DNA of 64,000 nucleotides from Streptomyces sp. NBC_01571 (GTDB taxonomy: Bacteria > Actinomycetota > Actinomycetes > Streptomycetales > Streptomycetaceae): positions 8,742,001-8,806,000 of the forward strand of contig NZ_JAPEPZ010000001.1 of assembly GCF_026339875.1 (NCBI RefSeq), in the 5' to 3' direction. Below the pieces are notes generated by a model. It was not told where the DNA came from. It did no database searches and saw nothing but the letters and a program-made list of their open reading frames with translations. This document shows positions 1-64,000 of the stretch, piece after piece. Position numbers and translations under genes: made by a program. How positions within the stretch are numbered: position 1 is the stretch's first letter; every line of letters begins with the position of its first letter.

Positions 1-443
1 GCCGGGGTCTGCCCCTCCGGTCCGCCCGAGCCACCTGATCCGCCCGAGCCGCCGGGAGCGCCGCCCGGGCCGCCCTCCGGTCCGCCCGCGCCGCCGAAGC
101 CGCCCTGGCCGTTCTGCCCGCCGGGCCTCTGGGCGTCGGCGCTGTTCCCGCCGTTGCCGTCGTTCTTGGTGAGGGCGTACACACCGCCCCCGATGCCCGC
201 GAGGACCGCGATCGCGGCGGCGACGGCGATGCCGGTGCGCAGCCCGCGCCGTCGGGGCCCGGGGGGAAGGACCGGGTACGGTCCGGCGGCCGGCGGCTGT
301 CCCGGGGGACCCCACGAGGCGCCGGACCCGAGGGGGCGGGTCTGCTCCGTCCATGCCCTGCCGTCCCACCAGCGTTCGGTGGCGGGACTGTCACTTGTCT
401 GCCCGGGGTCGGGATACCAGCCGGGGGGAGTCACCTGCGTCAT
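1..443 (-). CDS. DUF2510 membrane-anchored protein, C-terminus beyond window
   Basis: The reading frame starts at an ATG at 443 and runs off the left edge, so only about 147 residues are visible. Residues 7-34 carry the DUF2510 pattern (PGWYPDPG, then RWWDGRAWTEQ), a short tryptophan-rich domain common in actinobacterial membrane proteins. A Gly/Pro-rich linker and an RRR stop-transfer patch lead into one membrane segment at about 69-91. After that the chain is almost pure Gly/Pro/Ser, which suggests an extended outside linker before a domain I cannot see. No function can be assigned beyond a single-span envelope protein. Confidence 0.85.
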   Translation of the reverse strand, partial: MTQVTPPGWYPDPGQTSDSPATERWWDGRAWTEQTRPLGSGASWGPPGQPPAAGPYPVLPPGPRRRGLRTGIAVAAAIAVLAGIGGGVYALTKNDGNGGNSADAQRPGGQNGQGGFGGAGGPEGGPGGAPGGSGGSGGSGGPEGQTP

Positions 444-864
444 GGACCCCACCGTATGAGCCCTGGGTGAAAGGCGGATGAGAGGGGACCGGTCGACCGT
501 CCGCGGAGACCGCACCCCTCGCCCGGTACGCGTCGGCGGGCGCCGGCGGCGTGTCCTGCGCGTCGCCCACCCCGTACGACGTCCCGTGCGGCGGGCCGGC
601 CACCCCCATCTGCCCAACTCCCCGAATCCGTAAGGCCTTTCACTTGGGTCCGTACCGATTCCGACGACGCGAGACCCGACGGCATTCGACGGCTGCCGAC
701 CGTCCACGACCTCCCCGCCCCAGCTCGGCGCCCCGTCGCGTCGCCTTCGGGTGAGCGCCGTCACCCGTCTCGGCCACCGGTGCCCTGACCCACCTCCGCA
801 TCGATCCGGGGACGGCTAGGCTCGATGTCTGTACGTCGTCCGTGCGGCCCGGGGAGGTAGCGGT
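444..864. other. intergenic region between divergent genes
   Basis: 421 bases with no convincing gene. At its right end a TAGGCT -10 box (817-822) and a GGGAGG ribosome site about 8 bases before the ATG at 865 can serve the ATPase gene. I see no repeat or hairpin of note in the rest. Confidence 0.5.
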
Positions 865-3546
865 ATGACGCAGGCGCGGCCGGGACCGGCGGCCTCGGCC
901 TCACTCTGGGAGCGCGAGGCGGAGATCGCGGATGTCGCACAGGCCGTGGACGCGCTGCGCGCGGACGCCTCGTCCTCGGGCAGTCTGCTGGTGTTCGGCG
1001 GCGAGGCCGGCATCGGCAAGACCGCACTGCTCGCGGAGGCCCGCAGGATGGCCGAGGCCAAGGGCTGCACGGTCTGGTCGGCCCGCGGCGGCGAGACCGT
1101 CACCTCCGTCCCCTTCCACGTCATACGGCAGCTCCTCCAGCCGGCCATCGTCTCGCTGATGCCGGAAGAGGCCCGCGAATACCTGGGCGACTGGTACGAC
1201 ATCGCCGGCCCTGCTCTCGGCATCGCCGAGCCGGGCGACCGCCAGGCCGACCCGCAGGGCGTGTGCGACGGACTGGTCGCGGCCGTGCGGCGGCTGGCCA
1301 AGCGCGAGTGGCCGCTCGTCCTGATGGTCGACGACGCGCACTGGGCCGACCAGGAGACCCTGCGATGGCTGGCCGCGTTCGCCGAGCGCCTCGACGACCT
1401 GCCCGTCCTCGTGGTGGTCGCGCGCCGCCCCGGCGAGGTCACCGGCGAGCGGGCCCTTCACCTCGACGCCGTCGCCGCCGCGGCCCGCCCGATCGTCACC
1501 CTCAGCGCGCTGACCCCCGACGCCACCGCGGGACTGACCCGCGCCACCCTCGGCGAGCACGCGGACGCCCCGTTCTGCCGCGAGGTGTGGGCGGTCACCG
1601 GCGGCAACCCCTACGAGACCGTCGAACTCCTCGCCAAGGTGCAGGACACCGAGCTGTTACCGGTCGAGGCGTCGGCCGCCGAACTGCGCGCCCTGAACCG
1701 CTCCGCGCGCGGCCGCGGACTCGTCGCCCGCCTCGAAGGGCTCGGCATCGACGCCACCCGCTTCGCCTGGGCGGCCGCGATACTCGGCACGGGCATCTCC
1801 CTCGACCTCGCCGCCCAGCTCGCCGGAATGCCGCGCGACGAGGCCGAGCGCTGCGCCGAACTGCTCGGTGTGGCCCGCATCCTCACCGACGTCGAACCCG
1901 CGAACAGCCAACTGACCGGCAGTGAGCTGGAGTTCGTGCACCCCCTGATCGCCAGCGCCGTCTACCGCTCGATCCCCGACGCGCTGCGCACCGCGATGCA
2001 CGGCCAGGCCGCCTGGGCGGTCACCGAGTCGGGCCGCGGCGCCGCGGCCGCCTCCCGCCACCTCCTCGAAGTGCACCCCGACGACGACCCCGAAGTCGTC
2101 GAGCAGATGCGCGAGGCGGCCCGCGAACACCTCGCCGTCGGCGCGCCCGACGCGGCCCGGCGCTGTCTGGAGCGCGCACTCAGGGAGCCCCCGCTCCCCG
2201 AGGTCCACGCACGCGTGCTCTACGAGCTGGGCTGTGCCACCCTCCTGACCGCGCCCGCCACCACGATCGGCCATCTGCGGGCCGCGCTCGAACGGTCCGG
2301 CCTGGCGGGCGACCTGCGGGTGGACGCCGTCTTCCGCCTCTCCCAGGCACTGGTCCACAACAACCAGTTGGACGAGGCCGTGCGCACCGTCGACGCGGAG
2401 GCCGCCCGGCTCGACCCCGGCCCCGCCCGGATGCGGCTCCAGGCCGTCCACTACATGTGGGAGGGCATCCACGCGGGCGAGGACCACGTGCCGGGACGCT
2501 CCCGGGGGCTCGCCGAACTCGCCGGGACATGCACCGGACGGGACAACTCCGAGCGGGCGCTGCTGATACTGCGCGGCTTCGACGCGATGACCCGGGGCGA
2601 GAACGCCGAGGAGGTCGTGGAACTCTGCGACCGGGCCCTCGTCAACGGCCGCCTGGCACCCGGACTCGGCTGGACCGACACCGAGTGGGGCGTCGAACTC
2701 CTCATGATGCTGGGGAGTTCGTACGCCTACACGGACCGGCTCGACCGGGCGGAGAGCCTTCTCTCGGAGGCGCTGCGCTCGTACACGTCCGCCGGCTGGA
2801 GCGGCGGCCATCTCTCCCTGGCGCACGCCTTCGTCGGCCTCGCCCACCGCAGGCGGGGCCGTCTGCGGGACGCCGAGACCACCCTGCGCGAGTCACTGCG
2901 CATCGCCGAGCGGGTCGGGCGCGGGCTGCCCCTGTACTGGTCCGCGACCTGTGGACTCGTCGACACCCTGCTCGCCCGCGGCGACGTCCAGGAGGCCTGG
3001 GCGATCGCCGAGCAGTACGGCTTCGCACCGCCGTACCCGACCACGATCGTGCTGCCCGACACCCGCTCCGTACGCGGTCGGCTGCTGATCGCCGTCGGCC
3101 GGGTCAAGGACGGCATCAACGAACTGGAGGCCGCCGAGAAGGCCTCCGCGGTGCGGGGCCACCACAACACGGTGATGGCACCCTGGTCGATCGACCTCGC
3201 CCGCGCGCTCGCCTCGGAGGACCCGGTGCGCGCCGCCGCGCTGGCCGTCGACGCCCGGCGCCGGGCCGAGCGGTTCGGCACGGACACCGCCATCGGCGAG
3301 GCACTGCGCTGCGCCGCGGCCCTCGAGTCGGGCCAGCGTGCGGTACGCCTCGCGGCGCAGGCCGTCGCCTGTCTGGAGGCCTCGCCCTGCCAGTACGAAC
3401 ACGCGGCGGCCCGTGTCGAGTACGGCATCGCGGCGCGCTCGGTCTCGGAGCTCAACAAGGGTCTGACACTGGCGCGTTCGTGCGGGGCCGACGGGCTGGT
3501 CGCGAAGGCGGAGGAGGTCCTGGCGACGGGTCGGGGACTGCGGTAG
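865..3546 (+). CDS. STAND/AAA-type ATPase with TPR-like C-terminal half, no LuxR HTH
   Basis: 893 residues. The N-terminal third is an AAA_16-type NTPase: Walker A GGEAGIGKT at 45-53 and a Walker B-like LVLMVDDAHWAD near 150. The C-terminal half is helical and repeat-like (many LERAL / ALRSY / RRRGRLRDAE units), as in TPR domains. This is the architecture of the large LAL regulators (MalT-type), but the chain ends at EEVLATGRGLR without the C-terminal LuxR DNA-binding domain. It may therefore work as a signalling ATPase through partner proteins. Start chosen at the ATG with a GGGAGG site and an upstream TAGGCT box. It converges on the pca operon; nothing visible links the two. Confidence 0.8.
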   Translation: MTQARPGPAASASLWEREAEIADVAQAVDALRADASSSGSLLVFGGEAGIGKTALLAEARRMAEAKGCTVWSARGGETVTSVPFHVIRQLLQPAIVSLMPEEAREYLGDWYDIAGPALGIAEPGDRQADPQGVCDGLVAAVRRLAKREWPLVLMVDDAHWADQETLRWLAAFAERLDDLPVLVVVARRPGEVTGERALHLDAVAAAARPIVTLSALTPDATAGLTRATLGEHADAPFCREVWAVTGGNPYETVELLAKVQDTELLPVEASAAELRALNRSARGRGLVARLEGLGIDATRFAWAAAILGTGISLDLAAQLAGMPRDEAERCAELLGVARILTDVEPANSQLTGSELEFVHPLIASAVYRSIPDALRTAMHGQAAWAVTESGRGAAAASRHLLEVHPDDDPEVVEQMREAAREHLAVGAPDAARRCLERALREPPLPEVHARVLYELGCATLLTAPATTIGHLRAALERSGLAGDLRVDAVFRLSQALVHNNQLDEAVRTVDAEAARLDPGPARMRLQAVHYMWEGIHAGEDHVPGRSRGLAELAGTCTGRDNSERALLILRGFDAMTRGENAEEVVELCDRALVNGRLAPGLGWTDTEWGVELLMMLGSSYAYTDRLDRAESLLSEALRSYTSAGWSGGHLSLAHAFVGLAHRRRGRLRDAETTLRESLRIAERVGRGLPLYWSATCGLVDTLLARGDVQEAWAIAEQYGFAPPYPTTIVLPDTRSVRGRLLIAVGRVKDGINELEAAEKASAVRGHHNTVMAPWSIDLARALASEDPVRAAALAVDARRRAERFGTDTAIGEALRCAAALESGQRAVRLAAQAVACLEASPCQYEHAAARVEYGIAARSVSELNKGLTLARSCGADGLVAKAEEVLATGRGLR

Positions 3547-3713
3547 CCCTCCGGCCGGCCGCCTTCCGAGAGGCCCGTCCGCCGGCGTGCCCGGGCTCAC
3601 CGGAACGGACGGTCGCGTGTCCTGCGGTCGGTCGGGTGTCAGGCGGCCGGTCGCGCGTCAGGTGCGGTCGTGCGGCGGACGCGGTGCGGCACGCCACGCG
3701 TCGCGGGGATCGC

Positions 3714-4916
3714 TCAGGCTTCCCCCGAGGCCTCCGCCGCGTCGCGTTCACCGGGTCCACCGTGTTCGTCGCCGTCCGGTTCACCGGGCCCGTCGAGCCC
3801 GTCGAGCACCCGCTGGGCCACCGCGAAGGCCGCATTGGCCGCCGGGACACCGCAGTACACGGCCGTCTGGAGCAGCACGGCCCCGATCTCCTCGGGGGTC
3901 AGTCCATTGCGGCGCGCCGCCCGGACGTGCATCGCGAGTTCGTCGAGGTGGCCGTGTGCCACGAGCGCCGTCAGTGTGATCAGGCTGCGCTCGCGGCGGG
4001 ACAGCGTCGGGTCCGTCCAGATCTCCCCCCACGCATAGCGCGAGATGAAGTCCTGGAAGCGGGCGGTGAACGGGGTCTGCCGGGCCTGCGCGCCGTCCAC
4101 GTGCGCGTCGCCGAGAACAGCGCGGCGCACCTCCATGCCGCGTGCCGGGTACCCGTCGAAGTGCCCGCGCAGCGCGGCGAGTACGGCCTCCGGCCGCTCC
4201 GCGGGCGCCAGGTGCGAGGCACCCGCGATCTCGACGAGCGAGGCGCCGGGCACCGCGTCCGCGATCTCCCGAAGGTGCGCGGGCGGCGTCGCCGGGTCCT
4301 CGCGGCCCGCGACCAGCAGGGTCGGCGCGGTGATCGACGCCAGACGGTCGCGCAGGTCGAAGGCGGCGAGCGCGTCGCAGCAGGCGGCGTACGCCTCCGG
4401 ATCCGCGTTCCGCTGGTCCTCGATCAGCCGTAGAACGCTGAAACCGGGCGTGAACCAACGGGAGTTCGCGCTCTCGACGAGCGCGGCCAGTCCCTCCCGG
4501 CGCACGGTCCGCGCGCGCTCCTCCCAGGGACTGGAGCCGTTGAAGTGGGCCGAGGAACAGATGACGGCGAGGGCGGCCACCCGGTCGGGGTGGTGCACGG
4601 CCAGGTGCAGACCGACCGCGCCGCCGAGTGAGACGCCCGCGTAGGCGAACCGGTCGATGCCGAGCCCGTCGGCGAGGGCCAGGACCAGTGCGGCGAGGTC
4701 GGCGACGGTCGCGCCGGGCCCGATCAGGTTCGCGGGCGAACCGCCGTGCCCCGGCAGATCCCAGCGCACCACCCGGTGGCTGACGGACAACTCGGGCGCG
4801 ACCTCGTCCCACAGGGCGGCCGAGGTGCCGAGCGAGGGGCCGAGCAGGAGCGGGGGAGCGGAGGCGGGTCCCTCGACGCGGTGGTGGGGCAGCTTGCCTT
4901 CGGGCGGGGTCTTCAA
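3714..4916 (-). CDS. pcaL: 3-oxoadipate enol-lactonase / 4-carboxymuconolactone decarboxylase fusion
   Basis: 400 residues, two enzymes in one chain. Residues 1-255 are an alpha/beta hydrolase with the nucleophile elbow GVSLGG (Ser96) and a late His in GASHLAP: enol-lactone hydrolase. Residues 265-385 are a carboxymuconolactone decarboxylase domain (RRERSLITLTALVAHG; LLQTAVYCGVPAAN). Together they turn gamma-carboxymuconolactone into 3-oxoadipate. The fused form is known from Rhodococcus and Streptomyces. The TTG start overlaps the pcaB stop (TTGA), implying translational coupling. A Gly/Glu/Asp-rich tail of about 25 residues follows the second domain. Last gene of the operon. Confidence 0.95.
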   Translation of the reverse strand: MKTPPEGKLPHHRVEGPASAPPLLLGPSLGTSAALWDEVAPELSVSHRVVRWDLPGHGGSPANLIGPGATVADLAALVLALADGLGIDRFAYAGVSLGGAVGLHLAVHHPDRVAALAVICSSAHFNGSSPWEERARTVRREGLAALVESANSRWFTPGFSVLRLIEDQRNADPEAYAACCDALAAFDLRDRLASITAPTLLVAGREDPATPPAHLREIADAVPGASLVEIAGASHLAPAERPEAVLAALRGHFDGYPARGMEVRRAVLGDAHVDGAQARQTPFTARFQDFISRYAWGEIWTDPTLSRRERSLITLTALVAHGHLDELAMHVRAARRNGLTPEEIGAVLLQTAVYCGVPAANAAFAVAQRVLDGLDGPGEPDGDEHGGPGERDAAEASGEA

Positions 4917-6316
4917 CGTCGCTCCAGAGCACGGTCGGTGAGGGCTCCGGCGGAGCCCGTGTAGCGGGTCGGGTCGGTGAGTTCCACCACGTCGACGTCC
5001 TTCAGCCGCGGTTCCTCGCCCAGGACGTCCGCGAGGGGACGGCCCTCGGCGACGGCCCGTTCGGCGGTTCGGGTCAGCAGTTCCCTGGCGTGGTGCCGTC
5101 CCAGCACGGGGGCGAGTTCGACGGCCAGCCGCTCCGAGACGATCAACCCGTGGGTGAGACCGAGGTGTTCACGCATGGCGTCCGTGTTCACCCGCAGCCC
5201 TTCGGTCAGTTCTGCGGCGCCACGGGCGGCGCCGCCGACCAGCCGCAGCAGCTCGCGCAACGGCTCCCACTCGGCGTGCCAGGCACCGGCCGGCCGCTCG
5301 TCCTCGGCGGCCATCGACGCGTACAGCGTGGCGGCGAGCCCCGGTGCGCGCCGGGCGGCGGCCGCGATCAGCGTGGCCGCCACCGGGTTGGCCTTGTGCG
5401 GCATCGCGGACGAACCGCCGCCGCTCCCCTCGGCGACCTCGGCGATCTCGGTACGGGAGAGGGTGAGCACGTCGGCCGCCGTCTTGCCGAGGGCGCCGGC
5501 CGTCAGGGCCAGTGCCCCGGCGAGATCACCGACCGGGGTACGAAGGGTGTGCCACGGCAACGCCGGTTCCACGAGCCCGAGTTCCCGGGCGTACGAGGCC
5601 ACGAGGAGCTGCGGGTCGTCGGCGCCGAACGCGCTGAACGCGGCCAAGGTCCCTGCCGCTCCGCCCAGTTGGGCGGGTAGGCGCAGACCCGCCAGCCGGT
5701 CCCGCGCGTCCAGGACCAACGCGCGCCACCCCGCCGCCTTCAGCCCGAAGGTCGTCGGCACCGCGTGCTGCGTGAGCGTCCGTCCCGGCAGCACCGAATC
5801 CCGGTGGGTGGCGGCGAGTTCCCGCAGCGCCCGCGCTGTGCGCTCGAGGTCTTCCAGGATCGGCCGCAGCGTGCGCCGGGCCACCAGCATCATCGCGGTG
5901 TCCATGATGTCCTGGCTGGTCGCGCCCCGGTGGACGTACGGTCCGTACTCGCCGCCCACGGCCGCTGTCAGATCCGCGACCAGCGGGATCACCGGGTTGC
6001 CGCCCTCCCGGGCGCGCAGCGCGATCGACCGCGTGTCGAGGTCCGTGGCGGTGACGGCGGACAGGGCCGACGCGGCGGGGGCCGGGGCCAGCCCGAGTCC
6101 GGCCCAGGCCCGCGTCAGCGCCGCCTCCGCGTCGATCAGCGCTTGCAGGAACGCCCGGTCCGAGGTCGAGGACGACGCGGGGGAGCCGGCCCATCCGGGG
6201 GCGAGCAGACCGACGTCGGGATCGCCGGAGTCGCCACGGTGGTTCCGGCCGGCAGGATCGGGGGGATCGGTGGAATCGGCGGGGCCCGCGGGACCGGCCG
6301 GGTCGGCAGCTGTCAC
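4913..6316 (-). CDS. pcaB: 3-carboxy-cis,cis-muconate cycloisomerase
   Basis: 467 residues of the fumarase/aspartase superfamily. It cyclises 3-carboxymuconate to gamma-carboxymuconolactone, the step after ring cleavage. The family signature GSSAMPHKANP lies at about 301-311 and the TSQD motif at about 133-136. The GTG start at 6316 overlaps the pcaG stop (GTGA). It is followed by about 40 Pro/Asp/Gly-rich residues before the conserved domain, so the N-terminus is longer than the enzyme core needs; there is no better start inside. The order G-B-L is typical of actinomycete pca operons. Confidence 0.95.
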   Translation of the reverse strand: MTAADPAGPAGPADSTDPPDPAGRNHRGDSGDPDVGLLAPGWAGSPASSSTSDRAFLQALIDAEAALTRAWAGLGLAPAPAASALSAVTATDLDTRSIALRAREGGNPVIPLVADLTAAVGGEYGPYVHRGATSQDIMDTAMMLVARRTLRPILEDLERTARALRELAATHRDSVLPGRTLTQHAVPTTFGLKAAGWRALVLDARDRLAGLRLPAQLGGAAGTLAAFSAFGADDPQLLVASYARELGLVEPALPWHTLRTPVGDLAGALALTAGALGKTAADVLTLSRTEIAEVAEGSGGGSSAMPHKANPVAATLIAAAARRAPGLAATLYASMAAEDERPAGAWHAEWEPLRELLRLVGGAARGAAELTEGLRVNTDAMREHLGLTHGLIVSERLAVELAPVLGRHHARELLTRTAERAVAEGRPLADVLGEEPRLKDVDVVELTDPTRYTGSAGALTDRALERR

Positions 6317-6876
6317 TGGAACTCCAGGAAGACCGTTTCGCCTTCGCCCTGAAGACGGATGTCGAAACGGTACGTGCGGTCCGGCCCGCCGGCCGCGATC
6401 AGCGTGGCGCGCCGGTCGGCCGGGAGCGAGTCGAGCAGCGGGTCCGGGCCGTCGGCGAGGTACGCGCGGGTGAAGAGGTGGTGCGTCAGACCGCGGGCGA
6501 ACACGCACACACCGAGGTAAGGCAGGCCGGCGTTGCCCGGCGGCAGCGTACGCAGGGCCCAGTGCCCGTCGGCGTCCGTACCGACCCGGCCGAAGCCCGT
6601 GAAGTCGACGCCGTTGCGGCCGAGGAAGCCTCCCGTCGAGGGGTCGCGGCGCATCGAGCCGGGGGCGCCGGTCAGCGAGCCGTCGGGTGCCGCCTGCCAG
6701 AAATCCAGGAGGGCGTCGGGCACCGGGCTGCCCGCGCCGTCGGACACGTACCCGTGGACGGTGATCGTGTCGGGGTGCCCCGGGGGCGCCACCTGCTCGC
6801 CGCCCGGGAAGGGCAGCGCGTGGCCGTAGAAGGGGCCGATGGTGTGGGACGGGGTGGGGAGCAACCGCTCGGTCAT
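6313..6876 (-). CDS. pcaG: protocatechuate 3,4-dioxygenase alpha subunit
   Basis: 187 residues. Shows the alpha-subunit pattern: PTPSHTIGPFYGHALPFP at the N-terminus, then an intradiol dioxygenase beta-sandwich (GSPVPDALLDFWQAAPDG; GRNGVDFTGFGRVGTD) and the closing DIRLQGEGETVFLEF. Alpha subunits lack the iron ligands, which sit in PcaH; the two form the ring-cleaving enzyme converting protocatechuate to 3-carboxy-cis,cis-muconate. Only two bases separate its ATG from the pcaH stop, so the two subunits are made in step. Confidence 0.95.
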   Translation of the reverse strand: MTERLLPTPSHTIGPFYGHALPFPGGEQVAPPGHPDTITVHGYVSDGAGSPVPDALLDFWQAAPDGSLTGAPGSMRRDPSTGGFLGRNGVDFTGFGRVGTDADGHWALRTLPPGNAGLPYLGVCVFARGLTHHLFTRAYLADGPDPLLDSLPADRRATLIAAGGPDRTYRFDIRLQGEGETVFLEFQ

Positions 6877-6878
6877 GC

Positions 6879-7649
6879 TCAACGGCCTTCCTCGATCCAG
6901 GTGGCGGAGGGACCGTCGAGGACGATGTCCCACGCGTAGCCGAGCGAGAACCCGGGCTCGGAGAGAGCGTGGTCGTAGGCGGCGATCAGCCGGTTGCGGG
7001 CCGCTTCGTCCGTCACGGACCGAAGGATCGGGTCGTACGGGAAGAGCGGGTCGCCGGGGAAGTACATCTGCGTCACCAGGCGCTGGGTGAACGCGGAGCC
7101 GAAGACGGAGAAGTGGATGTGCGCGGGCCGCCACGCGTTGGTGTGGTTCCCCCACGGGTACGGGCCCGGTTTGATCGTCGTGAACCGGTACCGCCCCTGA
7201 TCGTCCGTCAGAGTCCTTCCCACGCCGGTGAAGTGGGGGTCGAGCGGCGCCGGGTGCTGTTCGCGCAGGTGCGCGTAGCGGCCGGCCGCGTTGGCCTGCC
7301 AGATCTCGACGAGCTGGCCGCGAACCGGCCGCCCGTCGCGGTCCAGCAGCCGGCCGGAGACGGTCATGCGCTCGCCGGCCGGCTCGCCCCGGTGCTGCCG
7401 GGTCAGGTCGTTGTCGATCTCGGTGATGTCGGTGACGCCGAAGACCGGACCCGACAGCTCGACCGTCTCCGGGTCGCCGCCGGCGACCGCGACGAGCGGT
7501 TGTCGGGGGTGGCGGAGCAGGGAGCTGCGGTACGGGGGGTAGTCGCGCGCCGGATGATGCATGACCGGAGCGCCGCCGGCGACCGCCTTGTCGTAGGCGT
7601 CCTGGCGGTCCTTGATCTCGGCGTCGATCTCCGACTGGGTGGGGGCCAT
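6879..7649 (-). CDS. pcaH: protocatechuate 3,4-dioxygenase beta subunit
   Basis: 256 residues. The non-haem Fe(III) ligands are all present: Tyr125 (GRYAH), Tyr164 (GPYPWG), His177 and His179 (WRPAHIHF). Their spacing (39, 13, 2) equals that of the Pseudomonas PcaH ligands. With PcaG it opens the protocatechuate ring between the hydroxyls. ATG start at 7649; the stop of the truncated pcaF lies 11 bases upstream. Intact, unlike its upstream neighbour. Confidence 0.95.
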   Translation of the reverse strand: MAPTQSEIDAEIKDRQDAYDKAVAGGAPVMHHPARDYPPYRSSLLRHPRQPLVAVAGGDPETVELSGPVFGVTDITEIDNDLTRQHRGEPAGERMTVSGRLLDRDGRPVRGQLVEIWQANAAGRYAHLREQHPAPLDPHFTGVGRTLTDDQGRYRFTTIKPGPYPWGNHTNAWRPAHIHFSVFGSAFTQRLVTQMYFPGDPLFPYDPILRSVTDEAARNRLIAAYDHALSEPGFSLGYAWDIVLDGPSATWIEEGR

Positions 7650-7660
7650 GCGGGGGCTTC

Positions 7661-7855
7661 CTATCGTTCCAGGGAGGAGGAGGCGGAGAGGGCGGGGGCG
7701 GGGCCCTGGCCGTCTCCGATGCACAGGGCGGGTGCGGGGGCGAGGAGTTCCCGGACGGTGTGCGCGGCCGGGTCGCCGGGGAGGCCGGTGGGCGGCGAGC
7801 CGTCGTCCCTGCGGAACGGGGCGCGGACGGCGTCGACGACGTACACGTCCCTCAT
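7661..7855 (-). pseudogene. pcaF: remnant of beta-ketoadipyl-CoA thiolase with large internal deletion
   Basis: A 64-codon frame in the position of pcaF, between pcaJ and pcaH. It begins [14 protein letters not shown] and continues to AAHTVRELL, which is the thiolase N-terminus. It then jumps to ALCIGDGQG and ends SSSLER, matching the thiolase C-terminus (family pattern ALCIGVGQG...LER). A normal PcaF is about 400 residues, so roughly 335 codons are missing. All catalytic residues except the last Cys are gone, so it cannot cleave beta-ketoadipyl-CoA. The ATG still overlaps the pcaJ stop (ATGA) and the frame is still open, so translation through the operon is preserved. An assembly collapse is the main alternative. 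Confidence 0.85.
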
Positions 7856-8496
7856 GACAGCTCCCGCGGGGTCCGCAGCCCGGCGCCGGTTCTGGCGGCG
7901 ACCTCCCGCGCGGTGACACCGGGCGCCGTCTCCACCAGGACGAGACCGTCGCCGGTGATGTCGAGGACACCGAGGTCGGTGATGACCCGGTCGACGCAGG
8001 CCTTGCCGGTGAGGGGCAGCGCGCACTCCTGGAGGATCTTCGGCGAGCCGTCCTTCGTGGTGTGGGTCATCACCACGATCACCCTCCGGGCCCCGTGGAC
8101 CAGGTCCATGGCGCCGCCGATACCCGTGATCATCTTTCCCGGTACCGCCCAGTTCGCCAGATCACCCCGTGCCGAGACCTGCATCGCACCCAGCACGGCG
8201 ACGTCGATGTGCCCGCCGCGGATCATCGAGAACGACAGCGCCGAGTCGAAGTAGGAGGCGCCGGGCAGGACCGTCACGGTCTCCTTCCCCGCATTGATCA
8301 GATCCGGATCGACCTGGTCCTCGGTGGGGTAGGGGCCGGTGCCCAGGATCCCGTTCTCCGACTCCAGGACCACCTCCACACCCGCGGGCAGATGGTTCGG
8401 AATCAGCGTCGGCAGCCCGATCCCCAGGTTCACGTACTGCCCGTCGCGCAGTTCCCGCGCCGCACGCGCCGCCATCTCCTCACGACTCCACGCCAT
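7852..8496 (-). CDS. pcaJ: 3-oxoadipate CoA-transferase subunit B
   Basis: 214 residues. Contains the CoA-transferase catalytic motif SENGILG (Glu47) and the family stretch [10 protein letters not shown] near the start. With PcaI it transfers CoA from succinyl-CoA to 3-oxoadipate. Its ATG shares one base with the pcaI stop (TGATG). Its product, 3-oxoadipyl-CoA, is the substrate of the thiolase that is broken in the next gene. Confidence 0.95.
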
Positions 8497-9278
8497 CACG
8501 CACCCACCGATCGACCGGCCGCGGGACGGGAAACCGTCCGGTTCTCGATCATCTTCGCGCCCGCCTGCTCCGGGGTGAGGGCGACGACGCGCTGCACGAA
8601 GACGCCGGGCAGATGCACCGCGTCCGGATCGATCTCCCCCGGCTCGACCAGTTCCTCGACCTCGGCGACCGTCACCCGCCCGGCCGTCGCGGCCAGCGGG
8701 TTGAAGTTGCGGGCGGACTTGTTGAACACCAGATTCCCGTGCCGGTCCCCCCTCGCGGCCCGCACCAGGGCGAAGTCCGTGCGGATCCCGCGCTCCAGCA
8801 CGTACTCGGCCCCGTCGAAGACGCGGACCTCCTTCGGGGGCGAGGCCACCGCCACCCCACCTCGGCCGTCGTAGCGCCACGGCAGCCCGCCGTCCGCGAC
8901 CTGCGTACCCACCCCCGCCGGAGTGAAGAACGCCGGGATCCCCGCGCCGCCCGCCCGCAGCCGCTCCGCGAGCGTGCCCTGCGGGATCAGCTCCACCTCC
9001 AGCTCCCCCGCGAGGTACTGCCGGGCGAACTCCTTGTTCGCCCCGATGTAGGAGCCCGTCACCCGCGCGATCCGCCCGGCCGCCAGGAGCACCGCGAGGC
9101 CCGACTCCATCGCCCCGCAGTTGTTGGAGACCACTCCCAGACCGGAGGTCCCGCGCTCGAACAGCGCCCCGATCAGCACATTCGGCACTCCGCTCAGTCC
9201 GAACCCGCCCACCGCGAGCGTCGCGCCGTCCGGCACATCGGCCACCGCCTCCGCAGCCGTGGCGACCACCTTGTCCAT
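8496..9278 (-). CDS. pcaI: 3-oxoadipate CoA-transferase subunit A
   Basis: 260 residues, first gene of the pca operon. Begins [20 protein letters not shown] and shows the subunit-A glycine motif [11 protein letters not shown] and the stretch [26 protein letters not shown]. Partner of PcaJ. The 248 bases between its ATG and the pcaV start hold the divergent promoters and an inverted repeat suited to a MarR dimer. The C-terminal 20 residues are loosely conserved. Confidence 0.95.
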
Positions 9279-9331
9279 CCGTGAAGCCCTCTCTCTCCCG
9301 AGCGTCCCGTGTCGTCATCGACAGGACGCAA

Positions 9332-9351
9332 TTAGTCAGGGCACTGAGTAT
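9332..9351. promoter_or_regulatory. candidate PcaV operator
   Basis: Imperfect palindrome TTAGTCAG-GGCA-CTGAGTAT (6 of 8 arm positions pair) in the pcaI-pcaV intergenic region. On the pcaI strand it lies just after a TTGGAA -35-like element and covers the likely -10 region, so a bound dimer would block pcaI transcription. That PcaV represses this divergon and is released by protocatechuate is established in S. coelicolor; assigning this exact site is my inference. Confidence 0.5.
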
Positions 9352-9526
9352 TTTTCCAAGGTTTCGTTCACGCTGCCATCCGGCCTTCCTGTCGTCAAGG
9401 TGCCTTGAAGTAGCCCGTTCGGGCCCGATCCGTGCAGAAGGCCGTCGGATGCGCGCACGGTGTCGTTCAGTACACTTGCCAAAAAATGCCGGACATACGA
9501 CCGTGTCGACGACCTCTGGAGCGCAT

Positions 9527-9991
9527 ATGGCCGCGGTGGACCTCTCCACCCACCCCGGGCACCTGGCCCGGCGGCTGCAGCAGGCGCACTACCTGCTGTG
9601 GAACACGATGGTCTCCGAGGAGATCACCTCGCCGCAGTTCGCGGTCCTGAACGCGCTCGTCGCGGAGCCGGGGCTGGACCAGCGCACGGTGGGGGAGCGG
9701 GTGGGCCTGGACCGTTCCACCATCGCCGAGGTCATCAGCCGGCTCGGCCGCCGGGGTCTGCTCGACAAGGTGCGCGACCCGCAGGACGGCCGGCGCTCTC
9801 TGCTGCGCCTGACGGACGAGGGGACGCGCACGCACCGCAAGCTCACCGTGCGCACGGCACGGATGAACCAGATCTTCCTGGCGCCGCTCTCCGCCGAGGA
9901 GCAGACCGTGTTCTTCGATCTCATCCGGCGGGTGTCGGACGCCGCGGAGGGGCTCCGCCATCCGACGGAACCCCTCCTGGCCCCGAGGTAG
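9527..9991 (+). CDS. pcaV: MarR-family repressor of the pca operon
   Basis: 154 residues with a winged-helix MarR core: recognition region [30 protein letters not shown] and wing [13 protein letters not shown]. It is divergent from pcaI. The N-terminus [16 protein letters not shown] places an Arg at position 15, the residue I recall as essential for protocatechuate binding in S. coelicolor PcaV. A TACACT box at about 9471 may be its promoter. Longer in-frame starts exist upstream, but the ATG at 9527 matches the known protein start. Confidence 0.93.
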
Positions 9992-10014
9992 GCCGCGCCG
10001 GACGCCGCCCGGCG

Positions 10015-10043
10015 GGCACGGTCGGACACGCCGGGCCCGGCCG
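10015..10043. terminator. possible bidirectional hairpin between pcaV and the DUF3048 gene
   Basis: GCACGG and CCGTGC arms enclose a GC-rich centre containing CCGGGCCCGG in a 55-base convergent gap. No T-run. Weakly supported. Confidence 0.35.
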
Positions 10044-10046
10044 TGC

Positions 10047-11024
10047 TCACGCCTTGGCGAAGACCACCCACACCTGGCCGTTCGCGAAGTTCATCGGAGC
10101 GCCGTCGTTCGTCGTGAACTCCGTGCCGTCCGTCGCGGCCGGCCGCTTCCAGTCGGCGTCGAAGACCCGGCCGTCGCGCAGCACCTTCGCCGTCCCCGAG
10201 CCGACCGTCTGCGTGAAGGGCGTGTTGTTGCCGAGGACGTCGTGGTACTTCGACTTGAGCAGCTTCACGTACTGCACGACGACGGTCGCCGGAGCCACCC
10301 TCTTGCCGTCCGTCGTGACCGTCGGCGTCCCGTCCATCGACACCAGCCAGCGCTTCGTGCTCGCGGACCAGGAGAAGGTGAAGCGGGCGGCCGGGAAACG
10401 CACCGTCCGGGACGTCTCCGGGCTGCCGCCCGCGGGGGCCGCGCCGAAACGGAAGCCGGTGGTGAGGGCGGCGGCGCCGGGTGCCGACCGCAGCAGTCGG
10501 CCGGGGCGCAGATAGAGATTGTGCGGGGCGGCCTTGGCGGTGTCGCGGTAGTAGGAGTCGGGGCTCTGCTCGGGCGATTCCGGCCGCAGCGGCGCCTTGT
10601 CGATGACCGGCAGCAGTTTGTGCTGGGCACCCGAGAAGGCGAGCGTCGGCTCGTCGAACTGGCGCAGCAGCTCCAGGTCGGACTCGCGCGCGCTGCGCAC
10701 CGGTCCGACCGCCTTCGGCAGCTGGGTCGCGTAGATCGCCATCAACCGGCTCAGGCCGCCCTCGACCTGTTCGGCGTACACGATGTCCGCCGCGTCGAGG
10801 CCCGTCTGCGGGCGGGCCGGACCCACGTTGTCGATCTTCACGGCGAGGACGGAGCCGACGCTGTCTGCGCCGGCGTGACCAGGAGTCGGCCTCGGTGCCT
10901 GGCTCTGGCCGGGAGTGCGGGCGCGTCCGTCGGCGTTCGGGCCGTCGCCCGAAGTGCAGCCCGTCACCAAGGAACCCGTTGCCGCGACCGTCAGCAGCGC
11001 CGCTGCTATCGCGCCGCGCCGCAT
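10047..11024 (-). CDS. DUF3048 family lipoprotein
   Basis: 325 residues. The N-terminus MRRGAIAAALLTVAATGSLVTGC is a lipoprotein signal with lipobox VTGC, followed by a Gly/Pro/Arg-rich linker. The body matches the DUF3048 (YerB-like) family: KIDNVGPARPQTGLDAADIVYAE near the start and DWKRPAATDGTEF and PGQVWV-type strands at the end. Function unknown; surface-exposed. I chose the ATG at 11024 because AGAAGG lies five bases upstream; in-frame ATG (11042) and GTG (11048) starts have no such site. Confidence 0.85.
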   Translation of the reverse strand: MRRGAIAAALLTVAATGSLVTGCTSGDGPNADGRARTPGQSQAPRPTPGHAGADSVGSVLAVKIDNVGPARPQTGLDAADIVYAEQVEGGLSRLMAIYATQLPKAVGPVRSARESDLELLRQFDEPTLAFSGAQHKLLPVIDKAPLRPESPEQSPDSYYRDTAKAAPHNLYLRPGRLLRSAPGAAALTTGFRFGAAPAGGSPETSRTVRFPAARFTFSWSASTKRWLVSMDGTPTVTTDGKRVAPATVVVQYVKLLKSKYHDVLGNNTPFTQTVGSGTAKVLRDGRVFDADWKRPAATDGTEFTTNDGAPMNFANGQVWVVFAKA

Positions 11025-11355
11025 CGATGCCTTCTGTCGCATGCTCACCGTGCCACCCTGTCCCGTGCCATCGATTATGCGCTCATATGTTCATCGGTGC
11101 TCATACCCGCTCGTTCTGAGGTCGTGCGCGGTGAGCGGACCGATCGGCGCACGGATCGATCCGCCGCGGTCGCGAGGGCGAGGTCCGGCCGGCGGGGCCG
11201 GTGGACGGAGCCGATGGACGGGGCCGGTGGACGGGACGGGACAACGACCGGACGCGGCCGGACGGGACCGGACGGGATCGGACGAGATCACACGGGACCG
11301 GACGGGGTCAGACGGGACCGGGCGGGACCCGGCCGGAGAACCGGGCGCGCGGTCG
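11025..11355. other. intergenic region with decameric repeat
   Basis: 331 bases with no credible gene. The right half is the GACGGGACCG-type decamer array listed separately. The left part, around 11080-11120, is unusually AT-rich for this genome (CTCATATG, GCTCATACC) and may hold the promoter of the lipoprotein gene. Confidence 0.5.
11241..11330. repeat. tandem 10-base repeat array
   Basis: About nine successive decamers close to GACGGGACCG, in exact 10-base register (for example 11261-11270, 11271-11280, 11311-11320). Copies diverge at 1-4 positions. The period equals one helical turn. Looser GGACGGGGCC units continue to the left. Confidence 0.7.
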
Positions 11356-12426
11356 TCAGCCAGGCGGCCCGAGGATCTCCGCGAGGTCGTACCCCACGGG
11401 CTCCTCCAACTGGCCGTAGGTGCAGCTGTCAACGGTCCGGTCCGGGCGCCAGCGGCGGAAGCGGGCCGTGTGGCGGAACCGTACGCCGTTCTCCATGTGG
11501 TCGTACGCCACCTCGGCCACCCGTTCCGGCCGCAGCGGTACCCAGGAGAGGTCCTTCTTCGCCGACCACCTGCTGGGCGCGCCCGGCAACCGGGCGGACT
11601 CGTGCGCCGACTCCTGCGACCAGGCGGCCCACGGATGCCGCTCGATGTCCTCCATGCGCAGCGGCTCCAGCTCCGCCACCAGCTCGGCCCGCCGCTTCAT
11701 GGGGAAGGCCGCGCTCACCCCCACGTGCTGGAGGGCGCCCGCGTCGTCGTACAGCCCGAGCAGCAGGGAGCCGACGACCGGGCCGCTCTTGTGGAAGCGG
11801 TACCCCGCCACGACGACGTCCGCGGTGCGCTCGTGCTTGATCTTGAACATGGCCCGCTCGTCCTGCCGGTACAGCAGGCCGAGCGGCTTGGCGATCACCC
11901 CGTCGAGCCCCGCGCCCTCGTATTGCTCGAACCACCGCCGCGCCACCTCCGAGTCGGTGGTCGCCGGTGCAAGATGGACCGGCGCCGTCGTCCCGGACAG
12001 CGCCGTCGTCAGCAGGGCACGCCGGTCGCCGAGCCCCACGTCGAGCAGCGACTCGTCGGCCAGCGCGAGCAGATCGAAGGCGACGAAGGAGGCGGGTGTC
12101 CTCTCCGCCAGCGTCCGCACCCGTGAGGCGGCGGGGTGGATGCGCTCGGTGAGGGCGTCGAAGTCGAGCCGGCCGTCCCTGGCGATCACGATCTCGCCGT
12201 CCATCACACAGCGCTCCGGCAGCCGCTCGCGCAGCGCCTCCACCAGCTCGGGGAAGTACCTGGTCAGCGTCTTGCCGGTGCGGCTGCCGAGCTCGACCTC
12301 GGCTCCGTCGCGGAACACGATCGCGCGAAACCCGTCCCACTTCGCCTCGTAGTGCATGTCCGGCGGGATCCTGGCCACGGACTTGGCGAGCATCGGCTTC
12401 ACGGGCGGCATCACCGGCAGATCCAT
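11356..12426 (-). CDS. ATP-dependent DNA ligase, LigD ligase-domain type
   Basis: 356 residues: adenylation domain with EAKWDGFRA (adenylated Lys29), the MDGEIV and DGVIAK motifs, and the FKIKHERTADVVV motif leading to an OB-fold domain (GLYDDAGALQHVG). This is the stand-alone form of the ligase domain that in Mycobacterium LigD is fused to polymerase and nuclease domains. It seals breaks in non-homologous end joining or related repair. Divergent from the polymerase-domain gene, so ligase and polymerase are separate here. Start taken at MDLPVMPPVKPMLAKS. No Ku gene is in the window. Confidence 0.9.
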   Translation of the reverse strand: MDLPVMPPVKPMLAKSVARIPPDMHYEAKWDGFRAIVFRDGAEVELGSRTGKTLTRYFPELVEALRERLPERCVMDGEIVIARDGRLDFDALTERIHPAASRVRTLAERTPASFVAFDLLALADESLLDVGLGDRRALLTTALSGTTAPVHLAPATTDSEVARRWFEQYEGAGLDGVIAKPLGLLYRQDERAMFKIKHERTADVVVAGYRFHKSGPVVGSLLLGLYDDAGALQHVGVSAAFPMKRRAELVAELEPLRMEDIERHPWAAWSQESAHESARLPGAPSRWSAKKDLSWVPLRPERVAEVAYDHMENGVRFRHTARFRRWRPDRTVDSCTYGQLEEPVGYDLAEILGPPG

Positions 12427-12487
12427 GCTTCGATTCTGCGGCGACACGGTGCGGTTCGCCCGGTGTGCGAGGCGGCGGGGGTACGCC

Positions 12488-12493
12488 TACCGT
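12488..12493 (+). promoter_or_regulatory. -10 box of a leaderless promoter
   Basis: TACCGT seven bases before the ATG at 12501; no ribosome site precedes that ATG. Confidence 0.55.
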
Positions 12494-12500
12494 GGCCCGC

Positions 12501-13523
12501 ATGGGCGAAGCGGTGGAACTCGAGGCAGCCGGCAGGACGGTACGTCTGTCCAGCCCGGACAAGATCTTCTTCCCGGAGCGCGGTTTCACGAAGCTGGACC
12601 TCGCCCAGTACTACCTCGCCGTCGGCGACGGCATCCTGCGGGCCCTGCGCAACCGCCCCACCACTCTGGAGCGGTACCCGGACGGAGTCGAGGGCGAGAA
12701 CTTCTTCCAGAAGCGGGCGCCCAAGAACATGCCCGACTGGATCCCGACCGCCCACATCACCTTCCCCAGCGGGCGCAGTGCCGACGAGATGTGCCCCACC
12801 GAGGTGGCGGCCGTGCTCTGGGCCGCGCAGTACGGGACGCTCACCTTCCACCCGTGGCCGGTGCGCGGCGACGACGTCGACCGCCCGGACGAACTCCGCA
12901 TCGACCTCGACCCGCAGCCCGGTACGGACTACGAGGACGCGGTGCGCGCCGCCCACGAACTGCGCGAGGTCCTCCACGAGTACGGGGACCTGCGCGGCTG
13001 GCCCAAGACCTCCGGCGGACGCGGCCTGCATGTCTTCGTGCCGATCGCACCGCGCTGGACCTTCACCCAGGTGCGCCGCGCCGCCATCGCGGCCGGGCGT
13101 GAACTGGAGCGCCGGATGCCCGACCGGGTGACCACGGCCTGGTGGAAGGAGGAGCGGGGCGAAAAGATCTTCGTGGACTACAACCAGACGGCCCGGGACC
13201 GCACCATCGCCTCCGCCTATTCGGTACGTCCCCGTCCGCACGCCCCCGTCTCCGCGCCGCTGCGCTGGGAGGAGGTGGCGGAGGCCCGCCCCCGGGACTT
13301 CGACCTGGCGACCATGCCGAAGCGCTTCGCCGAACTCGGCGACGTGCACGCGGACATGGACGACCACGCCTTCTCCCTCGAAGCGCTGCTGGAACTGGCC
13401 GCCCGCGACGAACACGACCACGGTCTCGGGGATCTGCCGTATCCCCCCGAGTATCCGAAGATGCCGGGCGAGCCGAAGCGGGTGCAGCCGAGCCGGGCCA
13501 AGCGCGCGGGAGGCCGGGCGTAG
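12501..13523 (+). CDS. LigD-type polymerase/primase domain protein
   Basis: 340 residues of the archaeo-eukaryotic primase family found in bacterial LigD. Visible are RIDLDPQPG (metal-binding Asp pair), KTSGGRGLHVFVPI (catalytic His region) and DYNQTARDRTIASAYSVRP. It adds nucleotides to DNA ends before ligation. Only the polymerase domain is present. Divergent from the ligase gene with 74 bases between them, which suggests shared control. The ATG at 12501 follows a TACCGT box by seven bases and has no ribosome site; a longer GTG start at 12465 is less likely. Confidence 0.9.
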   Translation: MGEAVELEAAGRTVRLSSPDKIFFPERGFTKLDLAQYYLAVGDGILRALRNRPTTLERYPDGVEGENFFQKRAPKNMPDWIPTAHITFPSGRSADEMCPTEVAAVLWAAQYGTLTFHPWPVRGDDVDRPDELRIDLDPQPGTDYEDAVRAAHELREVLHEYGDLRGWPKTSGGRGLHVFVPIAPRWTFTQVRRAAIAAGRELERRMPDRVTTAWWKEERGEKIFVDYNQTARDRTIASAYSVRPRPHAPVSAPLRWEEVAEARPRDFDLATMPKRFAELGDVHADMDDHAFSLEALLELAARDEHDHGLGDLPYPPEYPKMPGEPKRVQPSRAKRAGGRA

Positions 13524-13528
13524 ACCAG

Positions 13529-13562
13529 CGGCCCGCCGACGCGGGCGGCGGCCGGCGGGCCG
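13529..13562 (+). terminator. hairpin after the polymerase gene
   Basis: Perfect 10-base arms CGGCCCGCCG / CGGCGGGCCG with a 14-base loop, six bases after the stop codon. No T-tract, as is usual in Streptomyces. Confidence 0.6.
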
Positions 13563-13706
13563 GTCCCGTCGGGCGGGCGGTGTCGGGTCCGGTGCCGGGA
13601 GCGCCGATCCCTTCGGACGGGGCGCGGGGCCCGGCGCCGGGAGCGCTCTCATCGGGTGGTTCCCGGGGGCTATCCTGATCGGCAACCGCCGAGGAGGAGC
13701 CCTGAG

Positions 13707-14753
13707 GTGACCGAGACAGCGTCGCGCCCCACACTGGAGGCCGTGGCCGCCAGGGCGGGGGTCTCCCGGGCCACCGCGTCGCGCGTGGTCAACGGCGGCG
13801 ACGGAGTGCGCGAACCACTCGTCGAACGGGTCCGGCGGGCCGTCGAGGAACTCGGTTACGTTCCCAACCAGGCTGCCCGCAGCCTGGTCACCCGGCGCCA
13901 CGACGCGGTCGCCGTCGTCATCGCCGAACCGGAGACCAGGGTCTTCGCCGACCCCTTCTTCGGCCTCCAACTCCGGGGCATCAGCAAGGAGTTGACGGCG
14001 CACGACTCGCAGCTCGTCCTGCTGCTCACGGAGGGCCGCGACGACCACGCGCGTGTCGGCCGGTATCTCGCGGGCGGACACGTCGACGGCGCGCTCGTCT
14101 TCTCGCTGCACCTCGACGACCCGCTGCCCGAGCTGATCCACGGCGCGGGCGTGCCGACCGTGTTCGGCGGACGGCCGGGCTGGGGCGACGGCACCCGCGA
14201 CGCGGCGGCCCCGGTGTACGTCGACAGCGACAACCGGGGCGGGGCCCGCGCGGCCGTACGCCACCTGGTCGCACTGGGGCGTACCCGCATCGCGCACATC
14301 ACCGGCGCCCTCGACCAGACCTCCGCGGTCGACCGGCTCGACGGGTTCCGGGACGTCATGGCCGACGCCGACCCACGGCTCGTGGTCGAGGGCGACTTCA
14401 CGCCCGCGGGCGGCGAGCGGGCGATGCGCGAACTGCTGGAGCGCTGCCCCGACGTCGACGCGGTGTTCGCCGCGAACGACCTGACCGCCTCGGGAGCCCT
14501 GCGGGTGCTGCGCGAGCGGGGGCGGCGGGTGCCGGACGACGTCGCGGTGATCGGGTTCGACGACATGCTGCCGGTGGCGGAGCAGACGGATCCACCGCTC
14601 ACCACGGTCCGTCAGGACATAGAGGAGATGGGGCGGTTGATGGCTCGTCTGCTCCTGCGGGATCTCGACCGGCGTACGGCGAAGGAGAGCGCGGTGCGCG
14701 GACCGTCCGACGTGATCCTGCCCACGACCTTGGTACGACGGGCCTCCGCGTAG
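13707..14753 (+). CDS. LacI-family transcriptional regulator
   Basis: 348 residues. N-terminal helix-turn-helix at about 9-30 (LEAVAARAGVSRATASRVVNG) and hinge region YVPNQAARSLVTRR, followed by a periplasmic-binding-protein fold ending VIGFDDMLPVAEQTDPPLTTVRQ. Such repressors usually sense a sugar and control neighbouring uptake genes, but no sugar transporter lies beside it, so the target must be elsewhere or is autoregulation. GTG start with a GAGGAGG site 8 bases upstream; a TATCCT -10 box is at 13671. Confidence 0.9.
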   Translation: MTETASRPTLEAVAARAGVSRATASRVVNGGDGVREPLVERVRRAVEELGYVPNQAARSLVTRRHDAVAVVIAEPETRVFADPFFGLQLRGISKELTAHDSQLVLLLTEGRDDHARVGRYLAGGHVDGALVFSLHLDDPLPELIHGAGVPTVFGGRPGWGDGTRDAAAPVYVDSDNRGGARAAVRHLVALGRTRIAHITGALDQTSAVDRLDGFRDVMADADPRLVVEGDFTPAGGERAMRELLERCPDVDAVFAANDLTASGALRVLRERGRRVPDDVAVIGFDDMLPVAEQTDPPLTTVRQDIEEMGRLMARLLLRDLDRRTAKESAVRGPSDVILPTTLVRRASA

Positions 14754-14840
14754 CCGTCGGAACCGGAACCGGACAGTGGCGGGGTCGGGACCGTGCGCCG
14801 ACGCCGGGCTGCCGGGCCCGCCGCGGGGCTGTGCGACGAC

Positions 14841-14994
14841 GGGAGCGACGGAGGCCGGTGACGGGCTGTGGGCGGTGACGGGAACGGCGTAGGCCGGTGT
14901 CGGGAGCCGTGGGCGGTGAGGGGAGCGACGAAGACCGGTACGGGCCCTGGGCGGTGACGGGAACGGCGTAGGCCGGTTACGGGCCGGCCGGGCC
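14841..14994. repeat. four tandem copies of a ~40-base repeat
   Basis: Units begin at 14841, 14880, 14921 and 14959 (39, 41, 38 and at least 36 bases). Units 2 and 4 share a perfect 30-base stretch (14869-14898 and 14948-14977). They fill most of the 290-base convergent gap between the LacI and VOC genes. No coding pattern. Confidence 0.8.
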
Positions 14995-15043
14995 CCGGTG
15001 GGGCCGGCCGGCCCGGCTGCTCCCGGCATCACCGCGGTGGGGC

Positions 15044-15835
15044 TCAGCTCGGCCGCGGAGCGCTCTTGATCACCGCGAAGCGTGCCCCGTACGGGTCGGC
15101 GAGCTTGGCCATGCGGCCGACGCCCTCCAGATCCGTGGCGGGCATACGGACCGTGCCGCCCAGCTCCTGTGCCTTGGCGACGGTCGCGTCCGTGTCCGTC
15201 ACCTCGAAGTACGGCAGCCAGTACGCACCGGACGCGGCCTCGGTCGGGTCGTCGGCGAGCGGGACGACCCCGCCGAACATGTCCGTCTCCTCGGTGCCGG
15301 CGGGGTTGATACAGGTGTAGGTGCCGCCGGGGAACGGCGCGGCCGAGGTCTCCCAGCCGAACACGGAGTTGTAGAACGCGGCGGCCGCGGCGATGTCCGG
15401 GGTGTAGAGCTCGACCCAGCACAGCGAACCGGGGTCGCCCGCCACGTCGACGCCCTTGGTCCGGGCCGGCTGCCAGAGCCCGAAGGGCACGCCCGCGCGG
15501 TCGGCGAGAATCGCCATGTGGCCCTCGCCCATGACATCCATGGGCAGGAAGACCGCACTGCCCCCGGCCTGCTCGGCGGCCTTGGTGGTGGCCTCCGCGT
15601 CGGGGGTCTGGAAGTACACCGTCCAGGAGGGCGGGCCCTGTTCGGCGGTGGTCTGCATGCCGCCCGCGACGGTCTTCCCGGCGAGCTGGAAGAAGCCGTA
15701 GCCACCGGCGTCGGGCCCCGCCGACTGGAATCGCCAGTCGAAGAGGCCTCCGTAGAAGGAGGTGGCGCCCTCGATGTCGGGTGTGCCGATATCGAGCCAG
15801 TTCGGAGCGCCGGAAACAAAGCGGGTGGTGAGCAT
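15044..15835 (-). CDS. VOC (glyoxalase/bleomycin-resistance fold) family protein
   Basis: 263 residues made of two vicinal-oxygen-chelate halves. Each has the pattern WLDIGTPD.. / WVELYTPD.., SFYGGLFDW / AFYNSVFGW and a closing DPYGARFAV-type strand. Relatives include a hydroxylase-like protein of Streptomyces natural-product clusters and many uncharacterised proteins; the substrate cannot be told. ATG at 15835 with a strong AAGGAGG site. The -35 to start region is free of other genes. Confidence 0.88.
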   Translation of the reverse strand: MLTTRFVSGAPNWLDIGTPDIEGATSFYGGLFDWRFQSAGPDAGGYGFFQLAGKTVAGGMQTTAEQGPPSWTVYFQTPDAEATTKAAEQAGGSAVFLPMDVMGEGHMAILADRAGVPFGLWQPARTKGVDVAGDPGSLCWVELYTPDIAAAAAFYNSVFGWETSAAPFPGGTYTCINPAGTEETDMFGGVVPLADDPTEAASGAYWLPYFEVTDTDATVAKAQELGGTVRMPATDLEGVGRMAKLADPYGARFAVIKSAPRPS

Positions 15836-16061
15836 GAGTGCCCTCCTTTGAAGGGTCCCGTTGTCTGCTCTGCCGAGTCTTGCACCGCCCACTGACAATC
15901 GCTGCCGGACGCGGGGCCCGGCGCGGCCCGCGAAGCGAGGGACCGCGCCGGTCACCACGGGTGACCGAGCCTGTTTGTTTTGTTTTCACGGCGCCCGCGC
16001 GCCGCCGTGAACCCGCGCGGTCGGGGGGAGCATCATCGGGGCCGCCGGAACGCTCGGAACG

Positions 16062-16083
16062 CGGCGTTGATCCGGCGTTGATC
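16062..16083. repeat. two tandem CGGCGTTGATC copies upstream of the Wbl gene
   Basis: Exact 11-base direct repeat, 34 bases before the WhiB-family start. Could be a regulator-binding site; inferred from position only. Confidence 0.45.
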
Positions 16084-16116
16084 GAACGTTTTTCGACGCG
16101 GGGCACGCTCTTCGGC

Positions 16117-16365
16117 ATGCACACCGACACCATCATCCCGGCCGACTCCGACTGGCAGGAGCAGGCGCTGTGCGCGCAGACCGGGGCAGAGTTCTTCTTT
16201 CCCGAGCCGGGCAGCTCGGTGCGTGAGGCAAAGCGCATCTGCGGCATGTGCGAGATGCGCCCGGCCTGCCTCGAATACGCGCTGAACAACGACGAGCGTT
16301 TCGGCGTCTGGGGGGGCCTCTCCGAGAAGGAACGGCTCAGCCTCCGGCGCGCGGACCGGCACTGA
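16117..16365 (+). CDS. WhiB-family iron-sulfur regulator
   Basis: 82 residues. Four cysteines at 19, 42, 45 and 51 (C-X22-C-X2-C-X5-C) bind a [4Fe-4S] cluster, and GVWGG at 63-67 is the family turn that contacts sigma factor. A short basic tail (RLSLRRADR) follows. It resembles the small housekeeping Wbl proteins, but the linker GAEFFFPEPGSSVREAKRIC differs from WhiB itself. Wbl proteins act with the principal sigma factor to control development or stress responses. Upstream sequence is AT-rich for this genome (GTTTGTTTTGTTTTC near 15971). Confidence 0.92.
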   Translation: MHTDTIIPADSDWQEQALCAQTGAEFFFPEPGSSVREAKRICGMCEMRPACLEYALNNDERFGVWGGLSEKERLSLRRADRH

Positions 16366-16541
16366 CCGGGCACCCTCCCACACGTACGGCTCCGGCACAC
16401 CCCCACTCGCACCCCACGCACCCCTCACCCGGCCCCACGCACCCCTCACCCGCACCGTCCTCGCGACCGCCGCGCGGCCGGCACACCGCAATTCGGTGCG
16501 GCGGCCCGTCAATCGACGCGCCGCCGCGGCCGGAGTGCGGT

Positions 16542-16547
16542 TAGGAT
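16542..16547 (+). promoter_or_regulatory. -10 box ahead of the tRNA-like pair
   Basis: TAGGAT, 12 bases before the first base of the tRNA-like gene at 16560. The third tRNA-like gene has the same layout. Confidence 0.5.
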
Positions 16548-16559
16548 CCGCTGGCGCAC

Positions 16560-16631
16560 CCGGGCGTCGAGCAGAGGCAGACTCGCCGTCTTGGCAAGAC
16601 GGATACGCCGGTTCGAATCCGGTCGCCCGGG
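16560..16631 (+). tRNA. tRNA-like gene 1, anticodon GGC (reads Ala GCC)
   Basis: Folds as a cloverleaf: acceptor CCGGGCG/CGCCCGG (7 pairs), U8, D arm with only three pairs (GAG/CTC) and loop CAGAGGCAGA, anticodon stem CCGTC/GACGG, loop TTGGCAA (U33, anticodon GGC), four-base variable loop, T arm GCCGG-TTCGAAT-CCGGT, discriminator G, no encoded CCA. The G3-U70 pair that normally marks tRNA-Ala is absent (G3-C70). The body is nearly identical to the next gene, which has a Gly anticodon. A normal elongator role is doubtful. Confidence 0.7.
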
Positions 16632-16662
16632 CTGCGTCCGGTCCGCCGGGCCGGGGGAGCGG

Positions 16663-16734
16663 GGCCCTGTAGAGCAGAGGCAGACTCGCCGCCTTGCCAA
16701 GGCGGATACGCCGGTTCGAATCCGGCCGGGGCCA
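16663..16734 (+). tRNA. tRNA-like gene 2, anticodon GCC (reads Gly GGC)
   Basis: Acceptor GGCCCTG/CGGGGCC (one G-U), D arm identical to gene 1 with three pairs, anticodon stem CCGCC/GGCGG, loop TTGCCAA (anticodon GCC), T arm GCCGG-TTCGAAT-CCGGC, discriminator A. The D and T arms are copies of those in gene 1, only 31 bases upstream. The anticodon arms differ by paired, compensating changes plus the middle anticodon base. It ends 28 bases before the SDR start codon, so the RNA is probably processed from the same transcript. Confidence 0.72.
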
Positions 16735-16762
16735 CGGCGACGTACACGCGGGGCGGGGACAC

Positions 16763-18109
16763 ATGGGCGAGGGCGGCGGGATCCCACAGGACGAGCTGGC
16801 GGCATTCCACCGTACGGTCGGCAGGCTGCGGGAACTGCCCGTCGACGACCCGGTACGGCTGCGGGCGGAACAGGTCGCCGCGTCCTTCGCGCGCGACGGG
16901 CGACTGCGCAGACGCAAGGCGCGCGGCGCCGAGGTGTCCGCCGCCGACGCGGCGGTGATGGCCGCGACCGCGACGGGCGCGCTCGACCGGCGGGAGGACG
17001 CGCCGCTCACGCACGCCGGGGACGGCGCCACCGCGGGGGGCGTCTTCAACAAGTCCCGCACCTGCTACGTCTGCAAGACGCCGTACCGGCAGGTCGACGC
17101 CTTCTACCACCGGCTGTGTCCGGACTGCGCGGCCGACAACACCGCCCGGCGCGCGCTCACCACCGACCTCAGCGGGCGGCGCGCGCTGCTCACCGGAGGC
17201 CGGGTCAAGATCGGTTTCCAGCTGGCCCTGATGATGCTGCGCGACGGCGCCGAACTCCTCGTCACCAGCCGCTTCCCGCACGACACCGTGCGCCGCTTCC
17301 GCGCCGAACCGGGCAGCGGGAAATGGCTGGACCGGCTGACGGTGCTGGCGGTGGACCTGCGTGATCCGCGCCAAGTGCTCGGGTTGTGCGAGCAGTTGCG
17401 GCAGGAGGGCGAGCCGCTCGACATCCTGGTGAACAACGCCGCGCAGACGGTGCGGAGGCCCGTCGAGTCGTACGCCCTGCTGGCCGCCGGGGAGCGCGCC
17501 GGACTGCCCGAAGGCGCCCGGCAGGCACCGGGGTTCACGCCGTTGCGGGCGCTGGGCGGCGGCCGTGCGGCGCTGCCCGCGGCCCTGCGGGAGGCCGACG
17601 AGGCCGGTCTGCTGCCCGACCCGTCTCCGGAGAACTCATGGTCTGCGCGGCTGGGCGACCTCGACCCGGCCGAGGTCCTGGAGACCCAGTTGGTCAACGC
17701 GCTCGCCCCGGCGCTGCTCTGCGACCGCCTGCTGCCTCTGCTGCTCGCCTCGCCCCGTCCGCGTCGTTACGTCGTCAACGTGACGGCCGTGGAGGGCCGG
17801 TTCGCCGTGCGCAACAAGATGGCGGGCCACCCGCACACCAACATGGCCAAGGCCGCGCTGAACATGCTCACCCGGACCAGCGCGGCCGAACTGGCCGACA
17901 AGGGTGTGCACATGTGCGCTGTCGACACCGGCTGGATCACCGACGAGAACCCCGCTCCGAAGAAGGAACGGATGGCGGGCGCGGGGTTCCGCACCCCGCT
18001 GGACGTGGTGGACGGGGCGGCCCGGGTGTACGACCCCATCGTGCGGGGCGAGGCGGGCGCGCCGATGTCCGGGGTGTTCCTCAAGGACTACCGGGAGGCG
18101 GAGTGGTGA
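16763..18109 (+). CDS. zinc-ribbon plus SDR-fold protein with altered active site
   Basis: 448 residues. Residues 1-95 are helical and unrecognised; Cys101, 104, 119 and 122 (CYVC...CPDC) form a zinc ribbon; 135-448 is a short-chain dehydrogenase fold with nucleotide motif TGGRVKIG (144-151) and ILVNNAAQ (221-228). The catalytic YxxxK is HTNMAK: Lys363 remains, but Thr359 replaces Tyr, so normal SDR chemistry is doubtful. An insertion of about 75 residues follows the NNA motif. The GTG of the next gene overlaps its stop. Directly downstream of two tRNA-like genes, so a role in binding or modifying RNA is possible but only inferred. Confidence 0.8.
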   Translation: MGEGGGIPQDELAAFHRTVGRLRELPVDDPVRLRAEQVAASFARDGRLRRRKARGAEVSAADAAVMAATATGALDRREDAPLTHAGDGATAGGVFNKSRTCYVCKTPYRQVDAFYHRLCPDCAADNTARRALTTDLSGRRALLTGGRVKIGFQLALMMLRDGAELLVTSRFPHDTVRRFRAEPGSGKWLDRLTVLAVDLRDPRQVLGLCEQLRQEGEPLDILVNNAAQTVRRPVESYALLAAGERAGLPEGARQAPGFTPLRALGGGRAALPAALREADEAGLLPDPSPENSWSARLGDLDPAEVLETQLVNALAPALLCDRLLPLLLASPRPRRYVVNVTAVEGRFAVRNKMAGHPHTNMAKAALNMLTRTSAAELADKGVHMCAVDTGWITDENPAPKKERMAGAGFRTPLDVVDGAARVYDPIVRGEAGAPMSGVFLKDYREAEW

Positions 18110-19395
18110 GCGGGGCCGGTGCGGAGGAGGCGGAACGGGGGCCGCTCCCGGGACCGTACGCGGGACCGCTCCTGGGACCGTACGCGGAGCCGCTCCCGGG
18201 ACCGAAACAGGAGCCGGAGTCTGCGCCGGAGTTCGCGGGCGTGCCGTCCGTCGTCCCGCGTCCCGCGGCCGAACTGGAGCCGCTGCTCGACTGGTTGCGC
18301 GGTGGCCGTCCGGCGGGGGAGCGGCTGGACTTCACGGCGGGTACGGCGCTGCCCGACGGGCGCCTCGACCTGTGCAAGCAGGGGATCGGCGCGCGAGGCG
18401 CGGCACTGATCGCCGACGCCCTCTCCGAGGGCGCCTCCCCCGTACGGCACCTGCTGCTCGGTACCGACGGGCTCGGCGACGAGGGTGCCGCCGCGGTGGC
18501 GGGCGGCGCGGACGTCGAGACGCTGTATCTCGGCTGCAACGGGATCACCGCCGGCGGGGCCTGCCGGATCGCCGACAACCTGCGCGCCTCGCCGCGGGTC
18601 GTCACCGGCCTGTGGCTCAAGCGCAATCCGCTCGGCAGCGGGGGAGGGCGGGCGGCCGCCGAACTCGTCGACGTCGCACGGTCGCTGCGCACGCTGGACC
18701 TCGTGCAGACCGGGCTCGACGCGGCGGGCGCGGTCGTCCTCGCCGACGCCCTGCTCGCCGCGGCGGAGAACGGCCGCCGTATCGAGCGGCTGTTCGTCGG
18801 CGGCAATCCGCTCGGTGCGGCGGGTGCCGTACCGCTGGCCGAACTGATCGACGGCGGCGCGGTCGACGAACTCTACGTGTCGGCGGCGCGGTTGGGCGAT
18901 GCGGGTGCGCTGCGGCTGGCCGGTGCGCTGGAGCGGGCGCCGTACGGACGACTCACCCGACTTTCCGTCGCCAGCAACGGCATCGGGGCCGGGGCCGCCG
19001 CCCGGCTGGTGGCGGCGGCGACCGCGGCGGGCGTGACCCTGCTCGACCTCGGCCGGGTGCGCGCGGCCGCGGTGCTCGGCGCGGCCGACAACCACGTCGA
19101 CCTCGCGGCGGCCACCACCGTCGCGGACGTGCTGGCGGGCGCCGAACACCGCCTCACCCACCTCGTCCTCACCCACACCGGCATGCGCAGCCGTGAGGCT
19201 CACCGCCTCCTCGACACGGCGCCGCGTGCCGTCACCGCGACCCGCTTCGTACTGGGCAGCGGTATCGCCACCAGCGTGAAGCGGCGGCTGGCGGCGCTGA
19301 GCGCGCACGTCCCCGCCCCGGCCGTCCCGGCGGACGTCGCCGCCGTACGCAGTGTCCACCGCACGGCGCCTGCCGGGATCGAGGAGCACGGCTAG
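18106..19395 (+). CDS. leucine-rich-repeat (ribonuclease-inhibitor type) protein
   Basis: 429 residues. After a Pro/Gly-rich N-terminal tail of about 60 residues (three LPGPYA-like repeats) come at least seven leucine-rich units of the ribonuclease-inhibitor type: VETLYLGCNGITAGGACRIA, VTGLWLKRNPLGSGGG, LRTLDLVQTGLDAAGAVVLA, IERLFVGGNPLGAAGA and so on. Such horseshoe folds bind proteins. Translation is coupled to the SDR gene by a GTGA overlap. No signal peptide. It converges with the ATPase gene. Confidence 0.88.
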   Translation: MSGAGAEEAERGPLPGPYAGPLLGPYAEPLPGPKQEPESAPEFAGVPSVVPRPAAELEPLLDWLRGGRPAGERLDFTAGTALPDGRLDLCKQGIGARGAALIADALSEGASPVRHLLLGTDGLGDEGAAAVAGGADVETLYLGCNGITAGGACRIADNLRASPRVVTGLWLKRNPLGSGGGRAAAELVDVARSLRTLDLVQTGLDAAGAVVLADALLAAAENGRRIERLFVGGNPLGAAGAVPLAELIDGGAVDELYVSAARLGDAGALRLAGALERAPYGRLTRLSVASNGIGAGAAARLVAAATAAGVTLLDLGRVRAAAVLGAADNHVDLAAATTVADVLAGAEHRLTHLVLTHTGMRSREAHRLLDTAPRAVTATRFVLGSGIATSVKRRLAALSAHVPAPAVPADVAAVRSVHRTAPAGIEEHG

Positions 19396-19455
19396 GGCGT
19401 GTTGCGGGTCGGGGGCCTGCGGCTTGGAGCCCGGGGCGAGCGAGGAGCACCGCTG

Positions 19456-19490
19456 CCGTCAGCCGTCAGGCGTCAGGCGTCAGGCGTGCG
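19456..19490. repeat. short GTCAGGC tandem repeat
   Basis: Four successive copies of GTCAGGC-like heptamers in the convergent gap between the LRR and ATPase genes. Similar GTC-rich units occur in the gap before pcaL (about 3610-3680). Confidence 0.5.
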
Positions 19491-19560
19491 GCGGGGCGGG
19501 ACGGCGTCAGGTGTGCGGGGTGCGGTGGACACGGGGCGACGCGGCCGGGACGGCCGGGTG

Positions 19561-21375
19561 TCAGCGCCGCATGGCCGTGAATATCTCGGTCCAGAAACGC
19601 TGTTGCTGCGCCGACGCACCCACCAGATACGTCGCCCGCAGCTTCGGCGGCAGCAGGGGGACCAGCCGCCCCACCAGCGCCCGGTGCTTCTTCAGCTGGG
19701 ACAGCTCCGCGTTGGCGAGGATCTGGTGGACGACGTCGCTGTCGTCGGTGCCCTCGTCGGAGTGTCGGGCCGCGCGCCGCAGCCGGGCCTCCCAGGCGTC
19801 CGCCTCGCGGGCGAGCTCGCGCAGACCCGTCACCGGGCGTCCGCGCAACCGGTCGACGAGTGCCGTCAGGGACACGGGGGCGTACTCGCCGTCGCCGAGG
19901 TAGACCGTCGCCATCTCCAGCTCGAGCCCGTGCCGGTGCAGCTTGATGAGCCGCTCCAGGGTGCGCTTGGTGATCCAGGCACGGCCCTCGTCGTCGATGT
20001 CGTTCTTCCACCACTCCAGGACGGTCTCGGCGTCCGAGCCGTACCGCGCGAGCAGCCACTCGTTGGCCGGGATGTCCTCCGGCTCGACCGTCAGGGAGGC
20101 CGTGAACCGGCTGGCCTGCGCGATGTTGTTCCGCGCGACCAGGAGCTTGCGGCCCAGGTGGTACGGAGGATTCTGGACGGCGATCTGCGCGCGCAGGTTC
20201 TCGATCCGGCGCCCGGCCAGCGACCACTCCTGGGTGATCTCCATCAGCTTGGCGAACGCGGCCTTGTCCTTGGGCCGGTTGTACTCGTCCCAGACGATCG
20301 CCTTCGGCTCGGGACCCGTGAAGTTCGCCGCGAGCAGGTTGTCCAGTGTGCCGTCCGCCGACGGGATCGGGGCGCACAGGTCCTCGACGTTGGTCACCGG
20401 CAGCGAGAAGTACAGCGGCTCCCGGCCGAGCCCCTCGCGCACCGTCTCCCGTACGAGCTCCGTCTTTCCGCAGCCGGGGGGTCCCTGGAGCAGCACGGTC
20501 CAGCGATTGCGCAGCGCCGCCCTGACGACCTGGCGGACCGGGTCCGGGATCGTCGACGGATTGGGCACACCGAGCTCCTCGGCGATCCGGTTCAGGATCT
20601 CCGCGGTGCGGTTTCGCCCGGGTCCGCCGTCGGGACGGGGCTCGACGAGGCGCAGCCGCTCTCCGCCCACCAGGGGCAGGGCCCAGCGCAGCGGGAATCC
20701 CTCCCGGGCGTTGGCCAGGATGTGGTCGAGGGTGCGCGGTGAGAGCAGCTCGCGCAGCGCGGGGGAGAGGGAGGCCCACAGTGAGAAGACCGGTGTCAGA
20801 TCCCATTCCCGGTACGCGGCGGACAGCTGGCGGCGCCACGAGGTGTCGTTGGCCGTGACGCGCAGGGTGACCATGCGGTCGAGGAGCGCGAGGTCGCCGC
20901 GCCGCGCCGAGGTCTCGGCCAGCGACTCGTTGTCGGTGAGGAAGACGCCGATGCAGCCCAGGGCGCGCAGGTCGTGCTCGCCGAGCGTCCAGTCGCAGGC
21001 GATCTGCATCAACTGGGACTGGACCGTGTCGCCGGCCTGCAGCGAGTCGTCGATGAGCAGGACGAAGGGTGTGCCCGGCTTGAGCTGACTCATCACGAGC
21101 TGGCGCAGCACGAGTTCACCGCTGTCGGCGTCCCGTACCGGCGCGTTGACCAGCAGGTCGTCCGGGGTGAGGTTGGCCGCGGGCACGTACACCAGCGTGG
21201 CGTCGGGGTGGGCGCGCGCCACGTGCGAGAAGAACGTGGCCGTCTTGCCGATACCGTGCTCGCCGAAGATCTGGCCCGTCTGCCCCATGGCGATCAGGGC
21301 GTCGATGAACGCCTCCAGACGCGAGGGCACGGGTGCGCCGCGGTCGGTGCGGCCGGGGTCGGTTGCGGTGGTCAT
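19561..21375 (-). CDS. double AAA+ ATPase (MoxR-like)
   Basis: 604 residues with two AAA+ modules. The first has Walker A GEHGIGKT (38-45) and Walker B VLLIDD (105-110); the second has GPPGCGKT (298-305) and AIVWDEYN (359-366). About 150 C-terminal residues follow. MoxR-type ATPases act as chaperones that load or remodel partner proteins, often with a VWA-domain partner, which is what precedes it: the ATG overlaps the VWA stop (ATGA). Most MoxR proteins have one AAA module, so the tandem form is notable. A basic patch near the C-terminus could bind nucleic acid. Confidence 0.85.
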   Translation of the reverse strand: MTTATDPGRTDRGAPVPSRLEAFIDALIAMGQTGQIFGEHGIGKTATFFSHVARAHPDATLVYVPAANLTPDDLLVNAPVRDADSGELVLRQLVMSQLKPGTPFVLLIDDSLQAGDTVQSQLMQIACDWTLGEHDLRALGCIGVFLTDNESLAETSARRGDLALLDRMVTLRVTANDTSWRRQLSAAYREWDLTPVFSLWASLSPALRELLSPRTLDHILANAREGFPLRWALPLVGGERLRLVEPRPDGGPGRNRTAEILNRIAEELGVPNPSTIPDPVRQVVRAALRNRWTVLLQGPPGCGKTELVRETVREGLGREPLYFSLPVTNVEDLCAPIPSADGTLDNLLAANFTGPEPKAIVWDEYNRPKDKAAFAKLMEITQEWSLAGRRIENLRAQIAVQNPPYHLGRKLLVARNNIAQASRFTASLTVEPEDIPANEWLLARYGSDAETVLEWWKNDIDDEGRAWITKRTLERLIKLHRHGLELEMATVYLGDGEYAPVSLTALVDRLRGRPVTGLRELAREADAWEARLRRAARHSDEGTDDSDVVHQILANAELSQLKKHRALVGRLVPLLPPKLRATYLVGASAQQQRFWTEIFTAMRR

Positions 21376-22799
21376 CGGTCCTGGTCCTGTGCTGAGGGGA
21401 GTCGGCGCGACCCGGTGGTCACTCGGTGGCAGTCCATGGGCGGGCTGTGGGTCTCGGGCCAGTCGCTGCCGCCCTCGGTGATCAGCCAGATCCACTTGTC
21501 GGGCTCGGCGGGGGTGATCGGCGGGGCACAGCCGTCGGTGAGCACCACCACGGCGTCCGGACTCACCTCGCAGCGGCGGCCGTTCACCTCCGTGCGCCCC
21601 TCGACGTAGTCGGCGACGGCCCCGAAGTCCGTGCCGCCTCCGCCGAGGACGCGGCCGCCCGGCTCGAAGGGCATCACCTCGGCGTCGAAGGACAGCCAGT
21701 GCGCCTCGACCCCGTCGATCCGCCCGACGAGGCCGGTGAGCCAGTCGATCACCCGGTTCGGCATGGAGCCCGAGGTGTCGTACGCGATGACGAGCACCTT
21801 GTCCCGTACCGGGCCGCGCCGCGAGAGCATCGGCTCCTGGCCGAGCGCCGCGAGCAGCGCGCCCCGCTTCTTGGGGTACACGAGCCGCTCGCCGTCACGG
21901 AGTCGCGAACCGAGCACGTCGACCAGCCAGCGCTGCCACCAGTCGACCGTCCGTGTCCGGACGGTCTCGCCGCGCAGGGCTCCGGCGCCGAGCCGTCCCC
22001 AGATCCTCGCCGCCCGTGCCGAGGCGTCCTCCGTGCGTCCCATCAGGTCGAGCAGCTCCCGCTCGGCGCCGGTGTGCCCACGGCGGGCCGCGAGCAGGGC
22101 GTTGAGCAGCGCGGAGGAGGAGACCTCGTCGACGGTGTCCTGGTCGGCGGGCACCGCGGTCGTCAGATGGACGCACACCCGTCGGGCGGCCACCGGGGGG
22201 TGGCGCATCCGCTTCAGCTCGCCGTACACCGTCATGTCCGTCTCGGTGAACTCGTCGTAGCCGACCGGTTCCAGTCCCTGGGCGAGCAGGTCCTGCCGGT
22301 ACGCCGCGTGGATCAGGCGCGGATCGACGCCCGTGGGGTCGCCGTCGAGCAGGGGCAGGGATTCCCGGCGCAGCCGCACCAGTGCCACGTGGTTGATCGA
22401 CACTTCGGTGGCCGTCTCGAAGACGGGGTCCGCGCGCAGCTCCGGGTCGGCGAACAGGTGCCGCTGCAACAGATGCCGCGCCTCGTGGAACAGCACGAAC
22501 TTCACGCCGTCCAGGCCGAGTCGTACGAAGAAGTCCGGGTTGTAGAGCAGCAGGCAGGTGCCGTCGCCCGAGGCCACCACGGCTGCCGTGTCCACCGCGG
22601 TTGTGGCCAGTTGGTGGTGGCACTTCGCGTACAGCCAGGAAGCCACCGCCGACTCGGTCAGGCCGAAGTCCAGCAGCGCGGCCTCCTTGAGAAGCCGCGC
22701 CTGCTCGACCACTTCCGGGCCGGCCGGTCGGTAGCGCCCGAGCGCCCTGTGGTCCGCCAGATCGACGACGGGCCGCCGCCCCCGCTCCCCGTACGCCAT
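21372..22799 (-). CDS. VWA protein with HEXXH metallopeptidase-like domain
   Basis: 475 residues. The N-terminal half matches the putative metallopeptidase domain of the DUF2201 type, with HEARH at 105-109 (a HEXXH zinc motif) in FVLFHEARHLLQRH. The C-terminal half is a von Willebrand A domain with MIDAS motif DTSGS at 341-345 and a second Asp in VVVLTDG. In VWA/MoxR pairs the VWA protein captures the target and the ATPase remodels it. First gene of a two-gene operon with the ATPase. Confidence 0.87.
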   Translation of the reverse strand: MAYGERGRRPVVDLADHRALGRYRPAGPEVVEQARLLKEAALLDFGLTESAVASWLYAKCHHQLATTAVDTAAVVASGDGTCLLLYNPDFFVRLGLDGVKFVLFHEARHLLQRHLFADPELRADPVFETATEVSINHVALVRLRRESLPLLDGDPTGVDPRLIHAAYRQDLLAQGLEPVGYDEFTETDMTVYGELKRMRHPPVAARRVCVHLTTAVPADQDTVDEVSSSALLNALLAARRGHTGAERELLDLMGRTEDASARAARIWGRLGAGALRGETVRTRTVDWWQRWLVDVLGSRLRDGERLVYPKKRGALLAALGQEPMLSRRGPVRDKVLVIAYDTSGSMPNRVIDWLTGLVGRIDGVEAHWLSFDAEVMPFEPGGRVLGGGGTDFGAVADYVEGRTEVNGRRCEVSPDAVVVLTDGCAPPITPAEPDKWIWLITEGGSDWPETHSPPMDCHRVTTGSRRLPSAQDQDR

Positions 22800-22883
22800 G
22801 TCCCGCCCCCGTGTCCGACACCGTGCCCGGTCTCCCCCGTCACCTCCTTGGTATCAGGCCCCACCGACATCGGGCCAAGGCAT

Positions 22884-22889
22884 TACGCT
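22884..22889 (+). promoter_or_regulatory. -10 box ahead of tRNA-like gene 3
   Basis: TACGCT, 11 bases before the tRNA-like sequence, the same layout as at 16542. Confidence 0.45.
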
Positions 22890-22900
22890 CGACGCCAAGG

Positions 22901-22976
22901 GCGGGGCCGTAGCGCAGAGGCAGGCGCGGCCGGTCTCCCAAACCAGAGCACGCTGGTTCGAATCCAGCCGCCCCGC
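22901..22976 (+). tRNA. degenerate tRNA-like gene 3, anticodon CCC (reads Gly GGG)
   Basis: Keeps a perfect T arm (GCTGG-TTCGAAT-CCAGC), a four-pair D stem GCGC/GCGC with the same AGAGGCAG loop as genes 1 and 2, U8 and U33. The acceptor helix needs a bulged C at 22908 to pair. The anticodon stem has a C-A mismatch, and one extra base sits before it. Loop CTCCCAA gives anticodon CCC. These defects argue against use in translation. It lies between the VWA operon and the 288-residue gene, reading toward the 3' end of the latter. Confidence 0.6.
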
Positions 22977-23011
22977 CCCCCTCATGCCGCCCCCTCGCCC
23001 CGCCGCGCGGG

Positions 23012-23878
23012 TCAGGCGACGGCCCCGGCGGTCGCGAGCAGCTCGGGGACCGTGCCGTAGTACGTACCGACCAGCTGGGCGAGTACGGCCCAGGCGTCCT
23101 CGCGGTCGCCCAGGTGGTCCCGTACCAGCGGCCGCAGTACGTCCTCGGCCTCCCGGACGCGGGCCGGGAACATCGTCCGGCCCATCGACAGCACCCGCAG
23201 CACCCGGTCCGCGGGGCTCCACGCCGTCGCGTAGCGCGCGGGACCGTCGAGGACACCCGACTGCCGGACCCGGTGGGTGAACTTCGCGTGCGAGCCGAAC
23301 CGTTCGCGCAGCGCGGGCGGACAGTCGGGGCGCACGGCCAGCGCCCAGCGCGCGTAACCGGGCAGTGCCCGCTCCGTATCGGCCGCCGCGACCGCCTCCC
23401 AGCCGGGGCGTCCCACCACCATGGAGGCGGCCTTCCGCGCCGGGCCCATGGACCGGGAGGCCCGCAGCGCGCCGACGAGTCCGAACCGGCTGAAGTGCTC
23501 GGGCACCGGCGGTTCCGGCTCTCGGAGCAGTGACTTGGCGACCGGTACGGCGTGTCTGCGGCCGGGGCCGTGCGGAATTCCGCGCATGATCGCGCGGCGC
23601 ATCGCGTCGTCCGCCGAGAGATGCCGCCACACCAGGGCGTTGAGTTCCGGATCGTCCTCCTCCAGAACCCACAGCAGTACGGAGGACGGCACGGACGTGC
23701 GGGTCCACCAGGAGTACACCGAGCGCCGGGCGTCCAAGGCCTCCTCGGACTCTCCCGACTCGCCGTCGGGCAGGGGCGGCCGCAGGCCGATCCGCCGCCG
23801 CACCCGCTCGGCCTGCCCGGCATCGAGCAGACCCAGCAGGAACCCGGCCGCCCGTTCCGACGTGGTGTTGTCATGCAT
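23012..23878 (-). CDS. protein of unknown function (288 residues)
   Basis: I do not recognise this gene. The product has 288 residues, is soluble, and is mostly helical with a repetitive feel (LLGLLDAGQAERVRRRI; VLLWVLEEDDPELNALVWRHL; VGALRASRSMGPARKAASMVVG), which would suit an alpha-solenoid such as HEAT repeats. No catalytic motif is evident. ATG at 23878. A long perfect palindrome sits about 45 bases upstream, so the gene is probably under a dedicated regulator. Its 3' end is 35 bases from tRNA-like gene 3. Confidence 0.75.
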   Translation of the reverse strand: MHDNTTSERAAGFLLGLLDAGQAERVRRRIGLRPPLPDGESGESEEALDARRSVYSWWTRTSVPSSVLLWVLEEDDPELNALVWRHLSADDAMRRAIMRGIPHGPGRRHAVPVAKSLLREPEPPVPEHFSRFGLVGALRASRSMGPARKAASMVVGRPGWEAVAAADTERALPGYARWALAVRPDCPPALRERFGSHAKFTHRVRQSGVLDGPARYATAWSPADRVLRVLSMGRTMFPARVREAEDVLRPLVRDHLGDREDAWAVLAQLVGTYYGTVPELLATAGAVA

Positions 23879-24179
23879 GGCCGCATGATGCCGCAGCCGG
23901 GTGCGGGCCCGCACCGGAAAATCGGTGCACCGCGCGGTGCACCGGGAAATCGGTCCACCGTGCCGCAGCCGGCCGGCGCGGGTCCGCGTGGACCGCGCTC
24001 CCCGGCGGTACGCGGGGAGCCCGCCGATCCGGGCCCGTCACCGTCGGAGTGGCTGAGAGCACCGCGCCGTCACCCGGTGACCGACGCGCGGGACGCGGCG
24101 CCGGCCAGGTGACGGCGTGGGAGTGGGCTGTGAGCGGCCGGGGCCGACGGGCCCCCGTGGTGCGACGGGTGGCGGAGTG
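23879..24179. other. intergenic region between two minus-strand genes
   Basis: 301 bases, no gene. Holds the palindromic operator at 23923-23944 near the unknown gene. Further right is a GTCACCCGGTGAC palindrome (about 24071), and CGGGGCCGACGGGCCCCCG sits near the desaturase stop and may act as its terminator. Confidence 0.45.
23923..23944. promoter_or_regulatory. 22-base perfect palindrome, candidate operator
   Basis: The core GGTGCACC-GCGC-GGTGCACC is perfectly symmetric and flanked by a C-G pair. A third related site, CGGTCCACCG, lies at 23951-23960, and AAATCGG precedes copies 1 and 3. Located 45-80 bases upstream of the unknown gene's start codon. Confidence 0.65.
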
Positions 24180-25157
24180 TCAGCCGGCGGCGCGCGCGGC
24201 CATCCGCGCCTTGCGAGCCGCGAGCTTCTCGTCGAACTTCGAGGCCTCCGCGTCCAGGCCGCGCATGAAGAGGCCGAGCTCCTCCTGGGCCTGCAGGCCT
24301 TCGGGGCCGAAGCCGTCCATCTCCAGGACCTTGAGGTGGCGCAGCACCGGCTGCATCACGTCGTCGTGGTGGATGCGCATGTTGTAGACCTCGCCGATGG
24401 CCATCTGGGCGGCGGCGCGCTCGAAGCCGGGCATGCCGTGTCCGGGCATCCGGAAGTTGACGACGACGTCGCGCACGGACTGCATGGTCAGGTCGGGGGC
24501 CAGCTCGAACGCGGCCTTGAGCAGGTTCCGGTAGAAGACCATGTGGAGGTTCTCGTCGGTCGCGATGCGCGCCAGCATCCGGTCGCAGACCGGGTCGCCC
24601 GACTGGTGACCGGTGTTGCGGTGCGAGACGCGGGTCGCGAGCTCCTGGAAGGCGACGTACGCGACCGTGTGCAGCATCGAGTGGCGGTTGTCCGACTCGA
24701 AGCCCTCGTTCATGTGCGCCATACGGAACGCCTCGAGCTTGTCGGGGTCGACGGCGCGCGAGGCGAGCAGGTAGTCGCGCATCACGATGCCGTGCCGGCC
24801 CTCCTCGGCGGTCCAGCGGTGCACCCAGGTGCCCCAGGCGCCGTCACGGCCGAAGAGCGCGGCGATCTCGTGGTGGTAGCTCGGCAGGTTGTCCTCGGTG
24901 AGGAGGTTGACGACCAGCGCGATCCGGCCGATCTCCGTGACCTTCGACTGCTCCTTGCCCCAGGCCTCGCCGTCCTCGAACAGGCCGGGGAAGTTGCGCG
25001 CGTCGCTCCACGGGACGTACTCGTGCGGCATCCAGTCCTTGGCCACCTTGAGGTGGCGGTTGAGCTCGGTTTCGACCACTTCCTCCAGCGCGTACAGCAG
25101 CCGAGCGTCGGTCCAGGCGGCGGACGGGCTGCCGAGGTGGGGAGAAGTGATCGTCAC
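24180..25157 (-). CDS. acyl-ACP desaturase (soluble, di-iron)
   Basis: 325 residues of the soluble stearoyl-ACP desaturase family. Di-iron ligands are visible: TEDNLPSYHH (from Glu88), EEGRH at 118-122, the Glu/His pair of FQELATRVSH (172-179) and DENLH at 201-205. It introduces a double bond into acyl-ACP, using O2 and reductant. GTG start at 25157 with a GGAG site. A dense set of repeated operator-like boxes lies 100-160 bases upstream, indicating tight control, plausibly by a lipid-responsive TetR-type repressor; no such regulator gene is adjacent. Confidence 0.92.
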   Translation of the reverse strand: MTITSPHLGSPSAAWTDARLLYALEEVVETELNRHLKVAKDWMPHEYVPWSDARNFPGLFEDGEAWGKEQSKVTEIGRIALVVNLLTEDNLPSYHHEIAALFGRDGAWGTWVHRWTAEEGRHGIVMRDYLLASRAVDPDKLEAFRMAHMNEGFESDNRHSMLHTVAYVAFQELATRVSHRNTGHQSGDPVCDRMLARIATDENLHMVFYRNLLKAAFELAPDLTMQSVRDVVVNFRMPGHGMPGFERAAAQMAIGEVYNMRIHHDDVMQPVLRHLKVLEMDGFGPEGLQAQEELGLFMRGLDAEASKFDEKLAARKARMAARAAG

Positions 25158-25181
25158 GGGTGCTCCAGGGGGACGTGGAAG

Positions 25182-25206
25182 TACTGAGCGAGTTACTGAG
25201 CGTGTT
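25182..25206. repeat. ACTGAGCG direct repeat in desaturase leader
   Basis: Two adjacent copies of TACTGAGCG followed by AGT or TGT, with weaker copies (ACTGAACG, GCTGAGCG) to 25250. They lie between the iteron block and the start codon, so they would be in the 5' untranslated region. Confidence 0.45.
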
Positions 25207-25260
25207 ACCGGGCGAGCTGGTGAAGCGGATGACTGAACGAACTGCTGAGCGGGGACGAAA

Positions 25261-25315
25261 CCTACGGCATCGTAGGCTACGTATCCGTAGGTTACGAAAC
25301 CGTAGGTTAAGTTCG
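25261..25315. promoter_or_regulatory. iteron-like operator of the desaturase gene
   Basis: Three tandem 15-base units beginning CGTAGG (25271, 25286, 25301), the first two reading CGTAGGCTACGTATC and CGTAGGTTACGAAAC. An inverted CCTACG at 25261 makes CCTACG-GCAT-CGTAGG a perfect palindrome with the first unit. The block is AT-rich for this genome and lies in the promoter region of the desaturase. Confidence 0.65.
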
Positions 25316-25443
25316 CTGTAAAGACTGCCTGATCAGCGGGGTCTCCCAGGCGGTGCCGCGTCTTTCTGGGCTTGTTCCGGAGCCTCATCGACCCGCTCCT
25401 GTCTCACGGGTACCGGAGCCGAACGGGTGAGTCGTTCACTCGT

Positions 25444-26220
25444 TCAGATGTACAACTCCCGGATTCGTACCGAGAGACAGGTCACACAGCCCTCGAGCTT
25501 CTCGAACTCGCCGATGTCCACGACGACCGGTTCGTGGCCGAGGCCCGCGAGCAGCTCCGCGGTCTTCGGGGCGCTCGCCGCCATCAGCAGCCTCTCGCCG
25601 CCGAGCAGCACGACATGGGCCCCGGACTCCTCCGGTACCGGCAGGAAGCGCGGGAACAGCGACGGCGTGTCCACCAGCGGCTCATGGCCGATCACCGTCC
25701 CGTCGGGCAGCGCCGTGACCGCCGACTTCAGGTGCAGCACCTTGCTCACGGGTACCGCGACGACCTGCGCCCCGAGCGGTTCGAGGGCCGCGCGCAGCTG
25801 CTGGACCCCGGCCGCGTTGGTGCGTCCGCCGAGTCCCACGTACACCGTGTCGCCGACCTTGAGGACGTCGCCGCCGTCCAGGGTGCCGGGCTCCCAGATC
25901 CAGTTCACCGAGCAGCCGAGCCGGGCCACGGCCTCCTCCACCCCGGCGGTCTCGCCGCGCCGGGACTCGGCGCCCGGGCGGGTGATCAGCGCGACGTTGC
26001 GGAAGACGACGACGGCGTCCTCCACGAACACCGAGTCGGGGCAGTCGTCGGCCGGATCCACCTCGACGGTCTCCCAGCCGTGCGTGCGCAGGGCCTGCGC
26101 GTACGCCTCCCACTGCTCCACCGCCAGGTCGACGTCCACCTTCTCGCGCTCGATGTGCGTCACGAGCCCCTCGGCGAGACGGGGGCTGGGCCTGCGGATG
26201 AGTGCTTTCTGGCTGGGCAC
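25444..26220 (-). CDS. dimethylargininase (NG,NG-dimethylarginine dimethylaminohydrolase)
   Basis: 258 residues of the amidinotransferase/deiminase fold. Visible are DCPDSVFVEDAVVV, GTLDGGDVLKVGD and the catalytic His (KVLHLKSAV), and near the end the nucleophile Cys in EGCVTCLSVRIREL. It hydrolyses methylated arginines to citrulline and methylamines; S. coelicolor has a well-studied homologue of this size. GTG start at 26220 with a GGAG site; the open frame extends upstream without a better start. Confidence 0.88.
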   Translation of the reverse strand: MPSQKALIRRPSPRLAEGLVTHIEREKVDVDLAVEQWEAYAQALRTHGWETVEVDPADDCPDSVFVEDAVVVFRNVALITRPGAESRRGETAGVEEAVARLGCSVNWIWEPGTLDGGDVLKVGDTVYVGLGGRTNAAGVQQLRAALEPLGAQVVAVPVSKVLHLKSAVTALPDGTVIGHEPLVDTPSLFPRFLPVPEESGAHVVLLGGERLLMAASAPKTAELLAGLGHEPVVVDIGEFEKLEGCVTCLSVRIRELYI

Positions 26221-26412
26221 GTGCGGTCTCCGAATCGGCAGGGTGCGTCGGCGCACATCATGCAGCGCCGTTCGCGCGCGCAACAGCCCCCACCGGACGC
26301 GACGCGGCCCGGCCTGATGACGGGAGGCCGCCGGCCGGCCCCGGGAACACCGGGACCGACGCCGGGCGGCCCCGGCGTCCCGACCGACGTTAGCCAGCCC
26401 CGTGGGTCCCCG

Positions 26413-28038
26413 CTATGCGGGAGACCCGACAGCTTCCGGCGTGGTTTCTTTCAGTTCTCCTCCTTCCAGCACCAGCCAGCGTGTGATTCCGATCGACTCC
26501 AGGAACGGCACGTCGTGACCGGCGACGATCAGCGCGCCCTCGTACGAGTCCAGGGCTGTGGTGAGCTGCCGGACGCTCGCCATGTCGAGGTTGTTCGTCG
26601 GCTCGTCGAGCATCAGGAGCTGCGGCGCGGGATCGGCCAGCATCAGCGCCGCCAGCGCCGCCCGGAAGCGTTCGCCGCCGGAGAGGGTCGCCGCCGGCTG
26701 ATCTGCCCGCGCCCCCTTGAAGAGGAAGCGGGCGAGCCGCGCCCGGATCCGGTTGTTGGTGGCGTCCGGCGCGAAGCGGGCCACGTTCTCGGCGACCGTC
26801 AGCTCGTCGTCGAGGACGTCGAGCCGCTGCGGCAGGAAACGGGTCGGCACATGCGTCCTGGCCTCGCCGGACACCGCGGCCAGCTCCCCGGCGATCGTCC
26901 GCAGCAGCGTGGTCTTGCCCGCGCCGTTGCGCCCGATCAGCGCGATCCGCTCGGGTCCGCGCAGATCGAACAGGCCGGCCACCCGTGCGCCGTACCTCAG
27001 CTCCAGGTTCTCCAGCGTGAGGACGGTGCGGCCGGGTGGCACGGCCGTGTACGGCAGGTCGACGCGGATCTCGTCGTCGCCCCGGACCGCCTCCACCGCG
27101 TCGTCGAGCCGTTCCTTGGCCTCGGCGAGCCGCCCCTCGTGCATGATGCGGTGCTTGCCCGCGGACTCCTGGGCGGCCCGTTTGCGCGCCCCCATGACGA
27201 TCTTCGGCTCGCGCTTCTGGTCGTTCATCTTCTGGCCGTACCGCTTGCGGCGGGCCAGTTTGACCTGCGCGTCGACCAGCTCCCGCTTCTGCTTGCGCAG
27301 ATCGGCCTCGGCGACACGCACCATGCGTTCCGCGGCCTCCTGCTCGTCGGCGAGCGCCTCCTCGTACGCGGAGAAGTTGCCGCCGAACCAGGTGACCTCG
27401 CCGGAGCGCAGATCGGCGATCTGGTCGACCAGGTCCAGCAGTTCACGGTCGTGGCTGACCACGACCATGACCCCGGACCACGCCTCGACGGCCGCGTACA
27501 GCCGGCGCCGCGCGTAGAGGTCGAGGTTGTTGGTGGGTTCGTCCAGCAGCAGTACGTCGGGCCGGCCCAGCAGGAGCGCGGCCAGCCGGAGCAGCACCGA
27601 CTCGCCGCCCGACACCTCGCCGATGGTGCGGTCCAGCTCGACGTGGCCGAGACCGAGTTCGCCGAGTGTCGCGAGCGCGCGCTCCTCGACGTCCCAGTCG
27701 TCGCCGACGGCCTCGAAGTGTTCCGCGGCCGCGTCGCCCGCCTCGATGGCGTGCAGCGCGGCGCGGGTGGCGGCGATACCGAGCACCTCGTCGACCCGGA
27801 GGCCGGTGTCGAGCGTGACGTTCTGCGGGAGGTACCCGACCTCGCCGGCGACGCGCACCGTGCCGTCGGCCGGGGTGAGTTCTCCCGCGATCAGCTTCAA
27901 CAGCGTCGTCTTTCCCGATCCGTTGACGCCGACGAGTCCGGTCGTGCCGGGGCCGAAGGCGATCCGGAGATCGTCGAAGACGGTGGAGCCGTCCGGCCAG
28001 GCGAAGGAGAGGGAGGTACAGGTGATGGATACGGACAT
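26413..28038 (-). CDS. ABC-F family ATP-binding protein
   Basis: 541 residues with two ABC domains and no membrane part. The first has GVNGSGKT, a VSGGES signature and LLLDEPTNNLD; the second has GRNGAGKT, LSGGER and LMLDEPTNNLD. A charged linker (KRELVDAQVKLARRKRYGQ) joins them. ABC-F proteins work on the ribosome, some protecting it from antibiotics. ATG at 28038. A leader region of about 250 bases precedes the gene, a common place for antibiotic-induced attenuation in this family. Confidence 0.9.
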   Translation of the reverse strand: MSVSITCTSLSFAWPDGSTVFDDLRIAFGPGTTGLVGVNGSGKTTLLKLIAGELTPADGTVRVAGEVGYLPQNVTLDTGLRVDEVLGIAATRAALHAIEAGDAAAEHFEAVGDDWDVEERALATLGELGLGHVELDRTIGEVSGGESVLLRLAALLLGRPDVLLLDEPTNNLDLYARRRLYAAVEAWSGVMVVVSHDRELLDLVDQIADLRSGEVTWFGGNFSAYEEALADEQEAAERMVRVAEADLRKQKRELVDAQVKLARRKRYGQKMNDQKREPKIVMGARKRAAQESAGKHRIMHEGRLAEAKERLDDAVEAVRGDDEIRVDLPYTAVPPGRTVLTLENLELRYGARVAGLFDLRGPERIALIGRNGAGKTTLLRTIAGELAAVSGEARTHVPTRFLPQRLDVLDDELTVAENVARFAPDATNNRIRARLARFLFKGARADQPAATLSGGERFRAALAALMLADPAPQLLMLDEPTNNLDMASVRQLTTALDSYEGALIVAGHDVPFLESIGITRWLVLEGGELKETTPEAVGSPA

Positions 28039-28345
28039 GGGGCCTCGCGGTTGCTTGAGGGGGTCAAGGGCAACGCGTGTGAGACACCGCGGGGCGACGG
28101 CTGAGCGCAAGGAGAGGTGAGAGTCCCGTGACAGAAGGGCGGCTCATGCACCGAGGTCGCACGCCACGCACCGACCGGCCGGAAACGGCGGGTCGTGTGG
28201 AGCGGTGTCTTCCGACCTCAGTAGAGCAACGTCCTTCTCCGTTCGACGGCAACAGAACCGCTGTACACCGTAGGAACGGGTACTAGGCCTGTCAACGCAT
28301 TAACGTGGCCGCCCCCGTCCCCGTCCGTCCCACGAAGGAGCCCCC
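28039..28345. other. leader region of the ABC-F gene and divergent promoter region
   Basis: 307 bases without a separate gene. On the minus strand it contains a hairpin at 28172-28195 (arms CGACC-G-GCCG / CGGC-G-GGTCG, four-base loop) and short in-frame or overlapping start codons that could encode leader peptides. The AT-richer stretch at 28240-28290 may hold the divergent promoters. Confidence 0.4.
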
Positions 28346-29026
28346 GTGCCCAACGGCCCGCTGTCGCTGCCCGCCCGGCTCTACCTGCTGTCCTGGGACA
28401 CCACGCGGCTCAAGGTCACCGGCGAGACCCACCTCCACCATCTGGTCCGCGCCGGCGCGCTCACCGAGCTGGCCCAGCGCGGACTGCTCGCCGACGTGGA
28501 CGGCATCGCCACGCCGGTGGAGGCCGACGCCCGGACGGGTGACCTCGCCCTCGACGGACTCCTGGAACTCGTCGAGGAGTCCCGGCCGCGGAAGTGGAAG
28601 ACCTGGGTCACCCTCCGGGCGCGCGTCACCCTTGACGCGGTCCGCGCGCAGCTCACCGCTGAGGGATATCTGCGGGCCGGGAAGAAACGGATGCTGGGGC
28701 TCTTCCCGTCCGTCGACCACGGGCTGGAGCGGGTGGCGGCGGTGGACGCGCTGCGGGAGGAGGCGCGGGCGGTCCTGCGGGGGCCTCTGCCGGTCGCGGA
28801 GGTCTCCGACCGCGACGCGGCCCTCGTCGCCCTCGCCGCGGCGGCCGAACTGCGCACCCTCGCACCGGGCAAGGACCGCAAGCTGTACAAGGAGCGCATC
28901 GAGGAGCTCACCGAACGCAGCGGAGCGGCGGCCCCGGCGCTGAAGAAGGTCATCCAGGAAGTGCGTACGGCGATGATCGTGGCGGCCACCGCGGCCTCGA
29001 CCGCGGGAGCGGCGGCGGGCGGCTGA
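28346..29026 (+). CDS. GPP34 (GOLPH3-like) family protein
   Basis: 226 residues. The start LPARLYLLSWDTTRLKVTG and the LTELAQRGLLADVDG segment follow the GPP34 family, whose eukaryotic member binds phosphoinositides at the Golgi. Streptomyces carries many paralogues of unknown role, often near conserved 'conservon'-like or regulatory genes. The C-terminus is an alanine-rich helix (MIVAATAASTAGAAAGG) that could touch the membrane. GTG start with a GAAGGAG site. Confidence 0.85.
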   Translation: MPNGPLSLPARLYLLSWDTTRLKVTGETHLHHLVRAGALTELAQRGLLADVDGIATPVEADARTGDLALDGLLELVEESRPRKWKTWVTLRARVTLDAVRAQLTAEGYLRAGKKRMLGLFPSVDHGLERVAAVDALREEARAVLRGPLPVAEVSDRDAALVALAAAAELRTLAPGKDRKLYKERIEELTERSGAAAPALKKVIQEVRTAMIVAATAASTAGAAAGG

Positions 29027-29321
29027 CCGGGGCGGTGGTGCCGGCCCCTGATGCCGTGGCACGGACATGCGGCCCGCCGCGCCGCCCGGGTTCGCGGGGT
29101 TCGCATCGCCGGGGCACGGGGCTTCCGGGGCTAGCGGGACTTGCTGGGCTCGCGTCGGCAGGGCTCGCGTCGTCGGGGCCGTCGACCCGCAGACGCGCAC
29201 GTCGTTCGCGGCGGGCACCCGGGCCCGCTCCGTCCCCGCGCTCACCGGCTCGGAGCACCGACCGCCGGCGTGCCGGATCGCGACCGGCTCCGGAAACGCG
29301 CGCCCGAGACGGCGCACCGTC
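29027..29321. other. convergent intergenic region
   Basis: 295 bases between convergent genes. G-rich direct words (GGGCTCGCGTCG, GGGGCTTCCGGGGC) recur around 29090-29180 but form no regular array, and I see no gene. Confidence 0.4.
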
Positions 29322-29323
29322 TC
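29306..29323 (-). terminator. hairpin at the ssgD stop codon
   Basis: Perfect 7-base arms GAGACGG / CCGTCTC with loop CGCA, overlapping the ssgD stop codon. Confidence 0.5.
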
Positions 29324-29738
29324 AGCAGGTGCCCCGCATGAGTTCCGCCAGGTCGTGGTCCAGGTCGATCTGGAGGTGCTCGTGCCCGACGGGCACCAGT
29401 TCGGTCGTGCGCCGCAGGAAGTCCCGCATCTCGCCCGAGCGCACATGCACCACGGCGGTGCCCTCGGGGGCGTGGAACTCCAGGACGGTGCGGTCGTAGC
29501 CGTACGGACGCACCCGTACGTCGCCGTACCCCACGGCGTCCTGCATGCCGGAGGCGAGCAGTTCGCGCGCGAACGTCCAGCACACGTCCACGCCCTCCAG
29601 GGTGGCCGGGGCCGGGAAGGTCATCCGGACGGCGAAGGGGTCGCTCCGGTCGTAGTGGAGCGTTGCGGGAATGCTCGGCATCCGCGGCGCGGCGGCGACG
29701 AGACGGGCCTCTACGGGCTGCTCGATGACGGTGGACAA
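29322..29738 (-). CDS. ssgD: SsgA-like sporulation / cell-wall protein, SsgD type
   Basis: 138 residues of the SsgA-like (SALP) family, unique to morphologically complex actinomycetes. Family features: IPATLHYDRSDPFAVRMTF, VDVCWTFARELLASGM, GYGDVRVRP, and a C-terminal DLDHDLAELM. The N-terminal STVIEQPVEARLVAAAP matches what I recall of SsgD (SCO6722), which affects lateral-wall integrity. Start set at the TTG at 29738, with a GGGAG site and the same N-terminus as SsgD; the later ATG (MPSIPA) would cut into the conserved domain. Confidence 0.88.
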   Translation of the reverse strand: MSTVIEQPVEARLVAAAPRMPSIPATLHYDRSDPFAVRMTFPAPATLEGVDVCWTFARELLASGMQDAVGYGDVRVRPYGYDRTVLEFHAPEGTAVVHVRSGEMRDFLRRTTELVPVGHEHLQIDLDHDLAELMRGTC

Positions 29739-29992
29739 CGCCTTGCTCCCTTGTGACGGCTGGACGAACTTCGGGCGGATGAGGCCAGGCATCTGAAGAG
29801 ACGAAAGAACGAGCCGTTCAGTGCACCTGGGACCGGAGTGACATCTGTCACCGAGTCCCCCCTCGCGGTCGCCCGCGGCGGACCGTGATGATCCATTTCC
29901 AGTCCCCCGCGTGCCCGCGATACCGGAGAGGACACCAACCGGCGCCCCGGGGTTCCCACCGAGGGCATCTGGACGGCGCCGGGCGAGTGGGC

Positions 29993-29998
29993 TAGCTT
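29993..29998 (+). promoter_or_regulatory. -10 box of a leaderless promoter
   Basis: TAGCTT eight bases before the ATG at 30007. Confidence 0.5.
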
Positions 29999-30006
29999 CG
30001 CCCGCC

Positions 30007-31098
30007 ATGAGGGGCTTGGGGAAGTCGAGACGTACGAGTCGGGCGGTCACCGTGGGACTGTGCGCGGCCGCGTTCGCCGCCGCGCTGACGGGGGCGGCGC
30101 CCGCGCAGGCGCACGGAACCGGGAAGGCCGCCCACTGGGAACTCAAGGACAGCGGCACGGACGTACGGTTCCGCGGACTGTCCGCCGTCAGCCGGAACAC
30201 CGCCTGGGTGGCCGGATCGAAGGGCACCGTGCTGCGCACCACGGACGGCGGCGCCAACTGGCGCGAAGTCTCGCCGCCCGGCGCGGCCGAACTGGAGTTC
30301 CGTGACATCGAGGCGTTCGACGCACGGCGCGCCGTGGCCCTGACCATCGGAGAGGGCGAGGCCTCCCGGGTCTTCCGCACCGACGACGGCGGCGCCACCT
30401 GGACCGAGTCCTTCCGCAACACCGATCCGAAGGCCTTCTACGACTGCCTCACCTTCTTCGACCGGCGCCACGGCCTGGCGATGAGCGACCCGGTGGACGG
30501 CAGGTTCCGCATCCTGTCCACGAGCGACGGCGGGCGCTCATGGAAGGTGCTGCCCGGTGCCGGCATGCCCGCCGCGCAGGAGGGCGAGGCGGGCTTCGCG
30601 GCGAGCGGGCAGTGCCTCGTGAGCGCGGGCCCCCGGGACGTGTGGCTGGCCACCGGCGGAGCGGCACACGCGCGCGTGCTGCACTCCGCCGACCGGGGAC
30701 TGACCTGGAAGGCGGCCGACACCCCGATCCCGGCCGGCGACCCGGCACGCGGTGTCTTCGCCCTCGCCTTCCGCGACCGCGACCACGGCCTCGCGGTCGG
30801 CGGCGACTACCGCGCCGACCAGACCTCCCCCCGGGCGGCGGCCGTCAGCGGCGACGGAGGCCGCACCTGGACCCCGGCCGGCCGGCCGCCGCCCGCCTAC
30901 CGCTCCGGCGTCGCCTGGCTCCCGCACAGCCGTGCCTCCGCCCTCGCGGTCGGCCCGACCGGCACCGACCTCACGACCGACGGCGGCCGTACCTGGCGGA
31001 CCCTGGACACCGGTTCGTACGACACCGTGGACTGCACGCCCGACCTGGGCTGCTGGGCCGCCGGTGAGAAGGGCCGGGTGGCGCGCCTGGAGCGCTGA
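30007..31098 (+). CDS. secreted BNR/beta-propeller protein
   Basis: 363 residues. A signal peptide (RRTSRAVTVGLCAAAFAAAL...AQAHG) precedes a beta-propeller built of BNR/Asp-box units: RTTDGGANWRE, RTDDGGATWTES, STSDGGRSWKV, HSADRGLTWKA, SGDGGRTWTPA, TTDGGRTWRT. It resembles plant and cyanobacterial Ycf48-type and sialidase-like propellers, often annotated as oxidoreductases, but no catalytic residues are evident. Probably an extracellular binding protein. No ribosome site; a TAGCTT box eight bases before the ATG suggests a leaderless message. Confidence 0.85.
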   Translation: MRGLGKSRRTSRAVTVGLCAAAFAAALTGAAPAQAHGTGKAAHWELKDSGTDVRFRGLSAVSRNTAWVAGSKGTVLRTTDGGANWREVSPPGAAELEFRDIEAFDARRAVALTIGEGEASRVFRTDDGGATWTESFRNTDPKAFYDCLTFFDRRHGLAMSDPVDGRFRILSTSDGGRSWKVLPGAGMPAAQEGEAGFAASGQCLVSAGPRDVWLATGGAAHARVLHSADRGLTWKAADTPIPAGDPARGVFALAFRDRDHGLAVGGDYRADQTSPRAAAVSGDGGRTWTPAGRPPPAYRSGVAWLPHSRASALAVGPTGTDLTTDGGRTWRTLDTGSYDTVDCTPDLGCWAAGEKGRVARLER

Positions 31099-31185
31099 TC
31101 CCGCGCCGGGGCCGTGCGCCCGGGCGGCGGCTCCCGGCACCGGCCCGGCGCGCCCGCCGGACCGCCCCGTAGGCTCGTCGGCACC

Positions 31186-31875
31186 ATGAAGACCGTACGC
31201 ATTCCCGCGGGTTGGCCCGCGACGGAGGAGCAGGCCCGCGCCGCGCAGGACGAGCTGCGCGGGCGGGTGGTGCTCGACGAACCGGGACCGCCGCCCGGCA
31301 CCGGCACGGTGACGGGGGTCGACGTGGCGTACGACGACGAGCGGGACCTCGTCGTGGCCGCCGCCGTCGTGCTCGACGCCGCCTCCCTCCACGTCGTCGC
31401 CGAGGCCACCGCCGTCGGACAGGTCTCCTTCCCGTACGTTCCCGGGCTGCTCGCCTTCCGTGAGATCCCGACGGTGCTGGCCGCGCTCGACAGGCTGCCG
31501 TGCCCCCCGGGCCTCGTCGTCTGCGACGGTTACGGCCTCGCCCACCCGCGGCGCTTCGGCCTCGCCAGCCACCTCGGTGTACTCACCGGGCTGCCCACGA
31601 TCGGGGTCGCCAAGAACCCTTTCACCTTCACCTACCAGGAGCCCGGTGCCCCGCGCGGCAGCGCGTCACCCCTGCTCGCCGACGCGGACGAGGTGGGACG
31701 GGCGCTGCGCACCCGTGACGGCGTCAAACCGGTGTTCGTGTCCGTCGGCCACCGGGTGAGCCTGGACCACGCATGCGCGCACACGCTGGCGCTCACCCCC
31801 GAGTACCGCCTCCCGGAAACCACCCGGCGCGCGGACTCCCTGTGCCGGCGCGCCCTTCAGGAGGCAACGCCTTGA
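31186..31875 (+). CDS. nfi: endonuclease V
   Basis: 229 residues. The three acidic residues expected for metal binding are in place: Asp46 (GVDVAYDD), Glu93 (PGLLAFREIP) and Asp114 (VVCDGYGLAHPRR), with spacings close to the Thermotoga enzyme. GLPTIGVAKNPF is also typical. It nicks DNA next to deaminated adenine (hypoxanthine). A TAGGCT box lies ten bases before the ATG, so any leader is very short. Confidence 0.93.
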   Translation: MKTVRIPAGWPATEEQARAAQDELRGRVVLDEPGPPPGTGTVTGVDVAYDDERDLVVAAAVVLDAASLHVVAEATAVGQVSFPYVPGLLAFREIPTVLAALDRLPCPPGLVVCDGYGLAHPRRFGLASHLGVLTGLPTIGVAKNPFTFTYQEPGAPRGSASPLLADADEVGRALRTRDGVKPVFVSVGHRVSLDHACAHTLALTPEYRLPETTRRADSLCRRALQEATP

Positions 31876-31958
31876 CCGGCCGGGCCCGTTGACCCGGTAC
31901 GCGTTCTGAGTACTTGTACGGATGTGCCGCCACCCGGGTGATCGGCAGGCTGTGCCGT

Positions 31959-32120
31959 ATGACGACGCACCGATCCCCGAAGCCCGCCGTCCGCCGAGAC
32001 CGGCCCGGCCCCGAACGGCCCGCCGGGCGTGCCGTGACGGCCGCGCTGGTCCTCTCCGTCGTCGCCGGGGTCGGCTGGGTGGGCGGAATGATCTACACGG
32101 TGCTGGAGTGGCCGCTGTAG
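31959..32120 (+). CDS. small single-span membrane protein
   Basis: 53 residues: a basic, proline-rich cytosolic head (THRSPKPAVRRDRPGPER) and one hydrophobic segment (VTAALVLSVVAGVGWVGGMIYTVL). No recognised domain. High third-position GC and a plausible membrane topology support it as a real gene. A TTGACC element at 31889 may be part of its promoter. Function unknown. Confidence 0.65.
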   Translation: MTTHRSPKPAVRRDRPGPERPAGRAVTAALVLSVVAGVGWVGGMIYTVLEWPL

Positions 32121-32325
32121 GCACCCCGGGCAGCCACGGGAGTCGATGTGCGGGACGACCCGTCACGAACCGGGCGGTGGCGGACCTCCGTTCAGCAGGC
32201 CCGTGACGGGGGAGTGGCCCGCGGCGGACGGGGCGATGTCCACGGGCCGGGGCGGGAGCGCCCCGGGCGCACGCGGCGGCAGGATGCCGACGCGCCGGCG
32301 GACGGGCCGAGCGTTCCGGCGGCCG

Positions 32326-33498
32326 TCACCGGGAGGCGGCGACCCGGAAGGTGATGCCCGCCGCGCGGAGCCGTGCGATGAGCGCGTCGCCCATCGCCAC
32401 CGCCGTCGTCACCTGACCGGCCGTCCGCGGCAGGTCGTCGAAGGCGAGCGACAGCGCGGACTCGGCGAACATCTTCGCGGTCTCGTCGTAGCCGGGGTCC
32501 CCGCCCGCGACCTCGGTGAACACCCGCTTCCCGCCGCCCTCGCCCACGAACCGCACGGAGAACCAGCTCTTGGCCCGCCGCGCGGCGCTCGGTCCCTCGC
32601 CCGGCTTGATCCGGCCGGACAGCCAGCGCCGCGCGGGCGGCAGTTGGGCCGCCGCGAACACCGCGCCGACGGCGGCGACCCCGCCCACCGCGATCGGCAG
32701 CCGCTGGACGGCCGCGTAGTGGCGGTAGCGGAAGTCGGGCCCGTACCGCTGCAGCCCCCGCGCCGAACGCTGCACGATCTGGGGGTCGATCGTGGGCAGC
32801 GGAAGCGCCCAGGCGCCGACCTCCTTGGCGTACCGGGGCGCGCTCACCGGCGCGGACGCGCGCCGTCCCATCAGCCGCGGTTCGTGCCGGCCGCGGTCCC
32901 GCGCCGCGGTCAGGATCTGCCGGCCGCGCGCGAACTGGGTGAGCGCGGAGGCGAACGTGCCGCCCGAGAACATCGCCTGGGCGCGCACGAATCCGTCGAC
33001 CCGCAGCGGTACGCCCTCGGGCAGCTGCCGCACCGTGAAGTACGCGCCCAGGTCGTGCGGGACCGAGTCGAAGCCACAGGCGTGCACGAGCCGGGCCCCG
33101 GTCTCCCGGGCGCGCGCGTCGTGCCGGACGTACATCAGGTCCACGAACTCGGGTTCGCCGGTGAGGTCCAGATAGTCGGTGCCGGCGTCGGCGCAGGCGG
33201 CGACCAGTTCCTCGCCGTGCAGGATGTACGGACCGACCGTCGTGGCCACCACGCGCGCGTTGCGGGCCAGTTCACGCAGCGACGCCGGATCGGAGACGTC
33301 CGCCCGGATGACGTCGGGGGTGCCGGCCAGCCGTTCGCGCAGCCGCTCCAGCTTCTTCCGGTCGCGCCCCGCGATCGCCCAGCGCAGCCCCTCGGGCGCG
33401 TGCGCGGCGAGGTACTCCGCGGTGAGCACCCCGACGAAGCCCGTGGCTCCGAAGAGCACGATGTCGTACGCGCGGTCCGTCTCTTTCGCCCTGGTCAT
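32326..33498 (-). CDS. saccharopine dehydrogenase-like / trans-acting enoyl reductase family protein
   Basis: 390 residues. N-terminal Rossmann fold with IVLFGATGFVGVLTAEYL, then VATTVGPYILHGEELVAACADAGTDYLDLTGE, the pattern of the saccharopine dehydrogenase NADP domain and of the mycobacterial trans-acting enoyl reductases that work with lipid polyketide synthases. A hydrophobic segment (IAVGGVAAVGAVFAAAQ) lies near residue 270. Substrate unknown. It is divergent from the fatty-acid degradation operon, so a lipid substrate is plausible. Confidence 0.82.
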   Translation of the reverse strand: MTRAKETDRAYDIVLFGATGFVGVLTAEYLAAHAPEGLRWAIAGRDRKKLERLRERLAGTPDVIRADVSDPASLRELARNARVVATTVGPYILHGEELVAACADAGTDYLDLTGEPEFVDLMYVRHDARARETGARLVHACGFDSVPHDLGAYFTVRQLPEGVPLRVDGFVRAQAMFSGGTFASALTQFARGRQILTAARDRGRHEPRLMGRRASAPVSAPRYAKEVGAWALPLPTIDPQIVQRSARGLQRYGPDFRYRHYAAVQRLPIAVGGVAAVGAVFAAAQLPPARRWLSGRIKPGEGPSAARRAKSWFSVRFVGEGGGKRVFTEVAGGDPGYDETAKMFAESALSLAFDDLPRTAGQVTTAVAMGDALIARLRAAGITFRVAASR

Positions 33499-33918
33499 GA
33501 CACTCCCACTCTCGACCGCGCCCGAGCGCGCGGTGCCCCCGCCGCCGTGCGCGAAGCGCCGTTGTCGGTGGCTGAGGCTAGCGTGAGGGACGAACAGCCG
33601 GACGACGAGGTCGGGCGAAGAGGCCGGAGGTGGCCCGTGGCCGTACCGGGGAGTGCCCTGAGACGGTGCGCGTGCGTGAGCGGGTCCGGCCGCCCGCTGC
33701 CGGGCGCGGCCCGGTCCGTCGGCTCCGCCCGCGTCCTGCCGGGCGCTCCGGTCGCCCCCGGGCCCGGCCCGCTCGGATCCAGCCGGAGACGGATATCCCC
33801 GCCGTCCCCGACGGGTCCCGGTGTCGAGGCCGTGGAGCACGGAACCCGCTGACACGCCCTTGTCCGGCGTGTTTCGGCAGGGTTCGGTGGTCTCTCCGCG
33901 ATCCCCTCCCCGGGATTT

Positions 33919-33934
33919 GACTAAGCGCTTGCTC
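33919..33934. promoter_or_regulatory. GACTAAGC/GCTTGCTC palindrome, TetR-type operator candidate
   Basis: Sixteen-base imperfect palindrome (6 of 8 pairs) centred on AAGCGCTT, nine bases upstream of the -35 box. Its shape resembles operators of TetR-family regulators of acyl-CoA metabolism. Confidence 0.5.
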
Positions 33935-33942
33935 GCTGGGGC

Positions 33943-33971
33943 TTGCCCAGTGTGGAACACGTTCTTAACAT
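33943..33971 (+). promoter_or_regulatory. promoter of the fatty-acid degradation operon
   Basis: TTGCCC (33943-33948) and TAACAT (33966-33971) separated by 17 bases, a good match to a principal-sigma promoter in Streptomyces. Start of transcription would fall near 33978. Confidence 0.6.
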
Positions 33972-33973
33972 CT

Positions 33974-33988
33974 CTGATGTCACATCAG
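33974..33988. promoter_or_regulatory. CTGATGT-C-ACATCAG palindrome at the transcription start
   Basis: Perfect 7-base arms around one base, placed over the expected start of transcription, so a bound protein would block initiation. The TGT-N-ACA half-site layout is also seen with GntR-type regulators; the actual binder is unknown. Confidence 0.6.
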
Positions 33989-34012
33989 TGGTGTCACAGT
34001 GCTGGGGGCTTG

Positions 34013-35164
34013 ATGGCAGTGGCAGGGACGACGGCGCACGGCCCGCTGGCCGGGGTGCGCGTGGTCGAGTTGGCGGGCATCGGTCCCGGCCCGTTCGCCG
34101 CCATGCTCCTCGCCGACCTCGGCGCGGACGTCGTCCGCGTGGACCGGCCCGGCGGTCCGGGGCTCGGGATCGATCCGGAGTACGACGTCACCAACCGCAA
34201 CAAGCGGTCGGTCGTGATCGACCTGAAGTCCGAGGACGGTCCGGCCCGCGTCCTGGACCTGGTCGAACGCGCGGACGTCCTCGTCGAGGGTTTCCGCCCC
34301 GGCGTGGCCGAGCGACTCGGCGTCGGCCCCGGGGTCTGCCACACGCGCAATCCCCGGCTCGTCTACGGACGCATGACCGGCTGGGGACAGCAGGGCCCGC
34401 TCGCCCAGCGCGCCGGGCACGACATCGCGTACATCGCCCCGACCGGCGTCCTCGGAATGATCGGCGGGCCGGACGAACCCCCAGCGGTCCCGGCGAACCT
34501 CCTCGGGGACTACGCGGGCGGCTCGCTCTACCTCGTCGTGGGTGTCCTCGCCGCGCTCCACCACGCCCGCGCGACCGGCACCGGACAGGTCGTGGACGCG
34601 GCGATCGTGGACGGCACCGCACACCTCTCCTCGATGATCCACGGCATGGTCGCCGCCGGTGGCTGGCAGGACCGGCGCGGCGCCAACCTCCTGGACGGTG
34701 GCTGCCCGTACTACGGGACGTACGAGACGTCCGACGGGAAGTACATGGCGGTGGGGGCCCTCGAAGCCCGGTTCTACGACGAGTTCGTGCGGCTGCTCGG
34801 CATCGAGGAGCACGCGGGCGCCCGCACGGACGTGGCCCGCTGGGGCGCGCTGCGCGAGACGGTCGCCGCGCGTTTCAGGACCCGAACCAGGGAGGAGTGG
34901 ACCGCTGTCTTCGACGGCTCCGACGCGTGCGTGGCCCCCGTCCTTTCGCTGCGCGAAGCTCCGGCGCACCCCCACCTCGCCGCCCGCGGCACCTTCACCG
35001 ACCACGGCGGCATCACCCAGCCCGCCCCCGCGCCCCGCTTCTCCGTGACCCGCACGTCCGTCCGCTCCGGTCCCGTCCTGCCCGGCACGGGCGCGGCCGA
35101 CGTCGCCCGCGACTGGGGCGTACCCCACCTGGCCGAGGACGAGCGGACGAAGGACGGCGGCTGA
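34013..35164 (+). CDS. alpha-methylacyl-CoA racemase (CaiB/BaiF family)
   Basis: 383 residues of the family III CoA-transferase fold. It has the racemase-specific pair His136 (AGHDIAYIAPTG) and Asp166 (LLGDYAGGS), whose 30-residue spacing equals that of the M. tuberculosis enzyme (His126/Asp156). It would convert (R)- to (S)-2-methylacyl-CoA so that branched fatty acids can enter beta-oxidation, which suits Streptomyces with its methyl-branched lipids. First gene of the operon; ATG at 34013. Confidence 0.88.
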   Translation: MAVAGTTAHGPLAGVRVVELAGIGPGPFAAMLLADLGADVVRVDRPGGPGLGIDPEYDVTNRNKRSVVIDLKSEDGPARVLDLVERADVLVEGFRPGVAERLGVGPGVCHTRNPRLVYGRMTGWGQQGPLAQRAGHDIAYIAPTGVLGMIGGPDEPPAVPANLLGDYAGGSLYLVVGVLAALHHARATGTGQVVDAAIVDGTAHLSSMIHGMVAAGGWQDRRGANLLDGGCPYYGTYETSDGKYMAVGALEARFYDEFVRLLGIEEHAGARTDVARWGALRETVAARFRTRTREEWTAVFDGSDACVAPVLSLREAPAHPHLAARGTFTDHGGITQPAPAPRFSVTRTSVRSGPVLPGTGAADVARDWGVPHLAEDERTKDGG

Positions 35165-35430
35165 TGGGACTCCCCGTTTCGCCCGACCGCGCGGGCGACC
35201 ACCGGCAGGTCCGCGCCGGGGCCGCCCCGCAGCAGGAGGCCGAGGCCGCCGTCCAGGACGCGTGCCGCGAGCCGATCTCCCCGTGCGGGCCCAGAGGCCG
35301 CGTACGCGAGCGTGTCGAGGCCTTCCTGGGGGCCGCGGCCGACATGCTCGACGTCATCCCGGCAGGGGTCCGGTACCGGGCCGGCCGGCCGAGACCGTCA
35401 GGAGCCGGCTCCAGGAGGGGACACGCATGA
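35164..35430 (+). CDS. small unknown protein inside the fatty-acid operon
   Basis: 88 codons. The ATG overlaps the racemase stop (TGATG) and the stop overlaps the next ATG (ATGA), so it is translationally tied to both neighbours. Codons end mostly in G or C. The middle ([19 protein letters not shown]) vaguely resembles the C-terminal part of TetR-type regulators, but there is no DNA-binding domain. It could be a real small protein, a regulator remnant, or spacer that happens to be open. Confidence 0.5.
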
Positions 35431-36569
35431 AGCGGCAGATCTTCGGTACCGAGCACGACGCGTTCCGCGAGACCGTGCGCACCTTCCTCGCCAAGGAGGT
35501 GACGCCGTACTACGAGCAGTGGGAGAAGGACGGCATCGTCTCGCGCGAGGCATGGCGGGCGGCCGGGACACAGGGGCTGCTCGGACTCGCCGTACCGGAA
35601 GAGTACGGGGGCGGCGGCAACGCCGACTTCCGCTACAGCGCCGTACTCGCCGAGGAGTTCACGCGCGCGGGGGCCGCGGGTCTCGCCCTCGGCCTGCACA
35701 ACGACATCATCGGACCGTATCTGACCGGTCTGGGCACCGAGGAGCAGCGGCGGCGCTGGCTGCCCGGCTTCTGCGACGGCTCGCTGATCACCGCGATCGC
35801 CATGACAGAGCCCGGCGCCGGATCCGACCTCCAGGGCATCAGGACGCACGCCGAGGACCGGGGCGACCACTGGCTGCTCAACGGTTCCAAGACCTTCATC
35901 TCCAACGGGATCCTGGCCGACCTCGTGATCGTCGTCGCCCGGACGACCCCCGAAGGCGGTGCCCACGGCCTGTCTCTGCTGGTCGTCGAGCGCGGCATGG
36001 AAGGCTTCGAGCGTGGCCGCAACCTCGACAAGATCGGACAGAAGGCCCAGGACACGGCCGAGCTGTTCTTCCACGACGTCCGCGTCCCCAAGGAGAACCT
36101 GCTCGGCGAGTTCAACGGAGCCTTCGTGCACCTCATGACGAACCTCGCCCAGGAGCGCATGGGCATCGCCGTCGCCGGGATCGCCGCCGCCGAACACCTG
36201 CTGGACATCACCACGCAGTACGTCAAGGAGCGCGAGGCCTTCGGGCGGCCGCTGTCCAAGCTCCAGCACATCCGCTTCGAGATAGCCGAGATGGCGACCG
36301 AGTGCGCCGTCACCCGGACGTTCCTCGACCGCTGCATCGTCGACCACTCGAACGGGGAACTCGACGCCGTGCACGCCTCGATGGCCAAGTGGTGGGCCAC
36401 CGAACTGCAGAAGCGTGTCGCCGACCGCTGCCTGCAACTGCACGGCGGCTACGGCTACATGACGGAGTACCGCGTCGCCCGGGCCTTCACCGACGGCCGC
36501 ATCCAGACCATCTACGGCGGGACCACCGAGATCATGAAGGAGATCATCGGACGCTCCCTGCTCGGCTGA
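35427..36569 (+). CDS. acyl-CoA dehydrogenase, long-chain type
   Basis: 380 residues. FAD-binding signatures: [18 protein letters not shown], the [13 protein letters not shown] stretch, and [19 protein letters not shown]. The C-terminal [15 protein letters not shown] has Gly where medium-chain enzymes have their catalytic Glu, as in the long-chain and isovaleryl-CoA group, which take the base from another helix. It performs the first oxidation of beta-oxidation. ATG with AGGAGGGG site. Confidence 0.92.
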
Positions 36570-36598
36570 CCCTCCGCACCCTCCCCGAAAGGCTCACC

Positions 36599-37813
36599 GT
36601 GACCACCGAAGCGTACGTGTACGACGCGATCCGCACCCCGCGCGGCCGCGGCAAGGCGAACGGCGCCCTGCACGGCACCAAGCCCATCGACCTGGTCGTC
36701 GGGCTCATCCACGAGATCCAGCGCCGCCTCCCGGGTCTCGACCCGGCCGCGATCGACGACATCGTGCTCGGCGTCGTGGGTCCCGTCGGCGACCAGGGTT
36801 CCGACATCGCCCGTATCTCCGCGATCGCCGCGGGACTGCCCGACACGGTCGCCGGCGTGCAGGAGAACCGCTTCTGCGCCTCGGGCCTGGAAGCCGTCAA
36901 CCTGGCCGCGATGAAGGTCCGCTCCGGCTGGGAGGACCTGGTGCTCGCGGGCGGAGTCGAGTCGATGTCGCGGGTGCCGATGGCCTCGGACGGCGGCGCC
37001 TGGTTCGCCGACCCGATGACCAACATGGCCACCAACTTCGTGCCCCAGGGCATCGGCGCCGACCTCATCGCCACCATCGAGGGCTTCTCGCGGCGCGACG
37101 TCGACGAGTACGCGGCCCTGTCCCAGGAGCGAGCCGCCGCCGCCTGGAAGGACGGCCGCTTCGAGAAGTCCGTCGTCCCCGTGAAGGACCGCAGCGGCCT
37201 CGTCGTCCTCGACCACGACGAGCACATGCGCCCCGGCACCACCGCCGACTCGCTCGGCAAGCTGAAGGCGTCGTTCGCGGACATCGGCGACCTCGGCGGC
37301 TTCGACGCCGTGGCCCTGCAGAAGTACCACTGGGTCGAGCAGATCGACCACGTCCACCACGCGGGCAACTCCTCCGGCATCGTCGACGGCGCCTCCCTGG
37401 TCGCCATCGGCTCGAAGGAGGTCGGCGAGCGGCACGGCCTCACCCCGCGCGCCCGGATCGTCGCCGCCGCCGTCTCCGGCTCCGAACCCACCATCATGCT
37501 CACCGGCCCCGCGCCCGCCACCCGCAAGGCGCTCGCCAAGGCCGGGCTGACCATCGACGACATCGACCTCGTCGAGATCAACGAGGCCTTCGCCGCGGTC
37601 GTCCTGCGCTTCGTGAAGGACATGGGCCTCTCCCTGGACAAGGTGAACGTCAACGGCGGAGCGATCGCGCTCGGCCACCCGCTCGGCGCCACCGGCGCGA
37701 TGATCCTCGGCAGCCTCGTCGACGAACTGGAGCGCCAGGACAAGCGCTACGGCCTCGCCACCCTGTGCGTGGGCGGCGGCATGGGCATCGCCACCATCGT
37801 CGAGCGCGTCTGA
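36599..37813 (+). CDS. fadA: acetyl-CoA C-acyltransferase (thiolase)
   Basis: 404 residues, complete thiolase: nucleophile Cys in [13 protein letters not shown], His in [15 protein letters not shown] and the second Cys in TLCVGGGMG. Partner of the FadB fusion downstream; releases acetyl-CoA. GTG start with a GAAAGG site, 29 bases after the dehydrogenase. Since pcaF at 7.7 kb is broken, this is one intact thiolase in the window that might also accept beta-ketoadipyl-CoA; that is an inference. Confidence 0.93.
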
Positions 37814-37860
37814 CCTTTCCCACGGATCAACGGACCCACGCATCTAACGGAGCACCCCTG

Positions 37861-40065
37861 ATGAGCACTGAGCCCACCACCATCCGCTGGGAACAGGACG
37901 AGACCGGCGTCGTCACCCTCGTCCTCGACGACCCCAACCAGTCCGCCAACACGATGAACCAGGCCTTCAAGGAGTCGATCGCGGCGATCGCCGAGCGCGC
38001 CGAGGCCGAGAAGGACTCCATCCGCGGCATCATCTACACCTCCGCCAAGAAGACCTTCTTCGCGGGCGGTGACCTCAAGGACATGATCCAGGCGGGCCCG
38101 GAGACCGCCCAGCAGGCCTTCGACACCGGTACGGCCATCAAGTCCTCGCTGCGCCGCATCGAGACCCTGGGCAAGCCGGTGGTCGCCGCCGTCAACGGCG
38201 CGGCCCTCGGCGGAGGTTACGAGATCGCCCTCGCCTCCCACCACCGGGTCGCCCTGGACGCCCCCGGCTCCAAGATCGGCCTGCCCGAGGTCACCCTCGG
38301 CCTGCTGCCCGCGGGCGGCGGCGTCACCCGCACCGTCCGCCTCATGGGCATCACCGACGCCCTCCTCAAGGTGCTGCTCCAGGGCACCCAGTACTCCCCG
38401 CGGCGCGCCCTGGAGAACGGGCTGGTCCACGAAGTGGCGGCCACCTCCGAGGAGATGCTCTCCAAGGCCCGCGCCTTCATCGACGCCAACCCGGAGTCAC
38501 AGCAGCCCTGGGACAAGCCGGGCTACAAGATCCCCGGCGGCACGCCGTCGAACCCGAAGTTCGCCGCCAACCTCCCCGCCTTCCCGGCCAACCTGCGCAA
38601 GCAGCTGGGCGGCGCCCCCTACCCGGCTCCGCGCAACATCATGGCGGCCGCCGTGGAGGGCTCCCAGGTCGACTTCGAGACCGCCCTCGTCATCGAGGCG
38701 CGCTACTTCACCGAGCTGGTCACCGGACAGATCTCGAAGAACATGATCCAGGCGTTCTTCTTCGACCTCCAGGCCGTCAACTCCGGCGCCAACCGGCCCA
38801 GGGGCGTCGAGCCCCGCAAGGTCACCAGGGTCGCGGTCCTCGGCGCGGGCATGATGGGCGCCGGCATCGCCTACTCCTGCGCCCGCGCGGGCATCGACGT
38901 CGTCCTCAAGGACGTCTCCGCCGAGGCCGCCCAGAAGGGCAAGGCCTACTCCGAGAAGCTGTGCGCCAAGGCCGTCGCCAAGGGCCGTACCAGCCAGGAG
39001 AAGGCGGACGCGCTGCTCGCCCGGATCACGCCCACCGCGGACCCGCAGGATCTCGCCGGCTGTGACGCGGTCATCGAGGCCGTCTTCGAGGACACCTCGC
39101 TCAAGCACAAGGTGTTCCAGGAGATCGAGGCGGTCGTCGCCCCCGACGCCCTGCTCTGCTCCAACACCTCCACGCTCCCCATCACCGCCCTCGCCGAGGG
39201 AGTGGAGCGCCAGGAGGACTTCATCGGCCTGCACTTCTTCTCGCCCGTCGACAAGATGCCGCTGGTCGAGATCATCAAGGGCGAGCGCACCGGCGACGAG
39301 GCCCTGGCCCGCGCCTTCGACCTGGTCCGGCAGATCAACAAGACGCCGATCGTGGTCAACGACTCGCGCGGCTTCTTCACCTCCCGGGTGATCGGCCACT
39401 TCATCAACGAGGGCGTCGCCATGGTCGGCGAGGGCATCGAGCCCGCCTCCGTCGAGCAGGCGGCGGCCCAGGCCGGTTACCCGGCGAAGGTGCTCTCCCT
39501 GATGGACGAGCTGACCCTCACCCTGCCGCAGAAGATCCGCCGCGAGTCGAAGCTGGCCGTCGAGGAGGCCGGCGGCACCTGGACCGCGCACCCGGCCGAG
39601 GCCGTCATCGACCGCATGGTCGACGAGTTCGGCCGCCCCGGCCGCAGCGGCGGCGCCGGCTTCTACGAGTACGGCGAGGACGGCAGGCGCGGCAGGCTGT
39701 GGCCGGGGCTGCGCGAGCACTACACCAGGCCCGGGTACGAGATCCCGTTCCGGGACATGCAGGAGCGCATGCTCTTCTCCGAGGCGCTGGACACCGTCCG
39801 GCTCGTCGAGGAGGGCGTGCTGACCTCCGTCGCGGACGCCAACATCGGGTCCATCTTCGGCATCGGCTTCCCGGGCTGGACGGGCGGCGTCCTGCAGTAC
39901 ATCAACGGCTACGAGGGAGGGCTGCCCGGATTCGTGGCCCGCGCGCGGGAACTCGCCGAGCGCTACGGGGAGCGGTTCAACCCGCCCGCGCTGCTGATCG
40001 ACAAGGCGGCCAAGGGCGAGCCGTTCAGCGACAAGAAGGGCGCGGCGTCACCCGCCGGACGGTGA
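37861..40065 (+). CDS. fadB: enoyl-CoA hydratase / 3-hydroxyacyl-CoA dehydrogenase fusion
   Basis: 734 residues. Residues 1-220 are a crotonase domain (TSAKKTFFAGGDLKDM; VNGAALGGGYEIALASHHR). From about 320 comes the NAD-binding domain VAVLGAGMMGAGIAYS, then the hydroxyacyl-CoA dehydrogenase signature region (FIGLHFFSPVDKMPLVEI; DSRGFFTSRV) and its C-terminal domain. It carries out the hydration and second oxidation of beta-oxidation. ATG with an ACGGAG site. Last gene of the operon before a strong hairpin. Confidence 0.94.
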   Translation: MSTEPTTIRWEQDETGVVTLVLDDPNQSANTMNQAFKESIAAIAERAEAEKDSIRGIIYTSAKKTFFAGGDLKDMIQAGPETAQQAFDTGTAIKSSLRRIETLGKPVVAAVNGAALGGGYEIALASHHRVALDAPGSKIGLPEVTLGLLPAGGGVTRTVRLMGITDALLKVLLQGTQYSPRRALENGLVHEVAATSEEMLSKARAFIDANPESQQPWDKPGYKIPGGTPSNPKFAANLPAFPANLRKQLGGAPYPAPRNIMAAAVEGSQVDFETALVIEARYFTELVTGQISKNMIQAFFFDLQAVNSGANRPRGVEPRKVTRVAVLGAGMMGAGIAYSCARAGIDVVLKDVSAEAAQKGKAYSEKLCAKAVAKGRTSQEKADALLARITPTADPQDLAGCDAVIEAVFEDTSLKHKVFQEIEAVVAPDALLCSNTSTLPITALAEGVERQEDFIGLHFFSPVDKMPLVEIIKGERTGDEALARAFDLVRQINKTPIVVNDSRGFFTSRVIGHFINEGVAMVGEGIEPASVEQAAAQAGYPAKVLSLMDELTLTLPQKIRRESKLAVEEAGGTWTAHPAEAVIDRMVDEFGRPGRSGGAGFYEYGEDGRRGRLWPGLREHYTRPGYEIPFRDMQERMLFSEALDTVRLVEEGVLTSVADANIGSIFGIGFPGWTGGVLQYINGYEGGLPGFVARARELAERYGERFNPPALLIDKAAKGEPFSDKKGAASPAGR

Positions 40066-40105
40066 CCCGCCGCTGAGCGGTACGCCGCTCCCGCTCCCCG
40101 GGGCA

Positions 40106-40136
40106 GGGACCGGACGCCGACCGGCGTACCGGTCCC
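40106..40136. terminator. bidirectional terminator hairpin after fadB
   Basis: Arms GGGACCGG-ACGCC and GGCGT-A-CCGGTCCC: 13 base pairs with a single bulged A and loop GACC. It sits between the convergent fadB and MerR genes. Confidence 0.75.
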
Positions 40137-40240
40137 CGCCCTCAGGGGTCCTCACGGGGTGACGCGGTACGGCGCACCCGCAAGCCGTGGGACCCGTCGC
40201 CCCGACCGGCCTGTTCATCCCGGCTGTCGTCCCGGCCGGC

Positions 40241-40942
40241 TCAGGACTCCTCCTCCAGCCACTCCCGCAGCTCCCGCTTGAGGGAGCGCTGGAACGTGGT
40301 CAGGAGAGCCTGCACCACCAGCGGCTGCATGTGCGCCGACAGCGACCGCACCGCCGCGGCGGACTCGTGCCGGCCCACCGCCTCCCGCAGCAGCGTGGAC
40401 AGTTCGTGCGCCACGGCACGCGAGTGCTCCAGCAGGACGCCCTGCGCCGCGAGGATCGTCCCGTGCGCCAGCGGTACGTCGAGGAGCTGGACGCCGAGCC
40501 CGAGCAGCCCGGGGTCGACCCGGAAGGAGTCCCCGGCCCGCTCGACGACGTTCATCGCGACGAGCCGCTCCAGATGCTCCTCCTCCAGCGGCCGGCCCGC
40601 CCGCCGCTCCAGCTCCTCGCGCGTCACCTCCTCCGCCGCGTCCGGTGCCCAGGAGGCCACCACCGCACGGTGGAGAGCGAGATCGCGGGCGCTCAGGTCG
40701 GACGGCAGCTGCCGCAGATGACGCTCGATCGCGGCCAGGGTCATGCCCTGGCGCTGCAACTCCTCGATGAGCGCGAGCCGGGCCAGGTGCTCCTGGCTGT
40801 AGTGCCCGACCCGGCGGGGGCCGATCACGGGCGGCGGCAGCAGACCCCTGGTGCTGTAGAAGCGGACCGTACGGACCGTGACGCCCGCGCGCGCGGCCAG
40901 CTCGTCGACCGTGAGCGCCGGCTCCTCGGTGTCCGTCGTCAT
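40241..40942 (-). CDS. MerR-family transcriptional regulator
   Basis: 233 residues. N-terminal MerR helix-turn-helix (LTVDELAARAGVTVRTVRFYSTRGLLPPP; GHYSQEHLARLALIEELQRQGMTLAAI) and an uncharacterised C-terminal domain ending in an acidic tail. No cysteines for metal sensing, so an organic or acyl-type ligand is likelier. Divergent from the acyl-CoA synthetase; a palindrome in between suggests it controls that gene and itself. Confidence 0.88.
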   Translation of the reverse strand: MTTDTEEPALTVDELAARAGVTVRTVRFYSTRGLLPPPVIGPRRVGHYSQEHLARLALIEELQRQGMTLAAIERHLRQLPSDLSARDLALHRAVVASWAPDAAEEVTREELERRAGRPLEEEHLERLVAMNVVERAGDSFRVDPGLLGLGVQLLDVPLAHGTILAAQGVLLEHSRAVAHELSTLLREAVGRHESAAAVRSLSAHMQPLVVQALLTTFQRSLKRELREWLEEES

Positions 40943-40983
40943 GGCAGGTCCTCGCCTCTTCGGTGGTACAGCGATCAGGTGCA

Positions 40984-40996
40984 ACAGTATTGCTGT
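40984..40996. promoter_or_regulatory. candidate MerR operator
   Basis: ACAG-TATTG-CTGT palindrome, with an overlapping GCAA/TTGC pair (40981-40993), 42 bases upstream of the MerR start and in the divergent promoter region. Confidence 0.45.
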
Positions 40997-41139
40997 CTCA
41001 CCGGTGTTGTGAAAGCGTCCGGAGCGGTCGCCGCCCGACACGCTCCGTGGAACCACCGGCACGCTCCGTACGTTCATCCGTCGTCCCGGCAGGACGGCCG
41101 GGACGCGCGATGCCGAGCCGATGGCGCCAGGAGGCGGTC

Positions 41140-42990
41140 ATGACCAAGATCCTGCGACTCCCCGGGGACCCTGCCGAACTCACGCTCCCCGCCCTGCTGT
41201 TGCGCAACGCCGAGGACCACGGGCATCTCCCGGCCCTGTCCTGGCGCACCGACACCGGTGCCGGCTGGACCACGCTCACCTGGAGCGAGGTGCGCCGAGA
41301 GGCGGCCACCCTCGCCGCCGGGTACGCGGCACTGGGCGTCGAGCGCGGCGAGCACGTCCTGATGATGATGACCAACCGCCCCGAGCACTGGCTCAGCGAC
41401 CTGGCCCTGACCCACCTGGGCGCCGTCCCGGTCACCGTCTACGGCACCGCGGCACCCGAACAGGTCGCCCACATCGCCCGGCACAGCCGGGCCCGCCTCG
41501 CGATCGTCGAGGGCGCTCGCGAACTCGGCTGCTGGGAGCCACTGCTGGCGGACCCCGGCACCCGGCTGGAGCGCCTGGTGGTGGCCGAGGCGGCGCAGGC
41601 GGGACCGCACCGGACGTACGAATCCCTCAAGGGGCACGAGATCCTCGGGCCGTTGGGGAACCTGGGCGTCCTGGAGAAGAACGGCGGGGTGCTGGAGAAG
41701 AGGGGCCTGTTGAAGGCGGGTGCCCAGGAGCGGACGGACCTCTTCGAGAAGGCCTGGCGCGAGACCCGTGCCACGGACCCCCTGACCGTCGTCTACACCT
41801 CGGGCACCACCGGAGAGCCCAGAGGCGTACGCGTCACCCACCGCAACGTCGTCCTGAACGCGCACGCCCTGAACCGGCTCGTCGAGCTCCCCGACCACGT
41901 CGAGCACCTCTGCTACCTCCCCCTCGCGCACATAGCCGAGCGCATGCTCGGCATCTACCTGCCGGTGTTCCGCGCCTCGCACGTGTACCTGTGCCCCGAC
42001 CCGGCGCAGGTGGGGTCGATCGCCCGGGAGCTGCGTCCGGCCCAGTTCTTCGGCGTCCCCCGGGTGTGGGAGAAGCTCGCCGCGGCCGTACGGACCGCGC
42101 TCGCGGGGCTCCCGGCGCGGCGCCGCGCGGACGTGGACGCGGCCATGGAGACGGCACGCGCGCGTGTGGCGTGCCGCGAACGGGGAGAAGAGCCGTCCGC
42201 CGAGCTGGAGGAGGCGTACCGGACGGCGAGGGAGCAGGTCCTGGGCCCGATCCTCGCCCTCGCCGGATTCGACCGCCTGGTGTGGACGGCGAGCGCCTCG
42301 GCGCCGATGCCTCCGGACGTGGCCGACTTCTGGGCGGGCTTCGGACTGGTGATCATGGATGCCTGGGGGCTGACCGAGACCATAGGCGTCGCCACGACCA
42401 ACAGCCCCGCCGCCTTCCGCCGCGGCTCGGTCGGCAGACCTGTGGACGGCCTGGAACTGCGGACCGCCGGGGACGGCGAGATCCTGGTGCGCGGCGCGAC
42501 CGTCTTCGACGGCTATCTGCGCGCCGACGGCACGGTCGAGGACCCCCGCGACGCGGAGGGCTGGTTCGCCACCGGCGACCTCGGGCGGATCGACGAGGAC
42601 GGCTTCCTCCTCCTGACCGGCCGCAAGAAGGAAATGATCGTGACCTCGACGGGCAAGAACGTCTCGCCCGCCCACGTGGAGAACACGCTCAAGGAGCACC
42701 CCGTCGTCGACCAGGCCTACGTCCACGGCGACGGCCGTCCGTACCTGGTCGCCCTGCTCGTCCCGGACCCCGCCGCGGCGGGGGATCCGGTGGACCTGGC
42801 GGAGGCGGTCGCGCAGGCCGTGGCGCAGGCGAACACCCGGCTGAGCCGCACCGAGCAGATCAGGCGCTACCACGTGCTCGACCGGGAATGGGGCCCCGCG
42901 ACGGGCGAGCTCACGCCGTCGCTGAAGCTGCGCCGCACGGCGGTACAGGAGCGCTACAGGGACGCCATCGAGCAGCTGTACACCTTCTGA
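41140..42990 (+). CDS. long-chain acyl-CoA synthetase (AMP-forming)
   Basis: 616 residues of the adenylate-forming family: phosphate loop VYTSGTTGEPRGV, the AWGLTET motif, GWFATGDLG and the C-terminal GRKKEMIVTSTGKNVSPAHVE. It activates fatty acids to acyl-CoA for the operon next door. A charged insert (GVLEKNGGVLEKRGLLKAG, near 180-200) sits before the phosphate loop and contains a short internal duplication. ATG at 41140 with a GGAGG site; in-frame starts further up are possible. Confidence 0.92.
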   Translation: MTKILRLPGDPAELTLPALLLRNAEDHGHLPALSWRTDTGAGWTTLTWSEVRREAATLAAGYAALGVERGEHVLMMMTNRPEHWLSDLALTHLGAVPVTVYGTAAPEQVAHIARHSRARLAIVEGARELGCWEPLLADPGTRLERLVVAEAAQAGPHRTYESLKGHEILGPLGNLGVLEKNGGVLEKRGLLKAGAQERTDLFEKAWRETRATDPLTVVYTSGTTGEPRGVRVTHRNVVLNAHALNRLVELPDHVEHLCYLPLAHIAERMLGIYLPVFRASHVYLCPDPAQVGSIARELRPAQFFGVPRVWEKLAAAVRTALAGLPARRRADVDAAMETARARVACRERGEEPSAELEEAYRTAREQVLGPILALAGFDRLVWTASASAPMPPDVADFWAGFGLVIMDAWGLTETIGVATTNSPAAFRRGSVGRPVDGLELRTAGDGEILVRGATVFDGYLRADGTVEDPRDAEGWFATGDLGRIDEDGFLLLTGRKKEMIVTSTGKNVSPAHVENTLKEHPVVDQAYVHGDGRPYLVALLVPDPAAAGDPVDLAEAVAQAVAQANTRLSRTEQIRRYHVLDREWGPATGELTPSLKLRRTAVQERYRDAIEQLYTF

Positions 42991-43016
42991 CCTGCGACTG
43001 AACCGCTTTGATCAAC

Positions 43017-43044
43017 ATGTGAGATGTCCCGCGATGTGAGGTGT
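43017..43044. repeat. ATGTGAGRTGT direct repeat upstream of the permease
   Basis: Two 11-base copies differing at one position, 17 bases apart, 134 bases before the permease start. Possible regulator site. Confidence 0.4.
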
Positions 43045-43177
43045 GCCATCGCATACGCGCGCGTTCGTCGGGAAGGTGGCTCCTTGGTCCGTGCCGCGAC
43101 AGGGGAGGTACGGGCCGAGACATATCCGGACACCCGGGCGCACCGCGCGTCGGGCGCACCAGAGAGTGGATCCACCC

Positions 43178-44647
43178 GTGAGCAAGGACGCCGTAGACAC
43201 GGCCAAGGCCGCCGCATCCCGCACCGACGCGGCCCGCACGCCCGCGGACGCGGGCGACGCCGGATACAGCAAGGACCTCAAGGCCCGCCACGTCAACATG
43301 ATCGCCATCGGCGGCGCGATCGGCACCGGACTCTTCCTCGGCGCCGGCGGACGCCTCCACAGCGCGGGCCCCGCACTGGCGATCGCGTACCTCGTCTGCG
43401 GAACCTTCGCCTTCTTCGTCGTGCGCGCCCTCGGTGAGCTGGTCCTCTACCGGCCCTCCTCCGGATCCTTCGTGTCGTACGCGCGTGAGTTCCTCGGCGA
43501 GAAGGGCGCCTACGTCGCCGGGTGGATGTACTTCCTCAACTGGTCGACGACCGGCATCGCCGACATCACCGCGATCGCGCTCTACACGCACTACTGGAGC
43601 TTCTTCACCGACATCCCGCAGTGGGTGCTGGCCCTGATCGCCCTCGCGGTGGTCCTGGCCGTCAACCTGATCTCGGTGAAGATCTTCGGCGAGATGGAGT
43701 TCTGGTTCGCGATCATCAAGGTCGCCACACTGGTCTCCTTCATGCTGGTCGGCATCTTCCTGCTGGCCACCCACCACGACGTGGACGGCCAGAAGCCCGG
43801 TCTGAGCGTCATCACGGACCACGGCGGTCTCCTGCCGCACGGCCTGATGCCGGTCGTCCTCGTGATGCAGGGCGTGATCTTCGCCTACGCGGCCCTGGAA
43901 CTGGTGGGTGTCGCGGCGGGCGAGACCGCCGAGCCCGAGAAGGTCGTCCCGCGTGCGGTGAACTCGATCATGTGGCGCGTCGGCCTCTTCTACGTCGGCT
44001 CGGTCGTCCTGCTCGCGCTGCTGCTCCCCGGTTCGGTCTACTCGGCCGACGAGAGCCCCTTCGTCACGGTCCTGTCGAAGATCGGCGTCTCGGGAGCCGG
44101 TGACGTCATGAACCTGGTCGTGCTCACCGCGGCCATGTCGTCGCTGAACTCCGGCCTGTACTCCACCGGCCGCATCCTGCGCTCCATGGCGACGGCGGGC
44201 TCCGCGCCCAGGTTCACCGCGCGGATGAACCGCAGCCAGGTGCCCTACGGCGGCATCCTGCTCACCTGCGCGGTGTGCGTGCTCGGTGTCGGCCTGAACT
44301 ACCTCATGCCGGACCAGGCATTCGAGATCGTCCTGAACGTGGCCTCCCTGGGCATCATCAGCACCTGGGTGATCATCATGATCTGTCACCTGGTGTTCGT
44401 CCGCCGTGCCAAGGCCGGCCTGCTCACGCGCCCGTCCTTCCGTCTCCTCGGCAGCCCCGTCACGGAGACCGTGACGATCCTCTTCCTGCTGGCCGTGCTC
44501 GGCCTGATGTGGAACGACCCGGAGGTCGGGCGCGAGACCCTGCTTCTCATCCCGGTGATCGCGGCTCTGCTGGTCGGCGGCTGGTTCGCGGTCCGCCGCC
44601 GGGTCTCGAAGGCCGCGGAGGAGGAGCTGAGCGGGCTCACGAGGTAG
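43178..44647 (+). CDS. amino-acid permease (AAT family, asparagine/GABA type)
   Basis: 489 residues with about twelve membrane segments. The N-terminal signature [20 protein letters not shown] is that of the amino-acid transporter (APC/AAT) family, closest in feel to asparagine and GABA permeases; the cytosolic loop after TM2 ([25 protein letters not shown]) agrees. Substrate is not certain. GTG start at 43178 after an upstream stretch of uncertain coding value; a soluble, Ala/Asp-rich head of about 30 residues precedes TM1. Confidence 0.88.
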
Positions 44648-44698
44648 CGCCGGCCGCGGTCCGGTGGCGGCTCGAGGAGCGTTGTCAGTGCCGGCGTC

Positions 44699-44704
44699 TA
44701 CGGT
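44699..44704 (+). promoter_or_regulatory. -10 box of a leaderless promoter
   Basis: TACGGT six bases before the ATG at 44711. Confidence 0.55.
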
Positions 44705-44710
44705 GGCGTC

Positions 44711-45190
44711 ATGTCGGGGATCATGTATGTCCGGGGTGACGCCACCGCTCCGTCGGTGAAGGGCGTCAAGCTGATCGCCCATGTCTGCAACGACATCGGG
44801 GGCTGGGGGAAGGGCTTCGTACTCGCGCTCTCCCGCCGCTGGCCGGAGCCGGAGAAGGCCTACCGCGCCTGGCACCGCGACCGCGCACACAACGACTTCG
44901 GGCTGGGTGCCGCCCAGTTCGTCCAGGTCGAGCGGTACGTGTGGGTCGCGAACCTGATAGGCCAGCGGGGCATCCGGACGGGCAGCAAGGGGGTCCCCGT
45001 CCGGTACGAGGCGATCGACGCGGCGCTCGAACGGCTTGCGGACCGGGCCGTCGCACTCGACGCGTCCGTCCACATGCCCCGTATCGGCTGCGGCCTGGCG
45101 GGCGGTGCCTGGTCGCGGGTGGAGCCGCTCATCACCCGGCGGTTGGTGCAGCGGGGGCTCGCGGTGACGGTGTACGACCACGAGGGGTGA
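44711..45190 (+). CDS. stand-alone macro-domain protein
   Basis: 159 residues, one macro domain: YVRGDATAPSVKGVKLIAHVCND, the GGWGKGF loop, and HMPRIGCGLAGGAW. It should bind ADP-ribose or related nucleotides and may remove ADP-ribose groups or hydrolyse ADP-ribose-1''-phosphate. No toxin or ADP-ribosyltransferase gene is next to it. The start follows a TACGGT box by six bases and lacks a ribosome site, so the message is probably leaderless. Confidence 0.9.
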   Translation: MSGIMYVRGDATAPSVKGVKLIAHVCNDIGGWGKGFVLALSRRWPEPEKAYRAWHRDRAHNDFGLGAAQFVQVERYVWVANLIGQRGIRTGSKGVPVRYEAIDAALERLADRAVALDASVHMPRIGCGLAGGAWSRVEPLITRRLVQRGLAVTVYDHEG

Positions 45191-45331
45191 GTGACCCGCG
45201 ACGGACGACCGTGAAGGACGGGACGCTCGCGACGGCCGACCGGACGGCAGGGGTCGGCGGAGGGGTTACTTTCAGTCAACTCTGGCGCGGAATTTCGTTG
45301 GTTCGCACGCGTGAACGGGTACATCACGGCC

Positions 45332-45808
45332 ATGGACCTCATCCCGTACCCGATCGGCCCACTCAACCCGAAGGTTCCGGATCTGCTCCTCGCGCTGCCG
45401 CTGTTCGCCCTCGTCTACGTGCTCATCGCCCGGATACTGCCACGGATGAACCGGGTGCTCGAGGCACGGGACGACGCGATCAACGGCACCAGGGCGCGGG
45501 CCGACGCCGTGCAGGCCCGCGCCGAGCGTGAGCGCGCCCTGACGGAGGCGCTGCTGGCCGAGGCCCGTCATGACGCCGCCCGGATTCGTCAGGACGCCCA
45601 CGAACGGGGCGCCACCCTGATCGCCGAGGCCCGTGAGGACGGGCAGCGCGCACGCGAGACCGTCCTGGCCGAGGGCCGCGCCCGCATCGAGTCCGAGCGC
45701 GCGGCCGCCGAGGTCGAACTGCGCATATCGGTTTCCGAGTTGGCCTCCGACCTGGCGAGCCGCATCGTGGGCGAGCGGATCGGAGCCCCCGCGCAACACG
45801 GCAACTGA
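45332..45808 (+). CDS. orphan F0 ATP-synthase b-like protein
   Basis: 158 residues: LIPYPIGPLNPKVPDLL, one membrane span (LLALPLFALVYVLIARIL), then a long charged coiled-coil (VLEARDDAINGTRARADAVQARAER...RIESERAAAEVELRISVSELASDLASRIVG). This is the plan of the b subunit of F0. It stands alone, far from any ATP-synthase operon, so it may replace AtpF under some condition or serve another machine. An in-frame GTG at 45311 is an alternative start. Confidence 0.8.
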   Translation: MDLIPYPIGPLNPKVPDLLLALPLFALVYVLIARILPRMNRVLEARDDAINGTRARADAVQARAERERALTEALLAEARHDAARIRQDAHERGATLIAEAREDGQRARETVLAEGRARIESERAAAEVELRISVSELASDLASRIVGERIGAPAQHGN

Positions 45809-45822
45809 CACCCGCCGTCGAA

Positions 45823-45854
45823 CGGCCGCCCGTCCCGGAAGGGGCGGGCGGCCG
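45823..45854. terminator. bidirectional terminator hairpin
   Basis: Arms CGGCCGCCCG-T-CCC / GGG-G-CGGGCGGCCG form 14 pairs (one G-U) with a GGAA loop, between convergent genes. Confidence 0.85.
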
Positions 45855-45887
45855 CACGGACGCTGGCCCACGGCCGGAGTCCTGGAC

Positions 45888-47387
45888 TCAGCCGGAGTGG
45901 ACGGAGTCGGTCGCAGCGATCTTCTTCCACGACCTGGGCTGTGCGGGGACACCCTTCTGGGCCCGGGCCGCCGACAGCGAGGCGCCCCGCGCGGCGGGCG
46001 CCGCCGGCTTCGACGGCTGGAACAGCCAGGTGTCGAAGAGCGCGGCGAGAGACTTGCCGGACACCTTCTCCGCGTACTTCCGGAAGTCGTCGACCGTGGC
46101 GTTCCCGTACGGGTGCTCCTTCGGCCATCCCTTCAGCACGGTGAAGAACGCGTCGTCCCCGATCTCGTTGCGCAGCGCCTGGATCGCCAGCGCTCCCCGG
46201 TCGTAGACGGCGGTGTCGAACTGGTTGTCCGGACCGGGGTCACCGGGCTTCACCGTCCAGAAGGCGTCGTCCGCAGGGTGCGACGCGTACGTGTAGTCCG
46301 CGAGTTCCTGCGTCGTCCCCTCGCCCTCGTGCTCGGACCAGAGCCACTGCGCGTACCGCGCGAAGCCCTCGTTGATCCAGATGTCCTTCCACCCGGCCAG
46401 CGACACGTCGTCGCCGTACCACTGGTGCGCCAGCTCGTGGACGACCACGGAGGTGTTGGAACCGCCCGCGAACTGCCGGGGGCTGTAGTACACGCGTGTC
46501 TGGGTCTCCAGCGCGTACCCGGTGGTGGTGTTCGGGACGTAACCCCCCACCGAGTTGAAGGGGTACGGGCCGAAGTAGCCGGTCAGCCAGTCGACGATCT
46601 CCCCGGTCCGCTCGACGCTCGCCCGTGCGGCGCCGTCGTTGTCGCCGAGGTCCTTGCTGTACGCGTTGACGACCGGGACGCCGTCGGACGTCTTCCCGGT
46701 GGTGATGTCGAACCTGCCGATCGCGAGCGTGGTCAGATAGGTCGCCTGCGGCTTGTTCGAGCGCCAGTTGTAGCGGGTCCAGCCGCGCTGCGAACTCGTC
46801 GACTGGAGTACGCCGTTGGAGATGGCCTGGGTGCCGTCCGGCACGGCCACCGAGACGTCGTAGGTCGCCTTGTCGCTCGGGTGGTCGTTGCTCGGGTACC
46901 ACCACCAGGCCGACTCGGGCTCGTCCGCCGCGACGGCGCCGTCCGGAGTGCGGTGCCAGGTCGAGAAGCCGTACGCGCTCTTGGTGGAGGGCACCCCGCT
47001 GTAGCGGACCACCACAGTGACGGGTGTGCCCTTCGGCAGCGGGGTCGCCGGGGTGACCTCCAGCTCGTGCTGGCCCGAGGTGGTGAACGAGGCCTTCGCG
47101 CCGTTGACCCGCACCTCGCTCACATCGAGCAGGAAGTCCAGATCGAAGCGCGAGAGATCTTGCGTGGTGGTGGCCAGGAGGGTTGCCGTGCCCTCCAGTT
47201 CGTCCGTCGCCGGCTGGTAGGTGAGCCGGAGGTCGTAGTGCGAGACGTCGTACCCGCCGTTGCCGTAGGCCGGGTAGTAGGGGTCGCCGATGCCCGGCGC
47301 CCCGGGGGTGTAGTCCGCCGCCGAAGCCGGGATCGCCAGCAGCAGGGAGGCGGCGAGCGCGCCCGGGGCGATGAGTCTGCGGTGCAC
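45888..47387 (-). CDS. secreted M1-family aminopeptidase
   Basis: 499 residues. Signal peptide (RRLIAPGALAASLLLAIPASAA), beta-sandwich N-domain, then zinc site HELAHQWYG followed after 18 residues by NEGFA (HEXXH-X18-E). The exopeptidase motif expected as GxMEN is weakly conserved as GYALET, so specificity may differ from classic aminopeptidase N. It acts outside the cell on peptides. GTG start at 47387 with a TTGGAG site. Divergent from a second secreted peptidase, suggesting a protein-scavenging pair. Confidence 0.9.
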   Translation of the reverse strand: MHRRLIAPGALAASLLLAIPASAADYTPGAPGIGDPYYPAYGNGGYDVSHYDLRLTYQPATDELEGTATLLATTTQDLSRFDLDFLLDVSEVRVNGAKASFTTSGQHELEVTPATPLPKGTPVTVVVRYSGVPSTKSAYGFSTWHRTPDGAVAADEPESAWWWYPSNDHPSDKATYDVSVAVPDGTQAISNGVLQSTSSQRGWTRYNWRSNKPQATYLTTLAIGRFDITTGKTSDGVPVVNAYSKDLGDNDGAARASVERTGEIVDWLTGYFGPYPFNSVGGYVPNTTTGYALETQTRVYYSPRQFAGGSNTSVVVHELAHQWYGDDVSLAGWKDIWINEGFARYAQWLWSEHEGEGTTQELADYTYASHPADDAFWTVKPGDPGPDNQFDTAVYDRGALAIQALRNEIGDDAFFTVLKGWPKEHPYGNATVDDFRKYAEKVSGKSLAALFDTWLFQPSKPAAPAARGASLSAARAQKGVPAQPRSWKKIAATDSVHSG

Positions 47388-47590
47388 GTCAAGCTCCAAG
47401 TCGTTGGGGCACGGGGTCTGTTCGGAGCCTATTGAGTCCCTGTGACCCCGGCCGTGTCCATGGCCACCCCTGTCACACGATCGCCATTCGGCCGACACCT
47501 TTCGCAGGAACGCCGCACCCGCCCCGTCCGCCCGGAGGTTCCTGCTACGTACCCGCCAAGTGCCCCCTTTTGCACAGGAGTTGACCGGGG

Positions 47591-47596
47591 TACCGT
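47591..47596 (+). promoter_or_regulatory. -10 box of a leaderless promoter
   Basis: TACCGT six bases before the ATG at 47603. Confidence 0.55.
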
Positions 47597-47602
47597 CCGC
47601 GC

Positions 47603-49564
47603 ATGCCGATACCAGCGCGCCGCATGCGCTTCACGACCTGGAGATCGCTCGCGACGGTGGCCACGGCCGCCCTGATGGCCGCCTTCCTCACCCCCGCCGC
47701 CGCGCACGCCGCCGTGCGGGAGAGCGCCCCGGTGTACTCCTACGACAACGCCGTCCGCGAATCCGTCTGGGTGGACACCGGCCTCGACGGTGACGGCGAC
47801 GGCAGGACCGACCGCGTAGCCGTCGACATCGTCCGGCCCCGCGAGCCCGCCCAGCAGGGCCGCAAGGTGCCCGTGATCATGGACGCCAGCCCGTACTACT
47901 CCTGCTGCGGACGCGGCAACGAGAGCCAGCTCAAGACGTACGACGCGCACGGCGACGTCGTCCAGATGCCGCTTTTCTACGACAACTACTTCGTGCCCCG
48001 CGGCTACGCCGTCGTCGGCGTCGACCTGGCCGGAACCAATCGCTCCGACGGCTGTGTGGACGTCGGGGGCCACTCCGACATCCAGTCCGCGAAGGCGGTC
48101 GTCGACTGGCTGAACGGCCGCGCCCGGGCCTACACCACCCGCACCGGTGCCGACCCGGCCAGAGCGACCTGGACCAACGGCCGTACCGGCATGATCGGCA
48201 AGAGCTGGGACGGCACCATCGCCAACGGGGTCGCCGCCACCGGCGTCAGGGGCCTGAGGACCATCGTGCCGATCAGCGCCATCTCCTCCTGGTACGACTA
48301 CTACTTCGCCCAGGGCGCCCCGCTCTACGACTCGGGACCGGACTGGCTCTCCGACTACGTCGACAGTCCCGACGCCCGGGCCAGGTGTGCCGCCGTGCAG
48401 CAGAAGATCGTCGCGGGAGCCCCGCGCACCGGCGACTGGACACCGTTCTGGACCGAGCGCGACTACGTGAAGGACGCCGGCAAGGTCAGGGCCAGCGTCT
48501 TCCTCGTCCACGGCATGCAGGACCTCAACGTCCGCACCAAGAACTTCGGCCAGTGGTGGAGCGCCCTCGCCAAGAGCGGTGTCGAGCGCAAGATCTGGCT
48601 CTCCCAGACCGGTCACGTCGACCCGTTCGACTACCGGCGCTCCGCCTGGGTCGACACCCTGCACCGCTGGTTCGACCATGAACTGCTCGGCTACGACAAC
48701 GGCATCGACCGCGCGCCCATGGCCGACATCGAGCGCCACCCCGACCAGTGGGCCACCACCTCCGTCTGGCCGCCCCGTTCGACCGGGACGGCCACCCTGC
48801 GCCCCGGCACCGGCCCCCAGCAGGGCGTCGGCACCCTCGGACTGCGCAAGGGCTCCGGAACGGAGACGTTCACCGACGACCCGCGGCTGAGCGAGACCGA
48901 CTGGGCGGCCCACATCGACCGGTCCACCAGCGAGAAGGCCGGGTTCGTCACCAAGCCGCTGACCAGGGACCTGCGCCTGTCCGGTTCCTCCAAGGTCACG
49001 GTCACCGCCACACCGACCACCTCCACCGCCCACCTCAGCGCGGTCCTGGTCGACGTCGGCCCGGACACCATCCGTGACTACGCCGACGGCGGCGAGGGCA
49101 TCACCACCCTCACCGACCGGACCTGCTGGGGATCGAGCTCCGCCGGCGACAGCTCCTGCTACAAGGTCACCCGGGCCACGACGACCGACGTCGACGCCAC
49201 CGTCCTCAGCCGGGGCTGGGCCGACCTCGGCACCTACGCCTCCCCGTTCAAGGGAGTACCGCTCACGCCGGGCAAGGCCTACACGATCACCCTCGACCTG
49301 GCCGCCACCGACCACGTCGTGCCGGCGGGCCACCGGCTCGCGCTCGTCGTCGCGGGCACCGACCGGGATCTCATCGACCCGCCCTCCAGCACCCCGACCC
49401 TGACCCTCGACCTTTCCCGTACGTCGGCCCGGGTCCCGGTGGTCGGAGGCGCCGAGGCCTTCGGCAGGGCGACCGCGGGGACCGGCACGGCCGTGAGTCC
49501 GTCCGCCCACGACGGCGTACGCGATCCGCGCGCGGCCCGGCGGATCCCGGGCGACCGCCACTGA
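47603..49564 (+). CDS. secreted Xaa-Pro dipeptidyl-peptidase (S15 family)
   Basis: 653 residues. Signal peptide with a tandem-basic start (RRMRFTTWRSLATVATAAL...AHAA). The S15 core shows the nucleophile elbow GKSWDGT and a later HGMQDLNV (acid) and SQTGHVDP (His). A C-terminal jelly-roll domain (VTATPTTSTAHLSAVLVDVG) is typical. It removes X-Pro dipeptides from peptides outside the cell. No ribosome site; a TACCGT box six bases before the ATG suggests leaderless translation. Confidence 0.92.
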   Translation: MPIPARRMRFTTWRSLATVATAALMAAFLTPAAAHAAVRESAPVYSYDNAVRESVWVDTGLDGDGDGRTDRVAVDIVRPREPAQQGRKVPVIMDASPYYSCCGRGNESQLKTYDAHGDVVQMPLFYDNYFVPRGYAVVGVDLAGTNRSDGCVDVGGHSDIQSAKAVVDWLNGRARAYTTRTGADPARATWTNGRTGMIGKSWDGTIANGVAATGVRGLRTIVPISAISSWYDYYFAQGAPLYDSGPDWLSDYVDSPDARARCAAVQQKIVAGAPRTGDWTPFWTERDYVKDAGKVRASVFLVHGMQDLNVRTKNFGQWWSALAKSGVERKIWLSQTGHVDPFDYRRSAWVDTLHRWFDHELLGYDNGIDRAPMADIERHPDQWATTSVWPPRSTGTATLRPGTGPQQGVGTLGLRKGSGTETFTDDPRLSETDWAAHIDRSTSEKAGFVTKPLTRDLRLSGSSKVTVTATPTTSTAHLSAVLVDVGPDTIRDYADGGEGITTLTDRTCWGSSSAGDSSCYKVTRATTTDVDATVLSRGWADLGTYASPFKGVPLTPGKAYTITLDLAATDHVVPAGHRLALVVAGTDRDLIDPPSSTPTLTLDLSRTSARVPVVGGAEAFGRATAGTGTAVSPSAHDGVRDPRAARRIPGDRH

Positions 49565-49876
49565 CGGCGTCCCGGATACGCGCCGGGGCCGTGCCGGTCA
49601 CCCACCGTCACGGCCCCGGCCACGCCGAGCACCCGGAACCGCGGCCGACCCGGGGTCTGTTCGGCCGCCCAGCGCCAACCACCGCTCACCGGAGGCATGT
49701 TCGGGCCCCGGGGCCCAACCAACCTCCACCCGGAGCCCGTTCGGCTCCGCGGGCCGATTACCCTCTAAGGGAGGCCCGTTCGGCCACCTGGGAGCAGGCG
49801 CCTCCCACCGGAAGTCCGTTCAGGCACCTGGCACCACGGCCACCGGCCCGCCGGCCGTCTGTTCGCGGCCAACGGT
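49565..49876. other. convergent intergenic region filled by tandem repeat
   Basis: 312 bases between convergent genes. After about 90 bases of plain sequence the rest is the 40-base repeat listed next. No gene. Confidence 0.6.
49653..49873. repeat. tandem repeat with 40-base period
   Basis: Degenerate units each containing GTTCGG or a variant, the anchors being at 49659, 49699, 49739, 49778, 49818 and 49861 (steps 40, 40, 39, 40, 43). Most units run from a CCGGA/GGGA box through G(C/T)nTGTTCGG to a CCNGGG segment. Located wholly between two convergent stop codons. Confidence 0.8.
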
Positions 49877-50848
49877 TCAGCGCGCCGCGGCCGGGTCCTC
49901 GCCCCCGACGAGCGCGGCCGCCTCCCGCGCGCATCCCCAGGCCACCGTGACCCCCGCGCCACCATGGCCGTAGTGGTGCACCACGACCCGCCCGTCGGCG
50001 CGCACCTCACGCTCCAGCCGCACCGGGGTGCGCACCGGCCGCAGACCCACCAGATGACCGAGGACACGCGCCCCCGCGATCTCGGGGCGCAGGGCCACAC
50101 ACCGCTCGACGATCCGCGCCGCCGCCACCGGATCGGGCGTGAGCGACCAGTCGTCCTCGTCGGTGGTGCCCCCGAGCACCAGCCGGTCGGGCTGCGGGAA
50201 GACGTACGTGCTCGTCCCGGCGCTCCGGTCGGTCGCGACGATCCAGGAGTTGATGCCGGGGTTCTCCGTGATCACGAGCTGTCCGCGCACGGGCCGTACG
50301 GCCGGATCCGGGACCAGCGTGCGTGCCCCCAGCCCCGCGCAGTTGACGACGACCGGCGCCGCAACCCGGGCGAGGTCGGTCACCGTCCGGGTCTCGACGG
50401 TCCCGCCGGCCGCCGTGAACCTCTCGCGCAGCCACCGCAGATGCACCGGCATGTCGATCAGCGGCAGTCGCGCGCACAGCCCGATTCCGGCGTACTCCTC
50501 GGGTGTGGCCGCCCGCAGCCCCGGCACCCGGGCGGCCCATGGGCCCTGCGCGTCCAGTCGCGACCCCGCCAGTACACCGTCGACCATGCGTACGCCCGTC
50601 GTCGCCGGCCGCTCCGCCAACTCCTCGTACACGGAGAGTGACTGGAGCGCCCATTCGCCGGCGAGCGCCTCGGGCTCGATGCGGTACGGCCACCACAGCG
50701 CGCCGGCGACCGCAGAGGTGGCCCGCTCGGCGGGCTCCCGCGTCCACACCCGGACCCGCCTGCCGCGCTCGGCCAGGACGACGGCCGTCGTCAGTCCGAT
50801 GACACCGCTGCCGACCACGATCACGTCGTCGCTTCGCGTGTTCTCCAC
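49877..50848 (-). CDS. D-amino-acid oxidase family flavoprotein
   Basis: 323 residues. FAD-binding VIVVGSGVIGLTTAVVLAERG at the N-terminus, GALWWPYRIEP, VVNCAGLGARTLVPD and, near the end, HHYGHGGAGVTVAWGCA, all typical of D-amino-acid oxidase / D-aspartate oxidase. It deaminates D-amino acids such as those released from cell wall. GTG start at 50848, with a TAACGT box six bases upstream and no ribosome site. Confidence 0.9.
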   Translation of the reverse strand: MENTRSDDVIVVGSGVIGLTTAVVLAERGRRVRVWTREPAERATSAVAGALWWPYRIEPEALAGEWALQSLSVYEELAERPATTGVRMVDGVLAGSRLDAQGPWAARVPGLRAATPEEYAGIGLCARLPLIDMPVHLRWLRERFTAAGGTVETRTVTDLARVAAPVVVNCAGLGARTLVPDPAVRPVRGQLVITENPGINSWIVATDRSAGTSTYVFPQPDRLVLGGTTDEDDWSLTPDPVAAARIVERCVALRPEIAGARVLGHLVGLRPVRTPVRLEREVRADGRVVVHHYGHGGAGVTVAWGCAREAAALVGGEDPAAAR

Positions 50849-50854
50849 GCGGGG

Positions 50855-50860
50855 ACGTTA
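50855..50860 (-). promoter_or_regulatory. -10 box of a leaderless promoter
   Basis: TAACGT on the minus strand, six bases before the GTG at 50848. Confidence 0.55.
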
Positions 50861-51037
50861 GCGGATCATGCCGTGCTCACGTCACTCCCCGTCCGGGAAC
50901 AGTCACAGTCCGCTGCACGGTGCCGAGGGGCGGACGCGCGGCGCCGAGGGCGGCGGACGCACGCGTGCGGGCGGCCGGTGGCGCCCGGAACGCGGGGTCT
51001 CCGGCAATCCGGCCGGGCCGTTAGGATCGGCCTCCTG

Positions 51038-52678
51038 ATGACTGCCACTCTCGTCGCCAAGAACCTCGCCGCCGGACACGGCGACCGCTCGCTCTTCGCC
51101 GGGCTCGACCTCGTCGTCGCGCCCGGCGACGTGATCGGGCTCGTCGGTGCCAACGGCGCGGGCAAGTCCACGCTGCTGCGGCTGCTCGCCGGGCTGCTCA
51201 CGCCCGAGCAGGGGGAACTGCGGCTGTCCCCGCCGTCCGCGGCGGTCGGTCACCTGCCGCAGGAGCCGGAGCGCCGGGACGGCGAGACCGTACGGGCCTT
51301 CCTGGCGCGGCGCACCGGTGTGGCGGAGGCCCAGCGGGTGATGGACGAGGCGACGCAGGGGCTCGTCGACGGCGCGCCCGGCGCGGACGACGCCTACGCG
51401 GAGAGCCTGGAACGCTGGCTCGCCCTCGGTGGCGCCGACCTCGACGAGCGGGCGGAGGAGGTCGCCGACACCCTAGGGCTCGCGGTCGACCTGGACCAGC
51501 CGATGACGGCCCTGTCCGGTGGGCAGGCCGCCCGCGCGGGCCTGGCCTCGCTGCTGCTCTCCCGCTACGACGTCTTCCTGCTCGACGAGCCCACCAACGA
51601 CCTCGACCTGGACGGACTGGAGCGGCTCGAACGGTTCGTCTCCGGCCTGCGCGCGGGCACCGTCGTCGTCAGCCACGACCGCGAGTTCCTCACCCGCACG
51701 GTCACCAAGGTGCTCGAACTCGACCTCGCGCAGCAGCAGATCACGCTGTACGGCGGCGGCTACGAGGCGTACCTGGAGGAGCGTGACACCGCCCGCCGGC
51801 ACGCCCGCGAGGACTACGACGAGTACGCGGACAAGCGGTCCGCTCTCGAAGGGCGCGCCCAGATGCAGCGCTCCTGGATGGACAAGGGCGTGAAGAACGC
51901 CCGGCGCAAGGCGAACAACGACAACGACAAGATCGGCCGCAAGTTCCGCAGCGAGGCCAGTGAGAAGCAGGCCGCGAAGGCCCGGCAGACCCAGCGCATG
52001 ATCGAACGGCTCGACGCCGTCGACGAGCCGCGCAAGGAGTGGGAACTGCGCATGGAGATCGCGGCCGCGCCGCGTTCCGGAGCGGTGGTCGCCACGCTGC
52101 GGGACGCCGAGGTGCGGCGCGGCGACTTCACGTTCGGGCCCGCCACGCTCCAGATCGACTGGGCGGACCGGGTGGCCGTCACGGGCGCCAACGGCGCGGG
52201 CAAGTCGACCCTGCTGGGTGCCCTGCTCGGCCGTGTCCCGCTGAATGCCGGGCACGCCACCCTCGGCTCCGGTGTCGTCGTCGGCGAGGTCGACCAGGCC
52301 CGCAAGCTCTTCCATGGCTCGGAGTCCCTGCTCGACGCGTTCTGCGCGGCCGTCCCCGACACCGAACCGGCCGAAGTCCGAACCCTGCTCGCCAAGTTCG
52401 GCCTGAAGGCGGAACACGTGCTGCGCCCGGCCGCGAGCCTCTCCCCGGGCGAGCGCACCCGTTCGGCGCTGGCCCTGCTCCAGGGGCGCGGGGTCAACCT
52501 CCTCGTCCTCGACGAGCCGACCAACCACCTCGACCTGCCCGCGATCGAGCAGTTGGAGTCGGCCCTCGACACGTACGAGGGCACGCTGCTGCTGGTGACC
52601 CACGACCGCCGGATGCTCGACGCCGTCCGCACCACACGACGCCTGGAAGTGGCCGCGGGCAAGGTGACGGAGCGCTGA
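51038..52678 (+). CDS. ABC-F family ATP-binding protein
   Basis: 546 residues: two ABC domains (GANGAGKS, LSGGQAARAGL, LLDEPTNDLD; then GANGAGKS, LSPGERTRSAL, LDEPTNHLD) joined by a long, strongly charged linker (RQTQRMIERLDAVDEPRKEWELRM region). The linker type (KGVKNARRKANNDNDK) resembles housekeeping ABC-F proteins rather than the 26.4 kb paralogue. Presumed ribosome-associated. A TAGGAT box lies ten bases before the ATG, so the leader is absent or minimal. Confidence 0.9.
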   Translation: MTATLVAKNLAAGHGDRSLFAGLDLVVAPGDVIGLVGANGAGKSTLLRLLAGLLTPEQGELRLSPPSAAVGHLPQEPERRDGETVRAFLARRTGVAEAQRVMDEATQGLVDGAPGADDAYAESLERWLALGGADLDERAEEVADTLGLAVDLDQPMTALSGGQAARAGLASLLLSRYDVFLLDEPTNDLDLDGLERLERFVSGLRAGTVVVSHDREFLTRTVTKVLELDLAQQQITLYGGGYEAYLEERDTARRHAREDYDEYADKRSALEGRAQMQRSWMDKGVKNARRKANNDNDKIGRKFRSEASEKQAAKARQTQRMIERLDAVDEPRKEWELRMEIAAAPRSGAVVATLRDAEVRRGDFTFGPATLQIDWADRVAVTGANGAGKSTLLGALLGRVPLNAGHATLGSGVVVGEVDQARKLFHGSESLLDAFCAAVPDTEPAEVRTLLAKFGLKAEHVLRPAASLSPGERTRSALALLQGRGVNLLVLDEPTNHLDLPAIEQLESALDTYEGTLLLVTHDRRMLDAVRTTRRLEVAAGKVTER

Positions 52679-52700
52679 CCGGCCGGCCCGGACGGGGCAC

Positions 52701-53273
52701 TTACGGGCCCGCCGCCAGCCGCCGCGCCATCCTGGGGTAGTCGACGACGAATCCGTCCGTGTCGAACTCCAGGTCACTGCGGTGGTCCCCGGAGGCGAAG
52801 CGGACCCGGCCGCCCTCGCCACCGCTCTCCAGATGGGTGTACGTCTGCTGCGACGCCCGCACGGCGAGGTCCGGCACGGACACCCGGGCCATCAGGAACT
52901 CCCGCTCGCCCGGGGCGAGATGGAGCCCGTGGCGCAGCACCGGCATGGCGTTCGTCAGCGGGCACGGCCCCAGGTCGCAGTCGAGTGCGCCGCCGAGATC
53001 GGGCAGCCACTCCCCGTCCGCCGTCCAGCGGCCCTCGCCGTCGTGCCGCAGATCGAGGGTGCGGGTGCCCGAGGCCGTCTCGGCGCTCACACACAGCCGC
53101 CGGGTCACGAACCCGTCGCCGGTGTCGAGCTCGTAGGAGATCCAGTACGGCTCGGGAACGGTCCCGACGGCACGCCCGCGCGCCCGCAGTGAGCGGGCGC
53201 CGGACGTGATCCAAGAGGTCTCGTACCCCTTGCTCTCAGTGACTTCCCAGGTAAGGACACGCGAGCCGACCAT
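52701..53273 (-). CDS. putative glycolipid-binding family protein
   Basis: 190 residues, beta-rich: TWEVTESKGYETSWI, VSYELDTGDGF-type strands, LRHDGEGRWTADGEWLPDLGGALDCDLGPCPLTNAMPV. This matches the DUF-like 'putative glycolipid-binding' family, whose structure resembles lipoprotein carriers. Role unknown. The ATG follows a TAGAGT box by six bases without a ribosome site. Confidence 0.8.
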   Translation of the reverse strand: MVGSRVLTWEVTESKGYETSWITSGARSLRARGRAVGTVPEPYWISYELDTGDGFVTRRLCVSAETASGTRTLDLRHDGEGRWTADGEWLPDLGGALDCDLGPCPLTNAMPVLRHGLHLAPGEREFLMARVSVPDLAVRASQQTYTHLESGGEGGRVRFASGDHRSDLEFDTDGFVVDYPRMARRLAAGP

Positions 53274-53279
53274 ACGGTC

Positions 53280-53285
53280 ACTCTA
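53280..53285 (-). promoter_or_regulatory. -10 box of a leaderless promoter
   Basis: TAGAGT on the minus strand, six bases before the ATG at 53273. Confidence 0.55.
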
Positions 53286-53358
53286 GGAGCGTGGGCCCAG
53301 TGGCGCGCCCCTCCGGGCGCGCGGGAAACCGCGCACCCGGCCGCTGCTCACCCGCGGT

Positions 53359-55764
53359 TCAACGACGGCCCTTCTTCGGGTCCACCAGCCCGGCGCGCCG
53401 CAGCGCGTCGGCCATCGCGCTGTTGGCCGGCGGCGGAGCGGCCTGCCGCGAACCTCCGCCACCACCACCGCCGCCGCCCGCCCCGCCGCGTGGCTGACGC
53501 TGTTGCTGGCGCTGCTGCGGAGGCCGTCCGCCGCGCTGCGGACGCCCGCCCTCACCCTGCTGGTCCGACGCGGTCGCCTCGTCGTCGAGGCGCAGCGTCA
53601 GCGAGATCCGCTTGCGCGGGATGTCGATGTCGAGCACCTTCACCTTGACGATGTCACCGGACTTCACGACATCCCGCGGGTCCTTGACGAACGTCCTGGA
53701 CATCGCCGAGACGTGCACCAGACCGTCCTGGTGGACGCCGATGTCCACGAACGCGCCGAAGGCGGCCACGTTCGTGACGACCCCTTCGAGCACCATCCCG
53801 GACGCCAGGTCGGAGATCTTCTCGACGCCCTCCTTGAACGTGGCCGTCTTGAACGCGGGCCGCGGGTCGCGGCCCGGCTTCTCCAGCTCCTTCAGGATGT
53901 CCGAGACGGTCGGCAGACCGAACGTCTCGTCCACGAAATCGGCCGGCCTGAGCGAGCGCAGCACACCGGTGTTGCCGATCAGGGTCGCGACCTCGCTGCC
54001 CGCCGTCTTCACCATCCGCCGCACCACGGGGTACGCCTCGGGGTGCACGCTGGACGCGTCCAGCGGGTCGTCCCCGCCCCGGATCCGCAGGAAGCCCGCG
54101 CACTGCTCGTACGCCTTCGGGCCGAGCCGGGCCACGTCCTTGAGGGACGTCCGGGAGCGGAAGGGGCCGTTGGCGTCGCGGTGCGCCACGATGTTCTCGG
54201 CGAGTCCCGAGGTGATGCCGGAGACACGGGAGAGCAGCGGGGCGGAGGCCGTGTTGACGTCCACGCCCACGCCGTTCACACAGTCCTCCACGACCGCGTC
54301 CAGGGAGCGGGAGAGCTTCACCTCGGACAGATCGTGCTGGTACTGCCCGACACCGATGGACTTCGGGTCGATCTTCACCAGCTCGGCCAGCGGGTCCTGG
54401 AGCCGGCGCGCGATGGAGACGGCGCCGCGCAGCGACACGTCCATGTCGGGCAGCTCCTGCGAGGCGAACGCGGACGCCGAGTACACCGACGCCCCCGCCT
54501 CGGAGACCATCACCTTGGTGAGCTGCAGCTCGGGGTGCTTGGTGATGAGCTCACCGGCGAGCTTGTCCGTCTCCCGGGACGCCGTGCCGTTGCCGATCGC
54601 GATCAGGTCGACCGTGTGCTCCTTGGCGAGGCGGGCGAGTTTGGCGACGGCCTCGTCCCACTTGTTCGCCGGGACGTGCGGGTAGATGACGTCCGTGGCG
54701 ACGACCTTGCCGGTCGCGTCGACCACGGCGACCTTCACGCCCGTGCGGAATCCGGGGTCCAGACCCAGCGTCGCGCGCGTGCCGGCCGGAGCGGCCAGCA
54801 GCAGGTCCCGCAGGTTCGCCGCGAAGACGTCGACCGCCTCGTCCTCGGCGGCGGTGCGCAGCCGCAGCCGCAGGTCGATGCCGAGGTGCACGAGAAGGCG
54901 GGTCCGCCAGGCCCAGCGGACCGTGTCCTTCAGCCACTTGTCGGCGGGACGGCCGCGGTCGGCGATCCCGAAACGCTGGGCGACGATCCCCTCGTACGAC
55001 GAAGGGGCGGTCGGGGACTCGGCGGGCTCCTCGGGCTCCAGGACGAGGTCGAGGACCTCCTCCTTCTCACCCCTCAGCATGGCGAGGACACGATGCGAGG
55101 GCAGCTCCTTGAAGGGCTCGGCGAAGTCGAAGTAGTCGGCGAACTTGGCGCCCGCCTCCTCCTTGCCGTCCCGCACCTTGGCCGCCAGGCGTCCGCGCAC
55201 CCACATGCGCTCCCGCAGCTCACCGATCAGGTCGGCGTCCTCCGAGAACCGCTCGGTGAGGATCGAGCGGGCGCCGTCGAGCGCCGCCTGCGGGTCGGCG
55301 ACGCCCTTGTCCGCGTCGACGAAGGCCGTCGCCGCGGCGAGCGGGTCGACCGACGGGTCGCCGAGCAGGCCCTCGGCCAGCGGCTCCAGACCCGCCTCGC
55401 GCGCGATCTGCGCCTTCGTGCGCCGCTTCGGCTTGAACGGCAGATAGATGTCCTCCAGGCGCGCCTTGGTCTCGGCGCCCCGGATCTGGGCCTCGACCTC
55501 GTCGGTGAGCTTGCCCTGCTCGCGCACCGATTCGAGGATCGCCGTGCGCCGGTCCTCCAGCTCCCGCAGATAGCGCAGCCGCTCCTCGATGGTGCGCAGC
55601 TGCGCATCGTCGAGCATCTCGGTCGCTTCCTTGCGGTAGCGGGCGATGAAGGGCACCGTCGAACCGCCGTCGAGCAAGTCGACGGCGGACTTGACCTGCC
55701 GTTCCCGTACGCCGAGCTCCTCGGCGATCCTGCCTTCGATGGACCCTACGAGGGGTGTCGTCAC
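53359..55764 (-). CDS. tex: Tex family RNA-binding transcriptional accessory protein
   Basis: 801 residues. Tex N-terminal helical domain ([38 protein letters not shown]), YqgF-like domain ([16 protein letters not shown]), helix-hairpin-helix pair ([16 protein letters not shown]) and a C-terminal S1 domain ([29 protein letters not shown]). The tail is a low-complexity Gly/Arg/Gln stretch ([15 protein letters not shown], then polyglycine), longer than in most Tex proteins and likely to aid RNA binding. GTG start at 55764. Confidence 0.93.
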
Positions 55765-55852
55765 GATCCCGTACCGCCTTCTCCACTGAGGTTGCGCGGC
55801 AATTGTGGCAGGTGACACCGACAACGGGGGATCAGGGCGCCGATCGGCGGTG

Positions 55853-56719
55853 TCAGCCCTTGCCGGTCATGCCCTCCGGGAACGCGCCGGCCGCGAGCGC
55901 CGTCATCAGCAGTCCCTTCGCCAGTTCGGTGAGGCGCTCCACGCCGGCGGCGCCCAGATGCTCGTACGGGGCCCGGTCCAGCTGATCCGTCCGGACCTCG
56001 ATCTCCTGGCGCAACGCGATGCCGGCCTGCGTCAACTCGCCCTCCGTGTCCAGCAGTCCGCGCCCGCGCAGACGCTCCACCGCCGCCTCCCAGTCGGCAC
56101 GCGCCCAGCCACGGGTGCCCAGCGCCCACTTCGGAGCCATGCCCTTGCCGGTCGCGGTGTGGCTCACCAGCGCCTCGACCGGGTCGAGTTCCGCCGCGAG
56201 CAGCACCGCGAGGTGGCCGTCGCCCCGGTGCTCGCGCAGCAGCGTGGCGCCGTGCCAGAGCGCGAGGTGCGGCGCGTCGGGCACGGGCAGGTCCGCGTGC
56301 GCGGCGTAGAGCGGGCGCGCCGTCCTGGTGCAGGCCTCGGCCGCCCGCAGGGCCAGCTCGGCCGCCTCGGCCATCTCCTTGGAGGCGACGACGTCCTCGC
56401 CGAGCAGCCGCCGCAGCGTCGCGTCGACGGCACGCGCGCGTGCGGCGAGGACGGTCTCGGGGGAGGCCTTCTCCCACACCCCGGGCACGTGCCGGGCCAC
56501 CAGTTCGTGGCGGAAGTTGTAGAACGTCGCCGTCACCGTGCCCGGGCCCACCGGCCCCATGGCCGCGGCCCGCACCGCGAAGTACGCCCCCCGGCTGTCG
56601 TCGATGCCGACCGCGGCCAGCTCGCGGCCCAGGTCCGGCGAGAAGTAGTGGGTCGAGTGCAGCGGATTGAGGACGTTGTGGCAGCGCCGTCCGGCGCGCT
56701 CGGGCAGAGGAGTGGTCAT
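55853..56719 (-). CDS. SCO6745-family protein
   Basis: 288 residues. [18 protein letters not shown] at the N-terminus and the C-terminal winged-helix-like segment ([30 protein letters not shown]) are the features I recall for the 'SCO6745 family', an actinobacterial protein of unknown function. The HTH-like part suggests DNA binding or a protein contact. The ATG follows a TAACCT box by six bases, with no ribosome site. Confidence 0.82.
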
Positions 56720-56725
56720 GACCGC

Positions 56726-56731
56726 AGGTTA
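56726..56731 (-). promoter_or_regulatory. -10 box of a leaderless promoter
   Basis: TAACCT on the minus strand, six bases before the ATG at 56719. Confidence 0.55.
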
Positions 56732-56844
56732 CCGACTAGTCAGTACGCGGGGAACGGGTGGGCGCGGAGAGCTGCGCGGCGGTGGCAGGAAAGGTGGGGT
56801 ACTCGTCCTTGCGGCCATCGACGGCCCCGCGAAGAATCGAGGAC

Positions 56845-57798
56845 ATGCGAACCGTCCTGGTCGTCCTCTTCGACGCGGTGCAGAGCCTCGACGTCACGGG
56901 TCCCGCGGAGGTCTTCGCGGGCGCCGAGACCTGCCGGCCCGGCTCGTACCGCGTCCGTACCGCCTCCCTGGACGGCGCGCCGGTCCGCACCTCCAGCGGC
57001 CTGACCCTCGTCCCCGACGGCACCCTCGCCGAGGCGCCGGCCCCGCACACCCTGCTCGTCCCCGGCGGACGGGGCACCCGGCGCCCGGACCCCCGGCTCA
57101 CCGACTGGCTGCGCGAGCACGGTCCCCGCGCCGACCGGCTGGTCTCCGTCTGCACCGGCGCCCTCCTGCTCGCCCGGGCGGGCCTGCTCGACGGCCGCCG
57201 CGCGACCACCCACTGGGCGTACTGCGACACACTCGCCCGTGACCACCCGGCCGTCCAGGTCGAGTCCGACCCCATCTACGTACGCGACGGCCGGGTGTCC
57301 ACCTCCGCGGGCGTCACCTCCGGAATCGACCTCGCCCTCGCGCTCGTCGAGGAGGACCTCGGCCGCGGGGCCGCCCTCACCGTCGCGCGTCATCTGGTCG
57401 TCTTCCTGCGGCGTCCCGGCAGCCAGGCCCAGTTCAGCGCACAGCTCGCCGCGCAGACGGCCCGGCGCGAACCCCTGCGCGAGGTCCAGCAGTGGATCAC
57501 CGAACATCCCGGCGAGGACCTCTGCGTGGAGTCGCTCGCCGCCCGTGCGCGGCTCTCGCCCCGGCACTTCGCGCGCGCCTTCCAGTCCGAGACGGGGGTC
57601 ACCCCGGGCCGGTACGTCGACCGGGTCCGCCTCGAACACGCCCGGCGGCTGCTGGAGGACACCGCCGACGGCGTCACGGAGATATCCCGCGCCTGCGGTT
57701 ACGGCACGCCGGAGGCCATGCGCCGGGCCTTCGTCCGGGCGCTCGGCGCGGCCCCGGCCGAGTACCGGCGCCGCTTCCGCCCCGCATCCACGCACTGA
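56845..57798 (+). CDS. GlxA-like regulator: DJ-1/PfpI domain plus AraC HTH
   Basis: 317 residues. Residues 1-185 are a DJ-1/PfpI-like domain with the nucleophile-elbow Cys in VSVCTGALLLARAGLLDG; 215-312 is an AraC-type double HTH (LCVESLAARARLSPRHFARAFQSETGVTPGRYVDRVRLEHARRLLEDT region). Such proteins sense small molecules and activate neighbouring genes. The next gene encodes a stand-alone DJ-1 protein with a similar fold, 16 bases downstream, and is its likely target and operon partner. Confidence 0.9.
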   Translation: MRTVLVVLFDAVQSLDVTGPAEVFAGAETCRPGSYRVRTASLDGAPVRTSSGLTLVPDGTLAEAPAPHTLLVPGGRGTRRPDPRLTDWLREHGPRADRLVSVCTGALLLARAGLLDGRRATTHWAYCDTLARDHPAVQVESDPIYVRDGRVSTSAGVTSGIDLALALVEEDLGRGAALTVARHLVVFLRRPGSQAQFSAQLAAQTARREPLREVQQWITEHPGEDLCVESLAARARLSPRHFARAFQSETGVTPGRYVDRVRLEHARRLLEDTADGVTEISRACGYGTPEAMRRAFVRALGAAPAEYRRRFRPASTH

Positions 57799-57814
57799 AC
57801 CGGAAAGGACCCTC

Positions 57815-58450
57815 ATGCAGATCGCCATCGTTCTCTACGACCGCTTCACCGCCCTGGACGCCGTGGGCCCCTACGAGACCCTCGGCCGGCTGCCCGGCGC
57901 CGAGACCGTCTTCGTCGCCGAGCGCACCGGCCCGGTCCGCAACGAGACCGGCAATCTGGCACTCACCGCCGACCGCACCCTGGACCAGGTGCCGGACCCG
58001 GACATCGTCGTGGTCCCCGGCGGCCCGGGGCAGACCCCGCAGATGGAGAACCAAGTCCTTCTGGACTGGCTGCGCGCCGCAGACGCCACGAGCACCTGGA
58101 CCACCTCCGTGTGCACCGGCTCGCTGCTCCTGGCCGCGGCCGGGCTCCTCGACGGCCGCCGGGCCACCTCGCACTGGCTGGCCCTCGGCACCCTGGGGGA
58201 GTTCGGTGCCGAGCCGACGGGGGAGCGGGTGGTCTTCGACGGGAAGTACGTGACGGCGGCCGGCGTCTCGTCCGGCATCGACATGGGGCTCCACCTGCTC
58301 GGCCGGATCGCGGGCGACGAACACGCCCAGGCCGTGCAGCTGCTGACGGAGTACGACCCGCAGCCGCCCTACGACGCGGGGTCCCCGCAGAAGGCGCCCG
58401 CGCACCTGGTGGAGGAGCTCCGCGCGAAGAGCCGGTTCATCCTCCGCTAG
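57815..58450 (+). CDS. DJ-1/PfpI family protein (isonitrile-hydratase-like)
   Basis: 211 residues. VVVPGGPGQTPQMENQ and the Cys in TSVCTGSLLLAAAGLLDGRRATSHW match the DJ-1/PfpI group close to isonitrile hydratase (InhA). Substrate unknown. The sequence is parallel to the sensor half of the preceding regulator, so the pair probably arose by duplication. ATG with a GGAAAGG site. Its last 14 bases overlap the convergent enoyl-CoA hydratase gene. Confidence 0.87.
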   Translation: MQIAIVLYDRFTALDAVGPYETLGRLPGAETVFVAERTGPVRNETGNLALTADRTLDQVPDPDIVVVPGGPGQTPQMENQVLLDWLRAADATSTWTTSVCTGSLLLAAAGLLDGRRATSHWLALGTLGEFGAEPTGERVVFDGKYVTAAGVSSGIDMGLHLLGRIAGDEHAQAVQLLTEYDPQPPYDAGSPQKAPAHLVEELRAKSRFILR

Positions 58451-59207
58451 CCGGACCGGACCCCGGCGTGGTCCAGGTGAACCGCGGCGGGCGGCGCTCC
58501 AGGAAGGCGGCGACGCCCTCCGCGGTGTCGCCGCTGCCGCGTGCCTGCTCCGCCCAGTGCGTGTCCCGGCCGGTCCGCCCGTTCGCGAACTCCTTGGCGG
58601 CCGCCTGCGTCAGCAGCGACCGCGCCGTCAGTACCCGGGTGAACTCCGCGACCCGCTTGTCGAGTTCGTCCCCCGCCAGCACCTCGTCCACCAGGCCGGT
58701 GCGCAGCGCGCGCTCCGCGTCGATCAACTCGCCCGAGAACAGCAGGTACTTGGCGGTCGCCGGTCCCACGAGCGACACCAGACGCCGGGTGGCGGAGGCG
58801 GGGTAGACGATTCCCAGCTTCGCCGGGGTCACCCCGAACAGCGCGCCGGCCTCCGCGAACCGCAGATCGCAGGCCGCCGCGAGCTGCGACCCGCCGCCGA
58901 CGCAGTACCCGCGGACGGCCGCGAGTGTCGGCTTGGGGAAGGCGGCGAGCGCGTCCTCGGCCCGCACGGCGAGGCCCTGTGCCTCGTCCGAGGAGCCGCG
59001 CAGGGTCGAGATGTCGGCCCCCGCGCAGAAGGTGTCACCCTCCCCGGTGAGTACCACCGCGCGGACGGCCGGGTCGGCGGCCAGCCCGTCGAGCAGGGGC
59101 GGCAGCGCCCGCCACATCCCGGCCGTCATGGCGTTGCGCTTGGCCGGGTGGTGGATGACGACGGTGGCGATGCCGTCGCCGACGCTGTGCAGCAGCTGCG
59201 GCTCCAT
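58437..59207 (-). CDS. enoyl-CoA hydratase / isomerase family protein
   Basis: 256 residues, crotonase fold: GEGDTFCAGADISTL (oxyanion hole 1) and VRGYCVGGGSQLAAACDLRFAEAGALFGVTPAKLG (oxyanion hole 2). The Glu pair of true hydratases is not evident (VVYPASATRRL region), so it could hydrate, isomerise or hydrolyse an acyl-CoA. The ATG follows a TAGCAT box by seven bases. It overlaps the DJ-1 gene tail to tail by 14 bases. Confidence 0.88.
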   Translation of the reverse strand: MEPQLLHSVGDGIATVVIHHPAKRNAMTAGMWRALPPLLDGLAADPAVRAVVLTGEGDTFCAGADISTLRGSSDEAQGLAVRAEDALAAFPKPTLAAVRGYCVGGGSQLAAACDLRFAEAGALFGVTPAKLGIVYPASATRRLVSLVGPATAKYLLFSGELIDAERALRTGLVDEVLAGDELDKRVAEFTRVLTARSLLTQAAAKEFANGRTGRDTHWAEQARGSGDTAEGVAAFLERRPPRFTWTTPGSGPASGG

Positions 59208-59507
59208 ACGCCGGATGCTATCCGCACCCTCGAACGCGCGATCAGGCGAGGGAGGGCGCGTCCGGGGCCGCCCGCCCCGGCGGACACCGGACGCGTCGCG
59301 GGACCCCGGTGACAAACCCGTACAACCCGAATAGTTCTCGAAGTGGACACAACAAAGGCAGGAGCGGTCGTCAGGTCGACCGTGTCATACGGCGACGATC
59401 AGAAAACGTCGATAAGCGCTGACTTCTGTTCAGTCATCGGGTCCGGACCAGCGTGTTCCCACACTCGACGTGTGGTGACAATCGAGCGCAAGGGTGGCGA
59501 CCGGACG
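59208..59507. other. intergenic region with divergent promoters
   Basis: 300 bases. The left edge holds the TAGCAT box of the hydratase gene. The stretch 59310-59450 is AT-richer than its surroundings and likely holds the promoter of the kinase-like gene. No gene seen. Confidence 0.4.
59215..59220 (-). promoter_or_regulatory. -10 box of a leaderless promoter
   Basis: TAGCAT on the minus strand, seven bases before the ATG at 59207. Confidence 0.5.
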
Positions 59508-60017
59508 ATGGAGAACCACGGGCGGGGGTTCGACTCCCGTCCCGACGGCGGCGGGGACGTGCCTCCCGATCGGAGACCGCCGGGGGGTCCGCTGCCGTAC
59601 GAGGGAGTGTGGCGGTTCACCGCTCCCGCCGTCGACGCCTCGGTGCCGCAGGCGCGACACGCCGTTCGTGACCTGCTCGCGCGGCAACGGGTGCCCGCCT
59701 CGGACGACCTCGTGCAAGGGCTCCTGCTGATCGTCTCCGAACTGGTCACGAACGCCGTCCGGCACGCGGCACTGCTGTCCCCGACGCTCGCCGTCGAGGT
59801 GGCCGTCGGCGCCGAGTGGGTGCGTGTCTCCGTGGAGGACAACCACCCCTACCGCCCGACGGCCCTGGAGGCCGACCACGGCCAGACCGGCGGGCGCGGG
59901 CTGCTGCTGGTGCGGGAGGTCGCCCGGGAGTCGGGCGGGGTGTGCGACGTCGAGCACACGACGACCGGCGGCAAGGTGATCTGGGCCGCCCTGCCGCTCA
60001 CGCCGAGTGTCGTCTAG
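59508..60017 (+). CDS. anti-sigma-factor-type ATP-binding protein (HATPase_c)
   Basis: 169 residues. The HATPase fold shows the N-box VSELVTNAVRHA and G-box GGRGLLLV, with VEDNHPYRP at the place of DxGxG. These short kinases, abundant in Streptomyces, bind or phosphorylate anti-anti-sigma factors. No partner sigma factor or antagonist is adjacent. The start is uncertain: the ATG at 59508 is 18 bases after AAGGGTGG; an in-frame GTG at 59475 is possible. Confidence 0.85.
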   Translation: MENHGRGFDSRPDGGGDVPPDRRPPGGPLPYEGVWRFTAPAVDASVPQARHAVRDLLARQRVPASDDLVQGLLLIVSELVTNAVRHAALLSPTLAVEVAVGAEWVRVSVEDNHPYRPTALEADHGQTGGRGLLLVREVARESGGVCDVEHTTTGGKVIWAALPLTPSVV

Positions 60018-60047
60018 ATCCTGCCGGGAAGCGTCCCCGCGGGTCCG

Positions 60048-60641
60048 TCACCAGCCGGCGGACGGGCCCGTCAGCTCCCTGACCGCGGGACGGGCCGCGT
60101 CCAGGACGGTCATGAACCACGACGAGAAGGGGTCCTTCTCGTGCCGCTCGGCGAGCTCGGCGGCGGTCACGAAGGCCGTGTCGCCGACCTCCTCCGCGTC
60201 GGGCCGCAGCGAGGCCTGCACCATCCCGACGAAGAGGTGGTTGTACTCCTGCTCCACCAGGCCGGACTCCGGGTCCGGGTGGTTGTAGCGGACCGTGCCC
60301 GCCTCCGCGAGCAGCGAGGGGGAGACCCCGAGCTCCTCGTAGGTCCGGCGGGCGGCCGCCGCGAAGGGGGCCTCGCCGGGGTAGGGGTGGCCGCAGCAGG
60401 TGTTGGACCACACACCGGGCGAGTGGTACTTGCCCAGGGCGCGCTGCTGGAGCAGCAGCCGCCCGCGCTCGTCGAAGAGGAAGACGGAGAAGGCCCGGTG
60501 CAGCTGCCCGGGTGGCTGATGGGCGGCGAGCTTCTCCGCCGTGCCGATCGTATTGCCGTCCTCGTCGACCAGCTCGAGCAAGATCGCTTCAACGGTGCCG
60601 TTCGACGAACTGTGCGTCGCGGTGGCAGGTGTGATCGGCAT
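60048..60641 (-). CDS. idi: isopentenyl-diphosphate delta-isomerase, type 1
   Basis: 197 residues. The active-site Cys in WSNTCCGHPYPGE and the Glu in VEQEYNHLFVG are present, with the Nudix-like core between. It interconverts IPP and DMAPP for isoprenoid synthesis. ATG at 60641 chosen because GAAGG lies six bases upstream; earlier ATGs at 60647 and 60656 are less well placed. It converges with the kinase-like gene with a 30-base gap. Confidence 0.94.
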   Translation of the reverse strand: MPITPATATHSSSNGTVEAILLELVDEDGNTIGTAEKLAAHQPPGQLHRAFSVFLFDERGRLLLQQRALGKYHSPGVWSNTCCGHPYPGEAPFAAAARRTYEELGVSPSLLAEAGTVRYNHPDPESGLVEQEYNHLFVGMVQASLRPDAEEVGDTAFVTAAELAERHEKDPFSSWFMTVLDAARPAVRELTGPSAGW

Positions 60642-61106
60642 ACCCATCCTTCGCATCGGTCTTCGAGCCCCAAGTCTGCCGTACGAAACCGGCACTCCCG
60701 GCACTTCGCGGCTCCCCGCATGTCCCGCTCCGGACTCCCGGGGCGGGACACGCGGCCGGTCGGCATCAGGTGCCGGAAGTGGCCGGACACCTGATCGTGC
60801 CCGGTGCCGCGGACGAGGAATCGTCCAGGACAGGGGCCGACAGATGTTCGCCTCGCACCCCGCGCCCGGTCCCCGTCGAGCAGATCGGACCCGGGCCGGA
60901 CGCCGTACCCCGGAGCCGGCGCGGGACGCCTCGCGGCGGATGGGCCGTACGCCGACGGGGGCCGTTTCCGCCGGAGGCGGGGCCGGTCCGGGCGCCGGCG
61001 GGGCCGGTTCGGGTGTGGAACGGCCAGGGTCCGATGGCCGGGGCCGGCCCGGGCGTCGAGGGGGATGCGTCGCCGCCGGGCCGGTTCGGACGGTGGCCGG
61101 GCCGGG
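60642..61106. other. GC-rich region without a recognised gene
   Basis: 465 bases between idi and the methyltransferase gene. It is dominated by GGGGCCGG/GGCCGGGGCC words, and no frame on either strand gives a recognisable or balanced protein. The idi promoter should lie in its left part. I see nothing else. Confidence 0.5.
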
Positions 61107-61859
61107 TCAGGTGCCGTCCGCCACCGGACGCAGCACATGGCCGACGTAGCCGTACTCGCCTCCGTGCGCGCGGCGCAGGGCGATCTCCGCCCGGGTGTCC
61201 GCGACGGCCTCGGCCATGCCGGGCCGGGCGAGGTCGGCCGCTTCCGCGTGGGCGGCGAGCGGCCTGTAGTACTCGTGCCAGTCGGACTCCGGCAGGAGCA
61301 CCGTGCCCAGGACCTCGTATCCGGCGTCGATCGCGGCCCGGGTGTCCTCCGCGGTCGTGCGCAGCAGTCCGTCCCAGAAGGCGCGGGCCCGGTCGGACGG
61401 CATCCCGACCGTCCACGAGCAGTGCGTGAGCACCAGCGTGCCACCGGGGGCGAGCAGCCGCCGCCACGTGCGCAGCGCGGTGTCGAAACCGATCAGGTAG
61501 GCCGAGCCTTCCGCCCAGAGGAGATCGAACGAACCGTCCGGGTAGGGGAGTTCGCCCATGTCTCCGTGGACGGCGTGGACGGATGCGGAGAGGGAGCGCG
61601 CCTCGGCGGCCGTCCGCAGTTCGTCGAGGAACGGTTCGTGCAGATCGACGGCGGTCACCCGGGCCCCGGCCTCAGCGGCCAGCAACAGCGCGGACCGGCC
61701 GGGCCCGCAGCCCAGGTCGAGCACGCGCGGGCGATCCGGCAGCGGACCGGCGAGCGAGAGCAGGTGCCGGGTGGTGGCGTCGGAGCCGGGGCCCTGCCGG
61801 GGCAGTCCGTGGTGCAGGGCGAAGAAGGCCTCGAGGGAGGCGTCGTGGTCGGACAGCAT
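61107..61859 (-). CDS. SAM-dependent methyltransferase, class I
   Basis: 250 residues. Motif I VLDLGCGPGRSALLLA, then VTAVDLHEPFLDEL and GDMGELPYPDGSFDLLWAEG, define a Rossmann methyltransferase. Substrate unknown; the relatives I recall act on small molecules. ATG at 61859 with a GAAGG site. It is not in an operon with idi (465 bases apart). Confidence 0.87.
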   Translation of the reverse strand: MLSDHDASLEAFFALHHGLPRQGPGSDATTRHLLSLAGPLPDRPRVLDLGCGPGRSALLLAAEAGARVTAVDLHEPFLDELRTAAEARSLSASVHAVHGDMGELPYPDGSFDLLWAEGSAYLIGFDTALRTWRRLLAPGGTLVLTHCSWTVGMPSDRARAFWDGLLRTTAEDTRAAIDAGYEVLGTVLLPESDWHEYYRPLAAHAEAADLARPGMAEAVADTRAEIALRRAHGGEYGYVGHVLRPVADGT

Positions 61860-62159
61860 GAGCAGCCTTCGGATGCGGGGCCCGGGCCGCCGCGTACGCC
61901 GTACGGCGTGGGTCAGCCGTGGACCCGGAGGACGGGGGCACATCTGTCGCCGCGCACGGCGGCGTCGAACGTGACGGTCATCGACCCATCTCCTTCTCGG
62001 ACGGCCGGAAGGCCGCCACGCTAGCACCGGGCGGTACGGCCCCGCACCCGTGTTTCCCGGGCCGCCCGACCGGCCGAAGCCGGACCGTCTCCCGCTCCGC
62101 GCGACCGGTCCGCGCGACCGGTCCGAGGCTCCGCTCCGCGCGACCGGTCCGCGCCCCGC
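61860..62159. other. intergenic region with short direct repeats
   Basis: 300 bases with no gene. Near the right end are three copies of a 13-base repeat (62100, 62113, 62139) next to the 3' end of the cation-efflux pseudogene. Confidence 0.5.
62100..62151. repeat. three copies of CGCGACCGGTCCG
   Basis: Exact 13-base copies at 62100-62112, 62113-62125 and 62139-62151. Each contains the palindrome GACCGGTC. Confidence 0.6.
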
Positions 62160-63099
62160 TCAGTGGCAGAGCCTCGCCTCGTGCCGCGCGTGTCCGCTCG
62201 GCTCCAGCTGGAAGGTGCAGTGCTCCAGGTCGAAGTGGTGGCCCAGGCGGCCCCGAAGCTCGAGGAGCACCTTCTCGTGCCGGCCGGCGTCCAGCACGTC
62301 CGCGGCGACGACCACATGGGCGGAGAGGACCGGAATGCCGGACGTGATGGTCCAGGCGTGCAGGTCGTGGACGTCCTCGACGCCGGGCACCGCCACGATG
62401 TGCGCGCGCACCTCCGCCATGTCGACATGCTGGGGCGCCGCCTCCAGGAGCACGTTCAGCGTCTCCCGGAGCAGCTTGCAGGTGCGCGGTACGATCATGA
62501 CGCCGATGAGGATCGAGGCGATCGGGTCGGCGGCCCGCCAGCCGGTGGTCATGATCACCGCCGCGGAGACGACGACGGCCACCGAGCCCAGCGCGTCCGC
62601 CGCCACCTCCAGGAAGGCGCCGCGCACGTTCAGGCTGTCCCGGCGGCCGCGCATCAGCAGTGCGAGCGAGACCGTGTTCGCGGCCAGGCCGACCAGGCCG
62701 ACGGCGACCGGTCGGTCCGCCCGCGGTCCCGGCGGGCGTCACGAAGCGCTGGACCGCCTCGTACAGGACGTAGCCCCCGACACCGAGCAGCAGCAGACAG
62801 TTGGCGAGCGCGGCGAGGATCTCCGCCCGCGCGCAGCCGAAGGTGCGGTTCCCGCCCGCGGGGCGGTTGGCGAAGTGGATCGCGAGCAGGGCCATGCCGA
62901 GGCCCAGCGCGTCCGTCGCCATGTGGGCCGCGTCCGCGACGAGCGCGAGCGAGTCGGCGAGGACACCGCCGGTGATCTCGACCACCGTCACGGCCAGCGT
63001 GATCGACAGCGCCACCCGCAGTCTCCCGCGGTACGCGGCCGCCGCCGTGCCGGTCCTGGGCCCGTCGTGCGTGTGCCCGTGGTCGTGTCCAGCCCCCAT
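62160..63099 (-). pseudogene. cation diffusion facilitator transporter, frameshifted
   Basis: Two frames together make a normal CDF-family metal-efflux protein. From the ATG at 63099 come a His-rich head (HDHGHTHDG), membrane segments and ADSLALVADAAHMATDALGLG up to about 62720. The downstream frame then carries LVGLAANTVSLALLMRGRRD, further membrane segments and the cytosolic domain ending at 62160. The frames are related by one extra base (or two missing) around 62700-62740. Start has a GGGAGG site. The gene is either recently inactivated or carries a sequencing error in a GC-rich run. Confidence 0.85.
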
Positions 63100-63188
63100 G
63101 GAAGCCGCCTCCCCTCCGCTGCCCGGAAACACAGTGAACTACGGGCGGGGGTATCGGGCCAAGGCGGCACTGAACACCGTTGTCATCT

Positions 63189-63223
63189 GCTCTGACCTGC
63201 GTAAACGAGACGCAGGTCAGAGC
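63189..63223. terminator. strong hairpin after galE
   Basis: Perfect 14-base arms (one half CTCTGACCTGCGT plus a flanking G) around loop AAACGAG, 13 bases past the galE stop. Confidence 0.8.
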
Positions 63224-63235
63224 GGGGAAAGATCG

Positions 63236-64000
63236 TTAATCCTGTGTCGGGGGGTGATGAAGCCGCCATCCGTCCCACGCCGACGCGACCATCTCGCGCA
63301 CTGCGCGCCGCGCGCTCCAGTCCAGCTCCCGGGCGGCCAGCGCGGCCGAGGCGACCGCGCGCGGCGCGTCACCGGGACGACGCGGCTCGACGACCGGCTC
63401 CCGAGTGTCACCGCTGACCTCCGCGATGAGCGTGAGCAGCTCACGTACCGAGACGCCCTCGCCCCGGCCGATGTTCACGGTGAGATCGCCCGTCGCGTCG
63501 CCCGCCAGCCGGCGGGCCGCCGCGAGGTGTGCCTCGGCGAGGTCCGCGACGTGGATGTAGTCCCGGACGCAAGTGCCGTCCGGCGTCGGATAGTCGGCGC
63601 CGAAGATCCGCGGGGCCTCGCCGCGGGTGAGGCGGTCGAAGACCATCGGGATCACGTTGAACACCCCGGTGTCGGCGAGCTCCGGCGTGGCCGCGCCCGC
63701 CACGTTGAAGTAGCGCAGGCACACCGTCGCGATGCCGTGCGCCCGGCCCGCCGCCCGCACCAGCCACTCCCCGGTGAGCTTCGTCTCCCCGTACGGGCTC
63801 ATCGGCGCGCACGGGGTGTCCTCCGTGATGAGGTCCACGTCCGGGTTGCCGTAGACGGCCGCGGAGGAGGAGAACAGGAACCGCCGCACACCCGCCCCGG
63901 CCACCGCCTCCAGAAGCGTCGCGAGACCGCCCACGTTCTCCTGGTAGTAGCGCGTGGGCTGGTCCACGGACTCACCGACCTGCTTGCGCGCCGCGAGATG
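63236..64000 (-). CDS. galE: UDP-glucose 4-epimerase, N-terminus beyond window
   Basis: The visible 254 residues are the C-terminal part. Recognisable are HLAARKQVGESVDQP at the window edge, the catalytic Ser in FLFSSSAAVYG and the YxxxK motif in SPYGETKLTGEW, then RYFNVAGA, TPDGTCVRDYIHVADLAEAH and the closing LDWSARRAVREMVASAW. It interconverts UDP-glucose and UDP-galactose. The start codon and NAD-binding motif lie beyond position 64000. Confidence 0.93.
   Translation of the reverse strand, partial: HLAARKQVGESVDQPTRYYQENVGGLATLLEAVAGAGVRRFLFSSSAAVYGNPDVDLITEDTPCAPMSPYGETKLTGEWLVRAAGRAHGIATVCLRYFNVAGAATPELADTGVFNVIPMVFDRLTRGEAPRIFGADYPTPDGTCVRDYIHVADLAEAHLAAARRLAGDATGDLTVNIGRGEGVSVRELLTLIAEVSGDTREPVVEPRRPGDAPRAVASAALAARELDWSARRAVREMVASAWDGWRLHHPPTQD

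Follow-up and report, generated by a model that had tools for sequence, protein, structure and literature searches.

A tRNA-like RNA family genetically linked to SDR, leucine-rich-repeat and, commonly, AAA-VWA protein genes in actinobacteria

Organization of the locus

Do tRNA-like genes that border a compact block of protein genes belong to the same unit as those proteins? The question is raised by a locus of Streptomyces sp. NBC_01571, for which a first-pass annotation had proposed that the tRNA-like genes and the neighboring proteins constitute one module. In the window (i.e., the whole analyzed stretch of 64,000 nucleotides), the left side of the block carries two tRNA-like genes on the forward strand, T RNA 1 (16560-16632; anticodon GGC) and T RNA 2 (16663-16735; anticodon GCC), both of which have a tRNA fold and match the Rfam tRNA model (47.5 and 58 bits, respectively). 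The acceptor stem of T RNA 1 can be extended beyond 7 bp, and T RNA 2 lies immediately 5' of the SDR gene. On the right, T RNA 3 (22903..22976, ARAGORN span 22901-22979, forward strand; Rfam tRNA, 36.7 bits) is divergent from the VWA gene and has anticodon CCC, versus CCA in many relatives. ARAGORN, a tRNA finder, calls the T RNA genes ordinary tRNAs. The host genome contains exactly three matches to the T RNA family pattern, all of them inside this block.

The forward strand encodes an SDR-fold protein (16763-18109; 448 aa; adh_short, E=1.9e-16) with an N-terminal four-Cys zinc ribbon and a leucine-rich-repeat (LRR) protein (18106-19395; 429 aa), whose start overlaps the SDR stop codon and whose top PDB sequence match is ribonuclease inhibitor. 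The reverse strand encodes a double-AAA ATPase (19561-21375; 604 aa), with two P-loops that are invariant in 19/19 aligned sequences, and a DUF2201 metallopeptidase-like VWA protein (21372-22799; 475 aa; DUF2201_N, E=6.7e-06). The latter carries an HExxH motif and the MIDAS sequence DTSGSM, and both HExxH and DxSGSM are invariant in 23/23 aligned sequences, type II included. The ATPase gene adjoining the VWA gene is of the MoxR/AAA_5 type, and in PADLOC the AAA protein matches at the P-loop level only. Beyond T RNA 3 lies a gene for a solenoid-like protein on the reverse strand (23012-23878; longest frame to 23914), which has no Pfam match and for which the predicted model is all-helical (pLDDT 92.2).

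The annotation had also described the SDR as having lost its catalytic Tyr, and this holds: the Ser-Tyr-Lys triad is incomplete, with Lys363 kept, Thr359 at the Tyr position of the YxxxK motif and Ala342 at the Ser position (both invariant in 30/30), these residues being placed by the spacing of the motif. A module-specific loss was considered and rejected, because homologues from T RNA-free loci have the same change, which is an old one.

The T RNAs form one RNA family

The three tRNA-like genes of the window are members of one RNA family, here named T RNA. A family covariance model scores them at 76.9, 77.7 and 73.7 bits, versus 62.2 bits for the best ordinary host tRNA fetched. The right-hand gene had been regarded as degenerate; as a family member it is not, given its 73.7 bits, although it has two mismatches in the 7-bp acceptor stem, and its sequence permits an outward extension of that stem. 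ARAGORN, Rfam and covariation agree on a tRNA secondary structure. The acceptor and anticodon stems covary, with 94.0% and 92.7% of cells paired in two alignments (shuffled means, 76.1 and 77.4). In either alignment, 13 of the 20 pairs show changes in both partners, and none of 500 shuffles reaches the observed pairing or change. This covariation, together with a host genome free of additional pattern matches, rules out chance tRNA-like sequences.

The body of the T RNA is constant, and the anticodon arm is the variable part, differing between copies of one locus; the search itself accounts for some of the invariance seen in the D and T arms, since the pattern fixes parts of both, including the T loop and G18G19. 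The covariance model, built from the pattern-found sequences, recovered further copies that the pattern had missed, one of them with an altered T stem. A match in L308 (53.3 bits), 23 bases before an SDR gene, is weak by score because an ordinary host tRNA reaches 62.2 bits, and the case for it rests on its position.

Linkage to the protein genes

Public genomes were scanned with the RNA pattern alone, blind to proteins. Among the matches listed, 114 of 118 stretches contained one or more of the five module genes; 130 of 186 T RNAs lay just upstream of an SDR gene on the same strand (median, 113 bp), and 35 of 186 lay between the VWA and solenoid genes, on the strand opposite to both neighbors. 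Approached from the proteins, two samples contained 14 VWA-bearing genomes, and all of these have a T RNA (13 by direct match and G048 via public record L107), as do 44 of the 46 LRR-bearing genomes of family f19, one of the 44 through a weaker match. These counts uphold the proposal of a single module: the protein genes were not seen to occur widely together without tRNA-like neighbors, and linkage between the two gene pairs persists far beyond close relatives. The association recurs in several families rather than being local to the window, and in some genera the SDR-LRR and AAA-VWA pairs form one operon.

Not every part is constant. The AAA, VWA and solenoid proteins are absent from several loci. 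G019 and G311 keep the T RNA, SDR and LRR genes with no VWA gene in the genome and no AAA gene in the fetched locus, so that the AAA-VWA pair cannot be required as the output; in G319 and G549, a T RNA is present and the LRR gene has no match. The tight core is T RNA plus zinc-ribbon SDR plus LRR, with the AAA/MoxR and HExxH-VWA pair common but not constant. By comparison of loci, the T RNA is genetically tied to the SDR and LRR proteins and commonly to the AAA/MoxR and HExxH-VWA proteins; the window block would encode a ribonucleoprotein module.

The predominant placement upstream of SDR genes, and the T RNA copies between the operon genes of L256, would also suit cis-acting elements (i.e., RNase P/Z processing signals or leaders that separate and tune operon messages). 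We regard this reading as unlikely, because the T RNAs of the VWA-solenoid gap oppose both of their neighbors in strand, orphan T RNAs occur away from module genes, and a processing signal needs neither the differing anticodons within a locus nor the C at positions 35/36 described below.

Genomic islands are often flanked by tRNA genes. This, along with the patchy distribution of the module and a lone SDR gene in G013 beside two decayed T RNA copies, could suggest that T RNAs are attachment sites, or the remains of decayed tRNAs, belonging to a mobile island. Such an origin is scarcely credible: it is largely refuted by the stem covariation, to which the constrained diversity of the arms adds, and the places of T RNAs relative to the genes are fixed across families. 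Mobile-element attachment sites in particular were ruled out by this fixed placement, by a search of 72,556 plasmid records that gave no VWA match at E <= 1e-20, and by the viral contigs, of which one has the T RNA pattern and carries no module genes.

Diversity and constraint of the anticodon arms

Anticodon-arm statistics cover 232 of the 243 T RNAs, the 11 with longer regions being left out, and loop statistics use only arms with at least 4 of 5 pairs; throughout, merging was confined to arms, loops or loci that were identical, and related sequences are not independent in any of the tests. There are 144 distinct arms, and nine T RNAs have a 31-nt anticodon region. The two members of a within-locus pair share an anticodon in 1 of 71 pairs, against 6.8 expected (0.48% of 5000 permutations are as low). 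C35 or C36 is present in every one of the 71 distinct loops (column shuffle mean, 58.3; maximum, 65), compared with 22 of 48 host tRNA loops, and a C-purine step occurs in 69 of the 71 (shuffle mean, 60.0; maximum, 67), compared with 25 of 48 in host tRNAs. Such a constraint on the loop is what a site of cleavage or recognition would require.

Exact copies of the host Asp, Glu and Ala anticodon arms occur, as does a Trp arm with one change, but 3 exact copies among 144 arms (control mean, 0.58; maximum, 4) are weak as evidence of mimicry; 8 of 144 lie within one change of a host arm (control mean, 2.87; maximum, 8), and 96 are separated from every host tRNA arm by differences at no fewer than 4 of 17 positions. 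For the 29 arms whose loop equals that of a host tRNA, the stems differ from that tRNA by 2.86 positions on average, versus 4.92 when shuffled (0/2000), with kinship not removed.

Could the T RNAs be extra working tRNAs (i.e., special isoacceptors charged for translation or for tRNA-dependent modification)? They fold like standard tRNAs and nearly always have U8, and their well-paired arms often have U33 (103/132) and a purine at position 37 (106/132). According to the part of PMC9976931 consulted, Ala identity involves A73, G2-C71, G3.U70 and G4-C69, and Gly identity involves U73, G1-C72, C2-G71 and G3-C70. Measured against this set, each window T RNA keeps one minor acceptor pair (only G4-C69 in T RNA 1, G1-C72 in T RNA 2 and G3-C70 in T RNA 3), and none of the three has G3.U70 or the expected discriminator base. 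The window T RNAs thus lack the main acceptor identity elements for the amino acids named by their anticodons. Across the family, U73 occurs in 4/243 and G3:U70 in 9/243; each of the 20 amino acids is already served by the fetched host tRNAs, and some loci have an expanded anticodon region. A role as working tRNAs is therefore decidedly unlikely.

A possible surveillance machine

Beyond the demonstrated structure, linkage and diversification of the T RNAs, we infer a surveillance function and tentatively propose, as the likeliest of the mechanisms considered though possible rather than probable, an RNA-protein machine in which T RNAs serve through their anticodon arms as bait for, or sensors of, attacks that cleave tRNAs, and the AAA-VWA pair provides the output. 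The first-pass annotation had suggested a machine that might recognize, modify or guard against a tRNA-shaped RNA. Since the gene for the T RNA is part of the locus, the RNA is one of the module's own components and not a foreign target. T RNAs would be transcribed at the locus and excised as tRNA-sized RNAs, and the SDR (through its zinc ribbon and NAD-binding fold) and the LRR protein would grip their constant elbow, exposing a panel of anticodon loops. A tRNA-attacking ribonuclease (e.g., the ribotoxin of a rival, or an anticodon nuclease of phage or host origin) would cut an exposed loop; the SDR-LRR complex would sense the cleavage and relay it to the AAA-VWA pair where present, which would then remodel or cleave a target, leading to shutdown or repair. 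The tRNA look-alikes would thereby serve the cell as both bait and alarm. Slightly less probable is the reading that the module is a bacterial immune or stress ribonucleoprotein whose bait panel, always offering C35/36, senses or absorbs tRNA-cleaving weapons; its reader would be a ribonuclease-inhibitor-type LRR protein together with a non-canonical zinc-ribbon SDR, and its effector an AAA-metallopeptidase pair. Surveillance is favored by the gene linkage, the covarying RNA structure, the panel-like diversity of the arms, the loop constraint and the likeness of some arms to host arms. Against it count the lack of any nuclease, ligase or known toxin among the module proteins scanned, the weakness of the mimicry signal and the loci without an AAA-VWA pair.

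A constant body with a single variable arm, and orphan T RNAs away from module genes that suggest action in trans, would also fit an RNA with a structural or adaptor role in a machine for maturation or remodeling, an RNA that would scaffold SDR-LRR and deliver substrates to AAA-VWA, with the anticodon arm binding a substrate or partner, much as Y RNA does for Ro60. Ro60 and bacterial Y RNA (YrlA, with its tRNA-like module) couple a VWA domain to a tRNA-like non-coding RNA, and the present module is reminiscent of them in this respect. The T RNA differs in being a single tRNA-sized fold with SDR and LRR partners, and a Pfam scan found no TROVE match in 5 window proteins or 10 type II/neighbor proteins. 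As G019 and G311 moreover lack the VWA gene, the scaffold role seems somewhat unlikely.

In either role, the T RNA, SDR and LRR of soil actinobacteria, often with the ATPase-peptidase pair, look like an undescribed RNA-protein machine; a literature search found no description of a T RNA-protein module. If this is correct, T RNAs represent a non-coding RNA family with fixed protein partners across several actinobacterial families and, under the surveillance reading, perhaps a new guard for translation that uses encoded decoys of the anticodon arm. Orphan parts would become testable, including the roles of catalytically altered zinc-ribbon SDRs, the cleavage targets of DUF2201 VWA proteins and possibly the substrate of bacterial KptA.

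Comparison with known systems

T RNAs share the cloverleaf, G18G19, the T loop and a 7-bp acceptor core with canonical tRNAs (RF00005) but combine one body with many anticodon arms instead of representing one isotype; those of the window differ further in lacking main identity elements and in being ranked by their own family model above the fetched ordinary tRNAs. Allo-tRNAs and other noncanonical tRNAs are unusual tRNAs with extended acceptor stems. T RNAs resemble them in their extended acceptor stem and differ in their short variable region, which forms no serine-type long arm, and in their fixed protein neighborhood.

The MoxR-VWA ternary conflict systems (PMC7159879) likewise pair a MoxR-type AAA protein with a VWA protein in actinobacteria. 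The third component of these systems was not found here; the companions are instead SDR, LRR and ankyrin proteins plus an RNA. The bpMoxR profile reaches 19.8-20.8 bits in type II, below the cut-off of 27, and is not listed for the window AAA protein. A term search of PMC7159879 yielded nothing for DUF2201 and a single hit for LRR, among its references.

The module shares with RtcB/tRNA repair operons and KptA/Tpt1 (PMC6333775) a tie to tRNA-shaped RNA, and differs in that no RtcB, ligase or kinase is present among the module proteins scanned and KptA is not constant. According to the part of PMC6333775 consulted, it is unclear whether E. coli KptA/Tpt1 has a substrate. Within f19, KptA occurs in 135 of 250 genomes, including 34 of 46 with the LRR gene versus 101 of 204 others (p=0.003, confounded by kinship). 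It lies beside the LRR gene only in G201 and G366 among the 34 genomes with both, and was therefore rejected as a regular module member. These two loci, in which Tpt1/KptA adjoins the module, are of different subtype, and the adjacency may be a hint of repair.

A tRNA-fold RNA family with fixed protein partners

The three tRNA-like genes in the window (11.5-Mb genome; C1:8742001-8806000) are located at 16560-16632, 16663-16735, and 22901-22979, all on the + strand. They belong to a structured RNA family (T RNAs) with fixed protein partners, anticodon diversity within loci, and a constrained C in the anticodon loop. Five protein genes lie between or beside them. Their products are an SDR whose zinc ribbon contains four Cys, an LRR protein (the start of its gene overlaps the stop of the SDR gene), a double-AAA ATPase (AAA), a DUF2201 metallopeptidase-VWA protein (VWA), and a protein lacking a Pfam match. 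ARAGORN, Rfam, and protein searches recovered every component that the first-pass annotation had placed in this block (i.e., tRNA-like genes with SDR, LRR, double-AAA, VWA, and unknown proteins). The AlphaFold model of the last protein (the solenoid protein) is all-helical (mean pLDDT, 92.2), and fold searches with it revealed no clear relative. The close named relatives of the window VWA and solenoid proteins are from Streptomyces. An Rfam match to ASdes, a mycobacterial antisense RNA (71.5 bits; 24736-24803, +), falls within an acyl-ACP desaturase gene and probably reflects coding-strand conservation of that gene.

The D arm (GCAGAGGCAG) and the T arm are common to the window RNAs and to elements that lie close to SDR in relatives, with part of this identity imposed by the search pattern, and the anticodon arms differ. 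In two ungapped alignments (50 sequences each, picked for diversity out of 95 and 94), standard pairs occupied 94.0% and 92.7% of base-pair cells, compared with 76.1% and 77.4% after shuffling. Both-sided changes occurred in 13 of 20 pairs per alignment, with the acceptor and anticodon stems accounting for most of them. None of 500 shuffles reached the observed pairing or both-sided change values, and shifting the partner by one base reduced pairing to approximately 52% or below. Anticodon stem pairing was 92% over 144 distinct arms versus 61% with swapped 3' halves (maximum, 65%). With a covariance model built from pattern-found T RNAs, the three window RNAs reached 76.9, 77.7, and 73.7 bits, and the best ordinary tRNA among those fetched from the same genome reached 62.2 bits; the model also detected, in L298, a copy with compensatory changes in its T stem. 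In nine T RNAs of Catenulispora-type genomes (loci L050 and L053-L058), a conserved 31-nt anticodon region replaces the normal stem-loop in an otherwise intact tRNA body.

Distribution and gene organization

Scanning public bacterial genomes with the RNA pattern alone identified at least 118 stretches. Among the matches listed, all 80 titled ones were actinobacterial (Streptomyces, Kitasatospora, Streptacidiphilus, Actinacidiphila, Amycolatopsis, Lentzea, Kutzneria, Kibdelosporangium, Saccharothrix, Murinocardiopsis, Streptosporangium, Actinospica, Catenulispora, and a few unclassified), and 114 of the 118 stretches carried one or more of the five module genes by tblastn, which bears out the proposed co-occurrence of tRNA-like RNAs and module proteins. 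The end-truncated locus L167 showed only two genes, both of which flank the locus in the window. Stretches L112, L139, and L154 had no tblastn match to a module gene; a relative sharing the L139 RNA carries SDR-LRR-AAA-VWA genes approximately 9 kb further along.

Among the matches listed, 130 of 186 T RNAs lie upstream of a co-oriented SDR match (124 within 400 bp; median, 113), 35 lie between a divergent VWA gene and a convergent solenoid gene, 3 are beside a VWA or solenoid gene, and 18 are elsewhere. Several of these 18 adjoin an LRR gene, in 8-kb stretches without AAA, VWA, or solenoid matches. Reading T RNAs as cis-signals fits less well than a role as bait or sensor.

Three layouts were recognized. 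Type I combines SDR-LRR with AAA-VWA, convergent or co-directional and often with the solenoid gene, and is found in the window, Streptomyces and related genera, Amycolatopsis, Kutzneria and others, Catenulispora, and Actinospica. Type II, from a second family that includes Murinocardiopsis, runs T RNA-SDR-LRR-ankyrin protein-MoxR-DUF2201/VWA in one direction, with all five genes in 15 of 20 fetched loci. At type II locus L256, T RNAs also stand between operon genes: the single operon at 5874-10627 carries T RNAs with four different anticodons, located ahead of SDR, in the LRR-ankyrin gap (two), and in the ankyrin-MoxR gap. The third layout has one to three T RNAs and, as its protein genes, only SDR and LRR.

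Of 250 genomes sampled from the second family, 28 contained the RNA pattern, 46 an LRR gene, and 27 both. The pattern missed 19 of the LRR genomes, and in 17 of these the covariance model located a T RNA at most 0.7 kb from SDR or LRR (16 at ≥70 bits, one at 53.3); therefore, 44 of the 46 carry a T RNA. None was found in the other two, where the contig starts inside LRR (L318) or approximately 0.7 kb of upstream sequence is present (L316). In two samples, of 61 and 296 genomes, the VWA gene was present in 10 and 5 genomes, respectively (the window's genome being counted in both); all 14 carry a T RNA (G048 through locus L107). Eleven of the 296 contained the RNA pattern, six of them without a VWA match: G311 (SDR-LRR), G319 (SDR), G201, G247, and G325 (type II or SDR-LRR), and G343, where a T RNA of its own accompanies the LRR-ankyrin-MoxR-VWA operon.

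G006, G030, and G034, three genomes of the genus Streptomyces that have an SDR orthologue and no LRR match, had no T RNA at the SDR locus; five loci encoding more distantly related SDR homologues likewise lacked one (L061 reached only 16.4 bits). Another genome with SDR and without LRR (G013) has two decayed copies (32.6 and 29.4 bits), and G019 and G311 retain RNA, SDR, and LRR without a VWA gene. Two genomes lacking an LRR match are contrary cases: G319, with good T RNAs together with SDR and solenoid genes, and G549, with a T RNA. Orphan T RNAs away from module genes (L197, L200, L202, L203, and L248) may act in trans; those of L200, L202, and L203 have a Trp-like CTCCAAA/CTCCAGA loop.

Conserved protein residues

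The SDR zinc-ribbon cysteines, Lys363, Thr359, and Ala342 were unchanged in 30 of 30 aligned sequences, four of which are a more distant homologue from T RNA-free loci. Thr359 and Ala342 occupy what we take, from motif spacing, to be the SDR Tyr and Ser positions; because these are invariantly replaced, the family is unlikely to act as a standard reductase. All 23 aligned VWA proteins kept HExxH and DxSGSM, and all 19 aligned AAA proteins kept both P-loops. The top PDB sequence match of the LRR protein was ribonuclease inhibitor (E=1.7e-13), which is only suggestive, since LRRs of this kind are generic. The window's genome encodes another zinc-ribbon SDR, more distantly related, at C1:8935960-8937384 (hits of 46-54% identity). 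Most of the sampled genomes of the genus Streptomyces have a counterpart; the counterpart loci examined show the Tyr-to-Thr change and no T RNA.

Anticodon arms and tRNA identity

Across 43 loci with at least two T RNAs (99 RNAs; RNA-sharing loci dropped), only 1 of 71 within-locus pairs had the same anticodon (permutation mean, 6.8; 0.48% of 5000 as low). Every one of the 71 distinct 7-nt loops whose stems have four or more of five pairs had C at position 35 or 36 (mean after column shuffling, 58.3; maximum, 65), compared with 22 of 48 tRNA loops of the window's genome. A C-purine step occurred in 69 loops (shuffle, 60.0; maximum, 67; tRNAs, 25/48) and CA in 61 (46.0; 55; 19/48).

Mimicry of host tRNA arms appears only partial: three of 144 arms exactly matched a tRNA arm of this genome (Asp, Glu, and Ala; control mean, 0.58; maximum, 4) and five more were one base off, three of them from Trp (control for arms within one base: mean, 2.87; maximum, 8), and 96 arms differed at four or more positions. 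The tRNA genes fetched, most of those found in the genome, cover all 20 amino acids.

Use in translation also fits less well than the bait or sensor role. PMC9976931 tabulates bacterial discriminator bases, G3.U70, and further pairs for Ala and Gly acceptor identity; the discriminator bases and G3.U70 tabulated there are absent from the window RNAs, which have Ala and Gly anticodons and each retain one listed pair (G4-C69, G1-C72, and G3-C70, respectively). Family-wide, U73 occurs in 4, G3:U70 in 9, and encoded CCA in 7 of 243 T RNAs.

Possible role of the module

We infer that T RNAs acting as bait or sensors for a tRNA-cleaving attack would fit the parts best: the constant body would be the binding part, the variable yet constrained anticodon loop would be presented, the zinc ribbon, LRR, and ankyrin proteins would be binding-type partners, and the ATPase-peptidase pair would provide the output. 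The same parts fit nearly as well with T RNAs as scaffold RNAs. The tRNA fold, SDR, LRR, MoxR, and DUF2201-VWA are already known; searches of part of the literature yielded no published description of their combination.

KptA/Tpt1, which removes an RNA 2'-phosphate (RNA 2'-phosphotransferase), is encoded directly beside the module at two loci of different subtypes (L196:16226-16768, +; L302:2101-2643, -). It was commoner in LRR genomes (34/46 versus 101/204; Fisher p=0.003, kinship ignored), and the single KptA gene of the window's genome is 3.5 Mb from the module. At L307, a NUDIX protein gene (6201-7013) follows LRR. The second contig of the window's genome carries two low-scoring tRNA-Gly(TCC)-like genes (C2:233453-233522 and 385176-385245) whose D arm is unusual and whose CCA is encoded, unlike the normal tRNA-Gly(TCC) of this genome.
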